Assembly: GCF_030124145.1 (NCBI RefSeq) | Contig: NZ_JASKMS010000020.1 | Coordinates: forward strand, 1 to 64,000 | From: Streptomyces sp. 378 | Lineage (GTDB): Bacteria > Actinomycetota > Actinomycetes > Streptomycetales > Streptomycetaceae | Length of the DNA stretch: 64,000 bases | Direction of reading: 5' to 3' | Shown: in pieces, positions 1 to 64,000 of the stretch | How positions within the stretch are numbered: position 1 is the stretch's first letter | Layout: each line of letters opens with the position of its first letter | Notes under the pieces: generated by a model | What the model was told of the DNA's origin: nothing | Seen by the model: only the letters and a program-made list of their open reading frames with translations | Database searches by the model: none | Program-made: the position numbers and the translations under genes

Positions 1-377
1 TCAAGGAACGGTCGCTTCCTTTGTACTCACCCTCTCGGGCTTTCCTCCGGGCTTCCCTTCGGTGTTCCAAACTCTATCAGTGTTTTTCCGGCCTCCTGAC
101 CACCGTCCTGCAGGCATGCAGAAGGCGACCCAGAGATAGGATCTGACAAGTTGGTTGCTGCCCGGCCAGGACGCGAGGTCGCGTCGTTCAGCCCCAAGCA
201 GGAGTACGACTGTACACGCGGCCGTGGAGCGGGGGCAAATCGATGTGAGGTATGGTCTAGACCACTTCGGAGTGCTCACGCGGAACCGGCACTTCAGGTG
301 ACATACGCTGCTGAACAGTGTGCCGTCCGGTACCTACAGGGACGGCCATATCGATCTCCACCCCTGGGAGGTTTCCC
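1..377. other. non-coding region upstream of crr
   Basis: No convincing gene is present in these 377 bases: the open frames lack a ribosome-binding site and normal Streptomyces codon use. The stretch holds the promoter region of crr-ptsI, including the DasR-type operator at 251-266 and the ribosome-binding site GGGAGG at 366-371. The first 100 bases are relatively AT-rich and may belong to the promoter of a gene left of the window. Confidence 0.6.
251..266. promoter_or_regulatory. DasR operator (dre) upstream of crr-ptsI
   Basis: The site reads TATGGTCTAGACCACT. Its core TGGTCTAGACCA (253-264) is a perfect 12-base palindrome that matches the Streptomyces dre consensus A(C/G)TGGTCTAGACCA(C/G)T. 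DasR is the GntR-family regulator of N-acetylglucosamine and chitin use, and crr-ptsI is an established DasR target in S. coelicolor. The site lies 112 bases before the crr start codon. Confidence 0.93.
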
Positions 378-827
378 ATGACCACCGTGACGTCCCCGCT
401 CGCAGGACGCGCCATCGGACTGGCAGCCGTGCCGGATCCCGTCTTCTCCGGGGCCATGGTCGGCCCGGGCACAGCGATCGACCCCGTACGTGAGCCTTCC
501 GAGGCCGTCTCGCCCGTGGACGGCGTCATCGTCTCCCTGCACCCGCACGCGTTCGTCGTCGTCGACCAGAACGGGCACGGTGTGCTCACCCATCTCGGCA
601 TCGACACCGTGCAGCTCAACGGCGAGGGTTTCGAGCTGCTCGTGAACAAGGGCGACACCGTACGGCGCGGTCAGGGCGTCGTGCGCTGGAACCCGGCCGC
701 CGTCGAGGCCGCCGGCAAGTCCGCGGTCTGCCCGGTCGTGGCCCTGGAGGCCACGGCCGAAGCGCTCTCCGATCTTCGTATCGACGGCGAAGTGAAGGCC
801 GGCGACAGTCTCTTCCTCTGGAAGTGA
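378..827 (+). CDS. crr: PTS glucose-family enzyme IIA (IIA-Crr)
   Basis: This 149-aa cytoplasmic protein is the IIA phosphocarrier of the sugar phosphotransferase system. It takes phosphate from HPr and passes it to a membrane IIB/IIC, in Streptomyces chiefly the N-acetylglucosamine permease. The family motif VLTHLGIDTVQL is present, with the phosphorylated histidine at residue 72, and the second active-site histidine lies in HPHAF (His57). The start at 378 was chosen because GGGAGG lies 6 bases upstream and the length equals the known Streptomyces protein. A longer in-frame start at 318 has no ribosome-binding site. It is followed 79 bases later by ptsI and is probably co-transcribed with it under DasR control. 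Confidence 0.96.
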   Translation: MTTVTSPLAGRAIGLAAVPDPVFSGAMVGPGTAIDPVREPSEAVSPVDGVIVSLHPHAFVVVDQNGHGVLTHLGIDTVQLNGEGFELLVNKGDTVRRGQGVVRWNPAAVEAAGKSAVCPVVALEATAEALSDLRIDGEVKAGDSLFLWK

Positions 828-906
828 CGTCAGTGCCGTCGTGATGACGGCGAGTACCACAACCAACGCGGCGGCGGGGCCCGCCGCTCTATCGGAGACG
901 GGTGAG

Positions 907-2577
907 ATGGAGACAACCCTGCGAGGCGTCGGTGTGAGCCACGGTGTGGCGATCGGCGAGGTGCGGCACATGGGAACGGCGGTACTCGAGCCGCCCGCGA
1001 AGCAGATCCCGGCGGAGGAGGCGGAGCGCGAACAGGGGCGCGCCCGCAAGGCCGTGGAGGCGGTGGCCGCCGACCTGATAGCGCGTGGCAATCTGGCCGG
1101 GGGCGAGGCCCAGGCGGTGCTCGAGGCTCAGGCCATGATGGCCCAGGACCCCGAGCTGATGGCCGATGTGGAGCGGCGGATCGCCGTGGGCAGTACGGCG
1201 GAGCGCGGCGTGTACGACGCGTTCGCCTCCTACCGCGAGCTGCTGGCGGGTGCCGGTGAGTACCTCGCCGGTCGCGTGGCGGACCTCGACGACGTGCGGA
1301 ACCGCATTGTCGCCCGCCTGCTGGGGGTGCCGATGCCGGGCGTCCCCGACAGCGACGAGCCCTACGTCCTGGTCGCCCGTGACCTCGCTCCGGCCGACAC
1401 CGCGCTGCTGGACCCGACGCTGGTGCTCGGCTTCGTCACCGAGGAGGGCGGGCCGACCAGCCACAGTGCGATCCTGGCGCGTGCGCTCGGCGTGCCGGCG
1501 GTGGTGGCCCTGCCTGGTGCCGGTGAGATCGCCGAGGGCACGATGGTCGCCGTCGACGGCAGCACGGGAGAGATCTTCGTGGACCCGAGCGACGAGAAGA
1601 AGGCGCAGCTCGAGGCCGCGGCCGCCGAGCGGAAGGCGGCGCTGGCGGCCTCGACGGGGCCCGGTGCCACGGCGGACGGTCACAAGGTGCCGCTGCTCGC
1701 GAACATCGGCGGCCCCGCCGATGTGGCGGCCGCTGTCGAGGCCGGTGCCGAGGGTGTCGGTCTCTTCCGCACGGAGTTCCTCTTCCTGGACGACAGCAAG
1801 CAGGCGCCGTCCGAGGAGAAGCAGGTTGCCGCCTACCGTCAGGTGCTCGAGGCGTTTCCCGAGGGACGCGTCGTGGTGCGGGTGCTGGACGCGGGCGCGG
1901 ACAAGCCGCTCGACTTCCTCACGCCGGCCGACGAGCCCAACCCGGCGCTCGGCGTGCGGGGCCTGCGGACGTTGCTCGACCACCCGGATGTTCTGCGCAC
2001 CCAGCTGACCGCGCTCGCGAAGGCCGCGGAGGGGCTGCCGGTCTATCTGGAGGTCATGGCCCCGATGGTGGCGGACCGTACGGATGCCCGGGCCTTCGCG
2101 GACGCCTGCCGTGAGGCCGGGCTGCGGGCGAAGTTCGGCGCGATGGTCGAGATCCCGTCGGCGGCACTGCGGGCTCGCTCGATCCTGCAGGAGGTCGAGT
2201 TCCTGTCGCTGGGGACCAACGACCTCGCCCAGTACACCTTCGCCGCCGACCGTCAGGTGGGTGCGGTGTCCCGGCTGCAGGATCCGTGGCAGCCCGCCCT
2301 GCTCGACCTGGTGGAGTTGTCCGCCGAGGCGGCGAAGGCCGAGGGCAAGAGCTGCGGTGTCTGTGGTGAGGCCGCGTCCGACCCGTTGCTCGCCTGTGTG
2401 CTGACCGGTTTGGGCGTCACCTCTCTCTCGATGGGTGCGGCGTCTATTCCCTATGTCCGGGCGACGCTGGCGAAGTACACGCTGGCGCAGTGCGAGCGGG
2501 CTGCCGCGGCGGCGCGGGCGACGGACAGTGCCGAGGACGCGCGCAGTGCGGCGCAGGCGGTGCTGTCGGGCGAGTAG
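907..2577 (+). CDS. ptsI: PTS enzyme I (phosphoenolpyruvate-protein phosphotransferase)
   Basis: Enzyme I moves phosphate from phosphoenolpyruvate to HPr and so feeds every PTS permease. The protein is 556 aa, the usual Streptomyces length. The phosphohistidine motif GGPTSHSAILAR carries the active His186. The C-terminal PEP-binding barrel is complete, with GVGLFRTEFLF, the segment ending SLGTNDLAQYT, and the conserved Cys motif SCGVCGEAASDP. The start at 907 follows GGAG at 894-897. An in-frame start at 841 would add 22 residues that the family lacks. HPr is not encoded in the window. A strong hairpin at 2606-2637 ends the operon. Confidence 0.96.
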   Translation: METTLRGVGVSHGVAIGEVRHMGTAVLEPPAKQIPAEEAEREQGRARKAVEAVAADLIARGNLAGGEAQAVLEAQAMMAQDPELMADVERRIAVGSTAERGVYDAFASYRELLAGAGEYLAGRVADLDDVRNRIVARLLGVPMPGVPDSDEPYVLVARDLAPADTALLDPTLVLGFVTEEGGPTSHSAILARALGVPAVVALPGAGEIAEGTMVAVDGSTGEIFVDPSDEKKAQLEAAAAERKAALAASTGPGATADGHKVPLLANIGGPADVAAAVEAGAEGVGLFRTEFLFLDDSKQAPSEEKQVAAYRQVLEAFPEGRVVVRVLDAGADKPLDFLTPADEPNPALGVRGLRTLLDHPDVLRTQLTALAKAAEGLPVYLEVMAPMVADRTDARAFADACREAGLRAKFGAMVEIPSAALRARSILQEVEFLSLGTNDLAQYTFAADRQVGAVSRLQDPWQPALLDLVELSAEAAKAEGKSCGVCGEAASDPLLACVLTGLGVTSLSMGAASIPYVRATLAKYTLAQCERAAAAARATDSAEDARSAAQAVLSGE

Positions 2578-2605
2578 GTCCGGCACGGCCGGCCGGCTGC
2601 CCGGC

Positions 2606-2637
2606 GAGGGGCGCTCCACCGAGGTGGCGCGCCCCTC
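2606..2637. terminator. bidirectional hairpin terminator between ptsI and 2644-3534
   Basis: Arms GAGGGGCGC (2606-2614) and GCGCCCCTC (2629-2637) pair perfectly and enclose an inner CCACC-ga-GGTGG stem. The hairpin lies between two convergent genes and is likely to stop transcription from both sides. It lacks a long T run, as is usual in Streptomyces. Confidence 0.8.
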
Positions 2638-2643
2638 CCCCGT

Positions 2644-3534
2644 TCAGTGCTGATGCCCTTGGGCCGGTTTCTCCTCGCCGAGGTCGGGTGGCGTGCAGTA
2701 GTCGACGTTGGATTCCGGGGAGATCAGGTCTCCGGATTCGACGTCGGTGCAGTAGGCGTCGAAGACCTCTCCCGCCGTGAGGGGTTCGAGTCCGTATGCG
2801 CGCATGCGCCAGCCGTAGACGCGGTCGGGTGTGCCTGGGGCGCTGGTGCGGATGACGAGTCCGCCGGGGCTGTCGGTGGCCAGGCCGAGGGCGAGGACCG
2901 TGGTGAATTCGAGGGCTTCGGTCCCGTCCGGGTTCAGCTCGGCCCCGTGGTCGGTGATGTGGAGGGCGGCGATGAGGGGTTCGGGGGGCCCGGTGACGCT
3001 GCAGACGAGGTGTCGGTGGCCGGGTGGGGCCGTGTCGAGGATGCGGACGAGCAGGTCGGAGGCCCGGGTGAAGGCGGCGCGTCCGATGTCCTCACCACAG
3101 GCGGTGCAGGCGCCCAGGCGGGCGAGGAGGGTGGTCGCGTACTCCCAGGTGGCCTGGCGCACGGCCTCGTCGACGAGGTCCGGGAGCAGGTCGGCCAGTG
3201 GCCGGCCGTCGTAAGGGAGGGTCGGGCCGGTGAGGGCGATCTGTGCGGTGAAGCGGGTGCGGCTCGACGGGCTGTCGGGGTCGAGGCCCTTCTGCGTGCA
3301 GAACTCGGCGTACTCCTCGGGGTCGAAGAGCGCCACCGCGGTGTGGCTGCCCTGCAGGGTTCGGCTCCTGAGGAGGCCCTCCACCTGTTTCAGGTAGGTG
3401 GCGTGGTCGTCGAAGGTGAAGCTGCGGTAGCGCCGCATGGCGCGAAAGTCGTGCTCGTCGGTCAGCAGGCCGATGGTGCCGGCGATTTCGCGGCGCAGTA
3501 GGCGTCGCATGGTGCGGTTGTCGGTGTGCGCCAT
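2644..3534 (-). CDS. hypothetical protein, 296 aa
   Basis: I do not recognise a catalytic family. The protein starts MAHTDNRTMRRLLRREI and has no signal peptide or membrane segment, so it should be cytoplasmic. A central CTACGED segment has a Cys-X2-Cys pair that could bind metal or be redox active, and there are further cysteines near 200 and 280. The start at 3534 is preceded by GGGGGAA. An upstream in-frame start at 3561 has no ribosome-binding site. Codon use is typical of the host. It is convergent with ptsI and alone on its strand apart from the acetoacetyl-CoA synthetase 186 bases upstream. I believe a conserved Streptomyces hypothetical sits in this position in S. coelicolor. Confidence 0.8.
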   Translation of the reverse strand: MAHTDNRTMRRLLRREIAGTIGLLTDEHDFRAMRRYRSFTFDDHATYLKQVEGLLRSRTLQGSHTAVALFDPEEYAEFCTQKGLDPDSPSSRTRFTAQIALTGPTLPYDGRPLADLLPDLVDEAVRQATWEYATTLLARLGACTACGEDIGRAAFTRASDLLVRILDTAPPGHRHLVCSVTGPPEPLIAALHITDHGAELNPDGTEALEFTTVLALGLATDSPGGLVIRTSAPGTPDRVYGWRMRAYGLEPLTAGEVFDAYCTDVESGDLISPESNVDYCTPPDLGEEKPAQGHQH

Positions 3535-3720
3535 TGTTTCCCCCTGTGCACGGTCGATCAATGCTCACTCACAGTAATCGTCGGCACTGACAGTGAGCCG
3601 GGGCGCCGTGGCACACGCACTCGATCGACAGCGCCTGGACGGCAGAAGGCGCAGGTCACAGCGATGGGTGGGGGTGTGTGCTGCGGCCTGCGCCGTGGTG
3701 ACGTCGCGATGCGGTGGGGG

Positions 3721-5688
3721 TCAGGAGCGTTTGCGGGCCAGGTCCTCGTAGAAGTTCAGCAGGTCGAGGTTGTCGATGGAGCCCGGGTTGACCGCCTTCT
3801 CCAGCGGGGTGCCCTGGAGGAGGCGCTTGACGGGGACCTCGATGCGCTTGCCGGTGAGGGTGTGCGGGATTCCGGGCACTTCGATGATCTCGTCGGGGAC
3901 ATGGCGCGGTGACAGTTGCTCGCGGATCGTCTGCTTGATGCGGGTCAGCAGGGACTCGTCGAGGACGGCTCCGGGGGCCAGGTGGACGAAGAGAGGCATC
4001 CAGTAGCCGCCGTCGGGCTGCTCGATGCCGATGACCAGGGACTCCCCGATCTCGGGGAGACGTTCCACGGCTTCGTAGATGTCGGCGGAGCCCATGCGGA
4101 CGCCCTGACGGTTGAGCGTGGAGTCGGAGCGGCCGTGGATGACGACGGATCCCCGGGAGGTGACGGTGATCCAGTCGCCGTGCCGCCAGACGCCGGGGTA
4201 GGTGTCGAAGTAGCTGTCGTGGTAGCGGCTGCCGTCGGGGTCGTTCCAGAAGTGGATGGGCATCGATGGCATGGGGTTGGTGACGACCAGTTCCCCGACC
4301 TCGTCGACGAGGGGGTTGCCGCTCGGGTCCCAGGACTGCAGGTCGGTGCCGAGGCACGGGGCCTGGAGCTCGCCGACGTGGACCGGGAGGGTCGGCACGG
4401 CACCGGCGAAGCAGGAGCACACGTCGGTGCCGCCGCTGACGGAAGCGAGCCACAGGTCGTCGCGGACCTCGTCGTGGAGCCAGCGGAAGCCGTCGGGCGG
4501 CAGGGGCGAGCCGGTGGTGGCGACGCACTGGACGGCGGAGAGGTCGAAGTCGCGCGACGGGTGCACACCCGCCTTGCGGCAAGCCATGACGTAAGCCGCC
4601 GAGGTGCCGTAGAGGGTGGCTTTGGTGCGTTCGGCGATCCGCCACTGGGCGCCGGTGTCGGGGTAGCCCGGGCTGCCGTCGTAGAGGACGATCGTGGTGC
4701 CGGTGAGCAGGCCGGAGACGAGGAAGTTCCACATCATCCAGCCGGTCGAGGTGTACCAGAAGAACCGGTCTTCCGGGCCGAGGTCGCAGTGCAGGCCGAG
4801 TTGCTTGAGGTGCTCGACCAGGATGCCGCCCTGGGACTGGACGATGGCCTTGGGCAGGCCGGTCGTGCCGGAGGAGTAGAGCACCCACAGGGGGTGGTCG
4901 AAGGGCACCTGCTCGAAGACGGGGTCCGTGTCGGCCGAGGTGAGGGCCGACCAGTCCAAGGCGCCCTCGGGTGCCTCGGTGCCGAGGAGCGGGATGTGGA
5001 TCACGGCGCGCAGGGTGGGCAGTTCGCGGCGAAGCTCGGCGACGACCTCGCGTCGGTCGTGTTCCTTGCCGCCGTAGCGGTAGCCGTCGACGGTGAAGAG
5101 GACGACGGGTTCGACCTGCCGGAAGCGGTCCAGGACGCTGCGGGCGCCGAAGTCGGGCGCGCAGGAGGTCCAGACTCCGCCGACGGCGGCTGTGGCGAGG
5201 AGGGCGACCACGGCCTGTGGGACGTTCGGGAGGTAGCCGCTGACGCGGTCGCCGGGACGTACGCCGAGCGCGCGCAGTTCGGCGGTCAGGGAGCCGACCT
5301 GGCGGCGCAGCTCGGCCCAGGTGACGGGGCGCGGTTCGTGCGTCTCGTCCACGTGCAGGAGGGCCGGTTCGTCCGCGCGGGTGGCGGCCGCTCGCAGGGC
5401 GTGTTCGGCGTAGTTGAGGGTCGCTTCGGGGAACCACTGGGCGCCCGGCATCGAGCGGTCGCCGAGCACGCGCGCGTAGGGGGTCGAGAAGCGGACGTCG
5501 AACCACTCCGTGACGGCTTTCCAGAAGGTGTCGAGGTCGTCGACGGACCAGCGGTGCAGGGCCGCGTAGCCGCCCTCGGCGGGGGCGCCGTGGCGTTCGG
5601 CGGCCCAGGCCTGGAACCTGGTGATTCGTGCCCGGGCGATGCGCTCGGGGTCTGGCTGCCAGAGCGGCTGGGGACTCTCGGTCGACAT
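3721..5688 (-). CDS. aacS: acetoacetate-CoA ligase (acetoacetyl-CoA synthetase)
   Basis: This 655-aa member of the ANL adenylating superfamily makes acetoacetyl-CoA from acetoacetate, CoA and ATP. The AMP-binding loop YSSGTTGLPKAIV and the C-terminal TGKRIEVPVKR segment are present. Lys614 in that segment is the catalytic lysine which, in the S. lividans homologue, is switched off by acetylation. The N-terminal WFPEATLNYAEH region is typical of the acetoacetate rather than the acetate branch. The start at 5688 follows GGGAGCC; a much longer open frame upstream is fortuitous. The gene is divergent from the GH31 gene across a 211-base promoter region. Its function in butyrate or ketone-body metabolism is inferred from the family. 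Confidence 0.93.
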   Translation of the reverse strand: MSTESPQPLWQPDPERIARARITRFQAWAAERHGAPAEGGYAALHRWSVDDLDTFWKAVTEWFDVRFSTPYARVLGDRSMPGAQWFPEATLNYAEHALRAAATRADEPALLHVDETHEPRPVTWAELRRQVGSLTAELRALGVRPGDRVSGYLPNVPQAVVALLATAAVGGVWTSCAPDFGARSVLDRFRQVEPVVLFTVDGYRYGGKEHDRREVVAELRRELPTLRAVIHIPLLGTEAPEGALDWSALTSADTDPVFEQVPFDHPLWVLYSSGTTGLPKAIVQSQGGILVEHLKQLGLHCDLGPEDRFFWYTSTGWMMWNFLVSGLLTGTTIVLYDGSPGYPDTGAQWRIAERTKATLYGTSAAYVMACRKAGVHPSRDFDLSAVQCVATTGSPLPPDGFRWLHDEVRDDLWLASVSGGTDVCSCFAGAVPTLPVHVGELQAPCLGTDLQSWDPSGNPLVDEVGELVVTNPMPSMPIHFWNDPDGSRYHDSYFDTYPGVWRHGDWITVTSRGSVVIHGRSDSTLNRQGVRMGSADIYEAVERLPEIGESLVIGIEQPDGGYWMPLFVHLAPGAVLDESLLTRIKQTIREQLSPRHVPDEIIEVPGIPHTLTGKRIEVPVKRLLQGTPLEKAVNPGSIDNLDLLNFYEDLARKRS

Positions 5689-5899
5689 GGTCGGCTCCCG
5701 GACTGTGCGCGTCGTGTGCGTCCTCCGCGCACGGGCTGGGGTGTGCGCGTGAGCGGCTGGCACGGACAATGCCATGTGATCGACTTCGGCACCAGGGTGC
5801 GCCCCACACAGTCCGTGTCGTGAAGATGTGGTCCATGCATGGGTGAACGGCAGTTGAACGACACTCGTGCGCGGGGCGGTCAGTGGCAGGGTGAGCAGC

Positions 5900-8266
5900 A
5901 TGAACGGTCGTGACCTGGTGCGTTCGGTGAGAGCGGTGGCTTCGGTGGGGGCGGCGCAGGGTGTGCGTACCGTACGAGCAGCGTGGCGCAGGCACCGGGC
6001 CGACGCCACCGGGCTGCCGACGCGAGGGGCGGAGCGTGCCCGGGTGCCCGGGCCCGTGCAGGACGCGGAGCCGGGGCCGGGGGGCGGTGTAGTCCGCTTC
6101 GGCCGGTCGGAGCTGCGGATTCTGGTCGCCGCGAACGGGGCGGTGTTCTGGGGTTGGGACGGGGCGGAGCCCGAGCCGTCGTACGCGCTGGCCGGCGGGT
6201 GTCCGGAGCCGGATCCGCGGGCGGTCCTGGAGCCGGACAAGGACGGCGGCTGGCGGGTGGTCGCCGAGCGGGTCACGGTCGTGGTCTCACGGCACGGCGC
6301 GGTGGAGGTGCTCACTCCGGGTGGTGTGACCCTGCGGCGCGATCTGCCGCCGCGGTGGTGGGAGCCGGTCGGCGGGGGTCCGGGACGGTGGATGCAGCGG
6401 TCGGAGGTGGGCGCCGACGCGCGGTTCTTCGGTCTCGGGGGGCGGACCGCGGGTCCTCGGCTGCCGGACGGGACGTACCGGCTGTGGAACACCGATCCCG
6501 GCCGCTCCGTCGCGCCGGGCGACGACCCGCTGTACATCACGATGCCCGTGCAGGTGGTGGTGTCCGACGGCGGCACCCACCTGGCCTTCCACGACAACGC
6601 GTGGGACGGCACGGTGACGCTGCGGGCGGGCGAGGAGGGCTCGGGTTCCGGACACGACCGGGCGGGGACGAGCGAGCTGCGGATGGACGGCGGTCCGCTG
6701 CGCTGCTGGGTGATGGTGGGCACCCCCGCGCGCGTGCTGCTCGCCTGGGCGTCGCTCACCGGGGCGCCCGCCCTGCCGCCCGCGTGGGCGCTCGGGCACC
6801 ATCACGCGCGGTGGGGGTTCGGCAGTGAGCAGGAGGTACGGCGGATCGTCGCGGGGTATGCGGAGCACGGCCTGCCGCTCGACGCCGTGCACCTGGACAT
6901 CGACCACCTCGACGCACACCAGGTGTTCACCGTCGACCAAAACCGTTTCCCGAAGCTGCCCGTGCTGGCCGAGGAGCTCCGGCGGGACGGCATCCGGCTG
7001 GTGTCGATCGTGGACCCGGCGGTGAAGGCCCTTCCCGGCAACGCGGTGTACGACGGCGGTGTGGCGGAGGAAGCGTTCGTGCGGGACGCCTCGGGTGAGG
7101 TCGTGGAGGGTGTCTCGTGGCCCGGGGAGGTGGTGTTTCCCGATTTCACGCACGCCCGGGTGCGGGAGTGGTGGGGCGGCCTCTACGCGGAGCGGCTCGC
7201 CCAGGGCTTCTCGGGATTCTGGCACGACCTGAACGAGCCCACGTCGTTCACCGCCTTCGGGGAGTCGACGCTGCCGCGTTCGGCCCGGCACTGCCTGGAG
7301 GGGCGTGGCGGTGACCATCGCGAGGCACACAACGTGTACGCCCTGTGCATGGCCAGGGCGGGGTTCGAGGGCCTGAGGAGGCTCGCGCCCCAGGAGCGGC
7401 CGTTCCTGTTCTCCCGCTCAGGGTGGGCCGGCATGCAGCGCTACGGAGGCACCTGGTCGGGTGACGTGGCCACCGGCTGGGCGGGGCTTAGGGCGTCGTT
7501 GTCGCTGGTGTTGGGTCTCGGCCTGTGCGGCGTCCCGTACTCGGGGCCGGACGTCGGGGGCTTCGACGGGGATCCGTCCCCCGAGCTGTATCTGCGGTGG
7601 TTCCAGCTGGGCGCGTACCTGCCGCTGTTCCGTACGCATGCGGGTCTGCGGGCGGGCCGCAGGGAGCCGTGGGAGTTCGGCGGCGAGGTGCTGGAGCACG
7701 CGCGCGTGGCGCTCGTGGAGCGCCGGCGGCTGCTGCCGTACTTCATGACGCTGGCGCATCTGGCGCGGCGTACCGGGGCGCCCTATGCGCGGCCTCTGTG
7801 GTGGGGGGCGCCGGAGGAGCGGGCGCTGCGTGACTGCGAGGACGCCTTTCTGCTGGGTGACAGCCTCCTGGTGGCGCCGGTGCTGGACCCGGGCGCCGAG
7901 CGGCGTGCCGTGCGGCTGCCGCGGGGGCGCTGGTACGACACCGCGACAGGGCAGGCGTACGAAGGTCCGGGGCAGGTGCTCGTCGACGCGCCGCTGTCGC
8001 GGATTCCGGTGTTCGCGCGCGCGGGTGCCGTGATCCCGGTCCGTGGGGAGGACGGTGGTCTGGAACTGGAGGTGTGGGCGCCCGCCCGGGGACGGACCGG
8101 AGGCGGTCTGGTCGTGCCGGACGGGGGCGAGGGGTGGGACGAGTCGGAGATCGAGCGCTATACCGCTCGCTGGACGGGGTCGCGGGTGGTCGTGGAGCGG
8201 GAGGGTGGGGAGGACGGGAGTGCGCCGCCCCACTCCGTGCGCGTCCGCGGGGCCGGGGGGCACTGA
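5900..8266 (+). CDS. glycoside hydrolase family 31 (alpha-glucosidase-like)
   Basis: The 788-aa protein belongs to GH31, retaining exo-enzymes that release alpha-linked glucose or xylose. The motif FWHDLNEPTSF places the nucleophile at Asp443, and GGTWSGDVATGW places the acid/base at Asp522. The segment VHLDIDHLD matches the substrate-contact strand of the family. There is no clear signal peptide, so it probably works on imported oligosaccharides in the cytoplasm. The start at 5900 has AGGGTGAG upstream; an in-frame GTG at 5867 is less likely. Substrate cannot be read from the sequence; alpha-glucosidase is the default call, with alpha-xylosidase possible. Confidence 0.9.
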   Translation: MNGRDLVRSVRAVASVGAAQGVRTVRAAWRRHRADATGLPTRGAERARVPGPVQDAEPGPGGGVVRFGRSELRILVAANGAVFWGWDGAEPEPSYALAGGCPEPDPRAVLEPDKDGGWRVVAERVTVVVSRHGAVEVLTPGGVTLRRDLPPRWWEPVGGGPGRWMQRSEVGADARFFGLGGRTAGPRLPDGTYRLWNTDPGRSVAPGDDPLYITMPVQVVVSDGGTHLAFHDNAWDGTVTLRAGEEGSGSGHDRAGTSELRMDGGPLRCWVMVGTPARVLLAWASLTGAPALPPAWALGHHHARWGFGSEQEVRRIVAGYAEHGLPLDAVHLDIDHLDAHQVFTVDQNRFPKLPVLAEELRRDGIRLVSIVDPAVKALPGNAVYDGGVAEEAFVRDASGEVVEGVSWPGEVVFPDFTHARVREWWGGLYAERLAQGFSGFWHDLNEPTSFTAFGESTLPRSARHCLEGRGGDHREAHNVYALCMARAGFEGLRRLAPQERPFLFSRSGWAGMQRYGGTWSGDVATGWAGLRASLSLVLGLGLCGVPYSGPDVGGFDGDPSPELYLRWFQLGAYLPLFRTHAGLRAGRREPWEFGGEVLEHARVALVERRRLLPYFMTLAHLARRTGAPYARPLWWGAPEERALRDCEDAFLLGDSLLVAPVLDPGAERRAVRLPRGRWYDTATGQAYEGPGQVLVDAPLSRIPVFARAGAVIPVRGEDGGLELEVWAPARGRTGGGLVVPDGGEGWDESEIERYTARWTGSRVVVEREGGEDGSAPPHSVRVRGAGGH

Positions 8267-8284
8267 GCGCCAAGCGGACCGGGC

Positions 8285-8821
8285 TCAGATGTACCGGCCC
8301 TCGAACCAGGCCCGTACGGCCAGGGTGTGGAGGGGGAAGGCGAGCTCCTCGGGCCTGCGCAGGAGGTGCCAGCCCTCCGTCTCGTCCGTGGTGGTGGAGG
8401 AGGGCAGGCCCTCGGCCGGGCGTTCCGGGAGGAGGCCGAAGAGCAGCAGGTGCCCGTCGGGCGAGCTCATGGCGTCGACGAGCCGCACGTCACGACCGGC
8501 CGCGTCGATGCCGGTTTCCTCCCTGAGCTCGCGTATGACGGCCTGCCGCCAGTCCTCCCGGTCGTCGATGTAGCCGCCGGGCAGGGCGATGCCCCCGCGC
8601 GCGGGGGCGATGGTTCGGGTGATGACGACCAGGGCGGTGCCCTTGGTGTCGTACACGGGCTGGAGGGCCACCGCGACCGGGAGTGGATTGCGGTAGGCCA
8701 CGGCGCCGCACATCGGACAGGTGCGGGGCCAGCCGGTGACGCCCTCGTCGTAGGGCGCGCCGCAGCTCGAACAGTGGGAGTTCGGCGCGGAGTTGGAAGC
8801 GGAGTGCTGAGTTTCGGACAC
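8285..8821 (-). CDS. NUDIX hydrolase with N-terminal zinc ribbon
   Basis: The 178-aa protein has a zinc ribbon (CSSC then CPMC, residues 17-37) followed by a Nudix fold. The Nudix box runs from GGYIDDRE to REETGI and keeps the GX5E and REXXEE residues that bind the metal-pyrophosphate substrate. This layout resembles NADH pyrophosphatase NudC and related nucleotide-clearing enzymes, although the C-terminal NudC signature is not obvious. The start is a GTG at 8821 with only a weak ribosome-binding site. The gene is convergent with the GH31 gene at a distance of 18 bases. Confidence 0.88.
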   Translation of the reverse strand: MSETQHSASNSAPNSHCSSCGAPYDEGVTGWPRTCPMCGAVAYRNPLPVAVALQPVYDTKGTALVVITRTIAPARGGIALPGGYIDDREDWRQAVIRELREETGIDAAGRDVRLVDAMSSPDGHLLLFGLLPERPAEGLPSSTTTDETEGWHLLRRPEELAFPLHTLAVRAWFEGRYI

Positions 8822-8868
8822 GCGGCGGACTGTAGCCGATCACGCGGAGGGCGCCTCGGGCAGGCGGC

Positions 8869-9678
8869 TCAGTGGGCGCCGGTGAGCGACTTCCTGGACA
8901 CGGGGAAGTCGAAGTACGTGTCGGGATGGGCCTCGGGCTTGAAGGTGTAGTGCCACCACTCCTCTGCCAGGTTCACGAAGCCGACGCCTTCCAAGGTGCC
9001 CTTGAGCAGCAGCCGGTTGGCGCGCTGCCGCCCCTGGATGCGTGGGTCGAGGGTGTGCGAAAGGGTGTCGAAGCAGTCGAAGCCGGTTCCCATGTCGATC
9101 GAGTTGTCGGGGAACCGCTCGCTCCGGGGCGCGAAGCACGGCACCAGGGGCTCCCCCGGGCGGTAGGGCCGGGTCGGCTTCGCCGGGAGCCCGACGAGGG
9201 TGACGTCCAGGGTGGAACCACGGCTGTGGCCGGATTTCGCCGCGATGTACCCGTCGGCGAAGAGCCGGGTCTTGTCGACGTGGGGGTAGAACTCGCCCTT
9301 CATGGCCTCGTCGTCGAGGTCCTCGGCCCAGCGGACGAAGTGGTCCACCGCGCGTTGCGGTCGGTAGCAGTCGTACACCTTGAGCGAATACCCCTTCCGC
9401 AGGAGCGCGCTCTGGGCCTGGTGAAGGGCTTCGGCAGCGGGGCGGGTGAGGATGCAGAGGGGCTGGCGGTAGCCCTCGACGCGCTCGCCCACGAAGTTGT
9501 GCGGGGTGGCGTAACGCATCTCCTGGATGATCGTCGGGTCCACACTTCTGAGCGCCACGAAGTCCTTCGGTGCCTTGGGATCGATGGCGGCGCGGGCGGT
9601 TGCGGTGGGCGTGATCGCTGTCAGCGTGACGGCGAACGCGGCGAGCAGGGCACGTGCCACGGTGGTGAGTCGTGTCAT
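8869..9678 (-). CDS. exported D-alanyl-D-alanine dipeptidase (VanX-like)
   Basis: The 269-aa protein starts with a Sec signal peptide ending around TATARAA (residues 26-32), so the enzyme acts outside the membrane. It is a peptidase M15D. The zinc ligands are visible in SGHSRGSTLDVTL and in EEWWHY, which also supplies the catalytic glutamate. The family cleaves D-Ala-D-Ala released from peptidoglycan, and the exported form suggests wall-peptide recycling rather than vancomycin resistance. The start at 9678 gives a normal signal peptide. A longer open frame to 10011 crosses the divergent promoter region. No vanHA genes lie nearby. Confidence 0.9.
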   Translation of the reverse strand: MTRLTTVARALLAAFAVTLTAITPTATARAAIDPKAPKDFVALRSVDPTIIQEMRYATPHNFVGERVEGYRQPLCILTRPAAEALHQAQSALLRKGYSLKVYDCYRPQRAVDHFVRWAEDLDDEAMKGEFYPHVDKTRLFADGYIAAKSGHSRGSTLDVTLVGLPAKPTRPYRPGEPLVPCFAPRSERFPDNSIDMGTGFDCFDTLSHTLDPRIQGRQRANRLLLKGTLEGVGFVNLAEEWWHYTFKPEAHPDTYFDFPVSRKSLTGAH

Positions 9679-9793
9679 GCACCTGCGTCTATCAGGAGTG
9701 GCGGCGCCGGGGAAAGGGAGCGCCCGGGCAGTGGCGGCGGCCCGTCGGCGCCGGTCTCGTGGCCTGCCGATCAGCGACCGGCCCTGGCAGACT

Positions 9794-9810
9794 TCTGACG
9801 TTCCGTCAGA
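9794..9810. promoter_or_regulatory. inverted repeat, likely TetR-type operator for the DUF35-thiolase operon
   Basis: TCTGACG-ttc-CGTCAGA is a perfect 7-base inverted repeat, 22 bases before the start of the DUF35 gene and in the divergent region shared with the dipeptidase. The spacing and symmetry suit a TetR-family dimer. No TetR gene is adjacent; the nearest one, at 56876, is far away. Confidence 0.6.
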
Positions 9811-9831
9811 TGTGGGCTGCGGGGAGGCGCT

Positions 9832-10278
9832 GTGACGCGTGTACGAACACCTGTGGTGGCGGGGTGGTTCGCCGGGGAAGGGGACGGTTTCCGGCTGCTC
9901 GGCACGCGTTGTTCGGCGTGTGCCACCGTCTTCTTCCCCCGGGAGGACCACCACTGCCGCAATCCCGCCTGCATGGGCGGGGAGCTGCGGGAGCTTCCGC
10001 TGTCGCGCCATGGCCGCATCTGGTCGTACACGGACAGCCGATACCGGCCGCCGTCACCCTACGTGACCGATGCGGAACTTCCGTGGGAGCCGTGCGCGTT
10101 GATCGCTGTGGAGCTGGAGGCCGAAGGGATGGTGGTGCTGGGACAGGCGGTTCCCGGGACCACCGTGGCCGATCTGGCGGTGGGCATGGAGGTGGAGGTC
10201 GTGCCCGGCGTGCTCCATGAGGACGCGGAGACGACCTGGACGACGTGGCACTGGCGGCCGACGGGGGTGACGGCATGA
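9832..10278 (+). CDS. DUF35 zinc-ribbon/OB-fold acyl-CoA-binding protein
   Basis: The 148-aa protein has a rubredoxin-like zinc ribbon (CSAC near residue 27, HHC...C near 40-46) and a C-terminal OB fold (about 60-130). This is the ChsH2/DUF35 architecture, which binds acyl-CoA and partners thiolase-like enzymes. The GTG start at 9832 follows GGGGAGG. The stop codon overlaps the ATG of the thiolase at 10275 (ATGA), so the two are translationally coupled and probably form one complex. An inverted repeat at 9794-9810 lies in front. Confidence 0.88.
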   Translation: MTRVRTPVVAGWFAGEGDGFRLLGTRCSACATVFFPREDHHCRNPACMGGELRELPLSRHGRIWSYTDSRYRPPSPYVTDAELPWEPCALIAVELEAEGMVVLGQAVPGTTVADLAVGMEVEVVPGVLHEDAETTWTTWHWRPTGVTA

Positions 10279-11465
10279 CGGAAGAGGTGGCGGTGCTCGG
10301 CGCGGGCATGCACCCATGGGGCAAGTGGGGGCGCGGCTTCGTGGAGTACGGCGTCGCGGCGGCCCGCGCGGCGCTCACCGATGCCGGGCTGGAGTGGCGG
10401 GACATCGGCGCGATCATCGGCGCGGACACGGTGCGGGGTGGCTATCCCGGGTATGTCGCGGGGGCGACGTTCGCGAAAGCCCTGGGCTGGCAGGGCGCGC
10501 GGGTCACCAGCGTGTACGCGGCGTGCGCGTCGGGGGCGCAGGCCGTCGACGCCGCGCGGGCACAGATTCTCGCCGGGCTGGCCGACGTGGTGCTCGTCGT
10601 GGGGGCCGACGCGGCTCCCAAGGGATTCTTCCGTCCCGCGGGCGGGGACCGGCCCGACGACCCCGACTGGCTGCGGTTCCGGATCCTCGGGGCGACCAAC
10701 CCGGTGTACTTCGGGCTGTACGCCCGCAGACGCATGGCCGTACACGGCGACACACCGGACGACTTCGCGCAGGTGAAGGTGAAGAACTCGGCGATGGGAG
10801 CACTGAACCCCCACGCCCGCTACCGCAGCCGCGTCACCGCCCAGGAGGTCGCCGCCTCCGCCGTCGTCGCCGACCCGCTGCGTCTGCTCGACATCTGCGC
10901 GACCTCCGACGGCGGCGCGGCGGTGGTGCTCTCGAGCATGGATTTCGCGCGCCGGCACGGGCATGCGCGGCCGGTGCGCATCCGGGCCGTGTCCACGGTG
11001 ACCCCGCGCTACCCGAACACCCTGCTGGACCTGCCGGACATCGCCACGGACTCCACGGCAGCGGTGGATCCCCCCGGCACGCCGTTCCGCAGCCGGATCG
11101 CCCGCGCCGCCTACGAGGAGGCGGGCATCGGGCCGGAGGACCTGTCGCTGGCCGAGGTCTACGACCTGTCCACCGCCCTGGAGTTGCAGTGGTACGAGGA
11201 CCTGGGGCTGTGCACAGAGGGCGAGGGCGTGAAGCTGCTGCGGGACGGCGCGACAGCCCTGGGCGGTCGGATACCGGTGAACGTCAGCGGTGGACTGGCC
11301 TCCTTCGGCGAGGCCGTTCCGGCGCAGGCGATAGCTCAGGTCTGCGAAGTGACACGGCAGTTGAGGGGCGAGGCGGGTGACCGGCAGGTCGTCGGGGCGC
11401 GTGTGGGCATCACGGCGAACCAGGGGCTGTTCGGGCACGGGTCGGCGGTGATCGCGGTGCGGTGA
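10275..11465 (+). CDS. thiolase-like / lipid-transfer-type acyltransferase
   Basis: The 396-aa protein belongs to the SCP2-type thiolase group that pairs with DUF35 proteins. The nucleophile Cys is likely that in YAACASGAQAV, and the C-terminal block NVSGGLASFGEAVPAQ matches the family glycine loop. Where a classical thiolase has CxGxG near the C-terminus this one has GLFGHGSAVIA, as in non-condensing members of the group. With its DUF35 partner it probably carries out a thiolytic or retro-aldol step on a CoA-bound substrate; the substrate is unknown. The start at 10275 overlaps the upstream stop by four bases and has GGGGGTGA before it. Confidence 0.87.
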   Translation: MTEEVAVLGAGMHPWGKWGRGFVEYGVAAARAALTDAGLEWRDIGAIIGADTVRGGYPGYVAGATFAKALGWQGARVTSVYAACASGAQAVDAARAQILAGLADVVLVVGADAAPKGFFRPAGGDRPDDPDWLRFRILGATNPVYFGLYARRRMAVHGDTPDDFAQVKVKNSAMGALNPHARYRSRVTAQEVAASAVVADPLRLLDICATSDGGAAVVLSSMDFARRHGHARPVRIRAVSTVTPRYPNTLLDLPDIATDSTAAVDPPGTPFRSRIARAAYEEAGIGPEDLSLAEVYDLSTALELQWYEDLGLCTEGEGVKLLRDGATALGGRIPVNVSGGLASFGEAVPAQAIAQVCEVTRQLRGEAGDRQVVGARVGITANQGLFGHGSAVIAVR

Positions 11466-11512
11466 GGTACGAGAGGCCGGCGAGGAGGTACGAGAGGCCG
11501 GCGAGGTACGAG
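11464..11512. repeat. 21-bp tandem repeat after the thiolase gene
   Basis: Two identical 21-base units occupy 11464-11484 and 11485-11505 (core GAGGTACGAGAGGCCGG). A third partial copy runs to 11512. The first unit overlaps the thiolase stop codon. Confidence 0.9.
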
Positions 11513-11549
11513 GGCCCCGGGCCGACGCCGCTCCGGGGGCCGGTCGTAC
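11506..11549. terminator. hairpin between thiolase and EAL-GGDEF gene
   Basis: GTACGA plus GGCCCCGG on the left pair with CCGGGGGCC plus TCGTAC on the right around a 12-base loop, with small bulges. It is a likely terminator of the DUF35-thiolase operon, and partly overlaps the tandem repeat. Confidence 0.5.
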
Positions 11550-11567
11550 CGCGCGCACGCGGCCCTC

Positions 11568-13346
11568 GTGAGTACGCTCCGTGACCGCGTGGAAATCCTG
11601 CGTGAACGCCTCGTGAACTGCGCTCGGGCGGGTGCCGGTGGCGTCGATCATGCTGCCGTGCACTCCTGGACGGACACTCTGCGCTTCGCCTTCCAACCGG
11701 TGGTCAATCTGACGACCGGCGCGGTCGCGGGGCTGGAGATACTCGCCCGCCCGGAGACCGGCGACATCCTGGCCGAGGCCCGCCGGAACCCCGAACTCGA
11801 CTGCCGGCTGGCGGTGTCGGCCGTGCGTGCCGCGGTCCGCAGGGAGACCCTGCTCCCGTTGTTCGTCAACGTGTTCGCCGCGACCCTCGCGGACCTCGGC
11901 GGGCTGCCCTCACTGCACGCTGCCGTGCGCGAGGCGGGGCGACTGCCGTGGGAGGTGACGATCGACATCTGTCCGCCGTACACGCACGTGCCGCAGCAGG
12001 CTCTGCTGGAGGCGGTGGACGCGCTGCGCGAGCAGGGCTTCCGGATCAGCGCGGACGGTGTCGGGGACGGGGACGTGCCCTTGCGGCTGCTCTCGGAGTT
12101 GGCGCCCGGCCTGGTGAAACTGGACGCGTCTCTGCTGCCGCACCCGGCGGTGGTGCGGTCGATGCGGACCCTGTGCGACGAGTCGGGGGCGCTCCTGGCC
12201 GTGGAGGGCGTGGAGACCGAAGGGCAGTGCGCGGTGGCGCTGGCGGCGGGGGCGCAACTGGCGCAGGGCGAGTTGTTCGCGCCTCCGGCGCGGCTGCCCG
12301 CCGCGGACGTCTATGTTCCGCCCCGGTCCCCCGGCGAGGTGGTCGCGCCGCGCTCCGGACCGTCGGTGCGGGAGTTCGTCCGGCCCGCCGCGCTGCTGCC
12401 CGCCACGGCATCCGCAGGGCGGGTGCGAGCCCTGCTGACCGGATCGCCGGACGTGTCCGGGGTGCTGCTCGTGGACACCGCCGGGATGCCGGTCCGATCG
12501 GTGCACCGCTCCCGCTTCCTGCTGTCCATGTCGGGCCGCTACGGCCACGCCCTCTACGCCGAACGGCCCGCGGCCAAGCTCGGCGACCCGCCGCGGACGG
12601 TGGGCGTCGACGCCTCCGCCTGGGAGGTCCTGGACGTGGTGGCGGTCGGCGGGCGGGACCGTACCTCGGACGACGTCGCCGTGGTGGACGCGTACGGGCG
12701 CTGCGTCGGGGTCGTGCGACTCGCGGACCTCGTGCGGGCACTGGCCGAGACACGGGTCGAGGAGGCGGCGGGACTCAATCCGCTGACGCGTCTGCCCGGC
12801 TCGGACGCGATCACCGGTGAGGTGGACCGGCGGATCGCCGCGGGTCGCGCGTTCGCACTGAGCCGACTGGACGTGGACCACTTCAAGCAGGTCAACGACG
12901 GGGCCGGCTTCGCGGCGGGCGACGAGCTGATCCGGGCGGTGGGGCGGGCGCTGCGGCAGGCCGCGACGGGCGGGGCACGCGTCGGGCACATCGGCGGGGA
13001 CGACTTCCTGGTGCTCGCCGATCCGGAAGGTCTCGATCCGCTGGGCGCCGCGGTGTTGGACGTTCCCTGGTCGGCGGGTGGCCGACCGGTCACGCTGTCG
13101 CTCGCTACGGTGCTGTGCCCGCCGGGCAGCGTGACCGATCACCGGCAGGCCGCCGCTTGTCTGGCGCCGTTGAAGAAGGCCGCGAAGGCGCTGCACGGGA
13201 CGAGTTGGGTGCTGGGCCGGCCGGGCGTCCCGGGTCACGAGACCCGCCGGGGCTCACCGCCGAGGCCGATGTCGGCACCGACGGGGTGCGCGTCGGCACC
13301 GACGGGGTGCGGGCTGGGAGTCGAACCGAACGTACAGGGCGTGTGA
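11568..13346 (+). CDS. EAL-CBS-GGDEF domain protein (cyclic di-GMP signalling)
   Basis: The 592-aa soluble protein has an EAL-like domain (about 40-245), a CBS pair-like middle (about 270-395) and a GGDEF-like domain (about 405-545), the reverse of the usual GGDEF-EAL order. In the EAL part the EAL motif reads EILAR, the DDFG loop reads ADGVGDG so one metal-binding Asp is lost, while VKLD and VEGVET remain. The GGDEF motif reads GGDDF, and no RxxD inhibitory site is visible. Diguanylate cyclase activity is possible; phosphodiesterase activity is doubtful. The GTG start at 11568 has no clear ribosome-binding site and may be leaderless. The C-terminus ends in a duplicated SAPTGCA segment. Confidence 0.85.
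   Translation: MSTLRDRVEILRERLVNCARAGAGGVDHAAVHSWTDTLRFAFQPVVNLTTGAVAGLEILARPETGDILAEARRNPELDCRLAVSAVRAAVRRETLLPLFVNVFAATLADLGGLPSLHAAVREAGRLPWEVTIDICPPYTHVPQQALLEAVDALREQGFRISADGVGDGDVPLRLLSELAPGLVKLDASLLPHPAVVRSMRTLCDESGALLAVEGVETEGQCAVALAAGAQLAQGELFAPPARLPAADVYVPPRSPGEVVAPRSGPSVREFVRPAALLPATASAGRVRALLTGSPDVSGVLLVDTAGMPVRSVHRSRFLLSMSGRYGHALYAERPAAKLGDPPRTVGVDASAWEVLDVVAVGGRDRTSDDVAVVDAYGRCVGVVRLADLVRALAETRVEEAAGLNPLTRLPGSDAITGEVDRRIAAGRAFALSRLDVDHFKQVNDGAGFAAGDELIRAVGRALRQAATGGARVGHIGGDDFLVLADPEGLDPLGAAVLDVPWSAGGRPVTLSLATVLCPPGSVTDHRQAAACLAPLKKAAKALHGTSWVLGRPGVPGHETRRGSPPRPMSAPTGCASAPTGCGLGVEPNVQGV
13271..13312. repeat. 21-bp direct repeat inside the 3' end of the EAL-GGDEF gene
   Basis: Two in-frame 21-base copies (13271-13291 and 13292-13312, core GTCGGCACCGACGGGGTGCG) differ only in the last base and encode a duplicated SAPTGC(A/G) peptide. 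This is a small recent duplication in the disordered tail. Confidence 0.85.
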
Positions 13347-13701
13347 GAAGCGGTGCCCGCCGCGCCGGCTGGCCCGGGCGTCGGGTTCCTGCTCGACGGT
13401 TGCGGGGCGGTGACGCGTGCGTCGTTCCGCAGGCGTGCTGAGGGGGCGGGAGCCGGGGCCGGGGGCCAAGGGGCGGGAGCCTTGGCCGGGGCCGGGCACG
13501 AGGCTTCGCTGCTTCAGGGGCTGGAGGGGTGAGGGTGGGCACGAGGCTTGCAGCGCTGCGACGGCTACAGACCCAAGGGCTGAGGCCCGGGAGCCGGGAC
13601 CGAGGGCTTGGCACGAATCTGGTAGCGCTGCGGTGGCTGGACGGCTGAGGGTCCGGGGGCCGGGGCCGGGCACGAGGCCTGCGGCACTGCGACGGCTCGA
13701 G

Positions 13702-13749
13702 CGCTGAGGGCTGACCCGGAAGCCGGGGACCGGGCCTCAGCCCTCAGCG
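13702..13749. repeat. 13-bp perfect inverted repeat in the non-coding region
   Basis: CGCTGAGGGCTGA (13702-13714) and TCAGCCCTCAGCG (13737-13749) pair perfectly around a 22-base loop that itself contains CCCGG/CCGGG. It is not followed by a T run. Confidence 0.7.
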
Positions 13750-14460
13750 AGGCCCGGAAGCCGGGACCGGGAGCCGGAGACGGGGCTTGCGGTGCTGCGA
13801 CGGCTCGAGGGCTGGGGGCTGAGGCCCGGGAGCCGGGAGCGGGGGACGGAGACCCGCGCCGGGGGCCGGGCGGCGGGCGGCCGGCCGGCGGCGCTGTAGG
13901 GCCCGTCGGGGCGGGGCGGTGGCCGGGCCGTCGGGGCTTTCGTGGCTGCCATGGCGCCGCGGAACTCGTGCGGTTGAGAAGCGGCCAGGTCAGGTGGATC
14001 CTGGACACGAGCAAGCGAAGAGTCAGGTCGGGCCGGGATCGCGCCGCCCAGGCGGAGCCCGGTGGAGGCCGGACACCATCAGCCAAGCCTCGTGCGGCTC
14101 TCACTCGGGTCCGCGCGAGCCGGACCAGATCTGAACAATGACGCGACCGGGCGCCACCGTGGCCGGGCATCGGCCCACCGGTGCGGCAGGAGCCCGGCAG
14201 TCGTCGGAACGACCGTCAACCGTTGCGGTCGGCGACCTTGACGCCCTCTGGGTGCCGGTGAACACTTCCGGTGTCAGCCGACATCGCCGTACATATTCGG
14301 CGTATTCCGGCACTGCGGCGCGTGGATGCGCCGACGCCAAGGCCCGGCCTCCCAAGGCGAGTCGGCTGCGACGGCACGCTCGTCACGGATGCCGGACGGG
14401 GCGCGAACGAATCTCCCTGCCTTCGGCTGAAGTGGCCATGGGTAACGCACCCTGCATGTG

Positions 14461-14488
14461 AGGCCCGGGGTACACCGTCCCCGGGCCT
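14461..14488. promoter_or_regulatory. perfect inverted repeat just before the glpF ribosome-binding site
   Basis: AGGCCCGGGG (14461-14470) and CCCCGGGCCT (14479-14488) form a 10-base stem with the 8-base loop TACACCGT. It ends 16 bases before the glpF ATG and a few bases before the AGGAG. It may be an operator or an mRNA hairpin that affects translation or elongation. No glycerol regulator gene is adjacent. Confidence 0.6.
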
Positions 14489-14504
14489 GGGCCTAGGAGC
14501 CGCC

Positions 14505-15302
14505 ATGAGCAACGTAGACATCTTCGTCGGCGAGATCATCGGCACGGCGATCCTCATCCTGTTCGGCGCGGGCGTCTGCGCCGCCGTGACCCTGAGATTC
14601 TCGAAGGCCCGGGCCTCGGGCTGGATCGTCATCGCGTTCGGCTGGGGTTTCGGTGTCCTGGCCGGCGCGTACACCGCAGCCCCGCTGTCCGGCGGCCACA
14701 TCAACCCCGCCGTGACCCTCGGGCTGGCCGTCGACACGGGTGTGTGGAGCAAGGTCTGGGTGTACCTGCTCGGGCAGATCGTGGGTGCGATGCTCGGCGC
14801 CGTCCTGGCGTACCTGGTCTACTTCGCCCAGTTCCAGGCCAACGTACGGCAGACGGGAACCACGGAGGGAACGGCGGACGAGCCGGTGCCGACCCTCGGC
14901 ATCTTCTCCACCATCCCGGAGATCAGGAACCCGGCCGCCAACCTGATGACGGAGACCCTCGCGACCATCGCCCTGGTACTTCCCATCCTCGCGCTGGTCG
15001 GTGACAACAGGGTCGTGCAGGGGGTCGGCATCGGACCCATCCGGGGTGAGGGAGCCGGGATCTATGGTTCCGGCATCTCGATCCTGCTGGTGTCCCTGCT
15101 GGTCGTCGGCATCGGCCTCTCGCTCGGTGGGCCCACCGGCTACGCGATCAACCCGGCGCGTGACCTCGGCCCGCGCATCGTGCACCAGTTCCTTCCCATC
15201 CCGAACAAGGGGACGACCGACTGGGGGTATGCCTGGATCCCGGTGGTGGGGCCCGCGGTCGGCGGAATTCTCGCGGCTCTCATCTACAACGCAGCCTTCT
15301 GA
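14505..15302 (+). CDS. glpF: glycerol uptake facilitator (aquaglyceroporin)
   Basis: The 265-aa membrane protein belongs to the MIP/aquaporin family with six membrane helices. Both channel motifs are visible: NPA at residues 67-69 ([11 protein letters not shown]) and NPA at 216-218 followed by Arg219-Asp220 ([12 protein letters not shown]). The Asp after NPAR is typical of glycerol-conducting members. It should let glycerol diffuse into the cell, where GlpK traps it. The start at 14505 follows AGGAG at 14495-14499. The gene is 19 bases upstream of glpK and certainly in the same operon. In S. coelicolor the main glycerol operon also has gylR and glpD, which are absent here. Confidence 0.95.
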
Positions 15303-15321
15303 ACCAGCCCAAGGGGTAGTC

Positions 15322-16839
15322 ATGACGGACAACGCCGAGAAGTACGTCGCAGCGATCGACCAGGGCACCACATCGAGCCGCTGTATCGTCTTCAACCAGG
15401 ACGGCGCGATCGTCGCCGTCGACCAGCGCGAGCACCGCCAGATCTTTCCCAAGCCGGGCTGGGTGGAGCACGACGCCACCGAGATCTGGTCCAAGGTACA
15501 GGCGGTGGTGGCCGGAGCGATCGCCAAGGCCGGTCTGCGCGCCGACCAGTTGAGCGCGATGGGAATCACCAATCAGCGCGAGACGACGCTGCTGTGGGAC
15601 CGCGCCACGGGCAAGCCGGTGCACAACGCCGTCGTCTGGCAGGACACGCGGACGGCCGCGCTGTGCAACCAGCTGGGCGGCTCGGACGGGCAGGACCGGT
15701 TCCGCGAGCAGACGGGGCTGCCGCTGGCCACCTACTTCTCCGGGCCCAAGGCGGCCTGGCTGCTCGACAACGTGCCCGACCTGCGGGCGCGTGCCGAACG
15801 CGGCGAGATCGCCTTCGGCACGATGGACTCCTGGCTGATCTGGAACCTCACCGGCGGCACGGACGGCGGGCAGCACGTCACCGATGTGACCAACGCCGGG
15901 CGCACCATGCTGATGAACCTGGAGACCCTCCAGTGGGACTCCTCGATCCTCTCTGCGATGAACATCCCCGAGGCCATGCTGCCCGAGATCCGCTCCTCGG
16001 CCGAGGTGTACGGCACGGCCGTCGGGCAGCTCGCGGGCGTCCCCGTGGCCTCCGCACTGGGCGACCAGCAGGCGGCCGTGTTCGGGCAGGCCTGCTACGA
16101 CGTGGGCACGGCGAAGAACACATACGGCACGGGCAGCTTCCTGCTGCTCAACACGGGCGACCGGCCGGTGCCGTCGAAGAACGGCCTGCTGACGACGATG
16201 GGGTACAAGATCGGCGAGGAGGCCCCGGTCTACTGCCTGGAGGGCGCGATCGCCATCACGGGCGCGCTGGTCCAGTGGTTCCGCGACCAGCTCGGCATCA
16301 TCCGTACCGCCGACGAGATCGAGCCCCTGGCGGCCAGTGTGGAGGACAACGGCGGCGCGTACATCGTGCCGGCGTTCTCGGGCCTGTTCGCGCCGTACTG
16401 GCGCTCCGACGCGCGGGGCGTGGTCACCGGCCTGACCCGGTACGTCACGAAGGCGCACCTCGCGCGCGCGGTGCTGGAGGCGACGAGTTGGCAGACCCGT
16501 GAGGTCGTGGACGCCATGTACCAGGACTCCGGGGTGCACATCACCACCCTGAAGGTCGACGGCGGCATGACCAAGAACAACCTGCTCATGCAGCACCAGG
16601 CGGATGTCCTCGACGTGCCGGTGGTGCGGCCGAAGATCTCCGAGACGACCTGCCTGGGCGCCGCGTACGCGGCCGGTCTGGCCACCGGTGTGTGGAACGA
16701 CCTGGACGAGCTCAAGGCGCACTGGCAGAAGGACGTCGAGTGGACGCCGAACATGGAGGCGTCGGTGCGCGACCGCGAGTACCACAACTGGCGCAAGGCC
16801 GTGGAGAAGAGCTTCGGCTGGGAGGAGGGCGACAGCTGA
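15322..16839 (+). CDS. glpK: glycerol kinase
   Basis: The 505-aa cytoplasmic enzyme phosphorylates glycerol to sn-glycerol 3-phosphate with ATP. The N-terminal phosphate loop [14 protein letters not shown] and the substrate segment [14 protein letters not shown] are characteristic of the FGGY sugar kinases. The C-terminal [11 protein letters not shown] motif is the family adenosine signature, and the length is normal. The start at 15322 follows AAGGGG at 15311-15316. A convergent terminator lies 32 bases after the stop. This may be a second, inducible glycerol operon in addition to the gylR-linked one. Confidence 0.96.
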
Positions 16840-16871
16840 CCACGCGCGCGTGGAGCGTCGTGTGCGACGGC

Positions 16872-16902
16872 GGCCCGTACCCCGGTCGGCGGGGTGCGGG
16901 CC
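16872..16902. terminator. hairpin terminator between glpK and cvnD
   Basis: GGCCCGTACCCC (16872-16883) pairs with GGGGTGCGGGCC (16891-16902) with one wobble and a 7-base loop. GTTCCCGTTCGG follows. It serves two convergent operons. Confidence 0.8.
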
Positions 16903-16925
16903 GTTCCCGTTCGGCCGGGGCGGTG

Positions 16926-17531
16926 TCAGCCGGTCACGGCCTCGCGGCGGTCGGCCGCGTACGCCATGGCGTGCTGGACGACGCCGATGAGCGCTTCCTT
17001 GACCGACTCGCGGTCACGGGCGTCGCACGTCAGGAGCGGCACGTCCTCGTCGAGGTCGAGGGCCTGGCGGACGTCCTCGATCGGGTAGCGGGGGGCGCCC
17101 TCGAAGCAGTTGACGCCGACGAGGAACGGTATGGAACGCCGTTCGAAGTAGTCGACGGCGGCGAAGCAGTCCTCCAGGCGGCGGGTGTCGGCGAGCACGA
17201 CGGCACCGAGCGCGCCCTCGGAGAGCTCGTCCCACATGAACCAGAACCGCTCCTGGCCCGGCGTGCCGAAGAGGTACAGCACGAGGTCCTCGCGGAGGGT
17301 GATGCGCCCGAAGTCCATCGCCACGGTGGTGGTGTGCTTGCCCTCCACGCCGCTGGTGTCGTCGACCGGACGCCCGGCCTCGGTGAGCAGCTCCTCGGTG
17401 CGCAGCGGCCTGATCTCGCTGACCGCGCCGACGAGCGTGGTCTTGCCCACGCCGAAGCCGCCGGCCACCAGGATCTTGAGCGTGACGGGCTCGACCGGAG
17501 GCTTGCCGCGCTCAGAACGCCCGAAGATCAT
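16926..17531 (-). CDS. cvnD: conservon GTPase CvnD
   Basis: The 201-aa protein is the Ras/MglA-like GTPase of a conservon. The P-loop GGFGVGKT lies at residues 24-31, the switch region includes TTVAMDFGRI, and the G3 motif reads LFGTPGQERF. In family members CvnD cycles on the membrane surface with CvnA-CvnC and influences development and secondary metabolism. Its ATG overlaps the stop of the ORF ending at 17528 by four bases. No cvnE (cytochrome P450) follows; instead the gene faces glpK. Confidence 0.93.
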   Translation of the reverse strand: MIFGRSERGKPPVEPVTLKILVAGGFGVGKTTLVGAVSEIRPLRTEELLTEAGRPVDDTSGVEGKHTTTVAMDFGRITLREDLVLYLFGTPGQERFWFMWDELSEGALGAVVLADTRRLEDCFAAVDYFERRSIPFLVGVNCFEGAPRYPIEDVRQALDLDEDVPLLTCDARDRESVKEALIGVVQHAMAYAADRREAVTG

Positions 17532-18106
17532 CGATCTCTTCTCCTGCTTGATGGGGTCGGACGACGGCGGGCCGCAGCCTTAGGCGCCCGGGGTTTCGAT
17601 GACGAGTACGTCGCCGGTGACGACGTCCGCACCGTCGCGTCCCCCACCCTCGTCGACCGGGGTACGGGCCGTCGGCCGGGGCGGAGGTGGCGGTGGCGGT
17701 GCGCGCGGTGGAGTCCGGCGGGGCCGTCCAGGTCCGGGGCGCGCAGGACGGTGCCGTCGGCGGCGGCGCCCCCGTGGAGCTCGACGACCCGTTCGTGCGG
17801 CAGCACGGGCAGACCGGTGCGGCGGGCGAAGACGCCCGGACGGTCCTCGGGGGCGACGCGCGGGGTGTCGAAGCCGCGTGCGGCACGGTCGGAGAGCGGC
17901 TCGCGCGCGAGCAGCCGACCGTCCGGGCGCCCGGTGCGACGGGCGAACGCGCCCGGACGGCCCCCGAGGGCGACACGCGGGGTGTCGAAGCCGCGTGCGG
18001 CACGGTCGGAGAGCGGCTCGTGCGCGAGCAGCCGACCGTCCGGGCGCCCGGCGACGACATCCGTGCGGGTGCCGACCCGGTCCGCCCCGAGCTGCCGGCC
18101 AGTCAT
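17528..18106 (-). CDS. repeat-built ORF inserted between cvnC and cvnD, probably frameshifted
   Basis: This 192-codon frame has no counterpart in ordinary conservons, where cvnC runs directly into cvnD. Its first part has host-like codons and contains a 39-residue unit (starting GRPDGRLLAHEPLSDRAARG) duplicated in tandem. From about 17700 onward the codon bias moves to another frame, which reads a proline-rich linker and ends ...TGDVLVIETPGA at a TAA at 17580-17582. The natural product is therefore probably a 175-residue protein with a shift in the CCACCGCCACCGCC-type stretch, caused by mutation, programmed slippage or a sequence error. The start at 18106 has CGGGGT upstream. The unshifted frame ends in ATGA with cvnD. 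No function can be assigned. Confidence 0.45.
   Translation of the reverse strand: MTGRQLGADRVGTRTDVVAGRPDGRLLAHEPLSDRAARGFDTPRVALGGRPGAFARRTGRPDGRLLAREPLSDRAARGFDTPRVAPEDRPGVFARRTGLPVLPHERVVELHGGAAADGTVLRAPDLDGPAGLHRAHRHRHLRPGRRPVPRSTRVGDATVRTSSPATYSSSKPRAPKAAARRRPTPSSRRRDR
17817..18050. repeat. 117-bp tandem duplication in the conservon
   Basis: Two adjacent 117-base units (about 17817-17933 and 17934-18050) are nearly identical, including an unbroken match around GGGGTGTCGAAGCCGCGTGC. The unit is a multiple of three, so the reading frame is kept and a 39-residue peptide is doubled. The low divergence points to a recent event. Confidence 0.85.
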
Positions 18107-18130
18107 GTCAGTACCCCGCTTCCGCGCTGC

Positions 18131-18526
18131 TCACAGCGCCCGGAGCCCGTTGATCACGTCGCGCAGAATACTCTCGTCCGGCAGCTCGGCAGGGGGCACG
18201 GGCCGGTTCACATGGACGAACTCCGCGTCCACGAGATCTCCGACGAGGACCCGCACCACCCCGATCGGCAGGTCGAGTTCCGCTGCGAGTTCGGCGACCG
18301 ACTGTGGGTCGTCGCGGCACAGTTCGACGATGTCCACGTGCTCCGGGGAGAGCATGTGGTCCGCTTCCGGGTCGTCCGCCTGCGGTTCCGCGACCACGAC
18401 CGCGATCAGGTCCAGGCGGTGCTGGCCCTGGCTGCTGGTGCGGCCACGGGTCATCGCGTACGGACGGACGACCGGTCCGGCCTCGTCGTCGAACCAGTGG
18501 CTTCTTCCCTGACCGTCAGCGCTCAT
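18131..18526 (-). CDS. cvnC: conservon DUF742 protein CvnC
   Basis: The 131-aa protein is a DUF742 member with a winged-helix-like core (about 60-110: LSPEHVDIVELC, then SVAELAAELDLPIGVVRVLVGDL). It starts with the typical WFDDEAGPVVRPYAMTRGRT segment. CvnC is thought to bridge CvnB and the GTPase CvnD. It is 9 bases downstream of cvnB. Here it ends ...VINGLRAL, the usual family end, and is followed by an extra ORF rather than by cvnD. Confidence 0.92.
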   Translation of the reverse strand: MSADGQGRSHWFDDEAGPVVRPYAMTRGRTSSQGQHRLDLIAVVVAEPQADDPEADHMLSPEHVDIVELCRDDPQSVAELAAELDLPIGVVRVLVGDLVDAEFVHVNRPVPPAELPDESILRDVINGLRAL

Positions 18527-18535
18527 GTCATCCCA

Positions 18536-18967
18536 CTACCCGCCCGCGGGCAGATCGGTGCGCGGAGCGGCGGCCAGATGCACGCCCACCCGCTTCACGA
18601 GGAGCGTCATCTCGTAGGCGACCTGGCCGACGTCCGAGTCGGCGTCCGAGAGGACGGCGAGGCAGCTGCCGTCGCCGGCGGCCGTGACGAACAGGAAGGC
18701 GTCGTCGAGTTCGACGACCGTCTGGCGGACGTTGCCGGCCTCGAAGTGGCGTCCCACGCCCTTGGCGAGGCTGTGGAACCCGGAGGCGACGGCGGCGAGG
18801 TGCTCGCTGTCCTCCCTGGTCAGGTCCTTGGAGACGCCCGTCGGCAATCCGTCGCCGGAGAGCACGAGGGCCTTGCGAATGCTCGCGACGCGGTCCACCA
18901 GGTCGTCGAGGAGCCAGTTCAGCTCGCCCGTGTTGGTGGTGTGGCCGGTCGCCTTCGGTGCGGTCAT
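18536..18967 (-). CDS. cvnB: conservon roadblock/LC7 protein CvnB
   Basis: The 143-aa protein is a roadblock/LC7 fold member (ELNWLLDDLVDRVASIRKAL; LAVLSDADSDVGQVAYEMTLL). Such proteins act as activating partners of small GTPases of the MglA type. The ATG overlaps the stop of cvnA by four bases (18964-18967), which couples their translation. Confidence 0.94.
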   Translation of the reverse strand: MTAPKATGHTTNTGELNWLLDDLVDRVASIRKALVLSGDGLPTGVSKDLTREDSEHLAAVASGFHSLAKGVGRHFEAGNVRQTVVELDDAFLFVTAAGDGSCLAVLSDADSDVGQVAYEMTLLVKRVGVHLAAAPRTDLPAGG

Positions 18968-21900
18968 CGACCGTCCCCCTCTGTCGTTCCTTGTGGTGCT
19001 GTGCCGCTGTGGGCGGCATCGCCCGCGGCGTTCTCCTCGCGGCCTCGCTGCCAGCCGCGCTGGAGCGAGGCCATGCGGCTTCGTACTTCATCGGCGTCGC
19101 GTTCGACGGGCTCGGCCCCGTCCTCGGTGCGCGGCTGCGAGGTCCGCTTCAGCTGCGGGGCCAGGTTGGCCTGCCGGACGCGCCGGGGCAGCGGCGTGGT
19201 GCCGGAGCCGGTCCCGCGGGGTGCGGCGCCGGCTCCCGGGCGCGTGGTGCCACTGGTGGTCTCCGGCGTGGAGCCGGAGGGGTGATCGGGTGCGTTCGGG
19301 CCGCTCGCCGCGATCTCCGCGCGGCGGGTGCGCCTGGGCGGACCGGACGGCTCCGGCAGGTCGCCGGGTGCACTGCCGGGCGAGGCCGGGGCACTGGTGC
19401 GGTCCTCGTCGCGGTCGGCGGCGCCGATGCCGCGGCGGACGGAGTCCGTCCCTCGACGACGGGCCGGCAGCGGGGGCGGGGCGTCCGGCCGGGCCGCGCC
19501 CCGCCGGCTGCCGGTCGAGGAGCTCTCGGTGCGGCTCCGGTCGGGAAGGGCGGTGGCGGGCTCGGGGCCGGAGCGGCCGGGCGTGGGCCCTTCGCCGCGG
19601 CGGCGTTGCGGAAGCGCGGAGGCGGGGCCCGGCTCCGTTCGGCCGGTGGTCGTGGGGGTCTCCTCGTCCGCGTTCCCCCGCCGGGGGCGCTGGTCCGTGA
19701 CCGGCCGCCCGTGCGAACTGACCAGTTTGGGGGTGTGGCGGCGGGACAACGGGACGGGAGCGCTCAGCTCCTCCTCGCCGTCGGTCCGGTCCCCGGCGCT
19801 GCGGGCGTCGGCGCCCTGGCGGCGCGGATCGCGACGTCCCGCCGTCTCGTCCGGGGCGCGGGTGAGCGAGTGCCGGGGACGGAACAGGCCGCCGTGTTCG
19901 CTGTCGTCGTCCTCGATGGCGCCGGGGAAGTCGCCGACGGTGTCCAGGTCGACGGGCGCCTCCAGTTCGACCGGACCGTCCAGCAGGGAGGCGGGCACGC
20001 CGGGACGCTGGGCGGACGCCTGGGACAAGGCGGCGCGGCGGTTGTCCTGCGGCTCGCTCCCGGGCGCGAGCCGGGGGCGGTCGAGCCGGAACCCGATGCC
20101 GTTCGTGTCGGGGACGTCGTCCGTCAGCAGCGCGTCGGGGATGAAGACCACGGCGGTCGTGCCGCCGTACGGCGAGGGCTGCAGGGAGACCCGGACGTTC
20201 TGGCGCTGGGCGAGTCGGCTGACCACGAACAGGCCGAGGCGGTCGGTGTCGGACAGTTCGAACTCCGGTGTCTCGGCGAGCCGGAGGTTGGCGTCCAGGA
20301 GCGCTTCGGCGGCCATGCCGAGGCCGCGGTCGTGGATCTCCAGGGTGAAGCCGTTGGCGACGCGCTCGCCCAGGACCTGGACGGCGGTGTGCGGCGGGGA
20401 GAAGACCGTGGCGTTCTCCAGGAGTTCGGCCACGAGGTGCGTGAGGTCGGCGACGGCCGGGCCGCTGATGGCCATCCTCGGCAGGCGGCGGACCTCGATG
20501 CGTTCGTAGTCCTCGACCTCGGCGACGGCGGCGCGCACGACGTCCATGAGCTGGACGGGCTTGCGCCACTGACGGGAAGGCGCGGCGCCGGAGAGGATCA
20601 CGAGGCCTTCGGCGTGCCGGCGCATGCGGGTGGTCAGGTGGTCGAGGCGGAACAGGTCGGCGAGTTCCTCGGTGTCCTCGGTCCGGCGTTCCATGGCGTC
20701 GAGCAGGGTCAGCTGCTTGTGGAGGAGGACCTGGCTGCGGCGCGCGAGGTTGACGAAGACCTCGGAGACGCCGGCGCGCAGCTCGGCCTGCTTGACGGCG
20801 GCCTCCACGGCGGCGCGCTGCAGGGTGTTGAGGGCCTGGCCGACCTCGCCCATCTCGTTCTTGTCGTATTCGAGGCGCGGGACCTCGGTCTCGACGTCGA
20901 CCTGCTCGCCCGCCGAGAGGCGGCGCATCACGCTGGGCAGCCGCACTCCGGACGCCTCGTGGGCCTCCAGACGCAGTTGCCGCAGATCGCGGATGAGGGT
21001 GCGGCCGACGCGTACGGACAGGAAGAGGGAGAGCAGGAGCGCGATCAGGCCGAGGGCGCCCGCGATGACCGCCTTGGCGATGACGCCGACGGCCACGGGG
21101 TGGACGCGGTCCTGGTAGCGGTCGTTGGCCTGGTCGTTGAGGGTGCCGAGTTCGTCGAGCACATCGCCGGCGGCGCTGTTCCAGCTCTGGGCGGAGACGC
21201 CGCGGGGGGTCCCGGAGCCGGTGGAGACGGCGGCTTCCTCGGCCACGCGCAGGGGAGCGGAGGAGGCGTTCTTCCAGAAGCTCTGGTAGCGGTCGCGCTC
21301 CGCCGCGGGCAGCAGCGGCAGGTTGACGTCGTACATCAGCGTGCGCTGGGCCACGAGGTCGGAGATGTCGCGCTCTTCGGAGCGGGAGATCCTGCCGACG
21401 ATCAGGGCGGAGCCGAGGAGGGCGTCCTCGCGGGAGAGCAGTTCGCGGGCGCGGGCGAGGTTGACCAACGCGCGGTACTGCTTGTCCAGTTCGACGTTGT
21501 CGACCACGTGGAGGTTGGCGAGGAGGACGTAGCAGGGGTCGACGAGCCGGTTGTAGAGGTCGAGTGCCTGGGCGCGGTTGACGGTGCCGTCCTCGACACT
21601 GCGGCGCAGCGACTCGATGCCGTCGAAGGCGTCCAGGACCGCGGTCAGCCGCTCGTCGGTGTCCGCGCCCATCGCGTCGCGCACGTCGGGGTGCCGGGCG
21701 TTCTCGCGGATGCTGCCGACGGCCTCGTCGGTGGCGGTCCGGCTGCGGCGGAGGGCGGCGAGTCCGTCGGAGGCACGGGGGTCGGCGAGGTGGACGAGGG
21801 TCTGGCGGCGTTCCTCCTGGAGGACGCGCACGGTGTCCTCGATGGGGTAGCCGATCTTCTCCACCACGGACGACACGTTGAACAGGTCGCCCGCCTCACG

Positions 21901-22005
21901 TCCCGTGAGGACCGTGGCGAAGGCCCAGATCGCGGTCAGGGACACCAGCGGCACGAGAAGCAGCGCCACGATCTTCCGGCGGATGGACTTCCCGCGAAAG
22001 CGCAT
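18964..22005 (-). CDS. cvnA: conservon sensor histidine-kinase-like protein CvnA
   Basis: The 1013-aa protein begins with a membrane helix (about 10-32), then an extracellular nitrate/nitrite-sensing-like helical domain (about 35-315), a second membrane helix (about 320-345), a HAMP-like segment, a dimerisation region around LDHLTTRMRRHAEGL and an HATPase domain (LVAELLENATVFSPP; RGLGM; DRLGLFVVSRLA). The last 350 residues are disordered and rich in Pro, Arg, Ser and Thr. The family lacks a clear partner response regulator and signals through CvnB-CvnD. The start at 22005 gives MRFRGKSIRRKIVALL. A 420-base region upstream should contain its promoter. Confidence 0.93.
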   Translation of the reverse strand: MRFRGKSIRRKIVALLLVPLVSLTAIWAFATVLTGREAGDLFNVSSVVEKIGYPIEDTVRVLQEERRQTLVHLADPRASDGLAALRRSRTATDEAVGSIRENARHPDVRDAMGADTDERLTAVLDAFDGIESLRRSVEDGTVNRAQALDLYNRLVDPCYVLLANLHVVDNVELDKQYRALVNLARARELLSREDALLGSALIVGRISRSEERDISDLVAQRTLMYDVNLPLLPAAERDRYQSFWKNASSAPLRVAEEAAVSTGSGTPRGVSAQSWNSAAGDVLDELGTLNDQANDRYQDRVHPVAVGVIAKAVIAGALGLIALLLSLFLSVRVGRTLIRDLRQLRLEAHEASGVRLPSVMRRLSAGEQVDVETEVPRLEYDKNEMGEVGQALNTLQRAAVEAAVKQAELRAGVSEVFVNLARRSQVLLHKQLTLLDAMERRTEDTEELADLFRLDHLTTRMRRHAEGLVILSGAAPSRQWRKPVQLMDVVRAAVAEVEDYERIEVRRLPRMAISGPAVADLTHLVAELLENATVFSPPHTAVQVLGERVANGFTLEIHDRGLGMAAEALLDANLRLAETPEFELSDTDRLGLFVVSRLAQRQNVRVSLQPSPYGGTTAVVFIPDALLTDDVPDTNGIGFRLDRPRLAPGSEPQDNRRAALSQASAQRPGVPASLLDGPVELEAPVDLDTVGDFPGAIEDDDSEHGGLFRPRHSLTRAPDETAGRRDPRRQGADARSAGDRTDGEEELSAPVPLSRRHTPKLVSSHGRPVTDQRPRRGNADEETPTTTGRTEPGPASALPQRRRGEGPTPGRSGPEPATALPDRSRTESSSTGSRRGAARPDAPPPLPARRRGTDSVRRGIGAADRDEDRTSAPASPGSAPGDLPEPSGPPRRTRRAEIAASGPNAPDHPSGSTPETTSGTTRPGAGAAPRGTGSGTTPLPRRVRQANLAPQLKRTSQPRTEDGAEPVERDADEVRSRMASLQRGWQRGREENAAGDAAHSGTAPQGTTEGDGR

Positions 22006-22425
22006 GGCCTCCCCCAGCTCGGGCCCCCGGGCTACCCGGGGTACACATGTGCGTCAACAAACGGCGAGAGCCTACTACCGACCCACAGGGAACTCGAAGA
22101 CCGGCCCGGAGCCTGAACTTCCGCGCCGGAGGCACGGCGTCGGGAGTTGTCCGGTCATGGCGGGAGTTGTCTCCCCGAAACGGGTGGTGGCGGTGGGGGT
22201 CAATCCCCGTGTTCAGCCAGAGCGGTTGGCTGAAACTTTTCGTTATCCGGGAATCTTCGTGAGGAGTTGTTCGTCCTTCCCCATGGGAAACGGGGGCGGA
22301 ATCGGCCACAGGAGCCGCGTCCCGCATCTGGGCGGCGTAAAACAGCGCAAGCCGGGCAGCCGCTGGGGAGCACGGGTCTTCGGATGCGAGCGAGCGGTCT
22401 GCTGGCGGTGGGGAGTGACACGGTG
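22006..22425. other. divergent intergenic region upstream of cvnA
   Basis: No gene is convincing in these 420 bases. They hold the promoters of cvnA (leftward) and of the membrane-protein gene (rightward). An 11-base direct repeat CGGGAGTTGTC occurs at 22141-22151 and 22161-22171, two helical turns apart, and could be a regulator site. A relatively AT-rich stretch lies at 22225-22260. Confidence 0.5.
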
Positions 22426-22989
22426 ATGGGCACGGCGGAACGGCACGGTGCGCCGAGGGCGGACGGGGCGCAGATGGCGAGGCCCCGGAAGACGCAGGCG
22501 ACCGATCGCGACGGTCCCGGGAATCCGGTGACGCCTGCGGAGCGGGGGCCGGGGGTTCCGGCTCACGAGATGGGCCGCGGCGCCCGGGAGCAGCAGTACC
22601 ACCGGCCGCTGTGGGTCGAGGAGCCCGCGCGGCGGCGCCGCTTGCCGGATCCCGTGCGGACGGCTGCCGTGCGGGCGGTCCTCCTCATAGCCGTGACGCT
22701 GATTCAGGCGATGGTGGCCTTCCTGTGCACGATGGCCGGGTCCTGGCTGGCGTTCCCGATGGTGATCAGCAGCGTGGTCAGCACGATCGCGGCCACCTGG
22801 GGGGCGCTCGACGTGTGGGTGACCCGCCAGGTCTGGAACCAGCGCAACGGAGTGGTGTCCGTGCCGAGCAGCACGGCCCGGGCCCTGCGGCGCGAGCGGC
22901 GCCGGACCCGGCGGCAGGAGCGGGCCGCCGCGCGGGCACAGGGGCGGATAGGCCGGCGAGGTGGAGCCGGACAGTTGTCCCACTCGTGA
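22426..22989 (+). CDS. small membrane protein, unknown function
   Basis: The protein is 187 aa with a charged N-terminus (about 1-75), two adjacent membrane helices (about 85-108 and 112-138, separated by AGSWLAFP) and a very basic Arg-rich C-terminal tail. I do not recognise a family. The start at 22426 (or the GTG one codon earlier at 22423) follows GGGGAG at 22410-22415. It is divergent from cvnA and convergent with the MukB-like gene 101 bases away, so it may or may not be functionally tied to either. Confidence 0.75.
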   Translation: MGTAERHGAPRADGAQMARPRKTQATDRDGPGNPVTPAERGPGVPAHEMGRGAREQQYHRPLWVEEPARRRRLPDPVRTAAVRAVLLIAVTLIQAMVAFLCTMAGSWLAFPMVISSVVSTIAATWGALDVWVTRQVWNQRNGVVSVPSSTARALRRERRRTRRQERAAARAQGRIGRRGGAGQLSHS

Positions 22990-23090
22990 GGCGTGGCGCG
23001 AGGGGCCGCGGTGGGGCGACCGCAAGCGAGAGAGGTCGCTCGGCCGAGGTCCGCCCCGGCGGCATCGCCTCACCGTAGGGACGCCAGGGC

Positions 23091-26000
23091 CTAGGAAACC
23101 GGGCGTTTGTACATCCTGGTCGCCGTGATCTCGCTGTGGACCGCCTCGCCGTCCTGGGGCTGCTGCGGCAGACCGGGGCGCAGGTGTTCCTCGACGCTGA
23201 TGTATTTGAGGCCCGCCCTCAGGTCGGCGTCGTTGCGCATGCGGATGACCAGGGGGAACTCGGCCAGGGCGGTGGTGTCGAACAGGCCGGTGGTGTACAG
23301 CAGCTGCACACCCAGGGCGTCCGACACCGCCCGCTGCAGTTCCAGCAGGTACGTGGCGTTGGCGCGGCCGATGGGGTTGTCGAGGAACAGCGTGCCGGCG
23401 TGCCGGTGCTTGTCGCGGCCCCGGTCGTTCGAACGCAGCGCGGCCATCGTGCAGTACAGGGCGATGGCGGCGGTGAGGAGCTGGCCGCCGGAGAAGACGT
23501 CGCCCATCTGCCCGACGGGGACGCGCTCGGCGCGCAGCACCGCGTCCGGCTTGAGGATCTCCACGGCGACGCCCTTGGGTCGGAGGGCCGCCGCGACGCC
23601 CCGCAGCAGCAGGGACATGCCGTCGCGCCGCAGGTCGGAGTTCTTCTTGACGGCGGCGCGCGTCGCCTCGTCGATGACCTCACCGAGCCGCTCGGTGAGG
23701 GTCGCCTGGTCGGGCTCCTCGAAGCGGATACGGAGGAACTCCTGCCCGGACCACTCGCCGAGGCCCTCCGGAAGCCGGGAGAGCCGCTGGGCCGAGCGCA
23801 GGGTGGCCAGCGCCGATTCGACCAGGCCGCGCAGGCGGTCCACGATCGAGTCGCGGTTGCGCTCCAACTGCTCCAGTTCGTCGGTCAGGACGCGCAGCCG
23901 GGGTGCGAAGGCGTCCGCCCACTTCTGGGCGTGCTCCGGCAGCGCGGAGGCGGGCAGTTCGCGGATCTGCTGGCGGGCCGGGGTGCGGACCTGCTCGTAG
24001 CGCGTGGAGTTGGCGTGCCGGACGAGGATGTCGCCGGCCTCGCGGAGGGCGGCCTCGGCCGTGGACAGGTCGGCCGCGCAGCCGCGCAGGGAGCGACGGG
24101 CCTCGGCGGCGGACTGGCGGGCCTCCTCGGGGCTGCCGGGGTACGGCTCCGTCTCCTCCTGCTCCTCGTCGGTGCCGTGCTCGCGCAGCAGATCGCGGAG
24201 CAGGGCGGCGATCTCGTCGAAGCCGCTCGCCGCGTCCTCGGCGGCGCGGTGGGCGTCGAGGAGGTCGGCGTGCGCCTCACGGGCCCGGTTCAGCGCCTCG
24301 GTGTGGGAGGCCAGTTCGGCGGTGGCGGTGCGCAGCAGGGTCTGCGCGTGCTCCGCGTCGCGCGGCTGGAGCTCCTCGGGGAGCCCGGTGTGCGCCTCGC
24401 CGTCCTCGGGTGCGAGTCGTTCGGCCTCGCCGCGCAGCCGCCCGAGCTGCTCGCTCGCGGTCGACATCCGTGTCTCCAGGAGCTGCACCAGTTCCTCGGC
24501 GCGGGCGGCGGCGGCCTGGCGGCTGGGCCCGTCCGAACCGTCGGGTGATTCGAGGAGTTGCTCCGCGCGCGTACGGACCTTGTTGCTCAGCCGGTCCAGC
24601 TCCGCGCGGGCCGCGCTCTCGTCGCTCTCCGCGCGGGCCTGCTCGGCGCGCAGGTCGGCTCCCACGCCGACCTTCTCGTACAGCTGGGACGCGGCCCGGT
24701 AGGCCTCGCGCAGGGCGGGCAGGGAGGTTCGGGGGGCCTGGGCGTCCTCCTCGGGCACGTCGTCGGGAGCGCCCGCGATCTCGGAGCGCTCCGCGCGCAG
24801 GGCGCGGGCGGTGCGGCGGGCGTCGTCGGCGGCGCGCTGGGCGGCACGCCGGTCCTCGTCGGCGGCCCGGGCCCGCTCCAGGCAGGCCTGGGCACTCGCC
24901 TCGGACTCGGCGGCCTCGTCGGCCAGCTCGCGCACCTTGACCTGCCAGCCGGCCCGCTCGCGCAGCCGGAAGGCGAGCCCGGCGAGGGCGTCGGCGGAGC
25001 GGCGGGCCTTCTGGGCGGCCTCCTGCCGTTCGTCCCGGACGCGTGCGGCCTCGGCGGCGGCCTCGTCGGCCTCGGCCCGCACGGTCCGGGCCTCGGCCAG
25101 TTCGGCCTCCGCCTCCTCGGCGAACTCCCGGGTGTCCTGGGCCGCCCGGGCCAGTTCGGCCAGCCGGCCGGCCGGACAGCCGGTGCGCCAGGAGGCGAGC
25201 CGGGCGGCCAGCTCGCGGTCCTTGCCGAGCCGGGCGGCAAGCGTGCGGATCTCCTCGTCCCGCTCGGTCGCCCGGGCGCGCAGTGCCTGCCGTTCCTCGT
25301 CGGCGGCGTGCTCGTCGTGCATGGCCGGGTTCGGCGGCACGAGGAAGACGTCGCCGCTGTCGGTGTCCGGTGCCGGGGTCGGGGCGAGCAGGGCGGCGGC
25401 GGTGCCGACGGCCACGGCGGAACGGGGCAGCAGAGCCGCGTCGCCCAGCGCCTCCCGGGCACGGGCGTGGGAGTCGGGGTCGGTGATGATCACCCCGTCG
25501 ACGAGTTCGGGTCGGGCGGCCAGCACCCGCGCGTGGTCGGCCGGGTCGACTGCCTGGGCGAGATAGCGCCAGCCGGGCAGGGCGGGGATGCCGTGCTCAC
25601 CGAGGAACTCCACCGTGGCCAGCACATCCGGGCCGGGCGGCAGCAGTCCGCCGTCGCCGAGCGCGCCGAGGATGCGGGAGTCGTCGGCGGCGGCCGTGCG
25701 CAGCTCGAACAGTTGCCGTTCCGCGGAACCGACGGTGTCGTCGAGGAGTTCGCGCAGGTCGTCGGCGAAGCGGTCGAGGTCTTCGGGGCTGAGCCCCGGG
25801 GTGCCGGAGGCCGACTGTGCGTTCGGCTCGGTGTCCGCGCCGTGGCGGGGCTGCGGGATGCCCGGGCGGGTTTCCGGGGTCAGGCTGAGCAGTTCCGCCA
25901 GCCGCTTCTCCCCCGCCAGGGCGTCGGCGGTACGTCGCTCGGCCTCGTACGACCGCTCCGCCGCCGTCGCCGCGTCCGCCGCGCGGGCCGCGGTCAGCTC

Positions 26001-27719
26001 GGCGCGGCTCTCGGTGGAGGCGGCTTCGCGCGCGTGCTCCGTGGCCCGGCGGGACGCTTCACGGGCGGAGTCCCAGGCCGCCACAGCGGTCTTCTCGGCG
26101 TCGCTGGCGGCGAGGGCCGCGCGGGCCGGGTCGGCGTCGGGCGCGGAGTCATCGAGCCAGCCGGCCCGGACCGCCTCGGCGGTCTCCTGCTCGACCTCGG
26201 CGAGGCGCTGCTTGAGGTGACCGATCTCGCTGCGGGCGCGCTGGGCCTGCGTGGCGGCGGCAGTGGAGTCCCGGTAGGCCGCGTCGCTGACCTCCTGGAG
26301 GGCGGCGGAGCGCTCCTCCTCCTCGTTGGCGTGGCTCTCGGCCTTCTCGGCGGCCGCGTGCAGGGCCCGGACGAGGTCCACGGCGGCCCTGGAGCGGGCC
26401 GCCAGGGCGGGCGCGGCGTCCCGCTCGGCCTCCTGGATCGCGGCGGACACGCGGGCGACGCGGTCGGAGGCGGCGCGGTGGCGCAGTACGACCTCGGCGG
26501 CCTGCCAGGCCGCGTACAGGGTGCGGGCGTCGGCGAGCTCGCGCTTCTGCGCGGCGGCGGACTTCTCGGCCGCCGCGAGGGCCAGCGAGGCGTGCCGGTA
26601 GGCGAGTTCGGCGGAGATCAGGGCGCTGCGCTCGCGGGCCGCCTCGGCGTGCGTGACGGCGTAGGCGGCGGCGGTGACCCGCTGGGCCAGGTCGGCGGCC
26701 CGGACCCGCTCCCGCACCCCGCGCGCGGACAGCCTGCGGGCCAGGGTCCGGGTACGGCGTTCGGCTCCGGCGTGGACGTCACGCGCGCGTGAGCGGGCCT
26801 CGGCGGCCTCGACGATCCGGCCGAGGAGGTCCACCGATCCGGCGGTGAAGTCGCGTTCGGCGATCAGCTCGGCACGCCGGCCCAGCTTGTTGCCGAAGCC
26901 GCTGACCAGGTCTGCGAGCCCGTCGGTGTCGCGGGTGTCGGTGACGGCACGCAGCAGCAGGTCGGTGAAGTCGGCGTCCTTCTTGACGGCGAAGAGACCG
27001 GCGGCCTCGCCTTCGTCGGCGTTCATCTCCCGCTGGTAGCGGAAGAGTTCGGGGTCGAGGCCGAGGTCGCCGAGGTGCTCGATCCAGCGGTCGTGGATCT
27101 CCTCCCAGTGGACCTCCAGGTGCGGGTAGGTCTTGCCCGCCTCCGTGAGGGCGTCGCGGAAGCCCTTCATGGTGCGGCGCCGCCCGCGCGCACTGGACTG
27201 GCCCTCGACCGGGGCCCGTACGGCGGTGGCCTCCGCCACGGGGAGGTTGTCGAGGCTCAGCCCGGGGCCGGGCCGGAAGGAGTACCAGGCCTCGGCGAAC
27301 TTCCGCGGGTCGTTGGAGACCTGCCGTCCGCGCCACTCGCTGACCTTGCCGACGACGACGCACTCGCCGGTCAGCACGTGCTGCCACTCCAGCGCCACGT
27401 GTCCGCAGTCGTCGGCGAGGAGGAATTTGCGCAGCACGCCGGAGCTGGCGCCGCCGAGCGTGTTCCGGTGTCCGGGCAGCATCACCGAGAAGATCAGCTT
27501 GAGCAGCACCGACTTGCCGCCGCCGTTCTCCAGGAAGAGCACACCCGCGGGCGCCGGCCGGCGCGGCGGGCCGACCGGCTCCTCCTCGAAGAACTCCGCC
27601 TGCGCGGGCGCGGGGTCGGGCACGATCTCCCCCACGCCCCGCAGGTCAAGCACGGTGTCGGCGTAGCGCGCACCGGCGGGCCCGATCGAGTAGAGGCGGA
27701 CCCGGGACAGCTCGTACAT
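23091..27719 (-). CDS. MukB/JetC-like SMC ATPase
   Basis: The 1542-aa protein has an N-terminal ATPase head with Walker A LENGGGKS (residues 63-70). Long Ala/Glu/Arg-rich coiled coils (about 300-620 and 780-1330) flank a hinge-like globular part (about 640-760). The C-terminal head carries the signature FSGGQLL (1409-1415) and Walker B GTLFLDN (D1447). The residue after the Walker B Asp is Asn1448, where most SMC ATPases have the catalytic Glu. The N-terminal block resembles the large protein of TIGR02680/MukB-type systems. It is the last gene of a MukF-MukE-MukB-ordered operon. Expected role: DNA loop extrusion or compaction, or plasmid and phage surveillance. The ATG at 27719 follows GAGAG. 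Confidence 0.82.
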   Translation of the reverse strand: MYELSRVRLYSIGPAGARYADTVLDLRGVGEIVPDPAPAQAEFFEEEPVGPPRRPAPAGVLFLENGGGKSVLLKLIFSVMLPGHRNTLGGASSGVLRKFLLADDCGHVALEWQHVLTGECVVVGKVSEWRGRQVSNDPRKFAEAWYSFRPGPGLSLDNLPVAEATAVRAPVEGQSSARGRRRTMKGFRDALTEAGKTYPHLEVHWEEIHDRWIEHLGDLGLDPELFRYQREMNADEGEAAGLFAVKKDADFTDLLLRAVTDTRDTDGLADLVSGFGNKLGRRAELIAERDFTAGSVDLLGRIVEAAEARSRARDVHAGAERRTRTLARRLSARGVRERVRAADLAQRVTAAAYAVTHAEAARERSALISAELAYRHASLALAAAEKSAAAQKRELADARTLYAAWQAAEVVLRHRAASDRVARVSAAIQEAERDAAPALAARSRAAVDLVRALHAAAEKAESHANEEEERSAALQEVSDAAYRDSTAAATQAQRARSEIGHLKQRLAEVEQETAEAVRAGWLDDSAPDADPARAALAASDAEKTAVAAWDSAREASRRATEHAREAASTESRAELTAARAADAATAAERSYEAERRTADALAGEKRLAELLSLTPETRPGIPQPRHGADTEPNAQSASGTPGLSPEDLDRFADDLRELLDDTVGSAERQLFELRTAAADDSRILGALGDGGLLPPGPDVLATVEFLGEHGIPALPGWRYLAQAVDPADHARVLAARPELVDGVIITDPDSHARAREALGDAALLPRSAVAVGTAAALLAPTPAPDTDSGDVFLVPPNPAMHDEHAADEERQALRARATERDEEIRTLAARLGKDRELAARLASWRTGCPAGRLAELARAAQDTREFAEEAEAELAEARTVRAEADEAAAEAARVRDERQEAAQKARRSADALAGLAFRLRERAGWQVKVRELADEAAESEASAQACLERARAADEDRRAAQRAADDARRTARALRAERSEIAGAPDDVPEEDAQAPRTSLPALREAYRAASQLYEKVGVGADLRAEQARAESDESAARAELDRLSNKVRTRAEQLLESPDGSDGPSRQAAAARAEELVQLLETRMSTASEQLGRLRGEAERLAPEDGEAHTGLPEELQPRDAEHAQTLLRTATAELASHTEALNRAREAHADLLDAHRAAEDAASGFDEIAALLRDLLREHGTDEEQEETEPYPGSPEEARQSAAEARRSLRGCAADLSTAEAALREAGDILVRHANSTRYEQVRTPARQQIRELPASALPEHAQKWADAFAPRLRVLTDELEQLERNRDSIVDRLRGLVESALATLRSAQRLSRLPEGLGEWSGQEFLRIRFEEPDQATLTERLGEVIDEATRAAVKKNSDLRRDGMSLLLRGVAAALRPKGVAVEILKPDAVLRAERVPVGQMGDVFSGGQLLTAAIALYCTMAALRSNDRGRDKHRHAGTLFLDNPIGRANATYLLELQRAVSDALGVQLLYTTGLFDTTALAEFPLVIRMRNDADLRAGLKYISVEEHLRPGLPQQPQDGEAVHSEITATRMYKRPVS

Positions 27720-27753
27720 GGCGGACTCTCGTAGATCTTCGTGAGATGGGGGG

Positions 27754-28635
27754 TCAGGAGGCGTGGAAGGGCAGCCCGGCGTCGGCGACCAGCTCCAGGT
27801 CGTCGCCCTCCTCGGGGGGCAGCAGCGTCGGTGTGCCGTCGGTGACCGGGACGACGCCCAGTTCCAGCAGTTCGGCCATGGCGGCGCTGCCGGCCATGTC
27901 GCGGACCTGGAGCTGGTAGCGGGCGGTGGTGCGGTACGTGCCGCCGTGGTCGTCGCCGGTGCGCTGCAGGAATCCGGAGTCGGTGAGGAAGGTGACGGCC
28001 TTGGCGACGATGCCGGTGGTCGAACCGGCCAGCCGGCGCGCGTCCTTGGTGGCGCCGGTGGCGCTGCGCCGCACCCAGATCCGCCAGGCGGCCTCCAGCC
28101 CGGGCGCGTCGGTCGCCGGGTCGGTGTTCTCGCCCTGCTCGGCGGCGCGTTCCTCCAGCCGTCGGCAGGCCTGGCGCACGAAGGCGTCGACGCCGTTGAC
28201 CGTCACCCGGCCGATGTAGCCGTCGTCGGCGAGGTCCTCGGGACGCGGGAACGCCAGGGCGGCGACGGCGAGATGGGCGAGCCCGTGCAGGAACCGGTCA
28301 CCGCCGTCGGCGGACGTACGACGCGCGTAGTCGCCCATGCGGACGGCGAACACCGAGTCCTCGGCGGCGGTGACGGCCATGCCCGCGCGCGGGGACACCT
28401 CCAGCACGATCAGCCCCAGGCCGGTCGCCACGGCGTCCGCGAGCCGGGCGAAGGGCGGGTCCTCGCGGTAGCGCCGCAGCAGGTCCGCGTACTCCTGGTC
28501 GCGGGCGGGCTGCAGCTTGGGCTGCAACCCGAAGGACACGAGCCGGGCCGCGTCGGCGGCGTCGGCGGGAGTGACGGCGGCGCCGGCCGCCGGGGCCGGC
28601 CCGTCCGGCTCGCTCCACTCGACATGCTCGCTCAC
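27754..28635 (-). CDS. MukE/JetB-like kite subunit (inferred)
   Basis: The 293-aa soluble protein has no enzymatic motif. Its winged-helix-like C-terminal part (AVTFLTDSGFLQRT) and its position between a kleisin-like and an SMC gene fit the kite subunit MukE/MksE/JetB. The GTG start at 28635 has a strong AAGGAG at the right distance; the longer in-frame start overlaps the upstream gene by more than 170 bases. It lies 31 bases after the MukF-like gene and 34 bases before the MukB-like gene. The assignment rests on operon order and size rather than on a clear motif. Confidence 0.72.
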   Translation of the reverse strand: MSEHVEWSEPDGPAPAAGAAVTPADAADAARLVSFGLQPKLQPARDQEYADLLRRYREDPPFARLADAVATGLGLIVLEVSPRAGMAVTAAEDSVFAVRMGDYARRTSADGGDRFLHGLAHLAVAALAFPRPEDLADDGYIGRVTVNGVDAFVRQACRRLEERAAEQGENTDPATDAPGLEAAWRIWVRRSATGATKDARRLAGSTTGIVAKAVTFLTDSGFLQRTGDDHGGTYRTTARYQLQVRDMAGSAAMAELLELGVVPVTDGTPTLLPPEEGDDLELVADAGLPFHAS

Positions 28636-28666
28636 GGTCGGGACTCCTTGTGCCACTCGTACTGAC

Positions 28667-30223
28667 TCATGCCGCTTCCGTCCGGTCCGCCGCCATCCCC
28701 GCCGCGTCCAGCAGCGCGGTACCGACGATGAGGTCCGCGCCGCCGAACTCCGGATCGTCGAGCTGGGTCCCGTCGTCCACGGCGAACAGCAGCTTCTGCT
28801 CGCCCTGGCGATAGGCCGTGCCGACGGGCGGACTGGCGGCATGCACCGCCAGCAGGGCCACCAGATACGGCAGTTCGGGATCCTGCCGCCGGGCCTGCGC
28901 CAGCAGCCCCGACAACCGGCGCGGCGCGTCCGCCGGCAGGTCGAGCAGTTCCTGCGCCGCCGCGAGCTGCTCCTCGCTGAAGCGGCTGTCGTCCGGGGTG
29001 GCGATCAGGTCGGGCTCCGGCATCTCCGCGCCCAGATGCTCCCGCTCCACCGGCGGCGTCAGCAGTATGTCGACGAGGTCACCGACCCGGACGGACACGG
29101 GCGTGCGCAGCCCGGTGCCGCGGCCGAAGAACGCGTCCGTGACGCGGACGGCCTGCTCCAGCGGCAGCGGCAGCACGGGCGCGAGGAGGTGCCCGTAGAG
29201 GTCCGTCCCCGATGTCGTCATCGGGGTGGCGAAGGCCTGCCGGTCCTGCTCTGCGCGGAACAGCGGTCCGGCTTCCAGCAGCCGGGACTGCAACTGCGTG
29301 TGCCGGCGGATGCAGTCCTTGACGATGTCGACGAGCTCGGCGGCCCGACGCTTGTGCTCGGGGTCCTCGGACTCGTCGCGCGCCTTGCGGATGTTCGTGA
29401 GGATCGCGTTCTCATGGCGGTAGCGGTCGGCGACGTGCTCCAGCGCCTCGGCGATCATGTCGGGCACGGTGGAGAGCCAGTCCACCGCGCGCACGTTGCG
29501 CCGGGTCGCCTCCAGGGCGCGGCGCAGGGTCTCCGAGTACTGCACGGTGCGGTAGCGGGCCTGTTCGGCCGCGAGCTGGGCGTCGGCGAGTCTGCCGCGG
29601 CTGATCAGCACCTCCAGCTTGACCTCGGCGGCGATCTGCGCGCTGGTGACGTCCGTGTCGAGGGCACCGACGAGGACGTTGACCGCTTCGTCTGTGGTAC
29701 GGAGGTAGACCGTGCCGCCGGGCCCGGGGACCTCCTCGATCAGCTTGAAGTCGTAGTCGCGGCGCACATAGGTGCCGTCGGCCGCGAACGTGCCGTACAC
29801 CGCGCGGAAGCCGCGGTCGACACTGCCGACGTTGATCAGGTTCTCCATCACCCAGCGGGCGACCCGCTCGTGCTCGGCGGCGGGCCGTTGCGCGGCCTGG
29901 GCGGCGATGCGCGGGATGAGGCGGGCAACGATCTGGTCGTGGTCCGCGCCCGTGTCGAAGTCCATGTTCAGGGTGACCAGGTCGATGGCCGCGAGGGCCA
30001 CCTCCGCCATGCCGTACACCGAGTACTCCCCGGCGAGGTTCGCCTTGCGCGCGTCGAGGTCGTGCAGCGGCGCGGTGCAGGCGAGCGCACGCAGGCGCCG
30101 CGCCAGGCCCTCGTCGGCGGCCGGCCCCGGGGCGGGGCGCGGCCCCGCGCTGAGCTGGGGCGGAACGCTGTCCGTCGATGCAGGCGAAGTCACGGTGCAC
30201 AGACTAGGTCCTGGGTCTGACAT
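28667..30223 (-). CDS. MukF/JetA-like kleisin (inferred)
   Basis: The 518-aa helical protein has a segment typical of MukF-like kleisins in which a winged helix (YLRTTDEAVNVLVGALD) leads into a long helix (TSAQIAAEVKLEVLISRGRLADAQ), with more helices up to about 330 and a C-terminal globular part. No enzyme motif is present. The start at 30223 has a weak ribosome-binding site, and an in-frame GTG at 30193 is an alternative. The first gene of the three, it follows the GntR gene by 39 bases on the same strand, so read-through from the regulator is possible. Confidence 0.72.
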   Translation of the reverse strand: MSDPGPSLCTVTSPASTDSVPPQLSAGPRPAPGPAADEGLARRLRALACTAPLHDLDARKANLAGEYSVYGMAEVALAAIDLVTLNMDFDTGADHDQIVARLIPRIAAQAAQRPAAEHERVARWVMENLINVGSVDRGFRAVYGTFAADGTYVRRDYDFKLIEEVPGPGGTVYLRTTDEAVNVLVGALDTDVTSAQIAAEVKLEVLISRGRLADAQLAAEQARYRTVQYSETLRRALEATRRNVRAVDWLSTVPDMIAEALEHVADRYRHENAILTNIRKARDESEDPEHKRRAAELVDIVKDCIRRHTQLQSRLLEAGPLFRAEQDRQAFATPMTTSGTDLYGHLLAPVLPLPLEQAVRVTDAFFGRGTGLRTPVSVRVGDLVDILLTPPVEREHLGAEMPEPDLIATPDDSRFSEEQLAAAQELLDLPADAPRRLSGLLAQARRQDPELPYLVALLAVHAASPPVGTAYRQGEQKLLFAVDDGTQLDDPEFGGADLIVGTALLDAAGMAADRTEAA

Positions 30224-30262
30224 CGGCCCAAACGACGCGGTGCGCCCTCGGCGCCGCCGTCC

Positions 30263-30958
30263 TCAGCCGTCCTCGCCGACCCGCTGCCGGTACACCTCGA
30301 CGACGCGCTCCAGCGAGTCGTCGAGGTATCCCGCCAGCAGACTCTCGGCCTTCTGTCGGTCGCCGCTATGCAGAACCTCGAGGATCGCGACATTGCGCGC
30401 GATGTACGGTTCGTGGAGTCGCTGTGGCTCGTCCACCACGTGGAAGGCCAGCCGCAGTTCGGCGAAGACGCTCCGCATGAGCTCGTCGGTGCGTTCGCTC
30501 GCGGCGAGAGCGACCAGTTCCCGGTGGAAGTGGATGTTCGCCGTTCCCACCGCTTTCCAGTCACCTTCCCGGGCCGCCGTCCGTCCCTGCGCGACCGCAC
30601 CGGCCAGTCCGTCGAGCCCGTACGGGGGCTGCCCGAGGCCTCGCACGACCGCGCACTCGACGAGCCGGCGGGTGCGGTAGATGTCCTCGACGTCCTCCAC
30701 GGTCAGCACCCGGACGAAGACGCCCCGGTTCAGCTCGTGGACGAGCAGGCGTTCGTGCGTGAGCAGCCGGAACGCCTCGCGCAGCGTGTTGCGGGAGACG
30801 CCGAGCGCGCCGCCGATGCTGTCCTCCGACAGACGGGTCCCGGGCGGGAAGTAGCCTTCGGCGATCCGGCTCCTGAGGATGTCCGAGACCCGTTCCGCGG
30901 TGCTGGTGCGCCCGAGGAGGGCCCGGTCGTCGGCGAGGTCCTTCAACTGCTCTGCCAT
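30263..30958 (-). CDS. GntR-family (FCD) transcriptional regulator
   Basis: The 231-aa protein has an N-terminal winged helix-turn-helix (about 20-80: LSEDSIGGALGVSRNTLREAFRLL) and a helical FCD ligand-binding domain (about 95-215). It is divergent from the MFS/5-oxoproline operon across 170 bases that hold a near-palindrome at 31009-31023. It most likely represses that operon and is released by a pathway acid such as 5-oxoproline. The start at 30958 gives MAEQLKDLADDRALL; upstream in-frame codons run into the promoter. Confidence 0.88.
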   Translation of the reverse strand: MAEQLKDLADDRALLGRTSTAERVSDILRSRIAEGYFPPGTRLSEDSIGGALGVSRNTLREAFRLLTHERLLVHELNRGVFVRVLTVEDVEDIYRTRRLVECAVVRGLGQPPYGLDGLAGAVAQGRTAAREGDWKAVGTANIHFHRELVALAASERTDELMRSVFAELRLAFHVVDEPQRLHEPYIARNVAILEVLHSGDRQKAESLLAGYLDDSLERVVEVYRQRVGEDG

Positions 30959-31008
30959 GCCGGAATTCAATCGCAGATCACAAGTACAACCCAACATGGG
31001 TATTGAGG

Positions 31009-31023
31009 GATCGTTGAACAATC
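31009..31023. promoter_or_regulatory. candidate GntR operator in front of the 5-oxoproline operon
   Basis: GATcGTTGAACaATC is a 15-base near-perfect palindrome (one mismatched pair) in the short divergent promoter region, and includes a possible -35 TTGAAC. Its symmetry and size fit FCD-type GntR operators. The assignment to the adjacent regulator is inference. Confidence 0.6.
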
Positions 31024-31128
31024 CTCTACGGTGCTACACACGGCGTCGCTTTCCCCACCGTCGCGCCGACCGCTTCGGCGCGACCCGGCTCACCCCAAGC
31101 ACCCTCCTCCTCCCTCTGCGAGGTGCCC

Positions 31129-32430
31129 ATGAGCACGACTCCTCCACCGCAGGCAAAGATCGACGACACCCGCGCCACGCCCGCGGAACGCGCCCCGGAC
31201 GACGGGGCGCTGGGCTGGCTGCGGGCCCTGGGCCCGCGCGGGCGCCGCGCGTTCGCCGGCGCCTTCGGCGGCTACGCCCTGGACTCGTACGACTACTTCA
31301 CGCTGCCGCTGAGCATGGTCGCGCTGTCGGCGTACTTCGGCCTGAACAGCGGCCAGACCGGACTCTTCACGACGGTCACGCTCATGGTCTCCGCGATCGG
31401 CGGCGCCCTCGCGGGCGTGCTCGCGGACCGCGTCGGCCGGGTGAAGGCGCTGATGGTCACCGTGATCACGTACGCGGTGTTCACGGTCGCCTGTGGTTTC
31501 GCGCCCAACTACGAGACGCTGCTGGTCTTCCGTGCGCTCCAGGGCCTCGGTTTCGGCGGTGAGTGGGCGGTCGGCGCGATCCTCGTTGCCGAGTACGCGA
31601 GCGGCAAGCACCGGGGGCGCACGCTCGGCGCGATCCAGAGCTCGTGGGCCGTGGGCTGGGGCCTGGCCGTGATCGTCTACACCCTGGTCTTCTCGGTGGC
31701 CGACGACGACCTGGCCTGGCGCATCATGTTCTGGACCGGGGCCCTGCCCGCGCTGCTCGTCGTCTGGCTGCGGCGCAATGTGCACGACGCGCCCGAGGCG
31801 ACCGCGGTGCGTGAACAGAGCGCGCAGAAGGGCTCGTTCACGGCGATCTTCAAGCCGGGCCTGCTGCGGGTCACGATCTTCGCGGTGCTGCTGTCCACCG
31901 GTGTGCAGGGCGGCTATTACACGCTGGCCACCTGGGTGCCGACGTATCTGAAGACCGAGCGCGACCTCTCGGTCGTCGGCACCGGCGGCTATCTGACGTT
32001 CCTCATCTCGGGCGCCTTCATCGGCTACCTGACCGGCGGCTACCTCACCGACAAGCTGGGCCGGCGGCGCAACATCTGGCTGTTCGCCCTGCTGTCGGCG
32101 CTCTGCATCCTGGCGTACGCGAACATCCCGAGCGGCGCCAACACCCTGCTCCTGGTGCTCGGCTTCCCGCTCGGGTTCTGCATGTCGGCGATCTTCAGCG
32201 GCTTCGGGTCCTACCTGAGCGAGCTGTACCCGACGGCGGTGCGCGGGACGGGGCAGGGCTTCACGTACAACACCGGCCGCGCGGTGGGCGCCGTGTTCCC
32301 GACCATGGTCGGGTTCCTGGCCGACAGCTGGGGCGTCGGCGGCGCGCTGGTCTTCGGCGCGATCGGCTACGGCATCGCGGCCCTGGCGCTGCTCGGGCTG
32401 CCGGAGACGCGTGGGAAGGAGCTCGCGTGA
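31129..32430 (+). CDS. MFS transporter
   Basis: The 433-aa protein has 12 predicted membrane helices and the MFS loop motif [13 protein letters not shown] between helices 2 and 3. [16 protein letters not shown] resembles the sugar-acid and aromatic-acid sialate/metabolite:H+ symporter groups. As first gene of the operon with DUF1445 and PxpABC it is expected to import 5-oxoproline, D-glutamate or a related acid. The ATG at 31129 follows GCGAGG. Its stop overlaps the GTG of the next gene (GTGA, 32427-32430). Confidence 0.9.
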
Positions 32431-33254
32431 ACCGCACGAGCACCGAGGACCGACCCCTGCTCCTCGTCGACGAGCACGCGCGCGCGTGGAGCCCCGCGAC
32501 GGCCCGGGCCCGCTTCCGTGACGGCCTGACGGGCCCCACGGCGGGGGTCGCGGCGGGCCACACCCAGGTCAACCTGGTCTCGGTGCCCGCCGACTGGGCC
32601 TACGACATGCTGCTGTTCTGCCAGCGCAACCCCAAGCCCTGCCCGGTCCTGGACGTCACCGACGCCGGGTCCTGGACGACCGTGCTCGCCGAGGGCGCGG
32701 ACCTGCGCACGGACCTGCCGCGCTACCGGGTGTGGCGGGACGGCGAGCTCGTGGACGAACCGACCGACGTGCGCGCGTACTGGCGGGACGACCTGGTGTC
32801 GTTCCTGATCGGGTGCAGCTTCACCTTCGAGTGGGCGCTGGGCGAGGCGGGCGTGCCCATCCGCCACGTCGAGCAGGGCCGCAACGTCCCGATGTACGTG
32901 ACGGGCCGGCAGTGCCGTCCGGCGGGGCGGCTGCACGGGCCGCTGGTGGTGTCGATGCGGCCGGTGCCGCCCGGACATCTGGCGGCGGCGATCCGGGAGA
33001 GCAGTCTGTTGCCTGCGGTGCACGGCAGCCCCGTGCACTGCGGCGACCCCGCCGGGCTCGGCATCGGCGATCTCGGCCGCCCCGACTTCGGCGACCCGGT
33101 GGACGCCGAGCCGGACGACATCCCGGTGTTCTGGGCGTGCGGGGTGACCCCGCAGGCGGCGGTCATGGCCTCGCGTCCGCCGTTCGCCCTCACGCACGCC
33201 CCGGGGCAGATGTTCCTCACCGACGCCCGCGACGAGCAGTACCGCGTGGCCTGA
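32427..33254 (+). CDS. DUF1445 putative hydro-lyase (D-glutamate cyclase family)
   Basis: The 275-aa protein belongs to DUF1445 (UPF0317), marked by [23 protein letters not shown] and [18 protein letters not shown]. The homologous domain in the human DGLUCY protein has D-glutamate cyclase activity and makes 5-oxo-D-proline. Bacterial members are usually annotated only as hydro-lyases. The GTG start overlaps the MFS stop. Placed directly before PxpABC, it would supply oxoproline to 5-oxoprolinase; this link is inferred from context. Confidence 0.86.
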
Positions 33255-33271
33255 CAGGAGACACTGGACAC

Positions 33272-34030
33272 ATGGCCTGCATCGATCTGAACGCCGACCT
33301 CGGCGAGGGCTTCGGCCGCTGGCGGCTCACCGACGACGAGCAACTGCTGTCCGTCGTCACCAGCGCCAACGTGGCCTGCGGCTTCCACGCCGGGGACGCG
33401 GTCACCATGCGCCGGGTGTGCGAGCTGGCCGCCGAGCGCGGGGTCCGGATCGGCGCGCAGGTCTCCTACCGGGACCTGGCCGGATTCGGGCGGCGCGCGA
33501 TGGACGTGCCGCCCATCGAGCTGGCGGCCGAGGTCGCGTACCAGATCGGCGCCCTGGAGGTGTTCGCACGCGCGGCGGGCGCCCGGGTGGCCTATGTCAA
33601 ACCGCACGGCGCGCTCTACAACCGGGTCGTGGGCGACGCGGAGCAGGCCGCCGCGGTCGTCGACGGCGTGCTCCTCGCGGACGCCGCCCTGCCCGTCCTC
33701 GGCCTGCCCGGCTCGCGCCTGCTGGAGCTGGCCGGGAAGGCCGGACTGCCGGTCGTCACCGAGGCCTTCGCGGACCGGGCGTACACCGATGAGGGCACCC
33801 TGGTGCCGCGCGCCCGGGAAGGTGCCGTGATCACCGACCCGGACACCGTGGTGGAACGCTCCCTGGGCCTGGCCCGCTCCGGCGAGGTCGTCTCCCGCTC
33901 GGGGACGCGCATCGAGGTACGCGCGCGTTCCCTGTGCCTGCACGGCGACACCCCGGGCGCGGTGGAGCTGGCGCGCCGGGTGCGGGAACGGCTGGAGGCC
34001 TCGGGCGTCCGCGTGGAGGCGTTCGTATGA
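33272..34030 (+). CDS. pxpA: 5-oxoprolinase subunit A (LamB/YcsF family)
   Basis: The 252-aa protein begins with the family signature IDLNADLGEGFG and has the segment ANVACGFHAGD; both are diagnostic of LamB/YcsF (PxpA). With PxpB and PxpC it opens 5-oxoproline to glutamate with ATP. The start at 33272 follows AGGAG at 33256-33260. Its stop overlaps the ATG of pxpB at 34027. Confidence 0.95.
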   Translation: MACIDLNADLGEGFGRWRLTDDEQLLSVVTSANVACGFHAGDAVTMRRVCELAAERGVRIGAQVSYRDLAGFGRRAMDVPPIELAAEVAYQIGALEVFARAAGARVAYVKPHGALYNRVVGDAEQAAAVVDGVLLADAALPVLGLPGSRLLELAGKAGLPVVTEAFADRAYTDEGTLVPRAREGAVITDPDTVVERSLGLARSGEVVSRSGTRIEVRARSLCLHGDTPGAVELARRVRERLEASGVRVEAFV

Positions 34031-34644
34031 GGGTCCTGCCCGTCGGCGACGACGCCCTGCTCGTCGAGGTCTCCTCGGGCGACGAGGCCGAGGCCCTGCA
34101 CGCGGAGCTGCTGCGACGCCGCGCGGAGGGCTCGCTCCCGGCCCGCGAGATCGTGCCGGCGGCCCGCACGGTCCTCATCGACGGCCTCGACTCCCCCGCC
34201 CGGCTGGCCGCCGAACTGACCGCCGCCGAGCTGCCGCCCCCTCCGTCACGCGCTCACGCGGTCGTCGAGATCCCGGTGCGCTACGACGGCCCGGACCTGC
34301 CCGACGTCGCCGCGCACTGGGGCGTGCCGGTGCCGGAGGTCGCCCGCATCCACGCGGGCACCGAGTTCCGGGTCGCCTTCTGCGGCTTCGCGCCCGGCTT
34401 CGGCTACCTCACCGGGCTGCCGCCGCGCTACGACGTCCCGCGCCGGGCCACCCCGCGGACGGCCGTCCCGGCGGGGTCGGTCGCCCTGGCGGGCCCGTAC
34501 ACGGGCGTGTACCCGCGCTCGTCGCCCGGCGGCTGGCAGCTCATCGGCAGCACGGACGTCGTGCTGTGGGACCACACGCGCGTGCCGGCGGCGCTGCTGG
34601 CGCCGGGTACGCGGGTGCGGTTCGTCCCCGAGGCGGGGTCATGA
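34027..34644 (+). CDS. pxpB: 5-oxoprolinase subunit B (KipI/allophanate-hydrolase-like)
   Basis: The 205-aa protein shows the PxpB/KipI signature FCGFAPGFGYLTGLP followed by PRRATPRTAVPAGSVALAG. It forms the active 5-oxoprolinase with PxpA and PxpC. Four-base overlaps on both sides (34027-34030 and 34641-34644) couple translation with its partners. KipI-type kinase inhibition is an older annotation that the context does not support. Confidence 0.94.
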   Translation: MRVLPVGDDALLVEVSSGDEAEALHAELLRRRAEGSLPAREIVPAARTVLIDGLDSPARLAAELTAAELPPPPSRAHAVVEIPVRYDGPDLPDVAAHWGVPVPEVARIHAGTEFRVAFCGFAPGFGYLTGLPPRYDVPRRATPRTAVPAGSVALAGPYTGVYPRSSPGGWQLIGSTDVVLWDHTRVPAALLAPGTRVRFVPEAGS

Positions 34645-35510
34645 CGGACCGTGCGCTCGCCGTGGTCCGGGCCGGGGCCCTGACCACCGTGCAGGACACG
34701 GGCCGCCCGGGCCACGCCCACCTGGGTGTGCCCCGCTCCGGGGCCCTGGACCGGACCGCCGCCGACCTCGTCAACCGGCTCGTCGGCAATCCGCCCGGGG
34801 CGGCCGTGCTGGAGACGACCCTCGACGGCTGTGCCGTCCGCCCCCGTTCGAGCGTCACCGTGGCGGTCGCGGGCGCGCCCTGCCGGGTCACGGTGGACGG
34901 GCGGCCCGTCGCCTGGTGCGCACCGGTGCGGGTACCCGCCGGGGCGCTGCTGGACGTCGGACCCGCCGCCGCGGGCGTACGCGCCTACGTGGGGATCTGC
35001 GGTGGCATCGCGGTCGAGCCGGTGCTCGGCAGCCGGTCGACGGACCTGCTGTCGGGGCTCGGTCCGCCCCCGCTCGCGGACGGCGCGGTGCTGCCCCTGG
35101 GCCGGCCGACGGGCGGCCACGCGCGCGTGGACGTCGCCCCGCAGCCGGCGCCACCGGCCGAGCTGGTGCTGCGGGTGACACTCGGCCCGCGCGACGGCTG
35201 GTTCACACCGAAGGCCGTACACACCTTCGGCTCCCGCGCCTACCGGGTGTCCTCCGCGAGCAACCGCATCGGGCTGCGCACCGAGGGACCGGCCCTCGAG
35301 CGGGCCCGGCCGGGCGAACTCCCCAGCGAGGGCATGGTGCTGGGTGCCGTGCAGGTTCCGCCGGACGGCCTGCCGGTGGTGTTCCTGGCCGACCACCCGA
35401 CGACCGGGGGCTACCCGGTGATCGCCGTGGTCCGTGCCGCCGACCTTCCCGCCGCCGCTCAGGCGGTCCCCGGGACGCCGGTCCGCTTCGTGGCCGTGCG
35501 CCGCCGCTGA
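34641..35510 (+). CDS. pxpC: 5-oxoprolinase subunit C (KipA/biotin-dependent-carboxyltransferase-like)
   Basis: The 289-aa protein carries the PxpC/KipA signature TVQDTGRPGHAHLGVPRSGALD and the C-terminal SASNRIGLRTEGPAL. It is the last gene of the five-gene operon and meets the convergent SGNH-hydrolase gene 31 bases later. Together with pxpA and pxpB it makes glutamate available from cyclised glutamate. Confidence 0.94.
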   Translation: MTDRALAVVRAGALTTVQDTGRPGHAHLGVPRSGALDRTAADLVNRLVGNPPGAAVLETTLDGCAVRPRSSVTVAVAGAPCRVTVDGRPVAWCAPVRVPAGALLDVGPAAAGVRAYVGICGGIAVEPVLGSRSTDLLSGLGPPPLADGAVLPLGRPTGGHARVDVAPQPAPPAELVLRVTLGPRDGWFTPKAVHTFGSRAYRVSSASNRIGLRTEGPALERARPGELPSEGMVLGAVQVPPDGLPVVFLADHPTTGGYPVIAVVRAADLPAAAQAVPGTPVRFVAVRRR

Positions 35511-35541
35511 GGCCGGCACGCGGGTTCGCGGGACAGGCCCG

Positions 35542-36411
35542 TCAGGCCGCGTCCGCCTGCTCCGCGACCGGCAGCGCGGCGAGGGCGGCGGACACCGCGG
35601 CCGAGGCCCGCAGGTCGAGCCGGGTGCTCGTGCCCCGGGCGCGGTGCCGGAGCTCGTCGACGGCCAGGGTCAGGAGCTGGGGCAGCAGGTCGGTGCACCG
35701 GCGGGCCACCCAGCCGGTGCCGGCCGTGGCCAGCCACCTCAGGCGCGCCGCCTTCGTCGGGACGGGGCACTCGGCCTCGGCCGAGGGCGCCGGCCCCGTC
35801 GCGAGGCCGTGTTCCGCGAGGAGGGCGTGAAAACGCAGCGCGAGTTGCCGGTGCCCGCGTTCCCCGGGGTGCAGCCGGTCCGCGCTCCGCAGGGCACGGT
35901 CGGTGATCCAGTCGCCCTCGCACGCGTGCAGGTGCAGCGCCCCGTACCGCTCGGACAGCGCGTGCACCACCGTGTTCACCGCCCGCTGCCGCCGGGCCAG
36001 TGGGCCGGCCAGGGCCCACGGCAGACCGAGCATCGCCCCCGGGTCGGGCAGGCACGCGGTGAGCAGCACGGCGCCCTGCCCGGTGCAGGCCGCGTACACC
36101 TGGTCGAGCCGGGCGGCCACGGCCCGGATGTCGAAGGTGCAGCGCAGGGTGTCGTTGACGCCGACGACGACGGACACGAGGTCGGGCCTCAGCTCCAGCG
36201 CGGCGGGCAGCTGCCGCTCCAGCACGTCCCGGGTCCGCGACCCGCTCACCGCGAGGTTGGTGAAGTCGACCGGCCCTTCGGCGAGCCCGTGCGCGAGCAG
36301 CGCGGCCCAGCCGCGCCACACCCGGTCACCGACGGGATCACCCACGCCCTCGGTGAGCGAGTCACCGAGGGCCGCGAACCGCAAGACCCCCGCGCACCGC
36401 GGGGGTCTCAT
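35542..36411 (-). CDS. SGNH/GDSL-type hydrolase
   Basis: The 289-aa protein has the GDSL block AALGDSLTEGVGD with the nucleophile Ser, the oxyanion segment VVGVNDTLR and the catalytic pair in ADRLHPGERGH. It lacks a signal peptide. It could remove acyl groups from a lipid or glycan made by the two neighbouring glycosyltransferases. The ATG at 36411 overlaps the upstream stop by four bases. A perfect hairpin starts one base after this start codon (36384-36408). Confidence 0.88.
   Translation of the reverse strand: MRPPRCAGVLRFAALGDSLTEGVGDPVGDRVWRGWAALLAHGLAEGPVDFTNLAVSGSRTRDVLERQLPAALELRPDLVSVVVGVNDTLRCTFDIRAVAARLDQVYAACTGQGAVLLTACLPDPGAMLGLPWALAGPLARRQRAVNTVVHALSERYGALHLHACEGDWITDRALRSADRLHPGERGHRQLALRFHALLAEHGLATGPAPSAEAECPVPTKAARLRWLATAGTGWVARRCTDLLPQLLTLAVDELRHRARGTSTRLDLRASAAVSAALAALPVAEQADAA
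36384..36408. other. perfect 11-bp hairpin at the start of the SGNH gene
   Basis: AGACCCCCGCG (36384-36394) and CGCGGGGGTCT (36398-36408) pair fully around a 3-base loop. In the leftward mRNA it begins at the stop of the glycosyltransferase and right after the ATG of the SGNH gene. It may dampen or couple translation at the junction. Confidence 0.75.
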
Positions 36412-37604
36412 GCCACGCCCCCGGGGGCGTACGGCAGTGCCGGGCGCACCGGGACGGCCGCGTCGTGCGCGGCGAGGAACGCGTCGACCGCCGCGTTCCA
36501 CCCGAAGCACTCCGCACGCGCACGTGCCGCCTCGCGCCGGTCCGCCTCCCGGCGTTGCAGCAGGAGGTCCACGGCGTCCGCGAAGGCCTCACCGTGGTCC
36601 GCCGCGGCGGCTCCGGCGGAGCCGATCACCTCCGGCAGCGCGGACGACGCGCTCGCCACCACGGGCGTGCCGCAGGCCATGGCCTCCAGTGCGGCGAGCC
36701 CGAAGGTCTCGGCGGGCCCGGGTGCCAGGGCGAGGTCGGCGGAGGCCTGGAGCGCGCCCAGCAGCCCGGGGTCGGGGACGTGCCCGAGGAAGGTGACCGG
36801 CAGGCCGCTGACGCGCACCCGCTGTTCGAGCCGGGCGCGCAAGGGGCCGTCCCCGGCCACCACCAGCGCGGCCCGGCGACCACGCCGCCGCAGCGCCTCC
36901 AGGGCGTCCAGCGCCGTGCCGGGCCGCTTCTCCACGGACAGCCGCGAGCACATCACCAGCAGCGTCTCGTCCTCACGCGCGTGCCGGGCCCGTACCCCTG
37001 GGTCGCGCAGCGCCGGGTGCCGCTGCACCAGATCGACGCCGAGCGGGGCCCGGACGACGTTGCGGGCACCGATCCGCACGAACTCCCGCTCGGCGAACTC
37101 GGTGGTGCACACCACACGCGAGTAGGTGTGGGCCGTACGGACGTTGAGGGCGTCGGCGGCCCGCCGGGCGGCTTTCTCGGGCAGGCCCCAGGTGCGCAGC
37201 ACCCCGTCGGCCGTCTCGTGCGAGACCATCACGGCCGGGACCCGGGCGCGCCGCGCCCACTTGCCGGTCCACCGCAGGGTCGTCCGGTCGGACACCTCCA
37301 GCCGGTCCGGCGCGAGTTCCTCCAGGAGCCGGGCCACTCTCCGTTGATCGGTGAGGACGCGGTAGCCGCCGGTGCCGGGCAGCAGCGGCCCCGGGAGGGT
37401 GATCACCCTTCCCTGCTCGGTCTCGCGGTCGCTCATCCGTTCGCCGGGGATCACGAGGACGGGTTCGTGTCCCGCCGCCTTGATGCCTTTGCCGAGCTCG
37501 CGCAGCGCGGTGCGCAGACCGCCGGACGAGGGTGCGACGAAGTTGGCGAGCCGGACGATCCGCAGCGGCCGACGGCCGCTGTCGCCCGGGCGGGAGGCGC
37601 TCAT
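36408..37604 (-). CDS. glycosyltransferase family 4
   Basis: The 398-aa protein is a two-domain GT-B enzyme. The N-terminal domain shows FVAPSSGGLRTALRELG, and the C-terminal domain shows the donor motif GPAETFGLAALEAMACGTPVV with the nucleotide-sugar Glu residues. It resembles GDP-mannose-dependent enzymes that build mannosylated lipids. No membrane helix is seen, so it is probably peripheral. It overlaps both neighbours by four bases (SGNH downstream, second GT4 upstream), so the three genes form one unit. Confidence 0.9.
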   Translation of the reverse strand: MSASRPGDSGRRPLRIVRLANFVAPSSGGLRTALRELGKGIKAAGHEPVLVIPGERMSDRETEQGRVITLPGPLLPGTGGYRVLTDQRRVARLLEELAPDRLEVSDRTTLRWTGKWARRARVPAVMVSHETADGVLRTWGLPEKAARRAADALNVRTAHTYSRVVCTTEFAEREFVRIGARNVVRAPLGVDLVQRHPALRDPGVRARHAREDETLLVMCSRLSVEKRPGTALDALEALRRRGRRAALVVAGDGPLRARLEQRVRVSGLPVTFLGHVPDPGLLGALQASADLALAPGPAETFGLAALEAMACGTPVVASASSALPEVIGSAGAAAADHGEAFADAVDLLLQRREADRREAARARAECFGWNAAVDAFLAAHDAAVPVRPALPYAPGGVA

Positions 37605-38767
37605 GCCGCCACCGCCGTCCGGCGCCCGGCGAGCACGTGCGCGTAGTGCCCGATCAGCTGGTCGCCGACGGCCGCCCAGGTGCGGCCCTCGACCATGGCG
37701 CGTCCGGCGGCGCCGAAGGCGGCCCGCAGTCCGGGATCGGCGGCCAGGGACCGCACCGCGCCCCGTACGGCGCTCGCGTCGCGCGGCGGTACCAGCAGGC
37801 CGGTGCGCCCGTGGGCGACCAGGTCCAGCGGTCCGCCCGCGGCGGGCGCCACCACGGGCAGGCCGCTGGCCATGGCCTCCTGGACCGTCTGGCAGAAGGT
37901 CTCGAAGGGTCCGGTGTGGGCGAAGACGTCGAACGAGGCGAAGGCCCGGGCGAGGTCGTCACCGGTGCGCCGACCGAGGAAGACGGCGCCGGGCAGCGCC
38001 TGCTCCAGGCCGGGCCGGCTGGGGCCGTCGCCGACGATCACGACCCGGACGCCCTCCAGGCCGCAGGCACCGGCGAGGAGTTCGACCTGCTTCTCCGGGG
38101 CGAGCCGGCCGACGTAGCCGACGATCAGTTGGCCGTTCGGGGCGAGTTCGCGGCGCAGGATCTCGTCGCGCCGGTCGGGCCGGAACCGCTCGGTGTCGAC
38201 GCCCCGCGGCCACAGCCGGACCCGGGGGACTCGGTGGGCCTCCAGGTCGTGCAGGGCCGCGCTGGACGGGGCGAGGGTGAGGTCGGCGGCGCCGTGGACG
38301 GAGCGGATGCGCCGCCAGGCGGCGGCCTCTCCGGCCCCCATGTACGTACGGGCGTAGCCGGCCAGGTCGGTCTGGTACACGGCGACGGCGGGGATGCCGA
38401 GGCGGGCGGCTGCGGCCATGCCGCGCACGCCGAGGACGAAGGGGCTGGCGAGGTGGACGACATCGGCACGGTGCTCGACGAGGGTGGCGGCCAGACGGCG
38501 GCTGGGGAGGGCGACGCGGACCTGGGGGTAGCCGGGGAGCGGGAGGGAGGGGACGTGGACGACGGGGCACGGCGCGCAGGCGTCGGGCTCGTCGCCGGAC
38601 GCGGGCCCTCCCTGCTTGAGCGAAGCCGCGAGCTCGGGGGAGGGGGCCGGGGCGACGACGACGGGGGTGTGACCGCGATCGACGAGGTGCCGGGCGGTCT
38701 GGAGCGCGCAGTGGGCCACGCCGTTCACATCGGGGGGAAAGGATTCGGTCACGATGACGACACGCAT
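37601..38767 (-). CDS. glycosyltransferase family 4 (MgtA/PimB-like mannosyltransferase)
   Basis: The 388-aa protein starts VVIVTESFPPDVNGVAH, a hallmark of the MgtA/SQD1-like group of lipid glycosyltransferases. It carries GYVGRLAPEKQVELL and the donor motif HTGPFETFCQTVQEAMASGLPVV. MgtA of mycobacteria and corynebacteria adds mannose to a glucuronyl-diacylglycerol anchor, and a similar role is likely but unproven here. It is first in the GT4-GT4-SGNH operon; the 188 bases upstream hold no other gene. Confidence 0.9.
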   Translation of the reverse strand: MRVVIVTESFPPDVNGVAHCALQTARHLVDRGHTPVVVAPAPSPELAASLKQGGPASGDEPDACAPCPVVHVPSLPLPGYPQVRVALPSRRLAATLVEHRADVVHLASPFVLGVRGMAAAARLGIPAVAVYQTDLAGYARTYMGAGEAAAWRRIRSVHGAADLTLAPSSAALHDLEAHRVPRVRLWPRGVDTERFRPDRRDEILRRELAPNGQLIVGYVGRLAPEKQVELLAGACGLEGVRVVIVGDGPSRPGLEQALPGAVFLGRRTGDDLARAFASFDVFAHTGPFETFCQTVQEAMASGLPVVAPAAGGPLDLVAHGRTGLLVPPRDASAVRGAVRSLAADPGLRAAFGAAGRAMVEGRTWAAVGDQLIGHYAHVLAGRRTAVAA

Positions 38768-38955
38768 ACCGGTGTTGTCGCCGTGCCGGACGTGGCCGCG
38801 TCAACGTGGATCTTTCCGCACGTGGAACGTCCCATGAGCGTTCTGAGGTGCACCCCGCACAGGTCAGGTCGTGTCCACGCCCTCCTGACCCGCGAGTCGT
38901 CCCGTGTTCACCCGGGAGGCGCGAATCCGCCCGGGCCTCCCGTCGGGCAGGGGGG

Positions 38956-40374
38956 TCACACAGCGGTCTCCTCGGGACCGATGCGGCTGCGGACGGCCGT
39001 CTGGACCTCGGCCTCCTCGGCCGGGTCGGCGGCGAGCCGGCGCAGTCGCTCGACGACTCGGGTGTCTCCGGTCTCGGCGTGCCGGGCGGCGATCTCCCGG
39101 GTGGTCTCCTCACAGTCCCACAGGCATTCGACGGCGAAGCCGGTGGCGAAGGAGGGGTCGGTGGCGGCGAGGGCCCGGGCGGCCCGGCCGCGCAGATGGG
39201 AGGAGGCCGTCTCCCGGTACACATGGCGCAGGACGGGTGCAGCACAGGCGATGCCGAGCCGTCCGGTGCCGTCCACGAGGGTCCACAGGGTCGGCGCGTC
39301 GGGGCCTTCGCCCCGTACGGCCTCCCGTAGCGCCGTGAGGACGAGGTCGCGGTCCTGGACCCCGCCACGGCAGGCGAGGAGGCGTCCGGCCGCGGCGCCC
39401 AGCACGTCCGGCCGCCGGGCCCAGCCGCGCGCCCGGTCCACGGCCGCCAGTGAGCGCATCCGTTCGAAGGCGTCGACGGCGGCGTCCACGACCAGCGTCG
39501 AGCCGGTGGCCACGGCGCCCTCGATCAGATCGAGGGCCTCGGGATCGTTGCCGTCGGCGAGGTACCTGAGGGCCGTGCACCGGGCTCCGTCGGTGCCGTC
39601 CTTCGCCGCCCGGACGATCTCGGCCCGGTCCTCGGGCCCTGCCACGGCGCTGAGACAGCGGGCGGCCGGCACATGGAGGGCGGCACCCCGCTCGATGCCT
39701 TGCTGGGCCCACTCGAAGACGGCCTGCACGCTCCACCCCGGGCGGGGGCCGGACGGCCGCATCTGCCGCTGCCAGCGGTCGAAGCTGCCGGTTTCATGGG
39801 CGGCACGCACGCGCGTGGCGACGGATTCGCGCGGATCCTCCGCCCACAGGCGCCAGGGCCGGGGTTCGAAGGCGTCCCGGACGGTGGCGGCCAGCTCGGC
39901 GTCGCCCTCCGGATCGGCCGGGAACCGGGCGAGGACGGGTGCGGCGAGGGCGCGCAGCCCCGCGTCGTCGTCCCTGAGGGCCAGCTCGTCGAGGGCCCAG
40001 GCCCAATTGGAGCCGTGGGCGGCGTACCTGCGCAGCAGTTCGAGGGCGTCCCGCCTGCCGTAGGAGGCGAGGTGCCCGAGGACGGCCAGGGCGAGCCCGG
40101 TGCGGGACTCGTCGGTGTCGAGGACGTCCTCGGCGCAGAAGAGGTGGGCCTCGACCTCGTCCAGCTCGCCGTTCAGGTCGAGGTAGAGGCGGGCGTAGTA
40201 GAGGGAGCGGTTCTCCACCTGCCAGTCGTGGCGGGGATCGCGCAGCACACAGTGGTTCAGCGCCGCCAGCGCCTCGGGGCGCGGGGCGGTGAGCGCGTGC
40301 AGCGTGCCGTCGCCGCGGCCCCGCTGGAGCAGGCCGAGCAGCGTACCGCTGGGCGCTATGACCGGATCGAACAT
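38956..40374 (-). CDS. HEAT-repeat protein
   Basis: The 472-aa protein is mostly helical, with recurring units of 30-35 residues such as DGARCTALRYLADGNDPEALDLIEGA and SHLRGRAARALAATDPSFATGFA. This fits HEAT/ARM-type repeats. No enzyme motif or membrane segment is present. Such scaffolds bind protein partners. The start at 40374 (MFDPVIAPSG) has GAGG 9 bases before it; an in-frame GTG at 40389 is possible. A 19-codon ORF ends 45 bases upstream on the same strand. Confidence 0.8.
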   Translation of the reverse strand: MFDPVIAPSGTLLGLLQRGRGDGTLHALTAPRPEALAALNHCVLRDPRHDWQVENRSLYYARLYLDLNGELDEVEAHLFCAEDVLDTDESRTGLALAVLGHLASYGRRDALELLRRYAAHGSNWAWALDELALRDDDAGLRALAAPVLARFPADPEGDAELAATVRDAFEPRPWRLWAEDPRESVATRVRAAHETGSFDRWQRQMRPSGPRPGWSVQAVFEWAQQGIERGAALHVPAARCLSAVAGPEDRAEIVRAAKDGTDGARCTALRYLADGNDPEALDLIEGAVATGSTLVVDAAVDAFERMRSLAAVDRARGWARRPDVLGAAAGRLLACRGGVQDRDLVLTALREAVRGEGPDAPTLWTLVDGTGRLGIACAAPVLRHVYRETASSHLRGRAARALAATDPSFATGFAVECLWDCEETTREIAARHAETGDTRVVERLRRLAADPAEEAEVQTAVRSRIGPEETAV

Positions 40375-40419
40375 GGGAAACAGCCTCACATCAAGCGTCG
40401 ACGCAACCGGGGACGTGTA

Positions 40420-40479
40420 CTACCTGGCCGCGCGACAACACGTCGGAGTGCCCGCCGTTTCCTGCTTGCTGTAGACCAT
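40420..40479 (-). CDS. 19-aa Cys-Cys mini-ORF, possible leader peptide
   Basis: The frame reads MVYSKQETAGTPTCCRAAR and is preceded by GAGAGG and GAGGAAG. It ends 45 bases before the HEAT-repeat gene on the same strand. A Cys-Cys pair near the C-terminus resembles cysteine-sensing leader peptides of actinobacteria. It is too short for coding statistics, and no clear alternate hairpins were found. Confidence 0.35.
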   Translation of the reverse strand: MVYSKQETAGTPTCCRAAR

Positions 40480-40674
40480 CTTCCTCTGCCTCTCGTCGGT
40501 GGCCCTTGCGGACCGCGTCACGGCCCGCGCGGTGCGGCAACCCCTGCCCAACCATCACGTCCGTGAACCACGTCGTCATGATGACTCGGCACTCTCGTCC
40601 ACCGCGACCGAAATTTCGGCGGCCTTGTACCGCCTCCCCCGTTTTCCGTGTCGTGCCTGGTCAGGCCGGTCGGC

Positions 40675-41067
40675 TCAGTGTTCGCCGAAGAGTTCGAGCA
40701 CTTCGGTCCGCCCGAACATCCGGGCGGTGTCGACCGCCGAGGGTGTGCCGGCGGACGGGTCGGCCCCGCCTTCCAGGAGGACCTTGATCACGTCCGTCTC
40801 GCCCTTGAAGACCGCTCCGGCGAGCAGGGTCTGGCCCCGGTCGTTGATCCGGTCGGCCTCGGCGCCGCGCTCCAGCAGCGCCCGCACCGCGTCGGAGTGG
40901 CCGTGATAGGCGGCGAGCATCACGAGCGAGTCGCCGCGGTCGTTGGTGAGGTTGGCCGGAACACCCGCGTCGACGTACGCCACGAGAGCCTCGGCCTGTC
41001 CCCGCCGGGCCAGATCGAAGATCTTGGTCGCCAGCTCCACGACCTCGGGGTCGGGGACTTCGGTCAT
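40675..41067 (-). CDS. ankyrin-repeat protein
   Basis: The 130-aa protein is built of about three ankyrin repeats (RGDSLVMLAAYHGHSDAVRALL, then RGQTLLAGAVFKGETDVIKVLL, then a partial). It is a small cytoplasmic binding module. The start at 41067 follows GGAGAGG; the longer open frame to 41271 lacks codon bias. It is divergent from the 64-aa membrane protein. Confidence 0.88.
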   Translation of the reverse strand: MTEVPDPEVVELATKIFDLARRGQAEALVAYVDAGVPANLTNDRGDSLVMLAAYHGHSDAVRALLERGAEADRINDRGQTLLAGAVFKGETDVIKVLLEGGADPSAGTPSAVDTARMFGRTEVLELFGEH

Positions 41068-41363
41068 CGGCCGGACCGCCTCTCCACTACGCGTCTGCTC
41101 CGGGTGTACGCCTGCGAGGGCGCAGCCGTACGGGTGAATCGCCAGGGTACTGGCTCGCGCGGCACATGACCCGATGTGCCCGAGGTAAAGATCAGTACAG
41201 ACCCGGACAAGCGCAACAGTCCGGTCCCACCGAGCGCGGGGCCACTCCGCCGCATGGGAGAAATCGTCCAAATTTCACCCAGTTGCACCTTTTATCGTAT
41301 GGATACATCCTGTGAGCCTGGAAGTACTCATGGTGACTGTCCCCGCGAACCAGGAGATCCCCA

Positions 41364-41558
41364 ATGATCCTCTCCATCTCAGGCGTGGTCCTGCTCGGCA
41401 TCGTCGTCTTCATCTTCTTCCGCAAGGACGGACTGAAGGCCTCGCATGCCGTGGTCGCCATGCTGTTCGGCTTCTACCTGGCGAGCACGGCCATCGCCCC
41501 GAGCATCAAGGCGGGCGGCGAGAGCCTCGCGAGCCTCCTGGGCGGAATCAAGTTCTGA
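41364..41558 (+). CDS. 64-aa membrane protein, partner of the FtsK-like gene
   Basis: The protein has two predicted membrane helices (about 2-19 and 28-48) joined by a short charged turn (FRKDGLKAS). The ATG at 41364 has AGGAG 8 bases before it. It is 52 bases upstream of the FtsK-like gene and probably in the same transcript. The promoter region to the left is unusually AT-rich for this genome (41268-41310). I do not know a function; an anchor or regulator of the ATPase is the simplest idea. Confidence 0.8.
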   Translation: MILSISGVVLLGIVVFIFFRKDGLKASHAVVAMLFGFYLASTAIAPSIKAGGESLASLLGGIKF

Positions 41559-41610
41559 CGGCCCCGTTCCCCGTACGCATCCCGCCCGTACGCACCCACT
41601 GGAGGCAGTA

Positions 41611-43356
41611 GTGGCCCGGCGCCCCCTCCCCCGCATTCTGAGCAACGGCAGCGCGCAGCTCGCCCGGAGCCGGGAGCTGGCCCGGACGGCCGCCGACAGT
41701 GCCACCGACGTCCTCCACCCGCTGATCACGATCACGCGGGGGCTGCGCCGGCTGGCAGCGGCCGGGCGGCGCAGATGGACCGAGACCCCCAAGGAGCGAC
41801 GGGGGGCGCTGCTGTTCCTGGTGACCTCCGTGGTCCTGGTCGTGGCGCTGGTGCCGTACGGGCCGCTGCTCGCCGTCATCACCCTGATGGCGGCCGCGGC
41901 CTGGCAGGGCCGGGACCGGACCGCGGCGGCGTCCGACGGGCCCGACGAGTCGCAGAGCCAGCGGCTGAAGTCGCTGTACGAGGCTCTCGTACCGCACTTC
42001 TCCGCCGCCGAGGACCCTGAGCCGCTGTACTCCCACGGCGGCGCGTGGGACAAGGCCTTCCCCACCTACGCGTTCGACGGCGGCGGCCGGATCTCGCAGC
42101 TGGTGGTGCGCTACCCGGCGTACTTCACCGACGGCGAGGCCGAGGCCCGCGCCCGCATCGAGCACCTCCTCGCGGCCAAGTCGGGCCGGGGCCGCGAATA
42201 CCACTTCACGTGGGACGAGGAGGGCAACCAGTTGACGCTCGGCGTCCTCCTGCCGCTGCCCGTCGACATCACCGCCCAGCGTTTCGTCACCACCCCCGGC
42301 GAGACGGTCCTGGGCTTCACCGACCCCACCCAGGTCCAGCGCACCCTGCCCCTCACCCACGGGGAACGCCGCCGCGACGTGCCGCCGGTCGTCTGGCGCA
42401 CGGGCCCGCGCTCCACCGAGCCACACCTGCTGGCTCTCGGCCAGCCGGGCAGCGGCACCTCCACCCTGCTGCGGTCCATCGCCCTGCAGGCCCTGCAGCA
42501 CGGCGACGTGGTGATCATCGACGGCGGCGGCACCGGCGAGTACGCCTGCCTCACCGGCCGGGACGGCGTCCTGGCCGTCGAGGCCGGGCTCGCCGGGGTC
42601 ACGGCCAGCCTGGAATGGGCGGCGACCGAGACGGAGCGCCGCCTCATCGCCGCCAACCGCGCCCACCAGGCGGGCCACCCGCCGCCCGACGACACCAAGC
42701 GCCCGCTGTGGATCCTCCTCGACCGCCCCACGGCGTTCACCCATCTGGCCGCCGCGGACGGCCGCAAGGATCCGCAGTCGCTCCTCCAGGTCCCCCTCCG
42801 GCACGGCCGCCCGGCGAACGTGACGGTGGTCGTGGCCGACCAGCTGGACAGCATGGACGCCCTCAGCGAGCCGGTGCGCCGGCACACCCGCGCCCGCGTG
42901 GTCCTGGGCCCGGCGACGGCGGACCAGCTCGAGTCGGTGCTGGGCGCGCCCCCGCACACCACCCCCATCGACCAGCTCCCGCCCGGCCGCGGCTACGCCC
43001 GCCTGGGCACGGGCCCGGTCCACCGCCTCCAGGTCCCCGCCACCCCGAACCCCTACGACGACGCGACGCCCGACGCCCTGTGCCAGGCGGTCCTGGACCT
43101 CCTCCCGCCCCGGACGACTCCGGCGGACGGGGAGACGATCCCGGAGCAGGACCAGTCGGCGGGCGAACCGGAGCCGGTACCGACGGCAGGGCAACCGGAG
43201 CCGGGGGCGACGGCCGGCGAACCGGAGCCGGTGCCGGTGGCCGTCGGGCCCGTGGCGCCGGAAGCGAACCCCGGCCCGGTGCCGGTCCTCGGTCAGGACC
43301 CCCGGCCGCATCCGGCGCCGGTTCTGACGAAACCCTCGGAAGCGGATCGCTCGTAG
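41611..43356 (+). CDS. FtsK/SpoIIIE-like membrane ATPase with degenerate nucleotide site
   Basis: The 581-aa protein has one or two membrane helices (about 65-98) and a motor-like domain (about 245-500), then a low-complexity tail of repeated GEPEPVP units. Fold landmarks of FtsK are recognisable, including the late LPPGRGYARLG segment. The Walker A position, however, reads G277-QPGSGT-S284 with Thr283 in place of Lys, and the Walker B strand WILLDR has Arg372 where the catalytic Glu should be. ATP hydrolysis is therefore unlikely, and a structural or regulatory role similar to pseudo-ATPase domains of EccC is plausible. The GTG start follows GGAGG at 41601-41605. Confidence 0.8.
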   Translation: MARRPLPRILSNGSAQLARSRELARTAADSATDVLHPLITITRGLRRLAAAGRRRWTETPKERRGALLFLVTSVVLVVALVPYGPLLAVITLMAAAAWQGRDRTAAASDGPDESQSQRLKSLYEALVPHFSAAEDPEPLYSHGGAWDKAFPTYAFDGGGRISQLVVRYPAYFTDGEAEARARIEHLLAAKSGRGREYHFTWDEEGNQLTLGVLLPLPVDITAQRFVTTPGETVLGFTDPTQVQRTLPLTHGERRRDVPPVVWRTGPRSTEPHLLALGQPGSGTSTLLRSIALQALQHGDVVIIDGGGTGEYACLTGRDGVLAVEAGLAGVTASLEWAATETERRLIAANRAHQAGHPPPDDTKRPLWILLDRPTAFTHLAAADGRKDPQSLLQVPLRHGRPANVTVVVADQLDSMDALSEPVRRHTRARVVLGPATADQLESVLGAPPHTTPIDQLPPGRGYARLGTGPVHRLQVPATPNPYDDATPDALCQAVLDLLPPRTTPADGETIPEQDQSAGEPEPVPTAGQPEPGATAGEPEPVPVAVGPVAPEANPGPVPVLGQDPRPHPAPVLTKPSEADRS

Positions 43357-43443
43357 CCCACCGGGGCGCGGGCAATCCGCCACCCCGTCCTGCCCAGTGC
43401 CGCAGCAGGCGACGGTTCGTCCCGTCGCGACGTCCGGCACGCT

Positions 43444-43470
43444 CCCCGTGCTCGGCTTCGCTCGCACGGG
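43444..43470. terminator. weak hairpin between convergent genes
   Basis: CCCGTGC (43445-43451) pairs with GCACGGG (43464-43470) in the 283-base gap between the FtsK-like gene and the MocR gene. Nothing else of note is seen in this gap. Confidence 0.35.
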
Positions 43471-43639
43471 AGGGGCCCCACCGCCGCACCGGCCGAAAGC
43501 CCGAGTATGTCCCGTACGAGGCCTTCCGGCCGGGCCCGCCGAGAGCACGCACCGGACATCGCTCCTGCCGTAGGCACCCGCCTGCGACGTGGCGTCACCC
43601 CGTGCCGAAGACAACGGACAGACGTCGCCTGCCGCGGCA

Positions 43640-45139
43640 CTAGGCGACGAACGTGCGCGGCGCCTCCGCGCCCCCGACGACGCCGCTCTCCACCAGTGCC
43701 GCGGCCGCGGCCAGCCGCACGGCCGCCTCCTCGGCCACCGCACCCCCGACGGTGAACGGCAACCGCACATACCCCTCGAACGCCCCGTCCACCCCGAAGC
43801 GCGGCCCGGACGGCACGCGCACCCCGACGCGCTCCCCCGCCTCGGCCAGCCGCGAACCGGACAGCCCTCCCGTGCGCACCCAGAGCGTCAGCCCGCCCTG
43901 AGGCACCTCGAACTCCCAGTCGGGCAGCTCCCGCCGCACCGCGGCGACCAGCTCGTCCCGGTTCGCCCGGGCCTGCTCCCGCCGCACCTCCACGGCCTGC
44001 ACCCAGCCCCCGGTCCCGAACAGCCAGTTCACCGCCAGCTGTTCCAGCACCGGCGTACCGAGGTCGGCATACGCCCGCGCGGCGACCAGACTGCGGATCA
44101 CGTCCGGCGCGGCCCGCACCCACCCGATCCGCATACCGGCCCAGAAGGCCTTGCTCGCCGACCCCACCGTGATCACTGTGGACCCGGCCGGGTCGAACGC
44201 GCACACCGGCCGCGGCATCCGTACCTCCGCGTCGAGCCACAGCTCGCTCATCGTCTCGTCGGCGATCAGCACGGTCCCCGCCGACCGCGCCGCGTCCACC
44301 AGCCGCCGCCGCTGGTCCTCGTCCGCGAGCGCCCCGGTCGGGTTGTGGAAGTCGGCGACGACGTAGGCGATGCGGGGCGCTGCGTCGCGCAGGACCTGCC
44401 GCCAGCGGTCCATGTCCCAGCCGGTGAGCCCCTCCGCCATGGCGACGGGCACGAGCCGGGCCCCGGCCTCCCGCATCAGCTGGAGGATGTTGGCGTACGA
44501 GGGCGACTCGACGGCGATGCGCTCACCCCGCCCGGCGAACAGATGGCAGATGGCGTCGATCGCGCCCATCGCCCCGGTCGTCACCATGATCTGCTCGGGC
44601 ATGGTGGGAATCCCGCGCGCGGTGTACCGCTCGGCGATCATCGCCCGCAGCGCCGGCAGCCCCGCGGGATAGTCGCCGTGGGTGTGCGCGTAGGGCGGCA
44701 GTTCCTCCAGGGCGCCCTGGACGGCTCGGGTGAGCCAGGGCTCGGGGGCCGGCAGGGCGGCGCAGCCCAAGTCGATCATCGAGCCGAGTGCCTCCGGAGG
44801 CAGGGGCTCCAGTCCGCGCGCGGGCAGCGGGTTCCCGGCCGGCACCGCCGTCCAACTGCCCGCGCCGCGCCGGGACTCCAGGAACCCCTCGCTGCGCAGC
44901 GCCTCGTAGGCGGCGGCGACCGTCGTACGGCTGACGGACAGGGAGAGTGCGAGTTCACGCTCGGCGGGCAGCCGGGCGGCCACCGGGACCCGCCCTTCGA
45001 GGACCAGCAGGCGGATGCCGTCGGCGAGCGCGCGATAGGCCGGCGGCCGGCGCGTGCCGGGTCCCGCCGGTCGGTCCTGCTGGGAGCTGAGGAGCCGGGC
45101 GAGTTGCGCCGCTCCCACAGCCGAGGTCCACTCCGCCAT
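43640..45139 (-). CDS. MocR-type regulator (GntR domain fused to aminotransferase fold)
   Basis: The 499-aa protein has an N-terminal GntR winged helix (about 30-95: LPAERELALSLSVSRTTVAAAYEAL) and a fold-type I aminotransferase domain (about 120-480). The PLP lysine lies in VGSASKAFWAGMRIGW. MocR proteins sense PLP or an amino acid and control a nearby gene. Here the divergent YczE gene 100 bases away is the obvious target, a pairing known in actinobacteria. The start at 45139 follows AAGGTGG. Confidence 0.9.
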   Translation of the reverse strand: MAEWTSAVGAAQLARLLSSQQDRPAGPGTRRPPAYRALADGIRLLVLEGRVPVAARLPAERELALSLSVSRTTVAAAYEALRSEGFLESRRGAGSWTAVPAGNPLPARGLEPLPPEALGSMIDLGCAALPAPEPWLTRAVQGALEELPPYAHTHGDYPAGLPALRAMIAERYTARGIPTMPEQIMVTTGAMGAIDAICHLFAGRGERIAVESPSYANILQLMREAGARLVPVAMAEGLTGWDMDRWRQVLRDAAPRIAYVVADFHNPTGALADEDQRRRLVDAARSAGTVLIADETMSELWLDAEVRMPRPVCAFDPAGSTVITVGSASKAFWAGMRIGWVRAAPDVIRSLVAARAYADLGTPVLEQLAVNWLFGTGGWVQAVEVRREQARANRDELVAAVRRELPDWEFEVPQGGLTLWVRTGGLSGSRLAEAGERVGVRVPSGPRFGVDGAFEGYVRLPFTVGGAVAEEAAVRLAAAAALVESGVVGGAEAPRTFVA

Positions 45140-45170
45140 CGAAATCAGTCCACCTTCCCCGGATTGGCCA

Positions 45171-45189
45171 TGGATGGCCTCTCCATCCA
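45171..45189. promoter_or_regulatory. candidate MocR operator
   Basis: TGGATGG-cctct-CCATCCA is a perfect 7-base inverted repeat in the MocR-yczE divergent promoter. An additional GGCCATGGATGGCC-like symmetry lies on its left side. Several related half sites suit the flexible binding mode of MocR dimers. Confidence 0.6.
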
Positions 45190-45239
45190 AGCCACATGGT
45201 GTCATGCAGCAGTCCACTACCACCACAGGGGGGCACATC

Positions 45240-45893
45240 ATGTCCACGCGGGGGCGTCTCACCCGGCGGCTCGTCCAGCTCTACGCCGGTCTCGCGCTGT
45301 ACGGAGCGAGCTCGGCACTGCTCGTGCGCTCGGGTCTCGGTCTGGAGCCGTGGAACGTGCTGCACCAGGGCCTCGCCGAGCGGACCGGCCTGTCGATCGG
45401 CGTCGTGCTGACCCTGGTGGGCGCCGCGGTGCTGCTCGTGTGGATCCCGTTGCGCCAGCGACCGGGCCTCGGCACGATCTCCAATGTGCTGGTCATCGGC
45501 ATGGCGATGGACGCGACGCTGGTCCTGGTGCCCGACGCGCACGGTCTGACGTCGCGCGTCACGCTGCTGGTGGCGGGGATCGTCCTGAACGGGGCGGCGA
45601 CCGGCCTGTACATCGCGGCCCGCTTCGGACCCGGCCCGCGCGACGGCCTCATGACCGGACTGCACCAGCTCACGGGCGTCTCGATCCGTCTGGTCCGCAC
45701 GGGTATCGAGCTCACGGTCGTGGCGACCGGCTTCGCCCTGGGCGGCACCGTCGGGATCGGCACCCTTCTGTACGCCCTGGCGATCGGCCCGCTCGCACAG
45801 GTCTTCCTGCGCGTGTTCGCCGTCCCCCCGGCATCCTCCGGCAGCACGGCCGTTGCCCTCGCTCAACCCCGAGGGGCGATACTGCGTCCGTGA
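45240..45893 (+). CDS. YczE/YitT-type membrane protein
   Basis: The 217-aa protein has about five membrane helices and the family segments GLEPWNVLHQGLAERTG and GPGPRDGLMTGLHQLTG, diagnostic of the YczE group. The function of the family is not firmly known; export or regulation linked to vitamin B6 or amino-acid metabolism is suspected from its MocR partner. The start at 45240 follows AGGGGGG. Its stop overlaps the GTG of the GDPD gene. Confidence 0.85.
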   Translation: MSTRGRLTRRLVQLYAGLALYGASSALLVRSGLGLEPWNVLHQGLAERTGLSIGVVLTLVGAAVLLVWIPLRQRPGLGTISNVLVIGMAMDATLVLVPDAHGLTSRVTLLVAGIVLNGAATGLYIAARFGPGPRDGLMTGLHQLTGVSIRLVRTGIELTVVATGFALGGTVGIGTLLYALAIGPLAQVFLRVFAVPPASSGSTAVALAQPRGAILRP

Positions 45894-46657
45894 CCCCGCG
45901 GATACGCCACCCCTACCTCGACCATCCCGGCCCGATCGCCTTCGCCCACCGGGGCGGGGCCGCGGACGGGCTGGAGAACACCGTGCGGCAGTTCCGGTGT
46001 GCCGTGGAGGCCGGCTACCGGTACATCGAGACCGACGTCCACACCACCCGGGACGGCAGGCTCGTCGCCTTCCACGACGCGACGCTGGACCGGGTGACGG
46101 ACGGGGCGGGCCGGATCGCCGACCTGCCGTGGCAGGAGGTGCGGCAGGCGCGCGTGGCGGGCGAGGAACCGCTCCCCCTCTTCGAGGAACTCCTGGAGAC
46201 CTTCCCCGACGTGCGCTGGAACGTGGACGTCAAGGCGGAGGCGGCCCTGCTGCCCTTCCTGGACCTGGTCGGGCGGACGGACTCCTGGGACCGGATCTGC
46301 CTCGGCTCGTTCTCCGAGGCCCGTGTGGTGCGTGCCCAGCGGCTGGCCGGCCCGCGTCTGGCCACGTCGTACGGCACGCGGGGTGTGCTCAACCTGCGCC
46401 TGCGCTCCTGGGGGCTGCCGGCGGCGGTGCGCCGCTCGGCGGTGGCCGCGCAGGTCCCCGAGATCCAGTCCGGCATCCAGGTTGTGGACGGGCGCTTCGT
46501 GCGCGCCGCCCATGCGCGAGGGCTGCAGGTCCACGTGTGGACGGTCAACGAGGCCGAGAGCATGCACCGGCTCCTGGACCTGGGCGTGGATGGCATCATG
46601 ACCGATCACATCGACACGTTGCGCAAGGTCATGGAGGACCGCGGCGTCTGGGTCTGA
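45890..46657 (+). CDS. glycerophosphodiester phosphodiesterase
   Basis: The 255-aa protein has the GDPD motifs AFAHRGGAADGLENT (catalytic His and metal Glu), ETDVHTTRDGRLVAFHDATLDR and the C-terminal VHVWTVNEAE plus GVDGIMTDHID. It splits deacylated phospholipids into glycerol 3-phosphate and an alcohol. No signal peptide is seen. The GTG start at 45890 overlaps the yczE stop by four bases. Its product would feed the same pool as GlpK in this window. Confidence 0.93.
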   Translation: MTPRIRHPYLDHPGPIAFAHRGGAADGLENTVRQFRCAVEAGYRYIETDVHTTRDGRLVAFHDATLDRVTDGAGRIADLPWQEVRQARVAGEEPLPLFEELLETFPDVRWNVDVKAEAALLPFLDLVGRTDSWDRICLGSFSEARVVRAQRLAGPRLATSYGTRGVLNLRLRSWGLPAAVRRSAVAAQVPEIQSGIQVVDGRFVRAAHARGLQVHVWTVNEAESMHRLLDLGVDGIMTDHIDTLRKVMEDRGVWV

Positions 46658-46706
46658 GGTCCCGGGTCCGTCCCCCACGCGCGTTCACGGGGAAGCGAGG
46701 GCACGG

Positions 46707-48053
46707 GTGGGTCAGGACACCGTGCGGACACCACCGGCCGACGGGGCCGCGGAGCTGAGGCGCGAGCAGCGCGGCTGGTACGTCTACGACTGGGCCTGCT
46801 CCGTCTACTCGACGAGCGTGCTCACCGTGTTCCTGGGCCCCTATCTCACCTCGGTCGCCAAGTCGGCGGCCGACGCCGACGGGTACGTCCACCCCCTCGG
46901 CATACCGGTGCGGGCCGGCTCCTTCTTCGCCTACTCGGTGTCCTTGTCGGTGATCGTGGCCGTGCTGGTGATGCCCCTGGTGGGTGCGGCCGCCGACCGC
47001 ACCGGCCGCAAGAAGCCCCTCCTCGCGGCCGCCGCCTACACCGGCGCCACGGCGACGGCGGCCATGTTCTTCCTGGACGGCGACCGCTACCTGCTCGGCG
47101 GCGTCCTCCTGATCGTGGCGAACGCCGCACAGTCGGTGGCGATGATGCTCTACAACTCCTACCTGCCGCAGATCGCCCCGCCCGAGCAGCGGGACGCGGT
47201 CTCCTCCCGCGGCTGGGCCTTCGGTTACGCCGCCGGCTCGCTGGTTCTCGTCGCCAATCTGGTGCTCTACACCGGCCACGAAGGTTTCGGGCTCTCCGAG
47301 AGCGCGGCGGTCCGCATCTGCCTGGCGTCGGCCGGGCTGTGGTGGGGCGCGTTCGCCCTCGTCCCGCTGCGGCGGCTGCGCGATCGCCGGACCGCCGGCC
47401 GGGAGGCGGCCCTCCCCGGCTTCCGGCAGCTCGCGGCGACCATCCGCGACATGCGCCGCCACCCGCTCACCCTGGCCTTCCTGCTCGCGTACCTGGTCTA
47501 CAACGACGGCATCCAGACGGTGATCTCCCAGGCCTCGGTCTACGGCTCCGAGGAGCTCGGCCTCGGTCAGTCCACCCTCATCGGCGCGGTCCTGCTGGTG
47601 CAGGTGCTGGCGGTGGCGGGCGCACTGACCATGGGCCGGCTGGCCCGGGTGTACGGGGCCAAACGCACGATCCTCGGCTCGCTGGTCGCATGGACGGTGA
47701 CGCTGGCGGCCGGGTATTTCCTGCCGGCCGGGGCGCCGGTGTGGTTCTTCGTCCTGGCCGCCGGGATCGGACTGGTCCTCGGCGGCAGCCAGGCGCTGTC
47801 CCGGTCCCTGTTCTCCCATCTGGTCCCGGCCGGCAAGGAGGCCGAATACTTCTCGGCATACGAGGTGAGCGACCGCGGCATGAGCTGGCTGGGACCGCTG
47901 CTGTTCGGGATCACCTATCAGCTGACCGGGAGCTATCGGGACGCGATCATCTCGCTGGTGGCGTTCTTCGTGCTCGGGTTCGGCCTGCTCGCACGGGTTC
48001 CGGTGCGGCGTGCGATCGCCGAAGCGGGGAACCCGGTTCCGGACAGGATTTAG
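46707..48053 (+). CDS. UMF1/Atg22-type MFS transporter
   Basis: The 448-aa protein has 12 predicted membrane helices. The N-terminal block GWYVYDWACSVYSTSVLTVFLGPYL is typical of the UMF1 group of MFS proteins (Atg22-related), which export amino acids or small metabolites. The GTG start at 46707 follows GGAAGCGAGG. The substrate is unknown. It is 49 bases after the GDPD gene and may share its transcript. Confidence 0.86.
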   Translation: MGQDTVRTPPADGAAELRREQRGWYVYDWACSVYSTSVLTVFLGPYLTSVAKSAADADGYVHPLGIPVRAGSFFAYSVSLSVIVAVLVMPLVGAAADRTGRKKPLLAAAAYTGATATAAMFFLDGDRYLLGGVLLIVANAAQSVAMMLYNSYLPQIAPPEQRDAVSSRGWAFGYAAGSLVLVANLVLYTGHEGFGLSESAAVRICLASAGLWWGAFALVPLRRLRDRRTAGREAALPGFRQLAATIRDMRRHPLTLAFLLAYLVYNDGIQTVISQASVYGSEELGLGQSTLIGAVLLVQVLAVAGALTMGRLARVYGAKRTILGSLVAWTVTLAAGYFLPAGAPVWFFVLAAGIGLVLGGSQALSRSLFSHLVPAGKEAEYFSAYEVSDRGMSWLGPLLFGITYQLTGSYRDAIISLVAFFVLGFGLLARVPVRRAIAEAGNPVPDRI

Positions 48054-48231
48054 CACTGAACACGAAAGGGCTGTAGTGTACGCGTTTGGCCTGCCAGGCG
48101 GACCGTTACTGCGCGTCAAAGATGTCGAAACGCTGGGTTGTATCTGGTAGCAGATGTGACAAACCGGGCGCTGGTGGGTACAACAAGGGCGGCTACGACG
48201 GCGACGCATGACCCGGAACGGGACTCGGAAC

Positions 48232-48258
48232 GGGAATCTTTACCGCCGACCGGACGTT
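48232..48258 (+). promoter_or_regulatory. sigma-R-type promoter of rbpA
   Basis: GGGAAT (48232-48237) and GTT (48256-48258) are separated by 18 bases, a full match to the sigma-R consensus GGGAAT-N18-GTT. rbpA of S. coelicolor is an established sigma-R target induced by thiol oxidation. Transcription would start about 55 bases before the ATG. Confidence 0.88.
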
Positions 48259-48319
48259 GACCGGATGACGACGACAGCGACACCTGTCCTGTGGGCGACA
48301 AGCCCGGGAGGCACGATTC

Positions 48320-48694
48320 ATGAGTGAGCGAGCTCTTCGCGGCACGCGCCTCGTGGTGACCAGCTACGAGACGGACCGCGGCATCGACCTGGCCCCGCGC
48401 CAGGCCGTGGAGTACGCATGCGAGAAGGGGCACCGCTTCGAGATGCCCTTCTCGGTCGAGGCGGAGATCCCGCCGGAGTGGGAGTGCAAGGTCTGTGGGG
48501 CCCAGGCACTCCTCGTGGACGGCGATGTCCCTGAAGAAAAGAAGGGCAAGCCCGCGCGTACGCATTGGGACATGCTGATGGAGCGGCGCACCCGTGAGGA
48601 ACTCGAAGAGGTCCTCGAGGAGCGCCTGGCGGTTCTGCGCTCCGGTGCGATGAACATCGCTGTTCATCCCCGCGACAGCCGCAAGTCGGCATAG
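48320..48694 (+). CDS. rbpA: RNA polymerase-binding protein RbpA
   Basis: The 124-aa protein binds RNA polymerase and the principal sigma factor and stabilises the open promoter complex. The zinc site Cys34, His38, Cys56, Cys59 is present (ACEKGH ... ECKVCG), and the C-terminal sigma-interacting helix begins TREELEEVLEERLAVLR. It is specific to actinobacteria. The ATG has GGGAGG 9 bases before it. A sigma-R promoter lies at 48232-48258 and a strong terminator follows. Confidence 0.97.
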   Translation: MSERALRGTRLVVTSYETDRGIDLAPRQAVEYACEKGHRFEMPFSVEAEIPPEWECKVCGAQALLVDGDVPEEKKGKPARTHWDMLMERRTREELEEVLEERLAVLRSGAMNIAVHPRDSRKSA

Positions 48695-48731
48695 TCCCTC
48701 CAGGGTCTGGCCGAAGTAACAGCGCATCAGT

Positions 48732-48774
48732 AAGACCGCGGGCGCCGTACGAGATGTACGGCGCCCGCGGTCTT
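48732..48774. terminator. 19-bp perfect bidirectional terminator between rbpA and fxsA
   Basis: AAGACCGCGGGCGCCGTAC (48732-48750) and GTACGGCGCCCGCGGTCTT (48756-48774) pair without mismatch around the loop GAGAT. The A run on one side and T run on the other serve both convergent genes. Confidence 0.95.
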
Positions 48775-48819
48775 CCGCGTGTCCGGGCCCGGTGCCGGAC
48801 CGGCTGGGCCCGGGGTGGC

Positions 48820-49386
48820 TCAGTGGGCCAACGGCGGCCGCGGGGCGTCCCCCGGCTCGTCCCTGATGACCTCGCCCTGGACGACCTTGCCGTCGGGCTG
48901 GTGCATACGCGCCTGGTGGAACGCGCCGCCCAGGGTGCCCGGGCGGGCCTCCCTGAGCTTGCGTTCGACAGTACGCTCGGCGGAGCGGCTCACGGCCTTC
49001 TGCACCGGCGGCAGCAGCATGAGCAGGCCCACCGCGTCCGACATCAGGCCCGGGATCATCAGGAGCAGGCCGCCCAGCATCATCAGGCCGTTGCCCTCGC
49101 TGCCCGGCCGGGCCGCCTCGGGCATCACACCGCTCTGCTGCTGTTGCAGCGCCTCGGAGAGCTTGCGGAAGGCCCGCCGGCCGGCCCGCTTGATGACGAC
49201 GGAGCCGAGAACGAGACCCGCCAGCAGGACGAGGAGGACCACCAGCCCGTTGGTCGCCCCCGCGACCAGCGTGAGCAGCCAGATCTCCAGCACCAGCCAC
49301 ACGGCGAGGCCCAGCGGCAGGAGCGTGCGCAGCCGGGAGCGCCTGGGCCGGGCGGGGGACGGAGGGGTCTGAGCGCCAGTCGTCAT
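48820..49386 (-). CDS. fxsA: FxsA-family membrane protein
   Basis: The 188-aa protein has three to four membrane helices (about 22-42, 46-64, 98-125) and the FxsA core LEIWLLTLVAGATNGLVVLL with LLLMIPGLMSDAVGLLMLLPPV. In E. coli FxsA overproduction relieves exclusion of phage T7 by the F plasmid; the role in actinobacteria is unknown. The start at 49386 gives a normal length. It is convergent with rbpA. Confidence 0.9.
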   Translation of the reverse strand: MTTGAQTPPSPARPRRSRLRTLLPLGLAVWLVLEIWLLTLVAGATNGLVVLLVLLAGLVLGSVVIKRAGRRAFRKLSEALQQQQSGVMPEAARPGSEGNGLMMLGGLLLMIPGLMSDAVGLLMLLPPVQKAVSRSAERTVERKLREARPGTLGGAFHQARMHQPDGKVVQGEVIRDEPGDAPRPPLAH

Positions 49387-49477
49387 GCCTCCAGTGTGCC
49401 TGGCCCCGGCTCAGCGCGGCATAAGGCCGCCATCAGCTGATTCTGTGAGCGGTGGCCCGGGAAGGGACCGGACGGCG

Positions 49478-50281
49478 CTACGGCTTCGACGGCTTTCCGG
49501 AGCGCCCCGTGACCTTGCCGACCCGCTCCCCCACCCCCCACGCCGTGACGCGCCACAGCGCCTCGACGAGGATGTCGCGGCTCATCTTGGAGTCGCCGAG
49601 TTCCCGCTCGACGAAGGTGATGGGCACCTCGATCACGTGGTAGCCGGCCTTGACCGAACGGCGGGCGAGGTCCACCTGGAAGCAGTACCCCTGGGAGGCG
49701 ACCTCGTCGAGGCCGAGTCCCTCCAGGGTCTCGCGGCGGAAGGCACGGTAGCCGCCGGTGATGTCGCGCAGCGGCAGATCGAGCGCCAGCCGGGAGTAGA
49801 GGCTGCCGCCCCGGGAGATCACCTCGCGGGACTTCGGCCAGTTCACCACCCGGCCGCCCGGCACCCAGCGCGACCCCAGCACCAGGTCGGCGCTCTTCAG
49901 GGCGGTGAGCAGACGGGGCAGTTCCTCGGGCTGGTGGGAGCCGTCGGCGTCCATCTCGATCAGCACGCCGTAGTCCCGCTCCAGGCCCCAGCGGAAGCCC
50001 GCGAGGTAGGCGGCGCCCAGGCCCTCCTTGCCCTTGCGGTGCAGCACGTGGACGTGGTCGTCCTCGACGGTCAGCTCGTCGGCCAGCTTGCCCGTGCCGT
50101 CGGGGCTGTTGTCGTCGGCCACGAGCACATGCGCCTCGGGGACGGCCTTGCGCACCCGGCCGACGATGCTCTTGATGTTCTCCGCCTCGTTGTAGGTCGG
50201 GATGATCACCAAGGCCGTGCCGAGCGGGCCGAACTTCCTCCCCTGGGCCCCCGCCGCGAGGGTTCCGTCGCCGTCGTTCAC
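49478..50281 (-). CDS. ppm1: polyprenol-phosphate mannosyltransferase
   Basis: The 267-aa GT2 enzyme moves mannose from GDP-mannose to polyprenyl phosphate, the donor for protein O-mannosylation and mannolipids. The motifs VIIPTYNEAENI, VADDNSPDGT and the metal-binding DAD in LIEMDADGSHQPEE are clear. In S. coelicolor Ppm1 is needed for glycosylation of the phage phiC31 receptor. No membrane helices are fused, as in the Streptomyces form. The GTG start at 50281 follows AAGGGGC and overlaps the stop of a six-codon mini-ORF. Confidence 0.93.
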   Translation of the reverse strand: MNDGDGTLAAGAQGRKFGPLGTALVIIPTYNEAENIKSIVGRVRKAVPEAHVLVADDNSPDGTGKLADELTVEDDHVHVLHRKGKEGLGAAYLAGFRWGLERDYGVLIEMDADGSHQPEELPRLLTALKSADLVLGSRWVPGGRVVNWPKSREVISRGGSLYSRLALDLPLRDITGGYRAFRRETLEGLGLDEVASQGYCFQVDLARRSVKAGYHVIEVPITFVERELGDSKMSRDILVEALWRVTAWGVGERVGKVTGRSGKPSKP

Positions 50282-50813
50282 TACTGCCCCTTCATGTCCA
50301 TACGCAGAGGTCCACCATAGTGGGCCCGGCCTGCACCGACATGACAGGACGTTCGAATCGTGGTGTCGAATCCGCAAGACGCGGGGGAGAACGCGCTTCC
50401 GGGTGCGCATACGGCGGATGGGGGCCCGGCGCCCTTCGGGCCGGCCTGGGATCCGCCGGCTGCGGATCGACCGAAAGCCGTTGTCTACTGAGCGCCCGGG
50501 CCCCACCCGGGTCACACCTCCCCGACCGGCCGGAACGTTCCCTCGGCGCTGCGCCGGCCTGAGCCTGGCTCCCAGTGGCGGTGCTCCGGTGCGGCACACC
50601 GTCCCTGACCCGGCGGCGCCGCGGCGAGTGCTCGGACGTTCCCCGGTCGGGCGTCCGGTGGTGGACTCCGCCGAACCTACCGGCCTCCTCCGGCCGCCTG
50701 TCAACAGCCGTTCGAGCTGCGCATCTTCCGGCAAGGACCTGGTCAGCGCGGAGGATACGCAGGTCGCACGCCGGGGGCGCGGCGCACGGCTTCAAGCGCG
50801 CCACCCCCGTACA
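50282..50813. other. 532-base region upstream of ppm1 without a convincing gene
   Basis: Open frames exist on both strands but none shows host codon bias with a ribosome-binding site. The left end holds the ppm1 leader with the mini-ORF at 50281-50301. A GC-rich imperfect hairpin (GGCGCCC-ttc-GGGC) lies near 50428-50442. The region separates ppm1 from the amidohydrolase gene on the same strand. Confidence 0.5.
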
Positions 50814-52415
50814 TCACTCGCCCGGCCGTACGAAGACCGTGCGTCCGCCCACCACGGTGCGCAGGCAGACGGGCAGGTCGCGGCCAGGAGTCAGGTCGGG
50901 CAGACCGGGCGTGCCGGAACGGGGATCCGTCGACCAGCGCGCGACGCGGTCGTCCGGGGCCTGCACGACGAGTTCGCCGGTGCGCCAGACGGCGTAGTCG
51001 GCCGGGGCGCCCGGGACCAGAACGCCCGCGTCGTCCCGTCCGACGGCCCGCCAGCCGCCGCGCGTGTGCGCCGTGAACGCTGCGCGCACGGAGACGCGGT
51101 GCTCCGGTGTGCGGTGGAAGGCGGCGGCCCGGACCGTGCCCCACGGATCGAGCGGGGTGACCGGGCTGTCGGAGCCGAAGGCGAGCGGGACACCGGCGCG
51201 CAGCAGGGCCGCGAAGGGGTTCAGGGCGCGGGCCCGTTCGACGCCCAGGCGCTGCGCGTACATGCCCTCCTCGCCACCCCACAGGGCGTCGAAGGCGGGC
51301 TGCACCGAAGCGGTGAGGCCGAGTTCGGCGAAGGCGGCGACACTCTCCGGGGTGAGCATCTCGGCGTGCTCGACGCGGTGGCGGGCGGCCCGGATCCGGG
51401 CGAGGCCGAGCTTGTCGGCGGCGGCGCGCACGCCCTCCACCACGGCGTCCACGGCCGCGTCGCCGATGGCGTGGAACCCGGCCTGCAGGCCCTCCTCGGT
51501 GCAGGCCACGACGTGCGCCGCGACCGCGGCGGCGTCCAGATAGGCGATGCCGGTGTCCCCGGAGTCGGCGTACGGCTGGTGCAGGCAGGCCGTGTGGGAG
51601 CCGAGGGCGCCGTCGACGAACAGGTCCCCCGCGGCTCCGGCCGCGCCCAGCTCGCGGGCCTTGGCGACATCCTGTTCGGCCCAGTAGCCGACGACACGCG
51701 GTCCGGGTTCCGCCGCGGCGAGGCGCAGCAGGCCGGTGAAGTCGTCCTCGGAGGAGATCTCGGGCCCGGCGCACTCGTGAAGCGTGCCGATGCCGAGCGA
51801 GACGGCGTGCGCGAGGGCGGCGCGCTGTGCCTCGGTGCGCTGCTGGGGGGTGACGGCCGCGAAGGCGGCGGCCCGCACGGCGTGATGGGCGCCGGCGGTG
51901 AGCGGGCCGTCCTCACGGGTGACCTCGGGAACCAGGTCGAGCAGGGCGGTGCTCACCACCGCCGAGTGGACGTCGATCCGGCTGAGGTAGAGGGGCCGGT
52001 GCCCGGTGGCCTCGTCGAGTTCGGCCCGCGCCGGGGGCCGGCCGCCGGGCCAGCGGGCGGCGTCCCAGCCGTGCCCGAGCAGCACGCGGTCCTCCGGGCG
52101 GGCGGCGGCGAAGTCCCGTACGAGGGCGAGGGCGGCTTCGAGGGAGGGGGCGCCCGACAGGTCGAGACCGGTCAGGGCGAGCCCGGTGGCAGTGGTGTGC
52201 ACATGCGCATCGGTGAATGCCGGGGTCACCAGGGCCCCGTCGAGGTCGATCACCTCGTCGACGCCGTCGGCGAAGGCGTCAGCGGCTCCCTCGGACCCCA
52301 CCCACGCGACCTGTCCCCGCTCCACGACCATCGCGGTGGCGAAGGGATCGGCGGGGCTGTGCACCTCGCCACGGCGGAGCAGAACGGTCTTCGGCGGCAC
52401 ACTGGACTCACTCAT
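50814..52415 (-). CDS. amidohydrolase family 3 protein (YtcJ-like)
   Basis: The 533-aa protein is a metal-dependent TIM-barrel hydrolase. The N-terminal metal motif is FTDAHVHTT, followed by LGHGWD; later ligands lie in FHAIGDAAVDAV, RVEHAEML and the closing AFGSDSPVTPLDPW. The family acts on C-N bonds such as in N-substituted formamides, but the substrate here is unknown. The start at 52415 gives MSESSVPPKTVLLRRGEV. It lies 106 bases after the Lrp gene on the same strand. Confidence 0.9.
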   Translation of the reverse strand: MSESSVPPKTVLLRRGEVHSPADPFATAMVVERGQVAWVGSEGAADAFADGVDEVIDLDGALVTPAFTDAHVHTTATGLALTGLDLSGAPSLEAALALVRDFAAARPEDRVLLGHGWDAARWPGGRPPARAELDEATGHRPLYLSRIDVHSAVVSTALLDLVPEVTREDGPLTAGAHHAVRAAAFAAVTPQQRTEAQRAALAHAVSLGIGTLHECAGPEISSEDDFTGLLRLAAAEPGPRVVGYWAEQDVAKARELGAAGAAGDLFVDGALGSHTACLHQPYADSGDTGIAYLDAAAVAAHVVACTEEGLQAGFHAIGDAAVDAVVEGVRAAADKLGLARIRAARHRVEHAEMLTPESVAAFAELGLTASVQPAFDALWGGEEGMYAQRLGVERARALNPFAALLRAGVPLAFGSDSPVTPLDPWGTVRAAAFHRTPEHRVSVRAAFTAHTRGGWRAVGRDDAGVLVPGAPADYAVWRTGELVVQAPDDRVARWSTDPRSGTPGLPDLTPGRDLPVCLRTVVGGRTVFVRPGE

Positions 52416-52444
52416 GGAGCACAGTCTCACAGGCCGCCCTTCGA

Positions 52445-52461
52445 CGCCCCGCAAAGGGGCG
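52445..52461. repeat. dispersed Streptomyces-type hairpin element
   Basis: CGCCCC-gcaaa-GGGGCG followed by CGGGACC resembles a short intergenic hairpin (CCCCGCAAGGGGCGCGGGG type) that I know to be common in Streptomyces genomes. A second G/C palindrome, GCGGCTCCGCCGC, follows at 52480-52492. Confidence 0.55.
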
Positions 52462-52521
52462 CGGGACCATGTCGAGGTGCGGCTCCGCCGCGCGGGCCCC
52501 GCGGGCCGCGGTACCGACCGG

Positions 52522-52962
52522 TCAGATCCTGGGCGGCCGCGCCTCGTAGGGCGTGGACAACACCACCGTCGTCCGGGTCGACACCCCGGCGAGCGACCGC
52601 AGCCGGGCCAGCAGCTCCTCCAGCTCGTGCGGTGTGGCGACCCGCACCTTGAGGATGTAGTTCTCGTCCCCCGCGACGCTGTGGCACGCCTCGATCTCCG
52701 GCACGTCGGCCAGCCGGTCCGCGATGTCGTCCGGTGCACTGGGGTCGAACGGTTTCACCGAGATGAACGCCGTCATCGGCAGTCCCACGGCCTCCGGGTC
52801 GACGACCGCGGCATAGCCCCGGATGACACCCCGCTGCTCGAGCCGCCGCACCCGCTGATGCACGGCCGACGTGGACAGGCCCGTGGCCTTGCCCAGGTCG
52901 GTGTAGCTCATCCGCCCGTCCTTGACGAGCAGCTGCACGATCTGTCGGTCCAGCTCCTCCAT
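52522..52962 (-). CDS. Lrp/AsnC-family transcriptional regulator
   Basis: The 146-aa protein has an N-terminal helix-turn-helix (MSYTDLGKATGLSTSAVHQRVRRLEQRG) and a C-terminal RAM ligand domain (about 65-140) with GDENYILKVRV. Such proteins sense amino acids. The start at 52962 gives MEELDRQIVQLL, the normal family start; the ribosome-binding site is weak. Targets cannot be told from the sequence, but the downstream amidohydrolase is a candidate. Confidence 0.92.
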   Translation of the reverse strand: MEELDRQIVQLLVKDGRMSYTDLGKATGLSTSAVHQRVRRLEQRGVIRGYAAVVDPEAVGLPMTAFISVKPFDPSAPDDIADRLADVPEIEACHSVAGDENYILKVRVATPHELEELLARLRSLAGVSTRTTVVLSTPYEARPPRI

Positions 52963-53231
52963 GGCGCAAGAACCTACAGTGCGGTTGATCTCCCGGGATA
53001 CCCGAGCGGCCCAGGTCATGCCCGCTTCGTGATGAGGGCGGAAGCCGGCTGTCAGCAGTTCGGGGGACAAACACACCGCAGCGGACACCTGCGCGGGGCA
53101 TGTGACGAACGCCACAGGCCTCGAACAGTCTCCGTAATGTTCTCGTGATTACCGCCCAGGGGGCGCGGGAAGTGCTTGCTGTGGTCGAGGCCGCAGTGCC
53201 TGATACGGCCCAGCCTTAGGGGGAGAACCCA

Positions 53232-53666
53232 ATGCAGAGTCTTAAGCGCCCTGGTCGCACCGCACCCAAGCGGCAGCAGCTCGTCGTCGAGCCCGAGCCG
53301 GAGGGTGTCGAACCCGACACCTTCGACGACGAACTCGACGCCTACGACACGTTCGAGATGTTCCGGGTCGTCTGCCCGGACTGCGCGCAGCCCATCGCCC
53401 TGCTGGCGGACGAGGAGGTGCTGCCGGAGCACGCGATGTGCGCCTCGCCGTGGAACCCCTTCGGACTCACGGTCTGCGCCGGGACCGGCCGCAGGGCCGC
53501 GGACGCCCGCCCTGCGGACGAGTCCGTGGAACCGCAGGAGCAGCACACCGCCCTGCTGTTGACGCTCCCCCAGGGGCTCGACTGGCGGACCCAGCCCTTC
53601 TCGCACGTGGGCGGCCCGGGCTCGCGCCCCATCAGGGTCCCCGTCATGCGCCGCCACGCGGCCTGA
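53232..53666 (+). CDS. hypothetical protein with Cys-X2-Cys motif
   Basis: The 144-aa protein has an acidic N-terminal half (PEPEGVEPDTFDDELDAYDTF) and a CPDC motif near residue 48 with further cysteines at 70 and 82 that could form a zinc site. No family is recognised. The ATG at 53232 has a good GGGGGAGAA before it, and the gene is divergent from the Lrp gene. I believe it is conserved in Streptomyces. Confidence 0.8.
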   Translation: MQSLKRPGRTAPKRQQLVVEPEPEGVEPDTFDDELDAYDTFEMFRVVCPDCAQPIALLADEEVLPEHAMCASPWNPFGLTVCAGTGRRAADARPADESVEPQEQHTALLLTLPQGLDWRTQPFSHVGGPGSRPIRVPVMRRHAA

Positions 53667-53842
53667 GCGCGGGCCTTCTCCGCCCGCCCGCTCCCCTCCC
53701 GCAGCCGCCCCGCGCCACGGCTCGCAGACCGCCGTGGTGCGGGACCGGTGCGCCCGGAGCCGGACCGATCCGGGCGGGCCCTGAACGCACGGCCGATTCC
53801 ACCATGCGGTGACCTGTCCGGGCTCTGCCGCGTTGCCCTGGT

Positions 53843-54091
53843 ATGACCCCCATCTCCTCAGCGACCGGGCGTCAGCGCCTCCTGTACGTCCCGCCGCCCG
53901 CAGAATCGGTTCGGCCGGCTCCGCCCCGCTATCAGGACCCGCCGATCTACCGCGACCTGATGCGGACCTGGGCCGAGGGCGGCCGCACCCTGCCGGGCCG
54001 GCACGACCCGGAGTGGATGCGGCTCGCGGCCCCCTGGCGGGGCCTCGACCAGTTCAGCGTCCCTCTGGACCCACGAGATGGCGGGCGATGA
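53843..54091 (+). CDS. small hypothetical protein, 82 aa
   Basis: Codon use in the middle (YRDLMRTWAEGGRTLPGRHDPEWMRL) is strongly host-like, so this is likely a real gene despite a weak ribosome-binding site. No family is recognised. Its 3' end overlaps the convergent acyl-CoA dehydrogenase gene by 38 bases. Confidence 0.6.
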   Translation: MTPISSATGRQRLLYVPPPAESVRPAPPRYQDPPIYRDLMRTWAEGGRTLPGRHDPEWMRLAAPWRGLDQFSVPLDPRDGGR

Positions 54092-55226
54092 CCATCCGCT
54101 GGATCTGGTTGGTGCCCTCCACGATCTGCAGCACCTTGGCCTCGCGCATATAGCGCTCGGCCGGGAAGTCGGCGGTGTAGCCGTAGCCGCCGAGGATCTG
54201 CACGGCGTCGGTGGTGACCCGCATCGCCGTGTCGGTGCAGTGCAGCTTGGCCATGGCGGCCTGCCGCGCGAAGGGCCGGCCCGCGTCCTTCAGCCGTGCG
54301 GCGGCGAGGTAGAGCGCGCGGCCGGCCTCGATCTGCGTCGCCATGTCGGCGAGCATGAACCGCAGTCCCTGGAAGTCGGCGATCGGCTTGCCGAACTGGC
54401 GCCTTTCGGTCGCGTAGGCCAGGGCCTCGTCGAGCGCGGCCTGCGCCACTCCGATGGCGCACGCCGAGATGCCGAGCCGTCCCGAGTCGAGCGAGGACAA
54501 GGCGATCGCGAAGCCCTGACCCTCCTCGCCGATACGCCGGTCGTCCGGGACGCGGACGCCGTCGAAGTGGACCTGCGCGGTGGGCGAGCCCTTCATGCCC
54601 ATCTTCTTCTCCGGCACGGCGGCGCTCAGCCCCTCGGCGTCGCCGGGCACCAGGAACGCGCTGATCCCGCGCGGGCCCTCCTCGCCGGTGCGCGCCATCA
54701 CCGTGTAGAAGTCGGCGATCCCGCCGTGCGTGATCCAGGCCTTGGTGCCGGTGATCACCCAGCCGTCGCCGTCCCGCACGGCCTTGGTGCGCAGGGCGGC
54801 GGCGTCCGAGCCGGAGTGCGGTTCGGAGAGGCAGTAGGCGCCGAGCAGGCCGCCGCCGAGCATCGCGGGCAGGTGCTCGACCTGCTGCTCCTTGGTGCCG
54901 TAGGCGGCGAGCGCGTAGGAGGCCAGGGAGTGGACGCTGACGCCGAGACCGACGGTGAGGCGGGCCGCGGCGAGCTCCTCCAGGACCTGGAGGTAGACCT
55001 CGTAGGGCTGGTCACCGCCGCCGTACTCCGAGTCGTACGGCAGGCCGAGCAGCCCTGAGCGGGAGAGCAGGGTGAACAACTCGCGCGGGAAGCGGCCGGC
55101 GTCCTCCTCCTCGGCCGCCTTCGGGGTGATCTCCTGCTGCGCGATGTCGCGCACGAGCGAGATCAGGTCCCGGGCCTCCTCCGTGGGCAGTTGTCGGTCC
55201 ACCGGCTGCGGGGCGCGGTCGGGCAT
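54054..55226 (-). CDS. acyl-CoA dehydrogenase
   Basis: The 390-aa FAD enzyme oxidises acyl-CoA to enoyl-CoA. The motifs YCLSEPHSGSDAAAL (FAD and substrate loop) and ITGTKAWITHGGIAD are present, and the catalytic base is Glu370 in IVEGTNQIQRMV. The length and Glu position match the short-chain or branched-chain group. The start at 55226 follows GGGAGGAG; an in-frame codon at 55253 has no such site. It is divergent from the chitinase gene. Confidence 0.94.
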   Translation of the reverse strand: MPDRAPQPVDRQLPTEEARDLISLVRDIAQQEITPKAAEEEDAGRFPRELFTLLSRSGLLGLPYDSEYGGGDQPYEVYLQVLEELAAARLTVGLGVSVHSLASYALAAYGTKEQQVEHLPAMLGGGLLGAYCLSEPHSGSDAAALRTKAVRDGDGWVITGTKAWITHGGIADFYTVMARTGEEGPRGISAFLVPGDAEGLSAAVPEKKMGMKGSPTAQVHFDGVRVPDDRRIGEEGQGFAIALSSLDSGRLGISACAIGVAQAALDEALAYATERRQFGKPIADFQGLRFMLADMATQIEAGRALYLAAARLKDAGRPFARQAAMAKLHCTDTAMRVTTDAVQILGGYGYTADFPAERYMREAKVLQIVEGTNQIQRMVIARHLVGPEGR

Positions 55227-55444
55227 GGCGACGCTCTCCTCCCTGTCGGGCACTGGCGGACGGGCCCATGGGTGGGGGCGGCGCCGCCGGGTCGTTCTGG
55301 TGCCTGGCCGATGCTTGCGGTCCCGGGTCTCGGGCGCTGCTGACCAGCGGCTCTGCGCTGTGAGTATGCCCGATCGAAGGCATCACGTCACCAGTTAACG
55401 ACCGCTCACTTCAAGAATAAGCCGTGCGCGGCCGGCGTGGCGAA

Positions 55445-55482
55445 ATTGGTCCGCACCATTGACCCAACTGGTCTAGTCCTCC
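55445..55482. promoter_or_regulatory. pair of DasR-like operators in the chitinase promoter
   Basis: ATTGGTCCGCACCATT (55445-55460) and ACTGGTCTAGTCCTCC (55467-55482) both resemble the dre consensus, the second more closely. Their centres are 22 bases apart, about two helical turns, which also fits the direct-repeat arrangement known in Streptomyces chitinase promoters. The second element lies in the spacer of the promoter at 55459-55488, so bound regulator would block RNA polymerase. Confidence 0.8.
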
Positions 55483-55488
55483 TACTGT
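55459..55488 (+). promoter_or_regulatory. promoter of the chitinase gene
   Basis: TTGACC (55459-55464) and TACTGT (55483-55488) are separated by 18 bases and resemble the principal-sigma consensus. Transcription would start about 66 bases before the ATG. Confidence 0.6.
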
Positions 55489-55561
55489 TTCGCTCCACCG
55501 ATTCACCGCGTTCATGCCAATGAGCGCGGCCGTTCCCCTCTCCCCCACGAGGAGACACCGG

Positions 55562-56827
<1,266 letters not shown>

Positions 56828-56838
56828 CACCCGGAGGG

Positions 56839-56872
56839 AGGGGCGGAGGTCCGCCGCGGACCCTCCGCCCCT
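56839..56872. terminator. hairpin terminator between chitinase and TetR gene
   Basis: GGGGCGGAGG-TCCG pairs with CGGA-C-CCTCCGCCCC around a 3-base loop, with one bulged base. It ends in CTTCGT. It serves the two convergent genes. Confidence 0.88.
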
Positions 56873-56875
56873 TCG

Positions 56876-57532
56876 TCACGCGCCCCGGCGGGCGGGCTGC
56901 GGGGCCGGGTAGGCCGGGTCGAGTTCCTCGATCGCGCGCAGGGTGCCGCCGAGGGTCTTCACCAGCAGCTCGCACATGGTGGCGCGGGGCAGTTCGGGAC
57001 GGTCGATCCATTCGAGCGTGGCCCCCTCGACGCTGCACACCCAGGCCAGCAGCCCCATCCGCGCCGGCGCGGTGACGTCGACACGGCCGTACGCACCCTC
57101 GGCGATGGTCGTCACCACCGCCTCGCGCACCCCGTCGCGGAGGGCGTGCACCTCGGTGTCGAAGCCGACGCCGCCGCTGACGATCGTGCGGTACGCGGCC
57201 TGGTTGTGCTCGGCGTAGCGCAGATAGCTGTCGACGGTGCGCTGGACCCGGTCGACGGGGGGCAGTTCGGGACCGCTCGCCGCCAGGGTGACCAGTTCCG
57301 TGACGGAGTCCTGGATGATGGCCAGGTAGTAGCCGCGCTTGGACTGGAAGTAGTAGTAGATCAGCCCCTTCGCGACATGCGCCTGCCGGGCGATGTCGTC
57401 CATCGACAGGGCGTCGTAGGAGATGTCGGCGAACAACCTCCGCCCGATGGCGATGAGTTCGGCACGGCGCGCCATCGAGCGCTCGGTGCCGCGGGCCCGG
57501 GGGCGCGCGGCGGGCTGGGGGCTGATGTTCAA
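56876..57532 (-). CDS. TetR-family transcriptional regulator
   Basis: The 218-aa protein has a TetR helix-turn-helix (LSMDDIARQAHVAKGLIYYYFQSKRGYYLAII) near residues 40-75 and a helical ligand domain. The start used is a TTG at 57532 with AGGG 6 bases before it. An ATG at 57475 (MARRAELIAIG) is the conservative alternative. Targets are unknown; the next gene on the strand is the 46-aa membrane protein. Confidence 0.88.
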   Translation of the reverse strand: MNISPQPAARPRARGTERSMARRAELIAIGRRLFADISYDALSMDDIARQAHVAKGLIYYYFQSKRGYYLAIIQDSVTELVTLAASGPELPPVDRVQRTVDSYLRYAEHNQAAYRTIVSGGVGFDTEVHALRDGVREAVVTTIAEGAYGRVDVTAPARMGLLAWVCSVEGATLEWIDRPELPRATMCELLVKTLGGTLRAIEELDPAYPAPQPARRGA

Positions 57533-57608
57533 GGTCGACCCTGGTCTCGACGGGCGGGGGCGGGACCTCCGCAGTATGTCAGGCGCCGACGCCGGGCCGT
57601 GGGTCAGG

Positions 57609-57749
57609 TCACAGCAGCCCGAGCTGGGTCACGAGCATCGCGACGACCACGACGAGGGCCCACCCCATGACGTGCTCGACGATCTTCGGGCCGTCTTCCT
57701 GAGGGCCGCCGGTGCGGGCGCGGGTGGCGGTGACGGAGTACGCGGTCAT
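57609..57749 (-). CDS. 46-aa single-helix membrane protein (SCO1431-like)
   Basis: The peptide starts MTAYSVTATRARTGGPQEDG and ends in a hydrophobic helix VMGWALVVVVAMLVTQLGLL. The ATG at 57749 has GAGAAG before it. Its position after the chitinase and TetR genes and its form match the small membrane protein I recall as SCO1431 in S. coelicolor. The function is unknown. Confidence 0.7.
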   Translation of the reverse strand: MTAYSVTATRARTGGPQEDGPKIVEHVMGWALVVVVAMLVTQLGLL

Positions 57750-57840
57750 GGCTTCTCGCAGGGTCGGCGGTGCGGACGGACTCCCCCCGAAGTCCTGTCC
57801 ACCTTGCCACCGGAAGCGGCTTTCACGGCCGAGAGCTTGG

Positions 57841-59220
57841 TCACACGCGGACGCCCACAGCCGCCAGGGCCTTGCGCTGAGCCCCGCTCGGGCGGGCCGG
57901 GAAGTACAGGTAACAGATGCCGCCGGTACCGGAGGCGACCTTGCCGGAGGCGTTGTACCGCTTCGTCCTGAGCCAGATGTTCTCCCACTCCCGCCTGCGG
58001 TAGACGCGTCGCACGGCCTCGTCGGTCGGGGAGAAGGGGTCGTTGGCGATCACGTCGCCCTCGGCGGTGAAGCCGATGACGGTCATCAGGTGCCCGGCGG
58101 TGCCGTACCCGGCGCCGGTCAGCTCCTCCTTCAGGAACGACTGGGACGTTATGGCCGGGATGCCCGCGGCGATCAGCCTCTCCAGGTCGGTGAGCGAGCC
58201 GAGCCGGGTGACCACGCCCTGGAGGCCCTTGAACGTGGCCGCGTAGGCGGCGTTGAACGGCCAGTTGCCGCAACCGCCGTACTGGTAGTCATAGGTGAAC
58301 CGGGCCGCGTGGCAGACCTGCGGATCGGTGTACGACGGGTCGACCCAGGCGAGTTGCTCCTCGGTGAGCCGACCGCCCCAGTACTCGATGATCATCTGGG
58401 AGGACGTCGGGCTGCACCAGGCTTCGCCACCGTTGTCGTACTCGGGATACCGGCCCTTGTGGATTTCCTGCGAGTAGCGCGGGACGGCCAGTTCCTTCGC
58501 GAGGCCGGGCGCGGACGCCGGGACGGTGAACCGGTCGGGCACGTCGGAGCCCATGGCGCCGAGCCGCCAGACGGTGGGCGTGGCCTTGGTGCCGGGCTTG
58601 CGGTAAAGGGTCAGGCGCAGCCGGTACGCGGCCAGGCGCAGACCGGTCGACGGGGCGTCGATCGCCAGGGTGTCGGTCCAGACCGTGCTCCTGCCGTCGC
58701 TCTGGCCGTCGACGGAGGTGCGCCGGATGTCCTGGTCGCCCGCCGCCCAGCGGCCCATCACGTACCAGGGGGTGCTGGTGCCGTCGGTGTAGGTGCCCCT
58801 GATCTCGGCCTGGATCCAGGTGCCGGCCGGGGTGCGCGCGTTCCAGGAGACGATCACCTCGGTCGCGGGGACGGTGAGCCGGTGCACGGGCGAGGTCCAG
58901 GTGCCGTACTCCCACGCCGCGGTGGTGCCGGTGTGCGGGTCGGTGTAGTCGGCAGTTCCGGCGGGCCGGGCGATCACCAGACCCGGGCGGGTGCCCGCGA
59001 CGGCCCGGGTGCCCTTGGCGGTGCCGCCACGCCAGTCGCCGTAGGAGAGCCAGGCCCGGTTGTCGACGGTGGGGGCCGGGACCGCCCGGGCGGGTTCCGC
59101 GGTGTCGGTCGTCATGGGGGCCTCGGGGTCGGCGGCCGCCGGACCCGCGCCCGCGGTGACGGCGGCGGCGACCGCGGCGGCCAGGACGGTTCTGCGGGCG
59201 GGCTGTTCGGCTCTGCGCAT
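57841..59220 (-). CDS. exported C39-like cysteine peptidase
   Basis: The 459-aa protein has an N-terminal signal peptide with a paired arginine (ARRTVLAAAVAAAVTAG), possibly Tat-dependent. A beta-rich domain (about 45-230) follows, then a papain-fold peptidase_C39-like domain (about 235-440). The active Cys lies in GGEAWCSPTSSQMII and the His in GTAGHLMTVIGF, followed by NDPF as the third residue. The substrate and role are unknown; cell-wall or secreted-peptide processing is plausible. The start at 59220 gives MRRAEQPARR. Confidence 0.85.
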   Translation of the reverse strand: MRRAEQPARRTVLAAAVAAAVTAGAGPAAADPEAPMTTDTAEPARAVPAPTVDNRAWLSYGDWRGGTAKGTRAVAGTRPGLVIARPAGTADYTDPHTGTTAAWEYGTWTSPVHRLTVPATEVIVSWNARTPAGTWIQAEIRGTYTDGTSTPWYVMGRWAAGDQDIRRTSVDGQSDGRSTVWTDTLAIDAPSTGLRLAAYRLRLTLYRKPGTKATPTVWRLGAMGSDVPDRFTVPASAPGLAKELAVPRYSQEIHKGRYPEYDNGGEAWCSPTSSQMIIEYWGGRLTEEQLAWVDPSYTDPQVCHAARFTYDYQYGGCGNWPFNAAYAATFKGLQGVVTRLGSLTDLERLIAAGIPAITSQSFLKEELTGAGYGTAGHLMTVIGFTAEGDVIANDPFSPTDEAVRRVYRRREWENIWLRTKRYNASGKVASGTGGICYLYFPARPSGAQRKALAAVGVRV

Positions 59221-59347
59221 GGCGGGGACCCCCGGATGTCGGAGTAGGGCAGGGGCGGGGCAGGTCCGTGCACGGCCGGGACGCGTCCGTGCGTGCGCCA
59301 CATATGAGCACAGCCCGCCGTGTCCTGCCAGCACTTCGACGCGCGCC

Positions 59348-59367
59348 ACGCCTATCAATATTGGCGT
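59348..59367. promoter_or_regulatory. AT-centred palindrome in a divergent promoter
   Basis: ACGCCtATcaataTtGGCGT has perfect 5-base outer arms and a partly symmetric AT-rich centre that stands out from the 72% GC background. It lies between the C39 peptidase and the kinase genes and looks like an operator. Confidence 0.5.
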
Positions 59368-59415
59368 CGACCAGTGGCGACCGGGCAGGAGACCGTCGTT
59401 AGAGTGCTGGGCGAG

Positions 59416-60072
59416 ATGACTGACTCCTTCCGCCCCGCACCGGGTCCCGCCGCGCACGACCTGGCCGCCCGGATCCGCCGTCTCTCCCCCTCCTGCGGCC
59501 CGGTCCGCCTCGTCGGTGTGGACGGCCACGCCGGGTCCGGAAAGAGCACGTTCGCCGGGCGGTTGGCCACGGCGCTGGGCGGTGCGCCGGTGCTGCGTCT
59601 CGACGACATCGCCAGCCACGACGCGCTCTTCGACTGGACCGGGCGGCTGCTGGACCAGGTGATCGAGCCGCTCTCCCAGGGCCGGACGGCGCACTACACC
59701 CCCTACGACTGGCGGGACCGCCGCTTCGGCGCGCCGGTCCCGCTCCCGCCCGCGCCGGTGCTCCTCGTGGAGGGCGTCGGCGTGGGACGCCGGGCGCTGC
59801 GCCCCCACCTGGCCCTGCTGCTGTGGATGGAGCTGCCGCGCGAGGAGGCCTGGGCGCGAGGACGGTCGCGGGACGGGGCGGAGCAGCGGGAATTCTGGGA
59901 CGGCTGGGTCCCGGCGGAGCGCCGGCACTTCGCCGGCGATCCCTCGCGACCGTTCGCCGACCTTCTGGTACGGCAGCGCGACGAGGGATATGAGGTGCTC
60001 GCGGGACCCGCGGGGACCGTTGGACCGGACCATCCCCTCACGCACGGTGACGGACCACCCGCAGTGTGCTGA
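59416..60072 (+). CDS. uridine kinase-like P-loop NTPase
   Basis: The 218-aa protein has a Walker A VDGHAGSGKSTFAGRLA (residues 32-48) and a downstream LLVEGVGVGRRAL segment, as in uridine kinases and related small P-loop kinases. The substrate is not clear, since uridine-binding residues cannot be recognised by eye. The ATG at 59416 has poor spacing to its ribosome-binding site. A GTG at 59404 is possible and might be leaderless. Confidence 0.82.
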   Translation: MTDSFRPAPGPAAHDLAARIRRLSPSCGPVRLVGVDGHAGSGKSTFAGRLATALGGAPVLRLDDIASHDALFDWTGRLLDQVIEPLSQGRTAHYTPYDWRDRRFGAPVPLPPAPVLLVEGVGVGRRALRPHLALLLWMELPREEAWARGRSRDGAEQREFWDGWVPAERRHFAGDPSRPFADLLVRQRDEGYEVLAGPAGTVGPDHPLTHGDGPPAVC

Positions 60073-60121
60073 ACTTGTGAAGGGCCTTGCCGGACAACTC
60101 GCCGCAGCGCCTCAACTCGGC

Positions 60122-60151
60122 TTGACCGCTGGGCCGTACAGGTCTTACGTT
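60122..60151 (+). promoter_or_regulatory. promoter-like sequence
   Basis: TTGACC (60122-60127) and TACGTT (60146-60151) are separated by 18 bases. The start of transcription would be near 60158. Confidence 0.55.
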
Positions 60152-60184
60152 CTCAATGTGCGGCATCGGAGCCGCCCGCAGACG

Positions 60185-60222
60185 CGAAGCCCCCGGTTGT
60201 TCCCCCGTGATCGGGGGCTTCG
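60185..60222 (+). terminator. terminator or attenuator with two exclusive stems
   Basis: CGAAGCCCCCG (60185-60195) pairs with CGGGGGCTTCG (60212-60222) in an 11-base stem followed by TTCTGCCC. The inner CCCCCG (60202-60207) can pair instead with CGGGGG (60212-60217) around the 4-base loop TGAT. The two foldings exclude each other. Confidence 0.7.
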
Positions 60223-60501
60223 TTCTGCCCTCTTCCGGTTCTCCGGCCGCCGCGCGGGCGCCGACCGCTCACCCTGGGTCACCGCGCGCGAGTGCCTCGC
60301 CTCCGCTCCCACCTCGCCGAACGGCCCGTGCGGCACCCTACGGGGGCGCCGCCCGCGACGGTACGATGCCCTCGTCGCGACCTGCGGACGGTTGCTTCGC
60401 GCACGGCAACTGCGGTCCGTGGCACAGCGGTTCGAGCAGGGCAGCCGGCTGGGGGACGGCTCGTTGGCCTACCGACGGGGGCACGGTTCGTGGGGGACGG
60501 G

Positions 60502-62361
60502 ATGGACTTCGGCACGCAGGGCCCTCAGGCCCCGGCCGACCTCGCCTGGCTGCGAGGCGTGGACGCCTACACCATGGGCGCCTATCCGCAGGCGGAGGAG
60601 GAGTTCCGCGCCGCCGTGCGCATGGACTCCGGGATGGCCGACGGCTGGCTCGGACTGCACGCCCTGCGCGTCGACACGACGACCGCGCTGCTGCGGATGT
60701 TCCAGCACCGCGACCGCTTCGGGGAGCAGCGCTCCCGCTACCGTCGCGCGCTCAACTCCTGGTACTGGCTGGGCTGGTGGGTGCAACCCGTACTGGAGAG
60801 CCCCCGCGACCTGCTCCTCGCGCACGCCTCCCACTGGCTCGACGGCCGCCATGTTCCCGAGCTGGACCGGGCGCTCGCCGGGCTGCCGCCGGTGGACACC
60901 GACCACCAGGTCCGCTTCCTGCACTCCTGCCGCGCCTATCTGGTCAAGGACTGGGAGCAGCTCGTCCGCCACACCGATCCGCTGCTCGACGATCCCATGC
61001 TCGGCATCGAGGCGGGCCTGTTCGGGGGCATGGCCCGGGTCCGCCTGGAGATGTACGGCCAGGCCGAACCACTGCTGGCCGCCGCGCTGATGCGCTGCCG
61101 CAGCGAGCAGCCCCAGCGCAAGGAGCTGCGGTACTGGCTGGCCCGGGCGCACGAGGGCACCGGCCGCAGTGCCGCCGCGCTCCCCCTGTACCGGGCCGTG
61201 CACCGCGTCGACCCGGCCTTCATGGACACCTCGGCCCGGCTCACCGCGATAGCCGAGGGCGACGGATACGACGACGTCACGGACCTCGCCGCGATCACGC
61301 TCACCGGCGCGGGCCAGGACGTCGTGGACGGGCCCGACGGGTTCGATCCGCTCTTCGGCCCGGAGGGGCGCGACCTGAGACTGCCCGACCCCGAGCCGCC
61401 GATCACTCCCCTGCCTCCGGTGACCGTCCCGCCGGTCCGCGCCAGGACCGGCCCGGCCTCCACCCTGCCCGCCGGGCCGACCGACCCGGCCTTACTGGAG
61501 GAAGCACTCGCCGAGCTGGAGCGCATGGTGGGCCTGGAGCCGGTGAAACGCCAGGTCAAGGCCCTGTCGGCGCAGCTGAACATGGCCCGGCTGCGGGCCG
61601 GGCAGGGCCTTCCGGTCCAGCCGCCGAAACGGCACTTCGTCTTCTCGGGCCCCTCCGGCACCGGCAAGACCACCGTCGCCCGCATCCTCGGCCGGGTCTT
61701 CTACGCGCTCGGGCTGCTCGGCGGCGACCACCTCGTGGAGGCGCAGCGGGCCGATCTGGTGGGCGAGTACCTCGGGCAGACGGCGGTGAAGGCGAACGAG
61801 CTGATCGACTCGGCCCTCGGGGGCGTCCTCTTCGTCGACGAGGCCTATGCCCTGTCCAACTCGGGCTACGGCAAGGGGGACGCCTACGGCGACGAGGCCC
61901 TGCAGGTGCTGCTGAAGCGCGCGGAGGACAACCGCGACCACCTCGTGGTGATCCTGGCCGGCTACCCGGAGGGCATGGACCGCCTGCTGGCCGCGAACCC
62001 CGGGTTGTCGTCCCGTTTCACCACCCGCGTCGACTTCCCGTCGTACCGGCCCCTCGAACTCACCGAGATCGGCAAGGTACTGGCGGCGGAGAACGGCGAC
62101 CTCTGGGACGAGGAGGCCCTCGACGAGCTGCGGTCCATCGCCGGGCACGTGGTGGACCAGGGGTGGATCGACGAGCTGGGCAACGGGCGGTTCCTGCGGA
62201 CGCTGTACGAGAAGAGCTGCGCCTACCGGGACTTGCGCTTGTCCCTCTACCCCGGAGCGCTGGGGCGCGAGGATCTCGCGACGCTGCGGTTGCCGGATCT
62301 GATGCAGGCGTACGGGGAGGTGCTGTCCGGGCGGGGACCGCAGGATCCGCCCGGACCATGA
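60502..62361 (+). CDS. CbxX/CfqX-type AAA ATPase (EccA-like)
   Basis: The 619-aa protein has a TPR-like helical N-terminal half (about 1-300), a proline-rich linker (about 300-325) and a C-terminal AAA+ domain. Walker A GPSGTGKTT begins at residue 383, Walker B is VLFVDEAYAL, and the arginine-finger region is GLSSRFTTRVDFP. This is the layout of EccA of type VII secretion and of CbbX-type activases. No other secretion gene lies nearby, so the partner is unknown. The start at 60502 follows GGGGGACGGG. Confidence 0.86.
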   Translation: MDFGTQGPQAPADLAWLRGVDAYTMGAYPQAEEEFRAAVRMDSGMADGWLGLHALRVDTTTALLRMFQHRDRFGEQRSRYRRALNSWYWLGWWVQPVLESPRDLLLAHASHWLDGRHVPELDRALAGLPPVDTDHQVRFLHSCRAYLVKDWEQLVRHTDPLLDDPMLGIEAGLFGGMARVRLEMYGQAEPLLAAALMRCRSEQPQRKELRYWLARAHEGTGRSAAALPLYRAVHRVDPAFMDTSARLTAIAEGDGYDDVTDLAAITLTGAGQDVVDGPDGFDPLFGPEGRDLRLPDPEPPITPLPPVTVPPVRARTGPASTLPAGPTDPALLEEALAELERMVGLEPVKRQVKALSAQLNMARLRAGQGLPVQPPKRHFVFSGPSGTGKTTVARILGRVFYALGLLGGDHLVEAQRADLVGEYLGQTAVKANELIDSALGGVLFVDEAYALSNSGYGKGDAYGDEALQVLLKRAEDNRDHLVVILAGYPEGMDRLLAANPGLSSRFTTRVDFPSYRPLELTEIGKVLAAENGDLWDEEALDELRSIAGHVVDQGWIDELGNGRFLRTLYEKSCAYRDLRLSLYPGALGREDLATLRLPDLMQAYGEVLSGRGPQDPPGP

Positions 62362-62423
62362 GGAAGCCGAGTGGGGCCGTGGCGCCGGCCAGGGGGTGCT
62401 TTGAAAGTCCCGCACAGCATCCC

Positions 62424-63509
62424 CTAGGTGGCCAGGACCTCCTCCGACGCCCCGCTGCTGCGGGGCTCGGTCAGCCTCACCTCGCGCACCTCACGATGCG
62501 CCGGATCCCGCACCTCCCCCACCAGCAGCTCCAGCACGTCCTCCAGGGCGACCAGCCCGAGCACCTTCCCGGACCCGTCGGCCACCTGGGCCAGGTGGGT
62601 CGCCGCCCGCCGCATCACCGTCAGCGCGTCGTCCAGCGGCAGCTCGGACCGCAGGGTCGTCATGGAACGCCACAGGTGCTGCGGGACGGCCCGGTCGGGG
62701 TCCTCCAGGTCGAGGACGTCCTTGACGTGCAGATAGCCCATGAACACGCCGTTGTCCGCGGCAATCGGGAAACGGGAGTAGCCGGTGCGGGCCGTGAGCC
62801 CGACGATGCGACCGGGGGTGACCGACGGGCTGACCGTCACCAGGGACTCCCGCTTGAGCAGGACGTCCGTGACCGGGCGGGAGCCCAGCTCCAGGGCGTC
62901 CTCCAGGCGTTCGGCCTCCTCGGGGTCGAGCAGACCCGCCTGGCCGGCGTCCTCCACCAGCCGGTTGAGCTGCTCGCTGGTGAAAACGGCCTCGACCTCG
63001 TCCTTGGGCTCCACGTGGAAGAGCCGCAGGATGCCCTTCGAGCAGGCGCCGAGGGCGGCGGTGATGGGCTTGCAGAAGCGGGCGAACCAGACCAGGCCGG
63101 GGCTCAGCCACAGCGCGGCCTTCTCCGGGGCCGCCATCGCCAGATTCTTCGGGACCATCTCGCCGATGACCAGGTGGAAGAAGACCACGGCGGCGAGGGC
63201 GATGACGTAGGTGAGGGGGTGGATGACACCCTCGGGCAGGTGGATCCGCTCGAAGACCGGCTCCAGCAGGTGCGCGACGGTCGGTTCGGCGACCGCGCCG
63301 AGGGTCAGCGAGCAGATGGTGATGCCGAACTGGGCCGCCGCCATCATCTGCGGCAGCCGCTCAAGACCGTAGAGGACCTGCCGGGAGCGGGCCGTGCCGA
63401 GCGGTTCGATCTGGCTGCGGCGTACGGAGACCAGCGCGAACTCGGCGCCGACGAAGAAGCCGTTGGCGAGCACGAGCAGCGCCGCGAAGAGAAGCTGGAG
63501 CACGCTCAT
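62424..63509 (-). CDS. CNNM/CBS-domain membrane protein (CorC/HlyC-like)
   Basis: The 361-aa protein has an N-terminal DUF21 membrane domain with about four helices (LLFAALLVLANGFFVGAEFALVSVR) and a CBS pair (about 205-340). The family takes part in Mg2+ or Co2+ transport or its control. Its ATG overlaps the stop of the upstream paralogue by four bases (63506-63509). Unlike the upstream gene it ends without a CorC_HlyC domain. Confidence 0.9.
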   Translation of the reverse strand: MSVLQLLFAALLVLANGFFVGAEFALVSVRRSQIEPLGTARSRQVLYGLERLPQMMAAAQFGITICSLTLGAVAEPTVAHLLEPVFERIHLPEGVIHPLTYVIALAAVVFFHLVIGEMVPKNLAMAAPEKAALWLSPGLVWFARFCKPITAALGACSKGILRLFHVEPKDEVEAVFTSEQLNRLVEDAGQAGLLDPEEAERLEDALELGSRPVTDVLLKRESLVTVSPSVTPGRIVGLTARTGYSRFPIAADNGVFMGYLHVKDVLDLEDPDRAVPQHLWRSMTTLRSELPLDDALTVMRRAATHLAQVADGSGKVLGLVALEDVLELLVGEVRDPAHREVREVRLTEPRSSGASEEVLAT

Positions 63510-64000
63510 CGGACGGCCTCCGCCATGGACGGCACGGGGGCGGTCCGCACCAGCCGGACCCGTTCCGCGCGGTAGTGGCCGACCTGGCGCACCGACAGCC
63601 GCCAGCCGGGCAGCTCCGCCCTGTCCCCGACGGCCGGGATGCGGCCCAGCAGGTCGGCGATCAGGCCCGCGACGGTCTCGTACGGGCCTTCCGGCACGTC
63701 GAGGCCTATGCGCTGCAGGATGTCGACCCGGCAGCTGCCGTCGACGTCCCAGGCGGGCCTGCCGTCCTCCGGCGGCACGGCGGCCAGCTCGGGCAGGTCG
63801 TGTCCGTCGTGCTCGTCGCGGACCTCGCCGACGAGTTCCTCGACGATGTCCTCCAGCGTCACGACACCGGCGGTGCCGCCGTACTCGTCGACGACGACCG
63901 CGATGGGCTGCTCGCTGCGCAGGCGGGTGAGGAGCGGCCGCACGGGCAGCGTCTCGGGGACGAGCAGCGCCGGGCGGGCGATGCGGCCGGCGGGGGTGCG
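63506..64000 (-). CDS. CNNM/CBS/CorC-domain protein, 5' part outside the window
   Basis: Only the C-terminal 164 residues are present, and the frame stays open to base 64000. They contain the second CBS repeat (IAVVVDEYGGTAGVVTLEDIVEELVGEVRDE) and a CorC_HlyC transporter-associated domain. The pair of paralogues, one with and one without the CorC domain, is probably a heteromer. Confidence 0.9.
   Translation of the reverse strand, partial: RTPAGRIARPALLVPETLPVRPLLTRLRSEQPIAVVVDEYGGTAGVVTLEDIVEELVGEVRDEHDGHDLPELAAVPPEDGRPAWDVDGSCRVDILQRIGLDVPEGPYETVAGLIADLLGRIPAVGDRAELPGWRLSVRQVGHYRAERVRLVRTAPVPSMAEAVR

What the first reader, a model, noticed from the sequence alone, without database searches (positions are those of the whole stretch)
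23091..30223. MukF-MukE-MukB-like operon without the JetD/MksG nuclease
Three tightly spaced genes (518, 293 and 1542 aa) have the order and sizes of JetA-JetB-JetC or MksF-E-B. The large one carries SMC-type Walker A, signature and Walker B motifs, coiled coils and a hinge. Wadjet/MksBEFG plasmid-defence systems need a fourth gene, the topoisomerase-like nuclease JetD/MksG. None is next to the operon: downstream lies a two-helix membrane protein on the opposite strand, and upstream a GntR regulator. In a host that has canonical Smc-ScpAB this could be a second condensin for chromosome work, or a defence complex with a new effector.
Basis: partly seen in the sequence, partly recalled or inferred. 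Interest (0 to 1): 0.8.

Follow-up and report, generated by a model that had tools for sequence, protein, structure and literature searches.

The report
Nuclease-free Wadjet-derived condensin of Streptomyces
Nearly every Streptomyces and its close relatives carry, besides their normal chromosome-folding SMC complex, a second and unstudied SMC complex related to a plasmid-destroying defence system but lacking its DNA-cutting subunit, which suggests that a defence machine was turned into a housekeeping chromosome organiser.

Summary
In detail: three genes (518, 293, 1542 aa) at 23091-30223 (-) encode a JetA-JetB-JetC set with SMC ATPase motifs and no JetD. JetA and JetC match type III Wadjet profiles (E=8e-186 and 0). 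No JetD exists in the genome by three profiles. The set is core: 238/240 good-quality Streptomyces, 144/145 good Streptomycetaceae genomes, 17/17 genera, under purifying selection (dN/dS 0.07-0.14). JetD adjoins none of 109 orphan loci; all 19 type III JetDs found in 247 Streptomyces sit beside a different JetABC. Orphans form two clades nested among JetD-bearing systems, so JetD was probably lost. No new fourth gene is co-conserved. Smc and ScpA are present. Best reading: a domesticated type III Wadjet motor acting as a second condensin, paralleling P. aeruginosa MksBEF. By gene order it is SCO1404-1406 of S. coelicolor, which no open-access full text searched mentions. The function is inferred, not shown; fold predictions failed.

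The parts
28667..30223 (-). JetA3/MksF-like kleisin-type subunit, 518 aa
   Evidence: PADLOC JetA3 PDLC00567 E=7.9e-186; ortholog in 241/247 Streptomyces and 148/150 Streptomycetaceae; dN/dS 0.074
27754..28635 (-). JetB3/MksE-like subunit, 293 aa (GTG start at 28635)
   Evidence: position between JetA and JetC; 56.5% identical to the Rhodococcus JetB that lies in a complete JetABCD operon, which matches PADLOC JetB3 weakly; dN/dS 0.142. KITE fold not demonstrated.
23091..27719 (-). JetC3/MksB-like SMC ATPase, 1542 aa
   Evidence: PADLOC JetC3 PDLC00588 E=0; ATPase motifs; dN/dS 0.127
27510..27527 (-). JetC Walker A NGGGKS (residues 65-70)
   Evidence: NGGGK invariant in the 20-sequence JetC alignment; read-out
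23481..23495 (-). JetC ABC signature FSGGQ (residues 1409-1413)
23376..23390 (-). JetC Walker B LFLDN (residues 1444-1448); Asn where canonical SMC/MukB have the catalytic Glu
   Evidence: the same D-N is present in JetD-bearing type III relatives, so it is a family trait
25320..25922 (-). approximate hinge-like interruption of the JetC coiled coil (residues about 600-800)
   Evidence: composition only: Gly/Pro-rich segment between two long coil-like stretches

Best explanation
The operon encodes a three-subunit SMC complex (JetC SMC dimer, JetA kleisin-type subunit, JetB KITE-type subunit) descended from a type III Wadjet plasmid-defence system that lost its JetD nuclease and became a fixed chromosomal gene set in the ancestor of the Streptomycetaceae (a related orphan set occurs in a second actinomycete family). 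It most likely works as a second condensin beside Smc-ScpAB: JetABC loads on DNA, hydrolyses ATP and extrudes or bridges DNA loops, helping to compact and separate chromosomes in multigenomic hyphae and during sporulation. Without JetD no cleavage follows extrusion. Shown here: gene content, ATPase motifs, absence of JetD, near-universal retention, purifying selection, phylogenetic nesting among JetD-bearing systems. Inferred: complex assembly, loop extrusion, chromosomal role.
For: Type III Wadjet profiles match JetA and JetC. No JetD in the genome with Pfam JetD_C, a 13-member clade-specific JetD profile (only a chance hit with two stops) or PADLOC JetD3 PDLC00594. Orthologs in 238/240 good Streptomyces genomes and 144/145 good Streptomycetaceae genomes, all 17 genera; most of the few absences are fragmented assemblies. 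JetD adjacent in 0/80 named Streptomyces loci, 0/16 other genera, 0/12 orphan loci of family f18 and 0/1 of f46, against 27/27 for other type III-like sets with enough downstream sequence. Orphans form two well-supported clades among JetD-bearing sets; one clade is not rejected (AU p=0.417). dN/dS 0.074, 0.142, 0.127. Third-position GC is 0.92-0.94, against 0.81 for JetD-bearing sets in the same family. Smc and ScpA present. Precedent: P. aeruginosa MksBEF, thought to derive from JetABCD by JetD loss, contributes to chromosome organisation (PMC10586767). A second condensin would fit the mild smc phenotype in Streptomyces (no anucleate spores; the hupS smc double mutant 'still rather mild', PMC8410768).
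Against: No experiment exists. AlphaFold models of JetA and JetB were too poor to confirm kleisin or KITE folds (mean pLDDT 39.6 and 37.9). Profile comparison with E. coli MukF/E/B is not significant. The residue after the Walker B Asp is Asn in the whole family, so ATP turnover cannot be taken for granted. The second orphan family keeps the set in only 19 of 35 genomes, less than expected of an indispensable condensin.
Confidence: 0.62

Rival explanations
1. Nuclease-free defence: the complex still recognises incoming plasmid or phage DNA by extrusion and silences or sequesters it by compaction, much as Smc5/6 restricts extrachromosomal DNA, without cutting it.
For: Ancestry in a plasmid-defence family. 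Restriction by compaction without cleavage is proposed for Smc5/6 (PMC10586767).
Against: Near-universal, single-locus, vertically inherited distribution and high GC3 are unlike the sporadic JetABCD sets of the same family (19/247 genomes).
Confidence: 0.17
2. Defence or repair complex with an unrelated effector encoded elsewhere: another nuclease or topoisomerase acts in trans in place of JetD.
For: JetABC is a DNA-shape sensor that activates a partner in Wadjet (PMC10586767, PMC12647877); a trans partner cannot be seen from gene neighbourhoods.
Against: No fourth gene is co-conserved beside the set across 17 genera or in the second family. Only two JetA positions (Thr193 versus Glu; Val264 versus Ile) and no JetB position separate orphan from JetD-bearing sets cleanly, which gives no sign of a replaced interface.
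Confidence: 0.12
3. The complex uses a JetD supplied in trans by accessory Wadjet loci.
For: Nineteen of 247 Streptomyces have a type III JetD elsewhere.
Against: The other 92% have none, including this genome. All 19 JetDs lie beside their own JetC.
Confidence: 0.02
4. A decaying remnant of a Wadjet operon.
For: One subunit is missing.
Against: Intact motifs and reading frames, dN/dS 0.07-0.14, retention in nearly all genomes.
Confidence: 0.01

Closest known systems
Type III Wadjet (JetABCD, DUF3584 JetC)
   Same: JetA3 and JetC3 profiles match with E=8e-186 and 0; same gene order A-B-C; complete JetABCD sets with about 48-60% JetA identity occur on a Rhodococcus plasmid and in some actinomycetes.
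   Different: No JetD; core rather than sporadic; higher GC3; relaxed spacing in Streptomyces.
Pseudomonas aeruginosa MksBEF
   Same: Three-subunit SMC complex without MksG/JetD, coexisting with Smc-ScpAB; thought to derive from JetABCD by JetD loss (PMC10586767).
   Different: Another lineage and presumably a separate loss (not tested by a joint tree); here the orphans derive from within type III actinomycete sets. The chromosomal role is shown there, not here.
Corynebacterium glutamicum / Mycobacterium smegmatis MksBEFG (EptABCD)
   Same: Actinomycete Muk-like SMC operon beside Smc-ScpAB.
   Different: Those keep the nuclease MksG; the C. glutamicum system acts in plasmid control (PMC10123090).
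E. coli MukBEF
   Same: General architecture (SMC + kleisin + KITE) by analogy.
   Different: No significant profile similarity to MukF, MukE or MukB here; MukB has Glu after the Walker B Asp (own knowledge).
Borrelia burgdorferi MksB
   Same: Second SMC-like protein beside Smc in a bacterium with a linear chromosome; promotes long-range contacts (PMC10406323).
   Different: Borrelia has no MksE or MksF; Streptomycetaceae keep all three subunits.

Membership tests
Type III Wadjet (JetABCD) | JetA3 and JetC3 profile matches | tested here: met
   PDLC00567 E=7.9e-186, PDLC00588 E=0
Type III Wadjet (JetABCD) | JetB3 between JetA and JetC | tested here: inconclusive
   Gene in place and homologous to the JetB of a full Rhodococcus JetABCD, but no direct profile match
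Type III Wadjet (JetABCD) | JetD Toprim nuclease in the operon | tested here: not met
   None adjacent and none in the genome
Type III Wadjet (JetABCD) | Restriction of small circular plasmids | not testable with these tools
   needs a plasmid assay
MksBEF-type condensin | Three genes: kleisin, KITE, SMC, without nuclease, beside Smc-ScpAB | tested here: met
   Operon content; Smc and ScpA in the genome; kleisin/KITE folds themselves not confirmed
MksBEF-type condensin | Functional SMC ATPase motifs | tested here: inconclusive
   Walker A and signature intact; Asn instead of Glu after the Walker B Asp, family-wide
MksBEF-type condensin | Role in chromosome organisation or segregation | not testable with these tools
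   needs deletion strains and Hi-C
MukBEF | Sequence-profile homology to MukF, MukE, MukB | tested here: not met
   hhalign against single E. coli sequences: probabilities 0.3%, 0.2%, 27% (coiled coil)
MukBEF | Replaces Smc-ScpAB | tested here: not met
   Smc and ScpA present

The most novel reading that the evidence does not exclude
The Streptomycetaceae turned a circle-sensing plasmid-defence motor into a dedicated organiser of their large linear chromosomes, with a duty that Smc-ScpAB does not cover (for example arm or chromosome-end handling, or unlinking of many chromosomes in sporogenic hyphae), possibly with a new trans-acting partner in place of JetD.
Probability: 0.15. Interest if true: 0.88.

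Novelty: new variant of a known kind. Interest (0 to 1): 0.72.

Why it matters
Work on Streptomyces chromosome folding (for example PMC8410768, PMC13121528) deals with Smc as the condensin and finds mild defects when it is deleted. A second, universally kept SMC complex would be an obvious reason, testable with one deletion strain and one double mutant. It would also be a clear case, dense in genomes and with JetD-bearing sister systems in the same family, of a defence system becoming a housekeeping machine, the route proposed but not resolved for MksBEF and MukBEF.

Tried and rejected
Pfam and NCBIfam give nothing for the three proteins. Sequence searches of the PDB give no type III Wadjet chain, only coiled coils and chance. 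hhalign to E. coli MukF/E/B was not significant. An N-terminal JetB motif reported to contact JetD in type I systems (IFDR, PMC10586767) was looked for by eye in the type III JetB N-termini and not seen in either JetD-bearing or orphan sets, so it says nothing here. GntR as an operon member was rejected: spacing to jetA varies from 23 to over 500 bp and the gene is missing in 14 of 16 other genera. The guess that the operon sits at SCO1631-1634 was rejected (HelY and Tat genes). A test placing all three orphan groups in one clade did not finish. The survey of Actinobacteria defence systems PMC10482375 mentions Wadjet 14 times but could not be read (cap); it may bear on novelty.

Full report
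WHAT IS THERE. Three minus-strand genes at 23091-30223 encode 518-, 293- and 1542-aa proteins. Pfam and NCBIfam do not recognise them. PADLOC identifies the first as JetA3 (E=7.9e-186) and the last as JetC3 (E=0), both type III Wadjet. The middle protein has no profile match, but it is 56% identical to the JetB of a complete JetABCD on a Rhodococcus plasmid, which matches JetB3 weakly. JetC has Walker A NGGGKS, signature FSGGQ and Walker B LFLDN; the orphan relatives have the same motifs except where my script misplaced the gene start. The residue after the Walker B Asp is Asn, not the Glu of canonical SMC and MukB (general knowledge); JetD-bearing relatives have the same Asn, so this is not decay of the orphan.

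NO JETD. Pfam JetD_C finds nothing credible in this 8.67-Mb genome (best E=0.15 in an unrelated 788-aa ORF). Because that profile scores type III JetD poorly (down to E about 1e-4), I built a profile from 13 JetDs that adjoin related JetABC sets (A1). In the window's genome it gives only E=0.009 in a frame with two stops. The PADLOC JetD3 profile that matches these JetDs (PDLC00594) finds none either.

HOW COMMON. A JetA ortholog is in 241 of 247 Streptomyces genomes, 238 of 240 of good quality, usually once and mostly at about 80-98% identity. In the family (f1; 17 sampled genera) it is in 148 of 150, 144 of 145 good; G634 has only a distant hit (E=1.5e-16). Most of the few genomes without it are fragmented or incomplete. 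In single-contig genomes the gene mostly lies about 0.6-2.5 Mb from a contig end. In a sample of 395 genomes of the class it occurs otherwise only in family f18 (19 of 35 sampled genomes, JetA about 54-64% identical) and in one genome of f46.

JETD-BEARING RELATIVES. In 80 named Streptomyces loci, 16 loci of other genera, 12 f18 orphan loci with over 1.2 kb beyond JetC and the one f46 locus, no JetD adjoins. In contrast 27 other type III-like sets with enough sequence all have JetD straight after JetC. The 19 Streptomyces genomes with a strong JetD3 hit all have it beside its own JetC, distinct from the orphan (in G218 that JetC is a 147-aa piece). Within the Streptomycetaceae, JetD-bearing sets have third-position GC 0.81 and overlapping genes; orphans have 0.92-0.94, and in Streptomyces median gaps of 77 and 65 bp.

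PHYLOGENY. A JetA tree (76 sequences, IQ-TREE) puts the Streptomycetaceae orphans in one clade (support 100/98) and the f18 orphans in another (100/100), both among JetD-bearing sets. Holding the two orphan groups together is not rejected (AU p=0.417), so one or two losses cannot be told apart. The root is a midpoint, so the direction (loss rather than gain of JetD) rests on JetD-bearing sets lying on both sides of the orphans. The f46 orphan groups with a JetD-bearing clade (92/85) and may be a separate loss; it lies next to GAPDH- and PGK-like genes (identified by eye from the translated starts). One f18 set with 60% JetA identity (L168) does keep JetD.

SELECTION AND NEIGHBOURS. dN/dS (Nei-Gojobori, window against 79-80 Streptomyces) is 0.074 for JetA, 0.142 for JetB, 0.127 for JetC, with synonymous differences about 0.3 per site (the script stopped afterwards on an empty list, the printed values stand). 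Only A, B and C stay together in all of the other 16 genera: GntR is found beside them in 2, MFS in 0, the small downstream ORF in 10, conservon cvnA in 8. Downstream genes differ again in f18. There is no candidate for a new fourth subunit encoded locally.

S. COELICOLOR. The window's acetoacetate-CoA ligase, D-Ala-D-Ala dipeptidase-like gene and conservon kinase correspond to SCO1393 (PMC9282665), SCO1396 (PMC13011467) and SCO1402 = CvnA4 (PMC9739842), and the small ORF divergent from cvnA to the 'putative membrane protein' SCO1403 (PMC4595836). By gene order the operon is SCO1404-1406 and the GntR gene SCO1407. This is inferred from literature annotation and order, not from an alignment. 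SCO1404 to SCO1408 appear in none of the 5.39 million open-access full texts searched.

MECHANISM. In Wadjet, JetABC extrudes DNA and JetD cuts once extrusion is complete (PMC12647877, PMC10586767). Without JetD the extruding motor remains. P. aeruginosa MksBEF is thought to have arisen that way and contributes to chromosome organisation (PMC10586767). Smc and ScpA are present here, so this would be a second condensin. In S. venezuelae smc deletion gives no anucleate spores and even smc hupS is 'still rather mild' (PMC8410768), which leaves room for it. Complex assembly, extrusion and chromosomal role are inferred. I give this reading 0.62, against 0.17 for nuclease-free defence and 0.12 for an unknown trans effector.

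LIMITS. Fold predictions failed; direct homology to MukBEF was not shown; the kleisin and KITE assignments rest on family profile and position. PMC10482375 could not be read. Subscription papers are not searched.

Noticed in passing
window 23376-23390 (JetC Walker B): All type III-like JetC examined have D-N (LFLDNPIG or similar) where SMC and MukB have the catalytic D-E. If the motor hydrolyses ATP, another residue may act as the base.
   Followed up: partly
window 22267-22989 (+): Small putative membrane protein convergent to jetC, corresponding by gene order to SCO1403, which was found in two-hybrid screens with PkaI and the spore-wall complex (PMC4416010) and whose upstream region binds ScbR (PMC4595836). 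Found beside the set in 49/80 Streptomyces loci and 10/16 other genera.
   Followed up: partly
window 17500-22005 and 14271-16839: Conservon (NIT/HATPase kinase, Roadblock, DUF742) next to glpF-glpK.
   Followed up: no
window 30263-35510: GntR/FCD regulator, MFS transporter and LamB/YcsF plus carboxyltransferase (5-oxoprolinase pxp-type) genes; GntR more likely belongs to these than to jetABC.
   Followed up: partly
G407 contig C82:12087-12584: A JetD3 fragment (218-aa frame) on another contig of a genome with an orphan JetABC; possibly a remnant or part of a second set.
   Followed up: no
L165 (G600): Orphan JetABC next to GAPDH- and PGK-like genes, grouping with JetD-bearing sets: possibly an independent loss of JetD.
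   Followed up: partly
L160, L171, L260: JetC reading frame appears shortened (1054, 1179 and 915 aa); real truncation, frameshift or misplaced start not resolved.
   Followed up: no

Follow-up and report, generated by a model that had tools for sequence, protein, structure and literature searches.

The window, a stretch of 64,000 nucleotides from Streptomyces sp. 378, carries on its forward strand a gene for a small membrane protein followed directly by a gene for an FtsK-type protein. The pair is smeA-sffA (SCO1415-1416), a Streptomyces sporulation operon and a locus that is already known. The identity follows from the gene order, the protein lengths and the BldC operator, all of which agree with the S. 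coelicolor pair. The features of the locus are as follows.

41260..41299, + strand: probable BldC operator upstream of smeA, made up of four direct repeats with a phase of about 10 bp
41364..41558, + strand: smeA, 64-aa two-helix membrane protein with two hydrophobic stretches, ATG start
41611..43356, + strand: sffA, 581-aa putative FtsK-type pseudo-ATPase, GTG start, stop codon ending at 43356
41656..41910, + strand: residues 16-100 of SffA, a long N-terminal helix and two further helices (61-80, 84-100), likely a membrane hairpin (hydropathy, predicted structure)
41917..42246, + strand: residues 103-212, conserved alpha/beta domain preceding the motor (predicted structure, alignment)
42247..43125, + strand: residues 213-505, FtsK-type RecA-like motor domain (profile match, predicted structure)
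42457..42459, + strand: Thr283, replacing the Walker A Lys (alignment)
42721..42726, + strand: Walker B Asp371 (167 of 167 orthologues) and Arg372, the latter replacing Glu (alignment)
42895..42897, + strand: Arg429, which in the alignment falls on the Arg of the FtsK IPTRIAF segment and is kept in 163 of 167 orthologues
43126..43353, + strand: residues 506-581, Pro/Glu-rich tail, variable among species and of low confidence (pLDDT blocks 46-64)

The GTG start of sffA lies five bases behind a GGAGG motif and 52 bases after the smeA stop. A mechanically called reading frame from ATG 41446 overlaps smeA and was rejected as an unlikely start. An earlier reading of this DNA, made from the sequence only, had given the coordinates, the 64-aa two-helix partner, Thr283 and Arg372 correctly, and all of these stand when the gene is read from the GTG. 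It was also right about two catalytic losses in a conserved domain, but did not foresee that the genes are the known SmeA-SffA septal pair.

Of 171 sffA loci, 166 have SmeA close by, and the other five are truncated where the contig or locus stops. An ankyrin-repeat protein lies on one side of the locus; a GntR-aminotransferase, a phosphodiesterase, a transporter, RbpA and FxsA lie on the other. SmeA has 64 aa both here and in S. coelicolor, and SffA has 581 aa here versus 596 aa there (PMC10090380, as far as the accessible text goes). The candidate BldC repeats differ by 3, 2, 1 and 0 mismatches from the four S. coelicolor smeA-sffA repeats in the accessible part of PMC5859096. Taken in phase this amounts to 6 mismatches in 36 positions, whereas none of 500 shuffles of the region had fewer than 14. 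By this sequence agreement the published BldC operator has probably been kept upstream of smeA.

The founding paper on the S. coelicolor pair (SCO1415-SCO1416) is Ausmees 2007, in which SffA reportedly co-localises with FtsK at septa. What follows is taken from excerpts of later papers. SmeA is required in S. coelicolor for the arrival of SffA at sporulation septa, and expression is sporulation-specific. In mutants lacking the pair, septation, segregation of chromosomes and maturation of spores are disturbed, and a review gives a fivefold increase in anucleate spores in the mutant. SCO1416 is described as weakly FtsK-like, adjoining the small membrane protein SCO1415 and targeted to the sporulation septum, and the range of the pair is given as streptomycetes, Kitasatospora and Catenulispora (PMC4255298). 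Two papers, PMC5859096 among them, name SffA a DNA translocase. The excerpted literature describes the role of SffA at the septum as unknown or unclear. Further papers drawn on for this comparison are PMC7985256, PMC2782261, PMC6428758, PMC9436818 and PMC3878966.

No second SffA was found in the genome of this strain. Five relatives of SmeA are present at E below 0.001, and three of them have no FtsK-type gene in the stretch of about 8.5 kb that contains them. One SmeA paralogue (L242, G000:C2, positions 4651-4863; 52% identity) is preceded by a gene bearing a Tat-like signal, and a comparable arrangement, SCO1196-SCO1195, appears in the excerpted literature. Two apparent integrated elements (L244, G000:C11:63500-72000, and L245, G000:C28:5000-13500) encode Tra-type FtsK proteins. 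Each also encodes, about 1.2 kb downstream of the Tra-type gene, a small protein with weak likeness to SmeA (identity 34-36%, E 3e-5 and 2e-4).

Architecture and fold of SffA

The predicted structure of the window's SffA has a mean pLDDT of 86 and a pTM of 0.72. The nearest solved structure is TcpA (6o1w; Z 25.1, rmsd 6.9 over 319 residues), followed by FtsK (6t8b; Z 23.9, rmsd 4.9 over 326 residues) and EccC (4nh0; Z 22.4, rmsd 3.3 over 253 residues, 22% identity). When the PDB was compared by sequence profile, ATPase domain 1 of EccC came out best (4nh0, E 7.4e-21). Structural alignment gives 15-16% identity to FtsK motors. The profile and the predicted structure place a single motor domain in SffA, with no chain of the EccC/EssC type, and a Pfam scan with E up to 1 gave no match to a C-terminal gamma winged-helix domain.

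The model bears out the FtsK-type fold proposed from the sequence. The description of the domain as well kept needs a qualifier: the modelled fold is clearly FtsK-type, but Pfam FtsK_SpoIIIE scores 12.2 bits on SffA, below the cut-off of 24. The Pfam score was rejected as a measure of decay, as L093 and L097, with Lys and Glu intact, fall below the cut-off and the degenerate L108 and L109 lie above it. The model of an orthologue with both residues intact was of low confidence (pLDDT 66.5, 10 sequences) and was left out of the comparison.

Catalytic positions across orthologues and their history

ATPases of this superfamily as a rule need both the Walker A Lys and the Walker B Glu to hydrolyse ATP. 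The P-loop of SffA reads GQPGSGTST, with Thr283 at the Lys position, and its Walker B segment reads LWILLDRP, with Arg372 at the Glu position. The FtsK of the same genome served as a control and has GATGSGKSS and DELADL intact. An Ala, which we take to be engineered, stands at the Lys position in the aligned E. coli FtsK chain 2ius, so the FtsK fold tolerates loss of the Lys.

A match to SffA was found at 186 loci, of which 171 remained after removal of identical cores and 167 after removal of four short sequences (L049, L050, L052, L114). Residue-level counts cover these 167 aligned orthologues, which represent part of the genomes with an SffA match. The readable positions of the short loci are Thr (L049, L114) and Gly (L052) at 283, and Arg (L050, L052) and His (L114) at 372. 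Left out before the 186 were repeats from the class search (L172-L198), split second pieces or repeats (L055-L062, L170, L171) and weak or partial matches (L002, L003, L053, L054, L167-L169, L199-L201).

Position 283 is occupied by Thr in 129 of the 167 orthologues, Lys in 22, Ser in 4, Ala, Ile and Val in 3 each, Gly in 2 and Arg in 1. At position 372 there are 123 Arg, 20 His, 16 Glu, 4 Gly, 2 Asp, 1 Gln and 1 Asn. Lys is thus absent from 145 proteins and Glu from 151. The clade of Streptomyces, Kitasatospora and relatives lacks Lys in 145 of 145 sequences and Glu in the same 145, and Lys is kept in all 22 others. The 22 proteins with Lys belong to Catenulispora, Actinospica, Actinocrinis and their close relatives, to a single genome of another family (G309), and to Yinghuangia and Embleya, two genera inside the Streptomycetaceae that were recognised by identical sequences in named records. 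Six of them are without Glu and have Gly, Asp or Asn at 372, none of which is basic. In the 144 proteins whose residue 283 is uncharged, position 372 carries a basic residue in 143 (123 Arg, 20 His) and Gln in the last one.

Neither Lys nor Glu occurs in any of the 105 aligned Streptomyces sequences (one from this genome, 93 from the same genus and 11 from named records). A strain-specific mutation or a sequencing error, in favour of which no point was found, is for practical purposes ruled out by the lack of Lys in all 105. Orthologues with intact Lys and Glu, which the sequence-only reading had named as evidence against itself, do occur, but outside Streptomyces, in Yinghuangia, Embleya and Catenulispora. 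Because they are confined to other genera, the change is clade-wide and old rather than strain-specific, and the alignment at 283 and 372 finds the loss of Lys fixed in the clade.

Trees were built from 95 and from 49 of the 167 orthologues. With the motif columns taken out, the loss of Lys requires a single change both on the 95-sequence tree and on the more careful 49-sequence tree. On the latter the Lys-loss branch has a bootstrap of 100 and an SH-aLRT of 96, and it recurs in 100% of 200 bootstrap trees. The presence of Glu requires three changes on the 95-sequence tree and two on the 49-sequence tree. The basic state at 372 needs one change on the 49-sequence tree, which indicates a single event that was retained and not many independent ones. 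These sequences show one loss of the Walker A Lys, in the common ancestor of Streptomyces, Kitasatospora and their clade, and a Walker B Glu that became His or Arg. The protein of G212 (locus L109) has Arg283 and Gly372 and is the first branch among the non-Lys proteins; the branch is long and the genus is represented by one genome. This lineage is a possible intermediate.

Other motor residues have been retained. Gly277, Gly282, Arg288 and Asp371 are each present in 145 of 145 proteins of the non-Lys clade and Arg429 in 141, and all 167 orthologues have Ser or Thr at residue 284. The dN/dS of the motor (pairwise Nei-Gojobori values, rough given the high G+C) is 0.08-0.25 in 13 non-Lys pairs and 0-0.26 in five Lys-bearing pairs, and as a rule does not exceed that of the N-terminal segment. 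Such low values show purifying selection and not decay. The catalytic loss is fixed in the clade while the motor stays under purifying selection.

Of the genomes searched, 195 of 199 in the genus carry SffA, as do 118 of 121 drawn from the family (16 of 17 genera) and 194 of 197 drawn from the order; these samples overlap. A profile of Lys-bearing orthologues, run on a class sample of 296 genomes, found full-length SffA in 27 genomes (E 3.4e-134 or better), all of the window's genus and none outside it. It also matched 28 other genomes at E up to 1e-15, in the motor part only; 27 of these lie outside the genus, and G286 belongs to it. Among plasmids, SffA was matched once, on a Streptomyces replicon of 2.8 Mb. 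No SffA match was found in G121, G286, G381, G423 and G206, which are 98-100% complete and may be secondary losses of sffA; some species evidently manage without the gene. In G272, of the Kitasatospora group (L114), sffA is in five frame-broken pieces and smeA reads through, so SffA can disappear while SmeA remains. The SffA of a record named Saccharothrix sp. ST-888 (L209) groups inside the Kitasatospora-type clade on the tree, and the organism name may be wrong.

Candidate roles of SffA at the sporulation septum

We regard it as probable that SffA is a membrane-anchored, non-hydrolysing FtsK-type ring that is recruited by SmeA and acts at closing septa, not as a DNA pump. SmeA would bring SffA to the sporulation septa. 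Judged by its residues, the SffA of the Streptomyces-Kitasatospora clade would not hydrolyse ATP, and without hydrolysis there would be no pumping of DNA. It would form an FtsK-like ring or collar, anchored in the membrane and structural or regulatory in function, that may organise the septum as it closes, or partners, for example FtsK and DNA. Its pocket perhaps still holds a nucleotide or another anion without turnover, and loss of the Lys alone does not exclude nucleotide binding. The sequence argues against SffA as a DNA translocase in Streptomyces; it may instead be a scaffold or gate, as the sequence-only reading proposed. If SffA cannot hydrolyse ATP, the segregation defect must stem from scaffolding or from an action on FtsK or the septum; this defect and the rise in anucleate spores could also fit a weak motor.

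Several other readings bear on the same evidence. SffA could be a dead subunit or regulator of FtsK that inserts into or caps the septal FtsK ring and tunes DNA export during closure. The intact FtsK of the genome, the septal co-localisation that the 2007 paper is said to describe and the modelled FtsK-type fold are all in keeping with this, but the low identity to FtsK motors and the missing gamma match make mixed hexamers doubtful, and we consider such a regulator unlikely. Alternatively, SffA may still be an ATPase by an unusual route, in which a basic residue, Arg372 or some other, does the work of the P-loop Lys and a different acid activates the water. The basic residue at 372 in nearly every protein with an uncharged P-loop residue would suit this route, as would the Walker B Asp and two P-loop glycines, none of which varies in the non-Lys clade, together with the segregation phenotype in the excerpted literature. 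However, Lys and Glu are jointly gone from the whole clade, and residue 283 drifts among Thr, Ser, Ala, Ile, Val and Gly, which is unlike a catalytic residue; continued hydrolysis thus seems quite unlikely. That the motor is a decaying relic, with only the N-terminal half and SmeA of importance, is very improbable. Genomes in which sffA is lost or broken, such as G272 with its intact smeA, would fit a relic, but the low dN/dS of the motor and its residues invariant across 145 proteins speak against it.

The non-hydrolysing ring could be taken one step further. The loss of charge in the P-loop (Lys to an uncharged residue) is accompanied by a basic neighbour at Walker B (Glu to His or Arg), with the P-loop glycines, Ser/Thr284 and Asp371 unchanged. 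The pocket might then have been repurposed: SffA would be a SmeA-recruited sensor ring at the septum, binding but not hydrolysing a nucleotide or other anion, and the Streptomyces-Kitasatospora lineage would have invented it from an active translocase; we hold this to be speculative and rather unlikely. A translocase of the ancestral type may still be working in Embleya, Yinghuangia and Catenulispora. These living relatives with intact motifs allow motor and pseudo-motor to be compared across the one change that separates them.

Comparison with known systems

The gene pair, the operon, the BldC operator, the protein lengths and the phylogenetic range are the same here as for SmeA-SffA of S. 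coelicolor. The excerpted literature on that pair calls SffA weakly FtsK-like or a DNA translocase, and the loss of catalytic residues is not mentioned in those excerpts. A fixed and old catalytic degeneration of SffA was not found in the literature searched, and the founding 2007 paper may already mention it. New relative to what was found in print is a stand-alone FtsK-family protein that appears to have turned pseudo-ATPase once, with intact relatives still alive.

SffA shares with the FtsK/SpoIIIE translocases a RecA-like motor fold, an N-terminal membrane segment and the published septal site. It differs from them in that the SffA of the Streptomyces-Kitasatospora clade is without the Walker A Lys and the Walker B Glu and has no gamma match. 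The Tra-type FtsK proteins on contigs C11 and C28 resemble SffA in having an FtsK-type domain and a weakly SmeA-like small protein nearby, but their GATLSGKS and DEVAEL motifs are intact.

Degenerate FtsK-type domains inside EccC/EssC, of the type VII secretion machine in the membrane, are a known theme in the excerpted literature. The likening of SffA to the inactive domains of EccC, made from the sequence alone, is apt in that EccC domain 1 is the best profile match. It does not carry over to the EccC5 DUF domain, which according to the accessible text of PMC11154593 has lost the P-loop altogether, its glycines being gone and the segment helical, whereas SffA keeps the P-loop frame. EccC/EssC proteins carry several FtsK-type ATPase domains in a chain, and SffA carries one.
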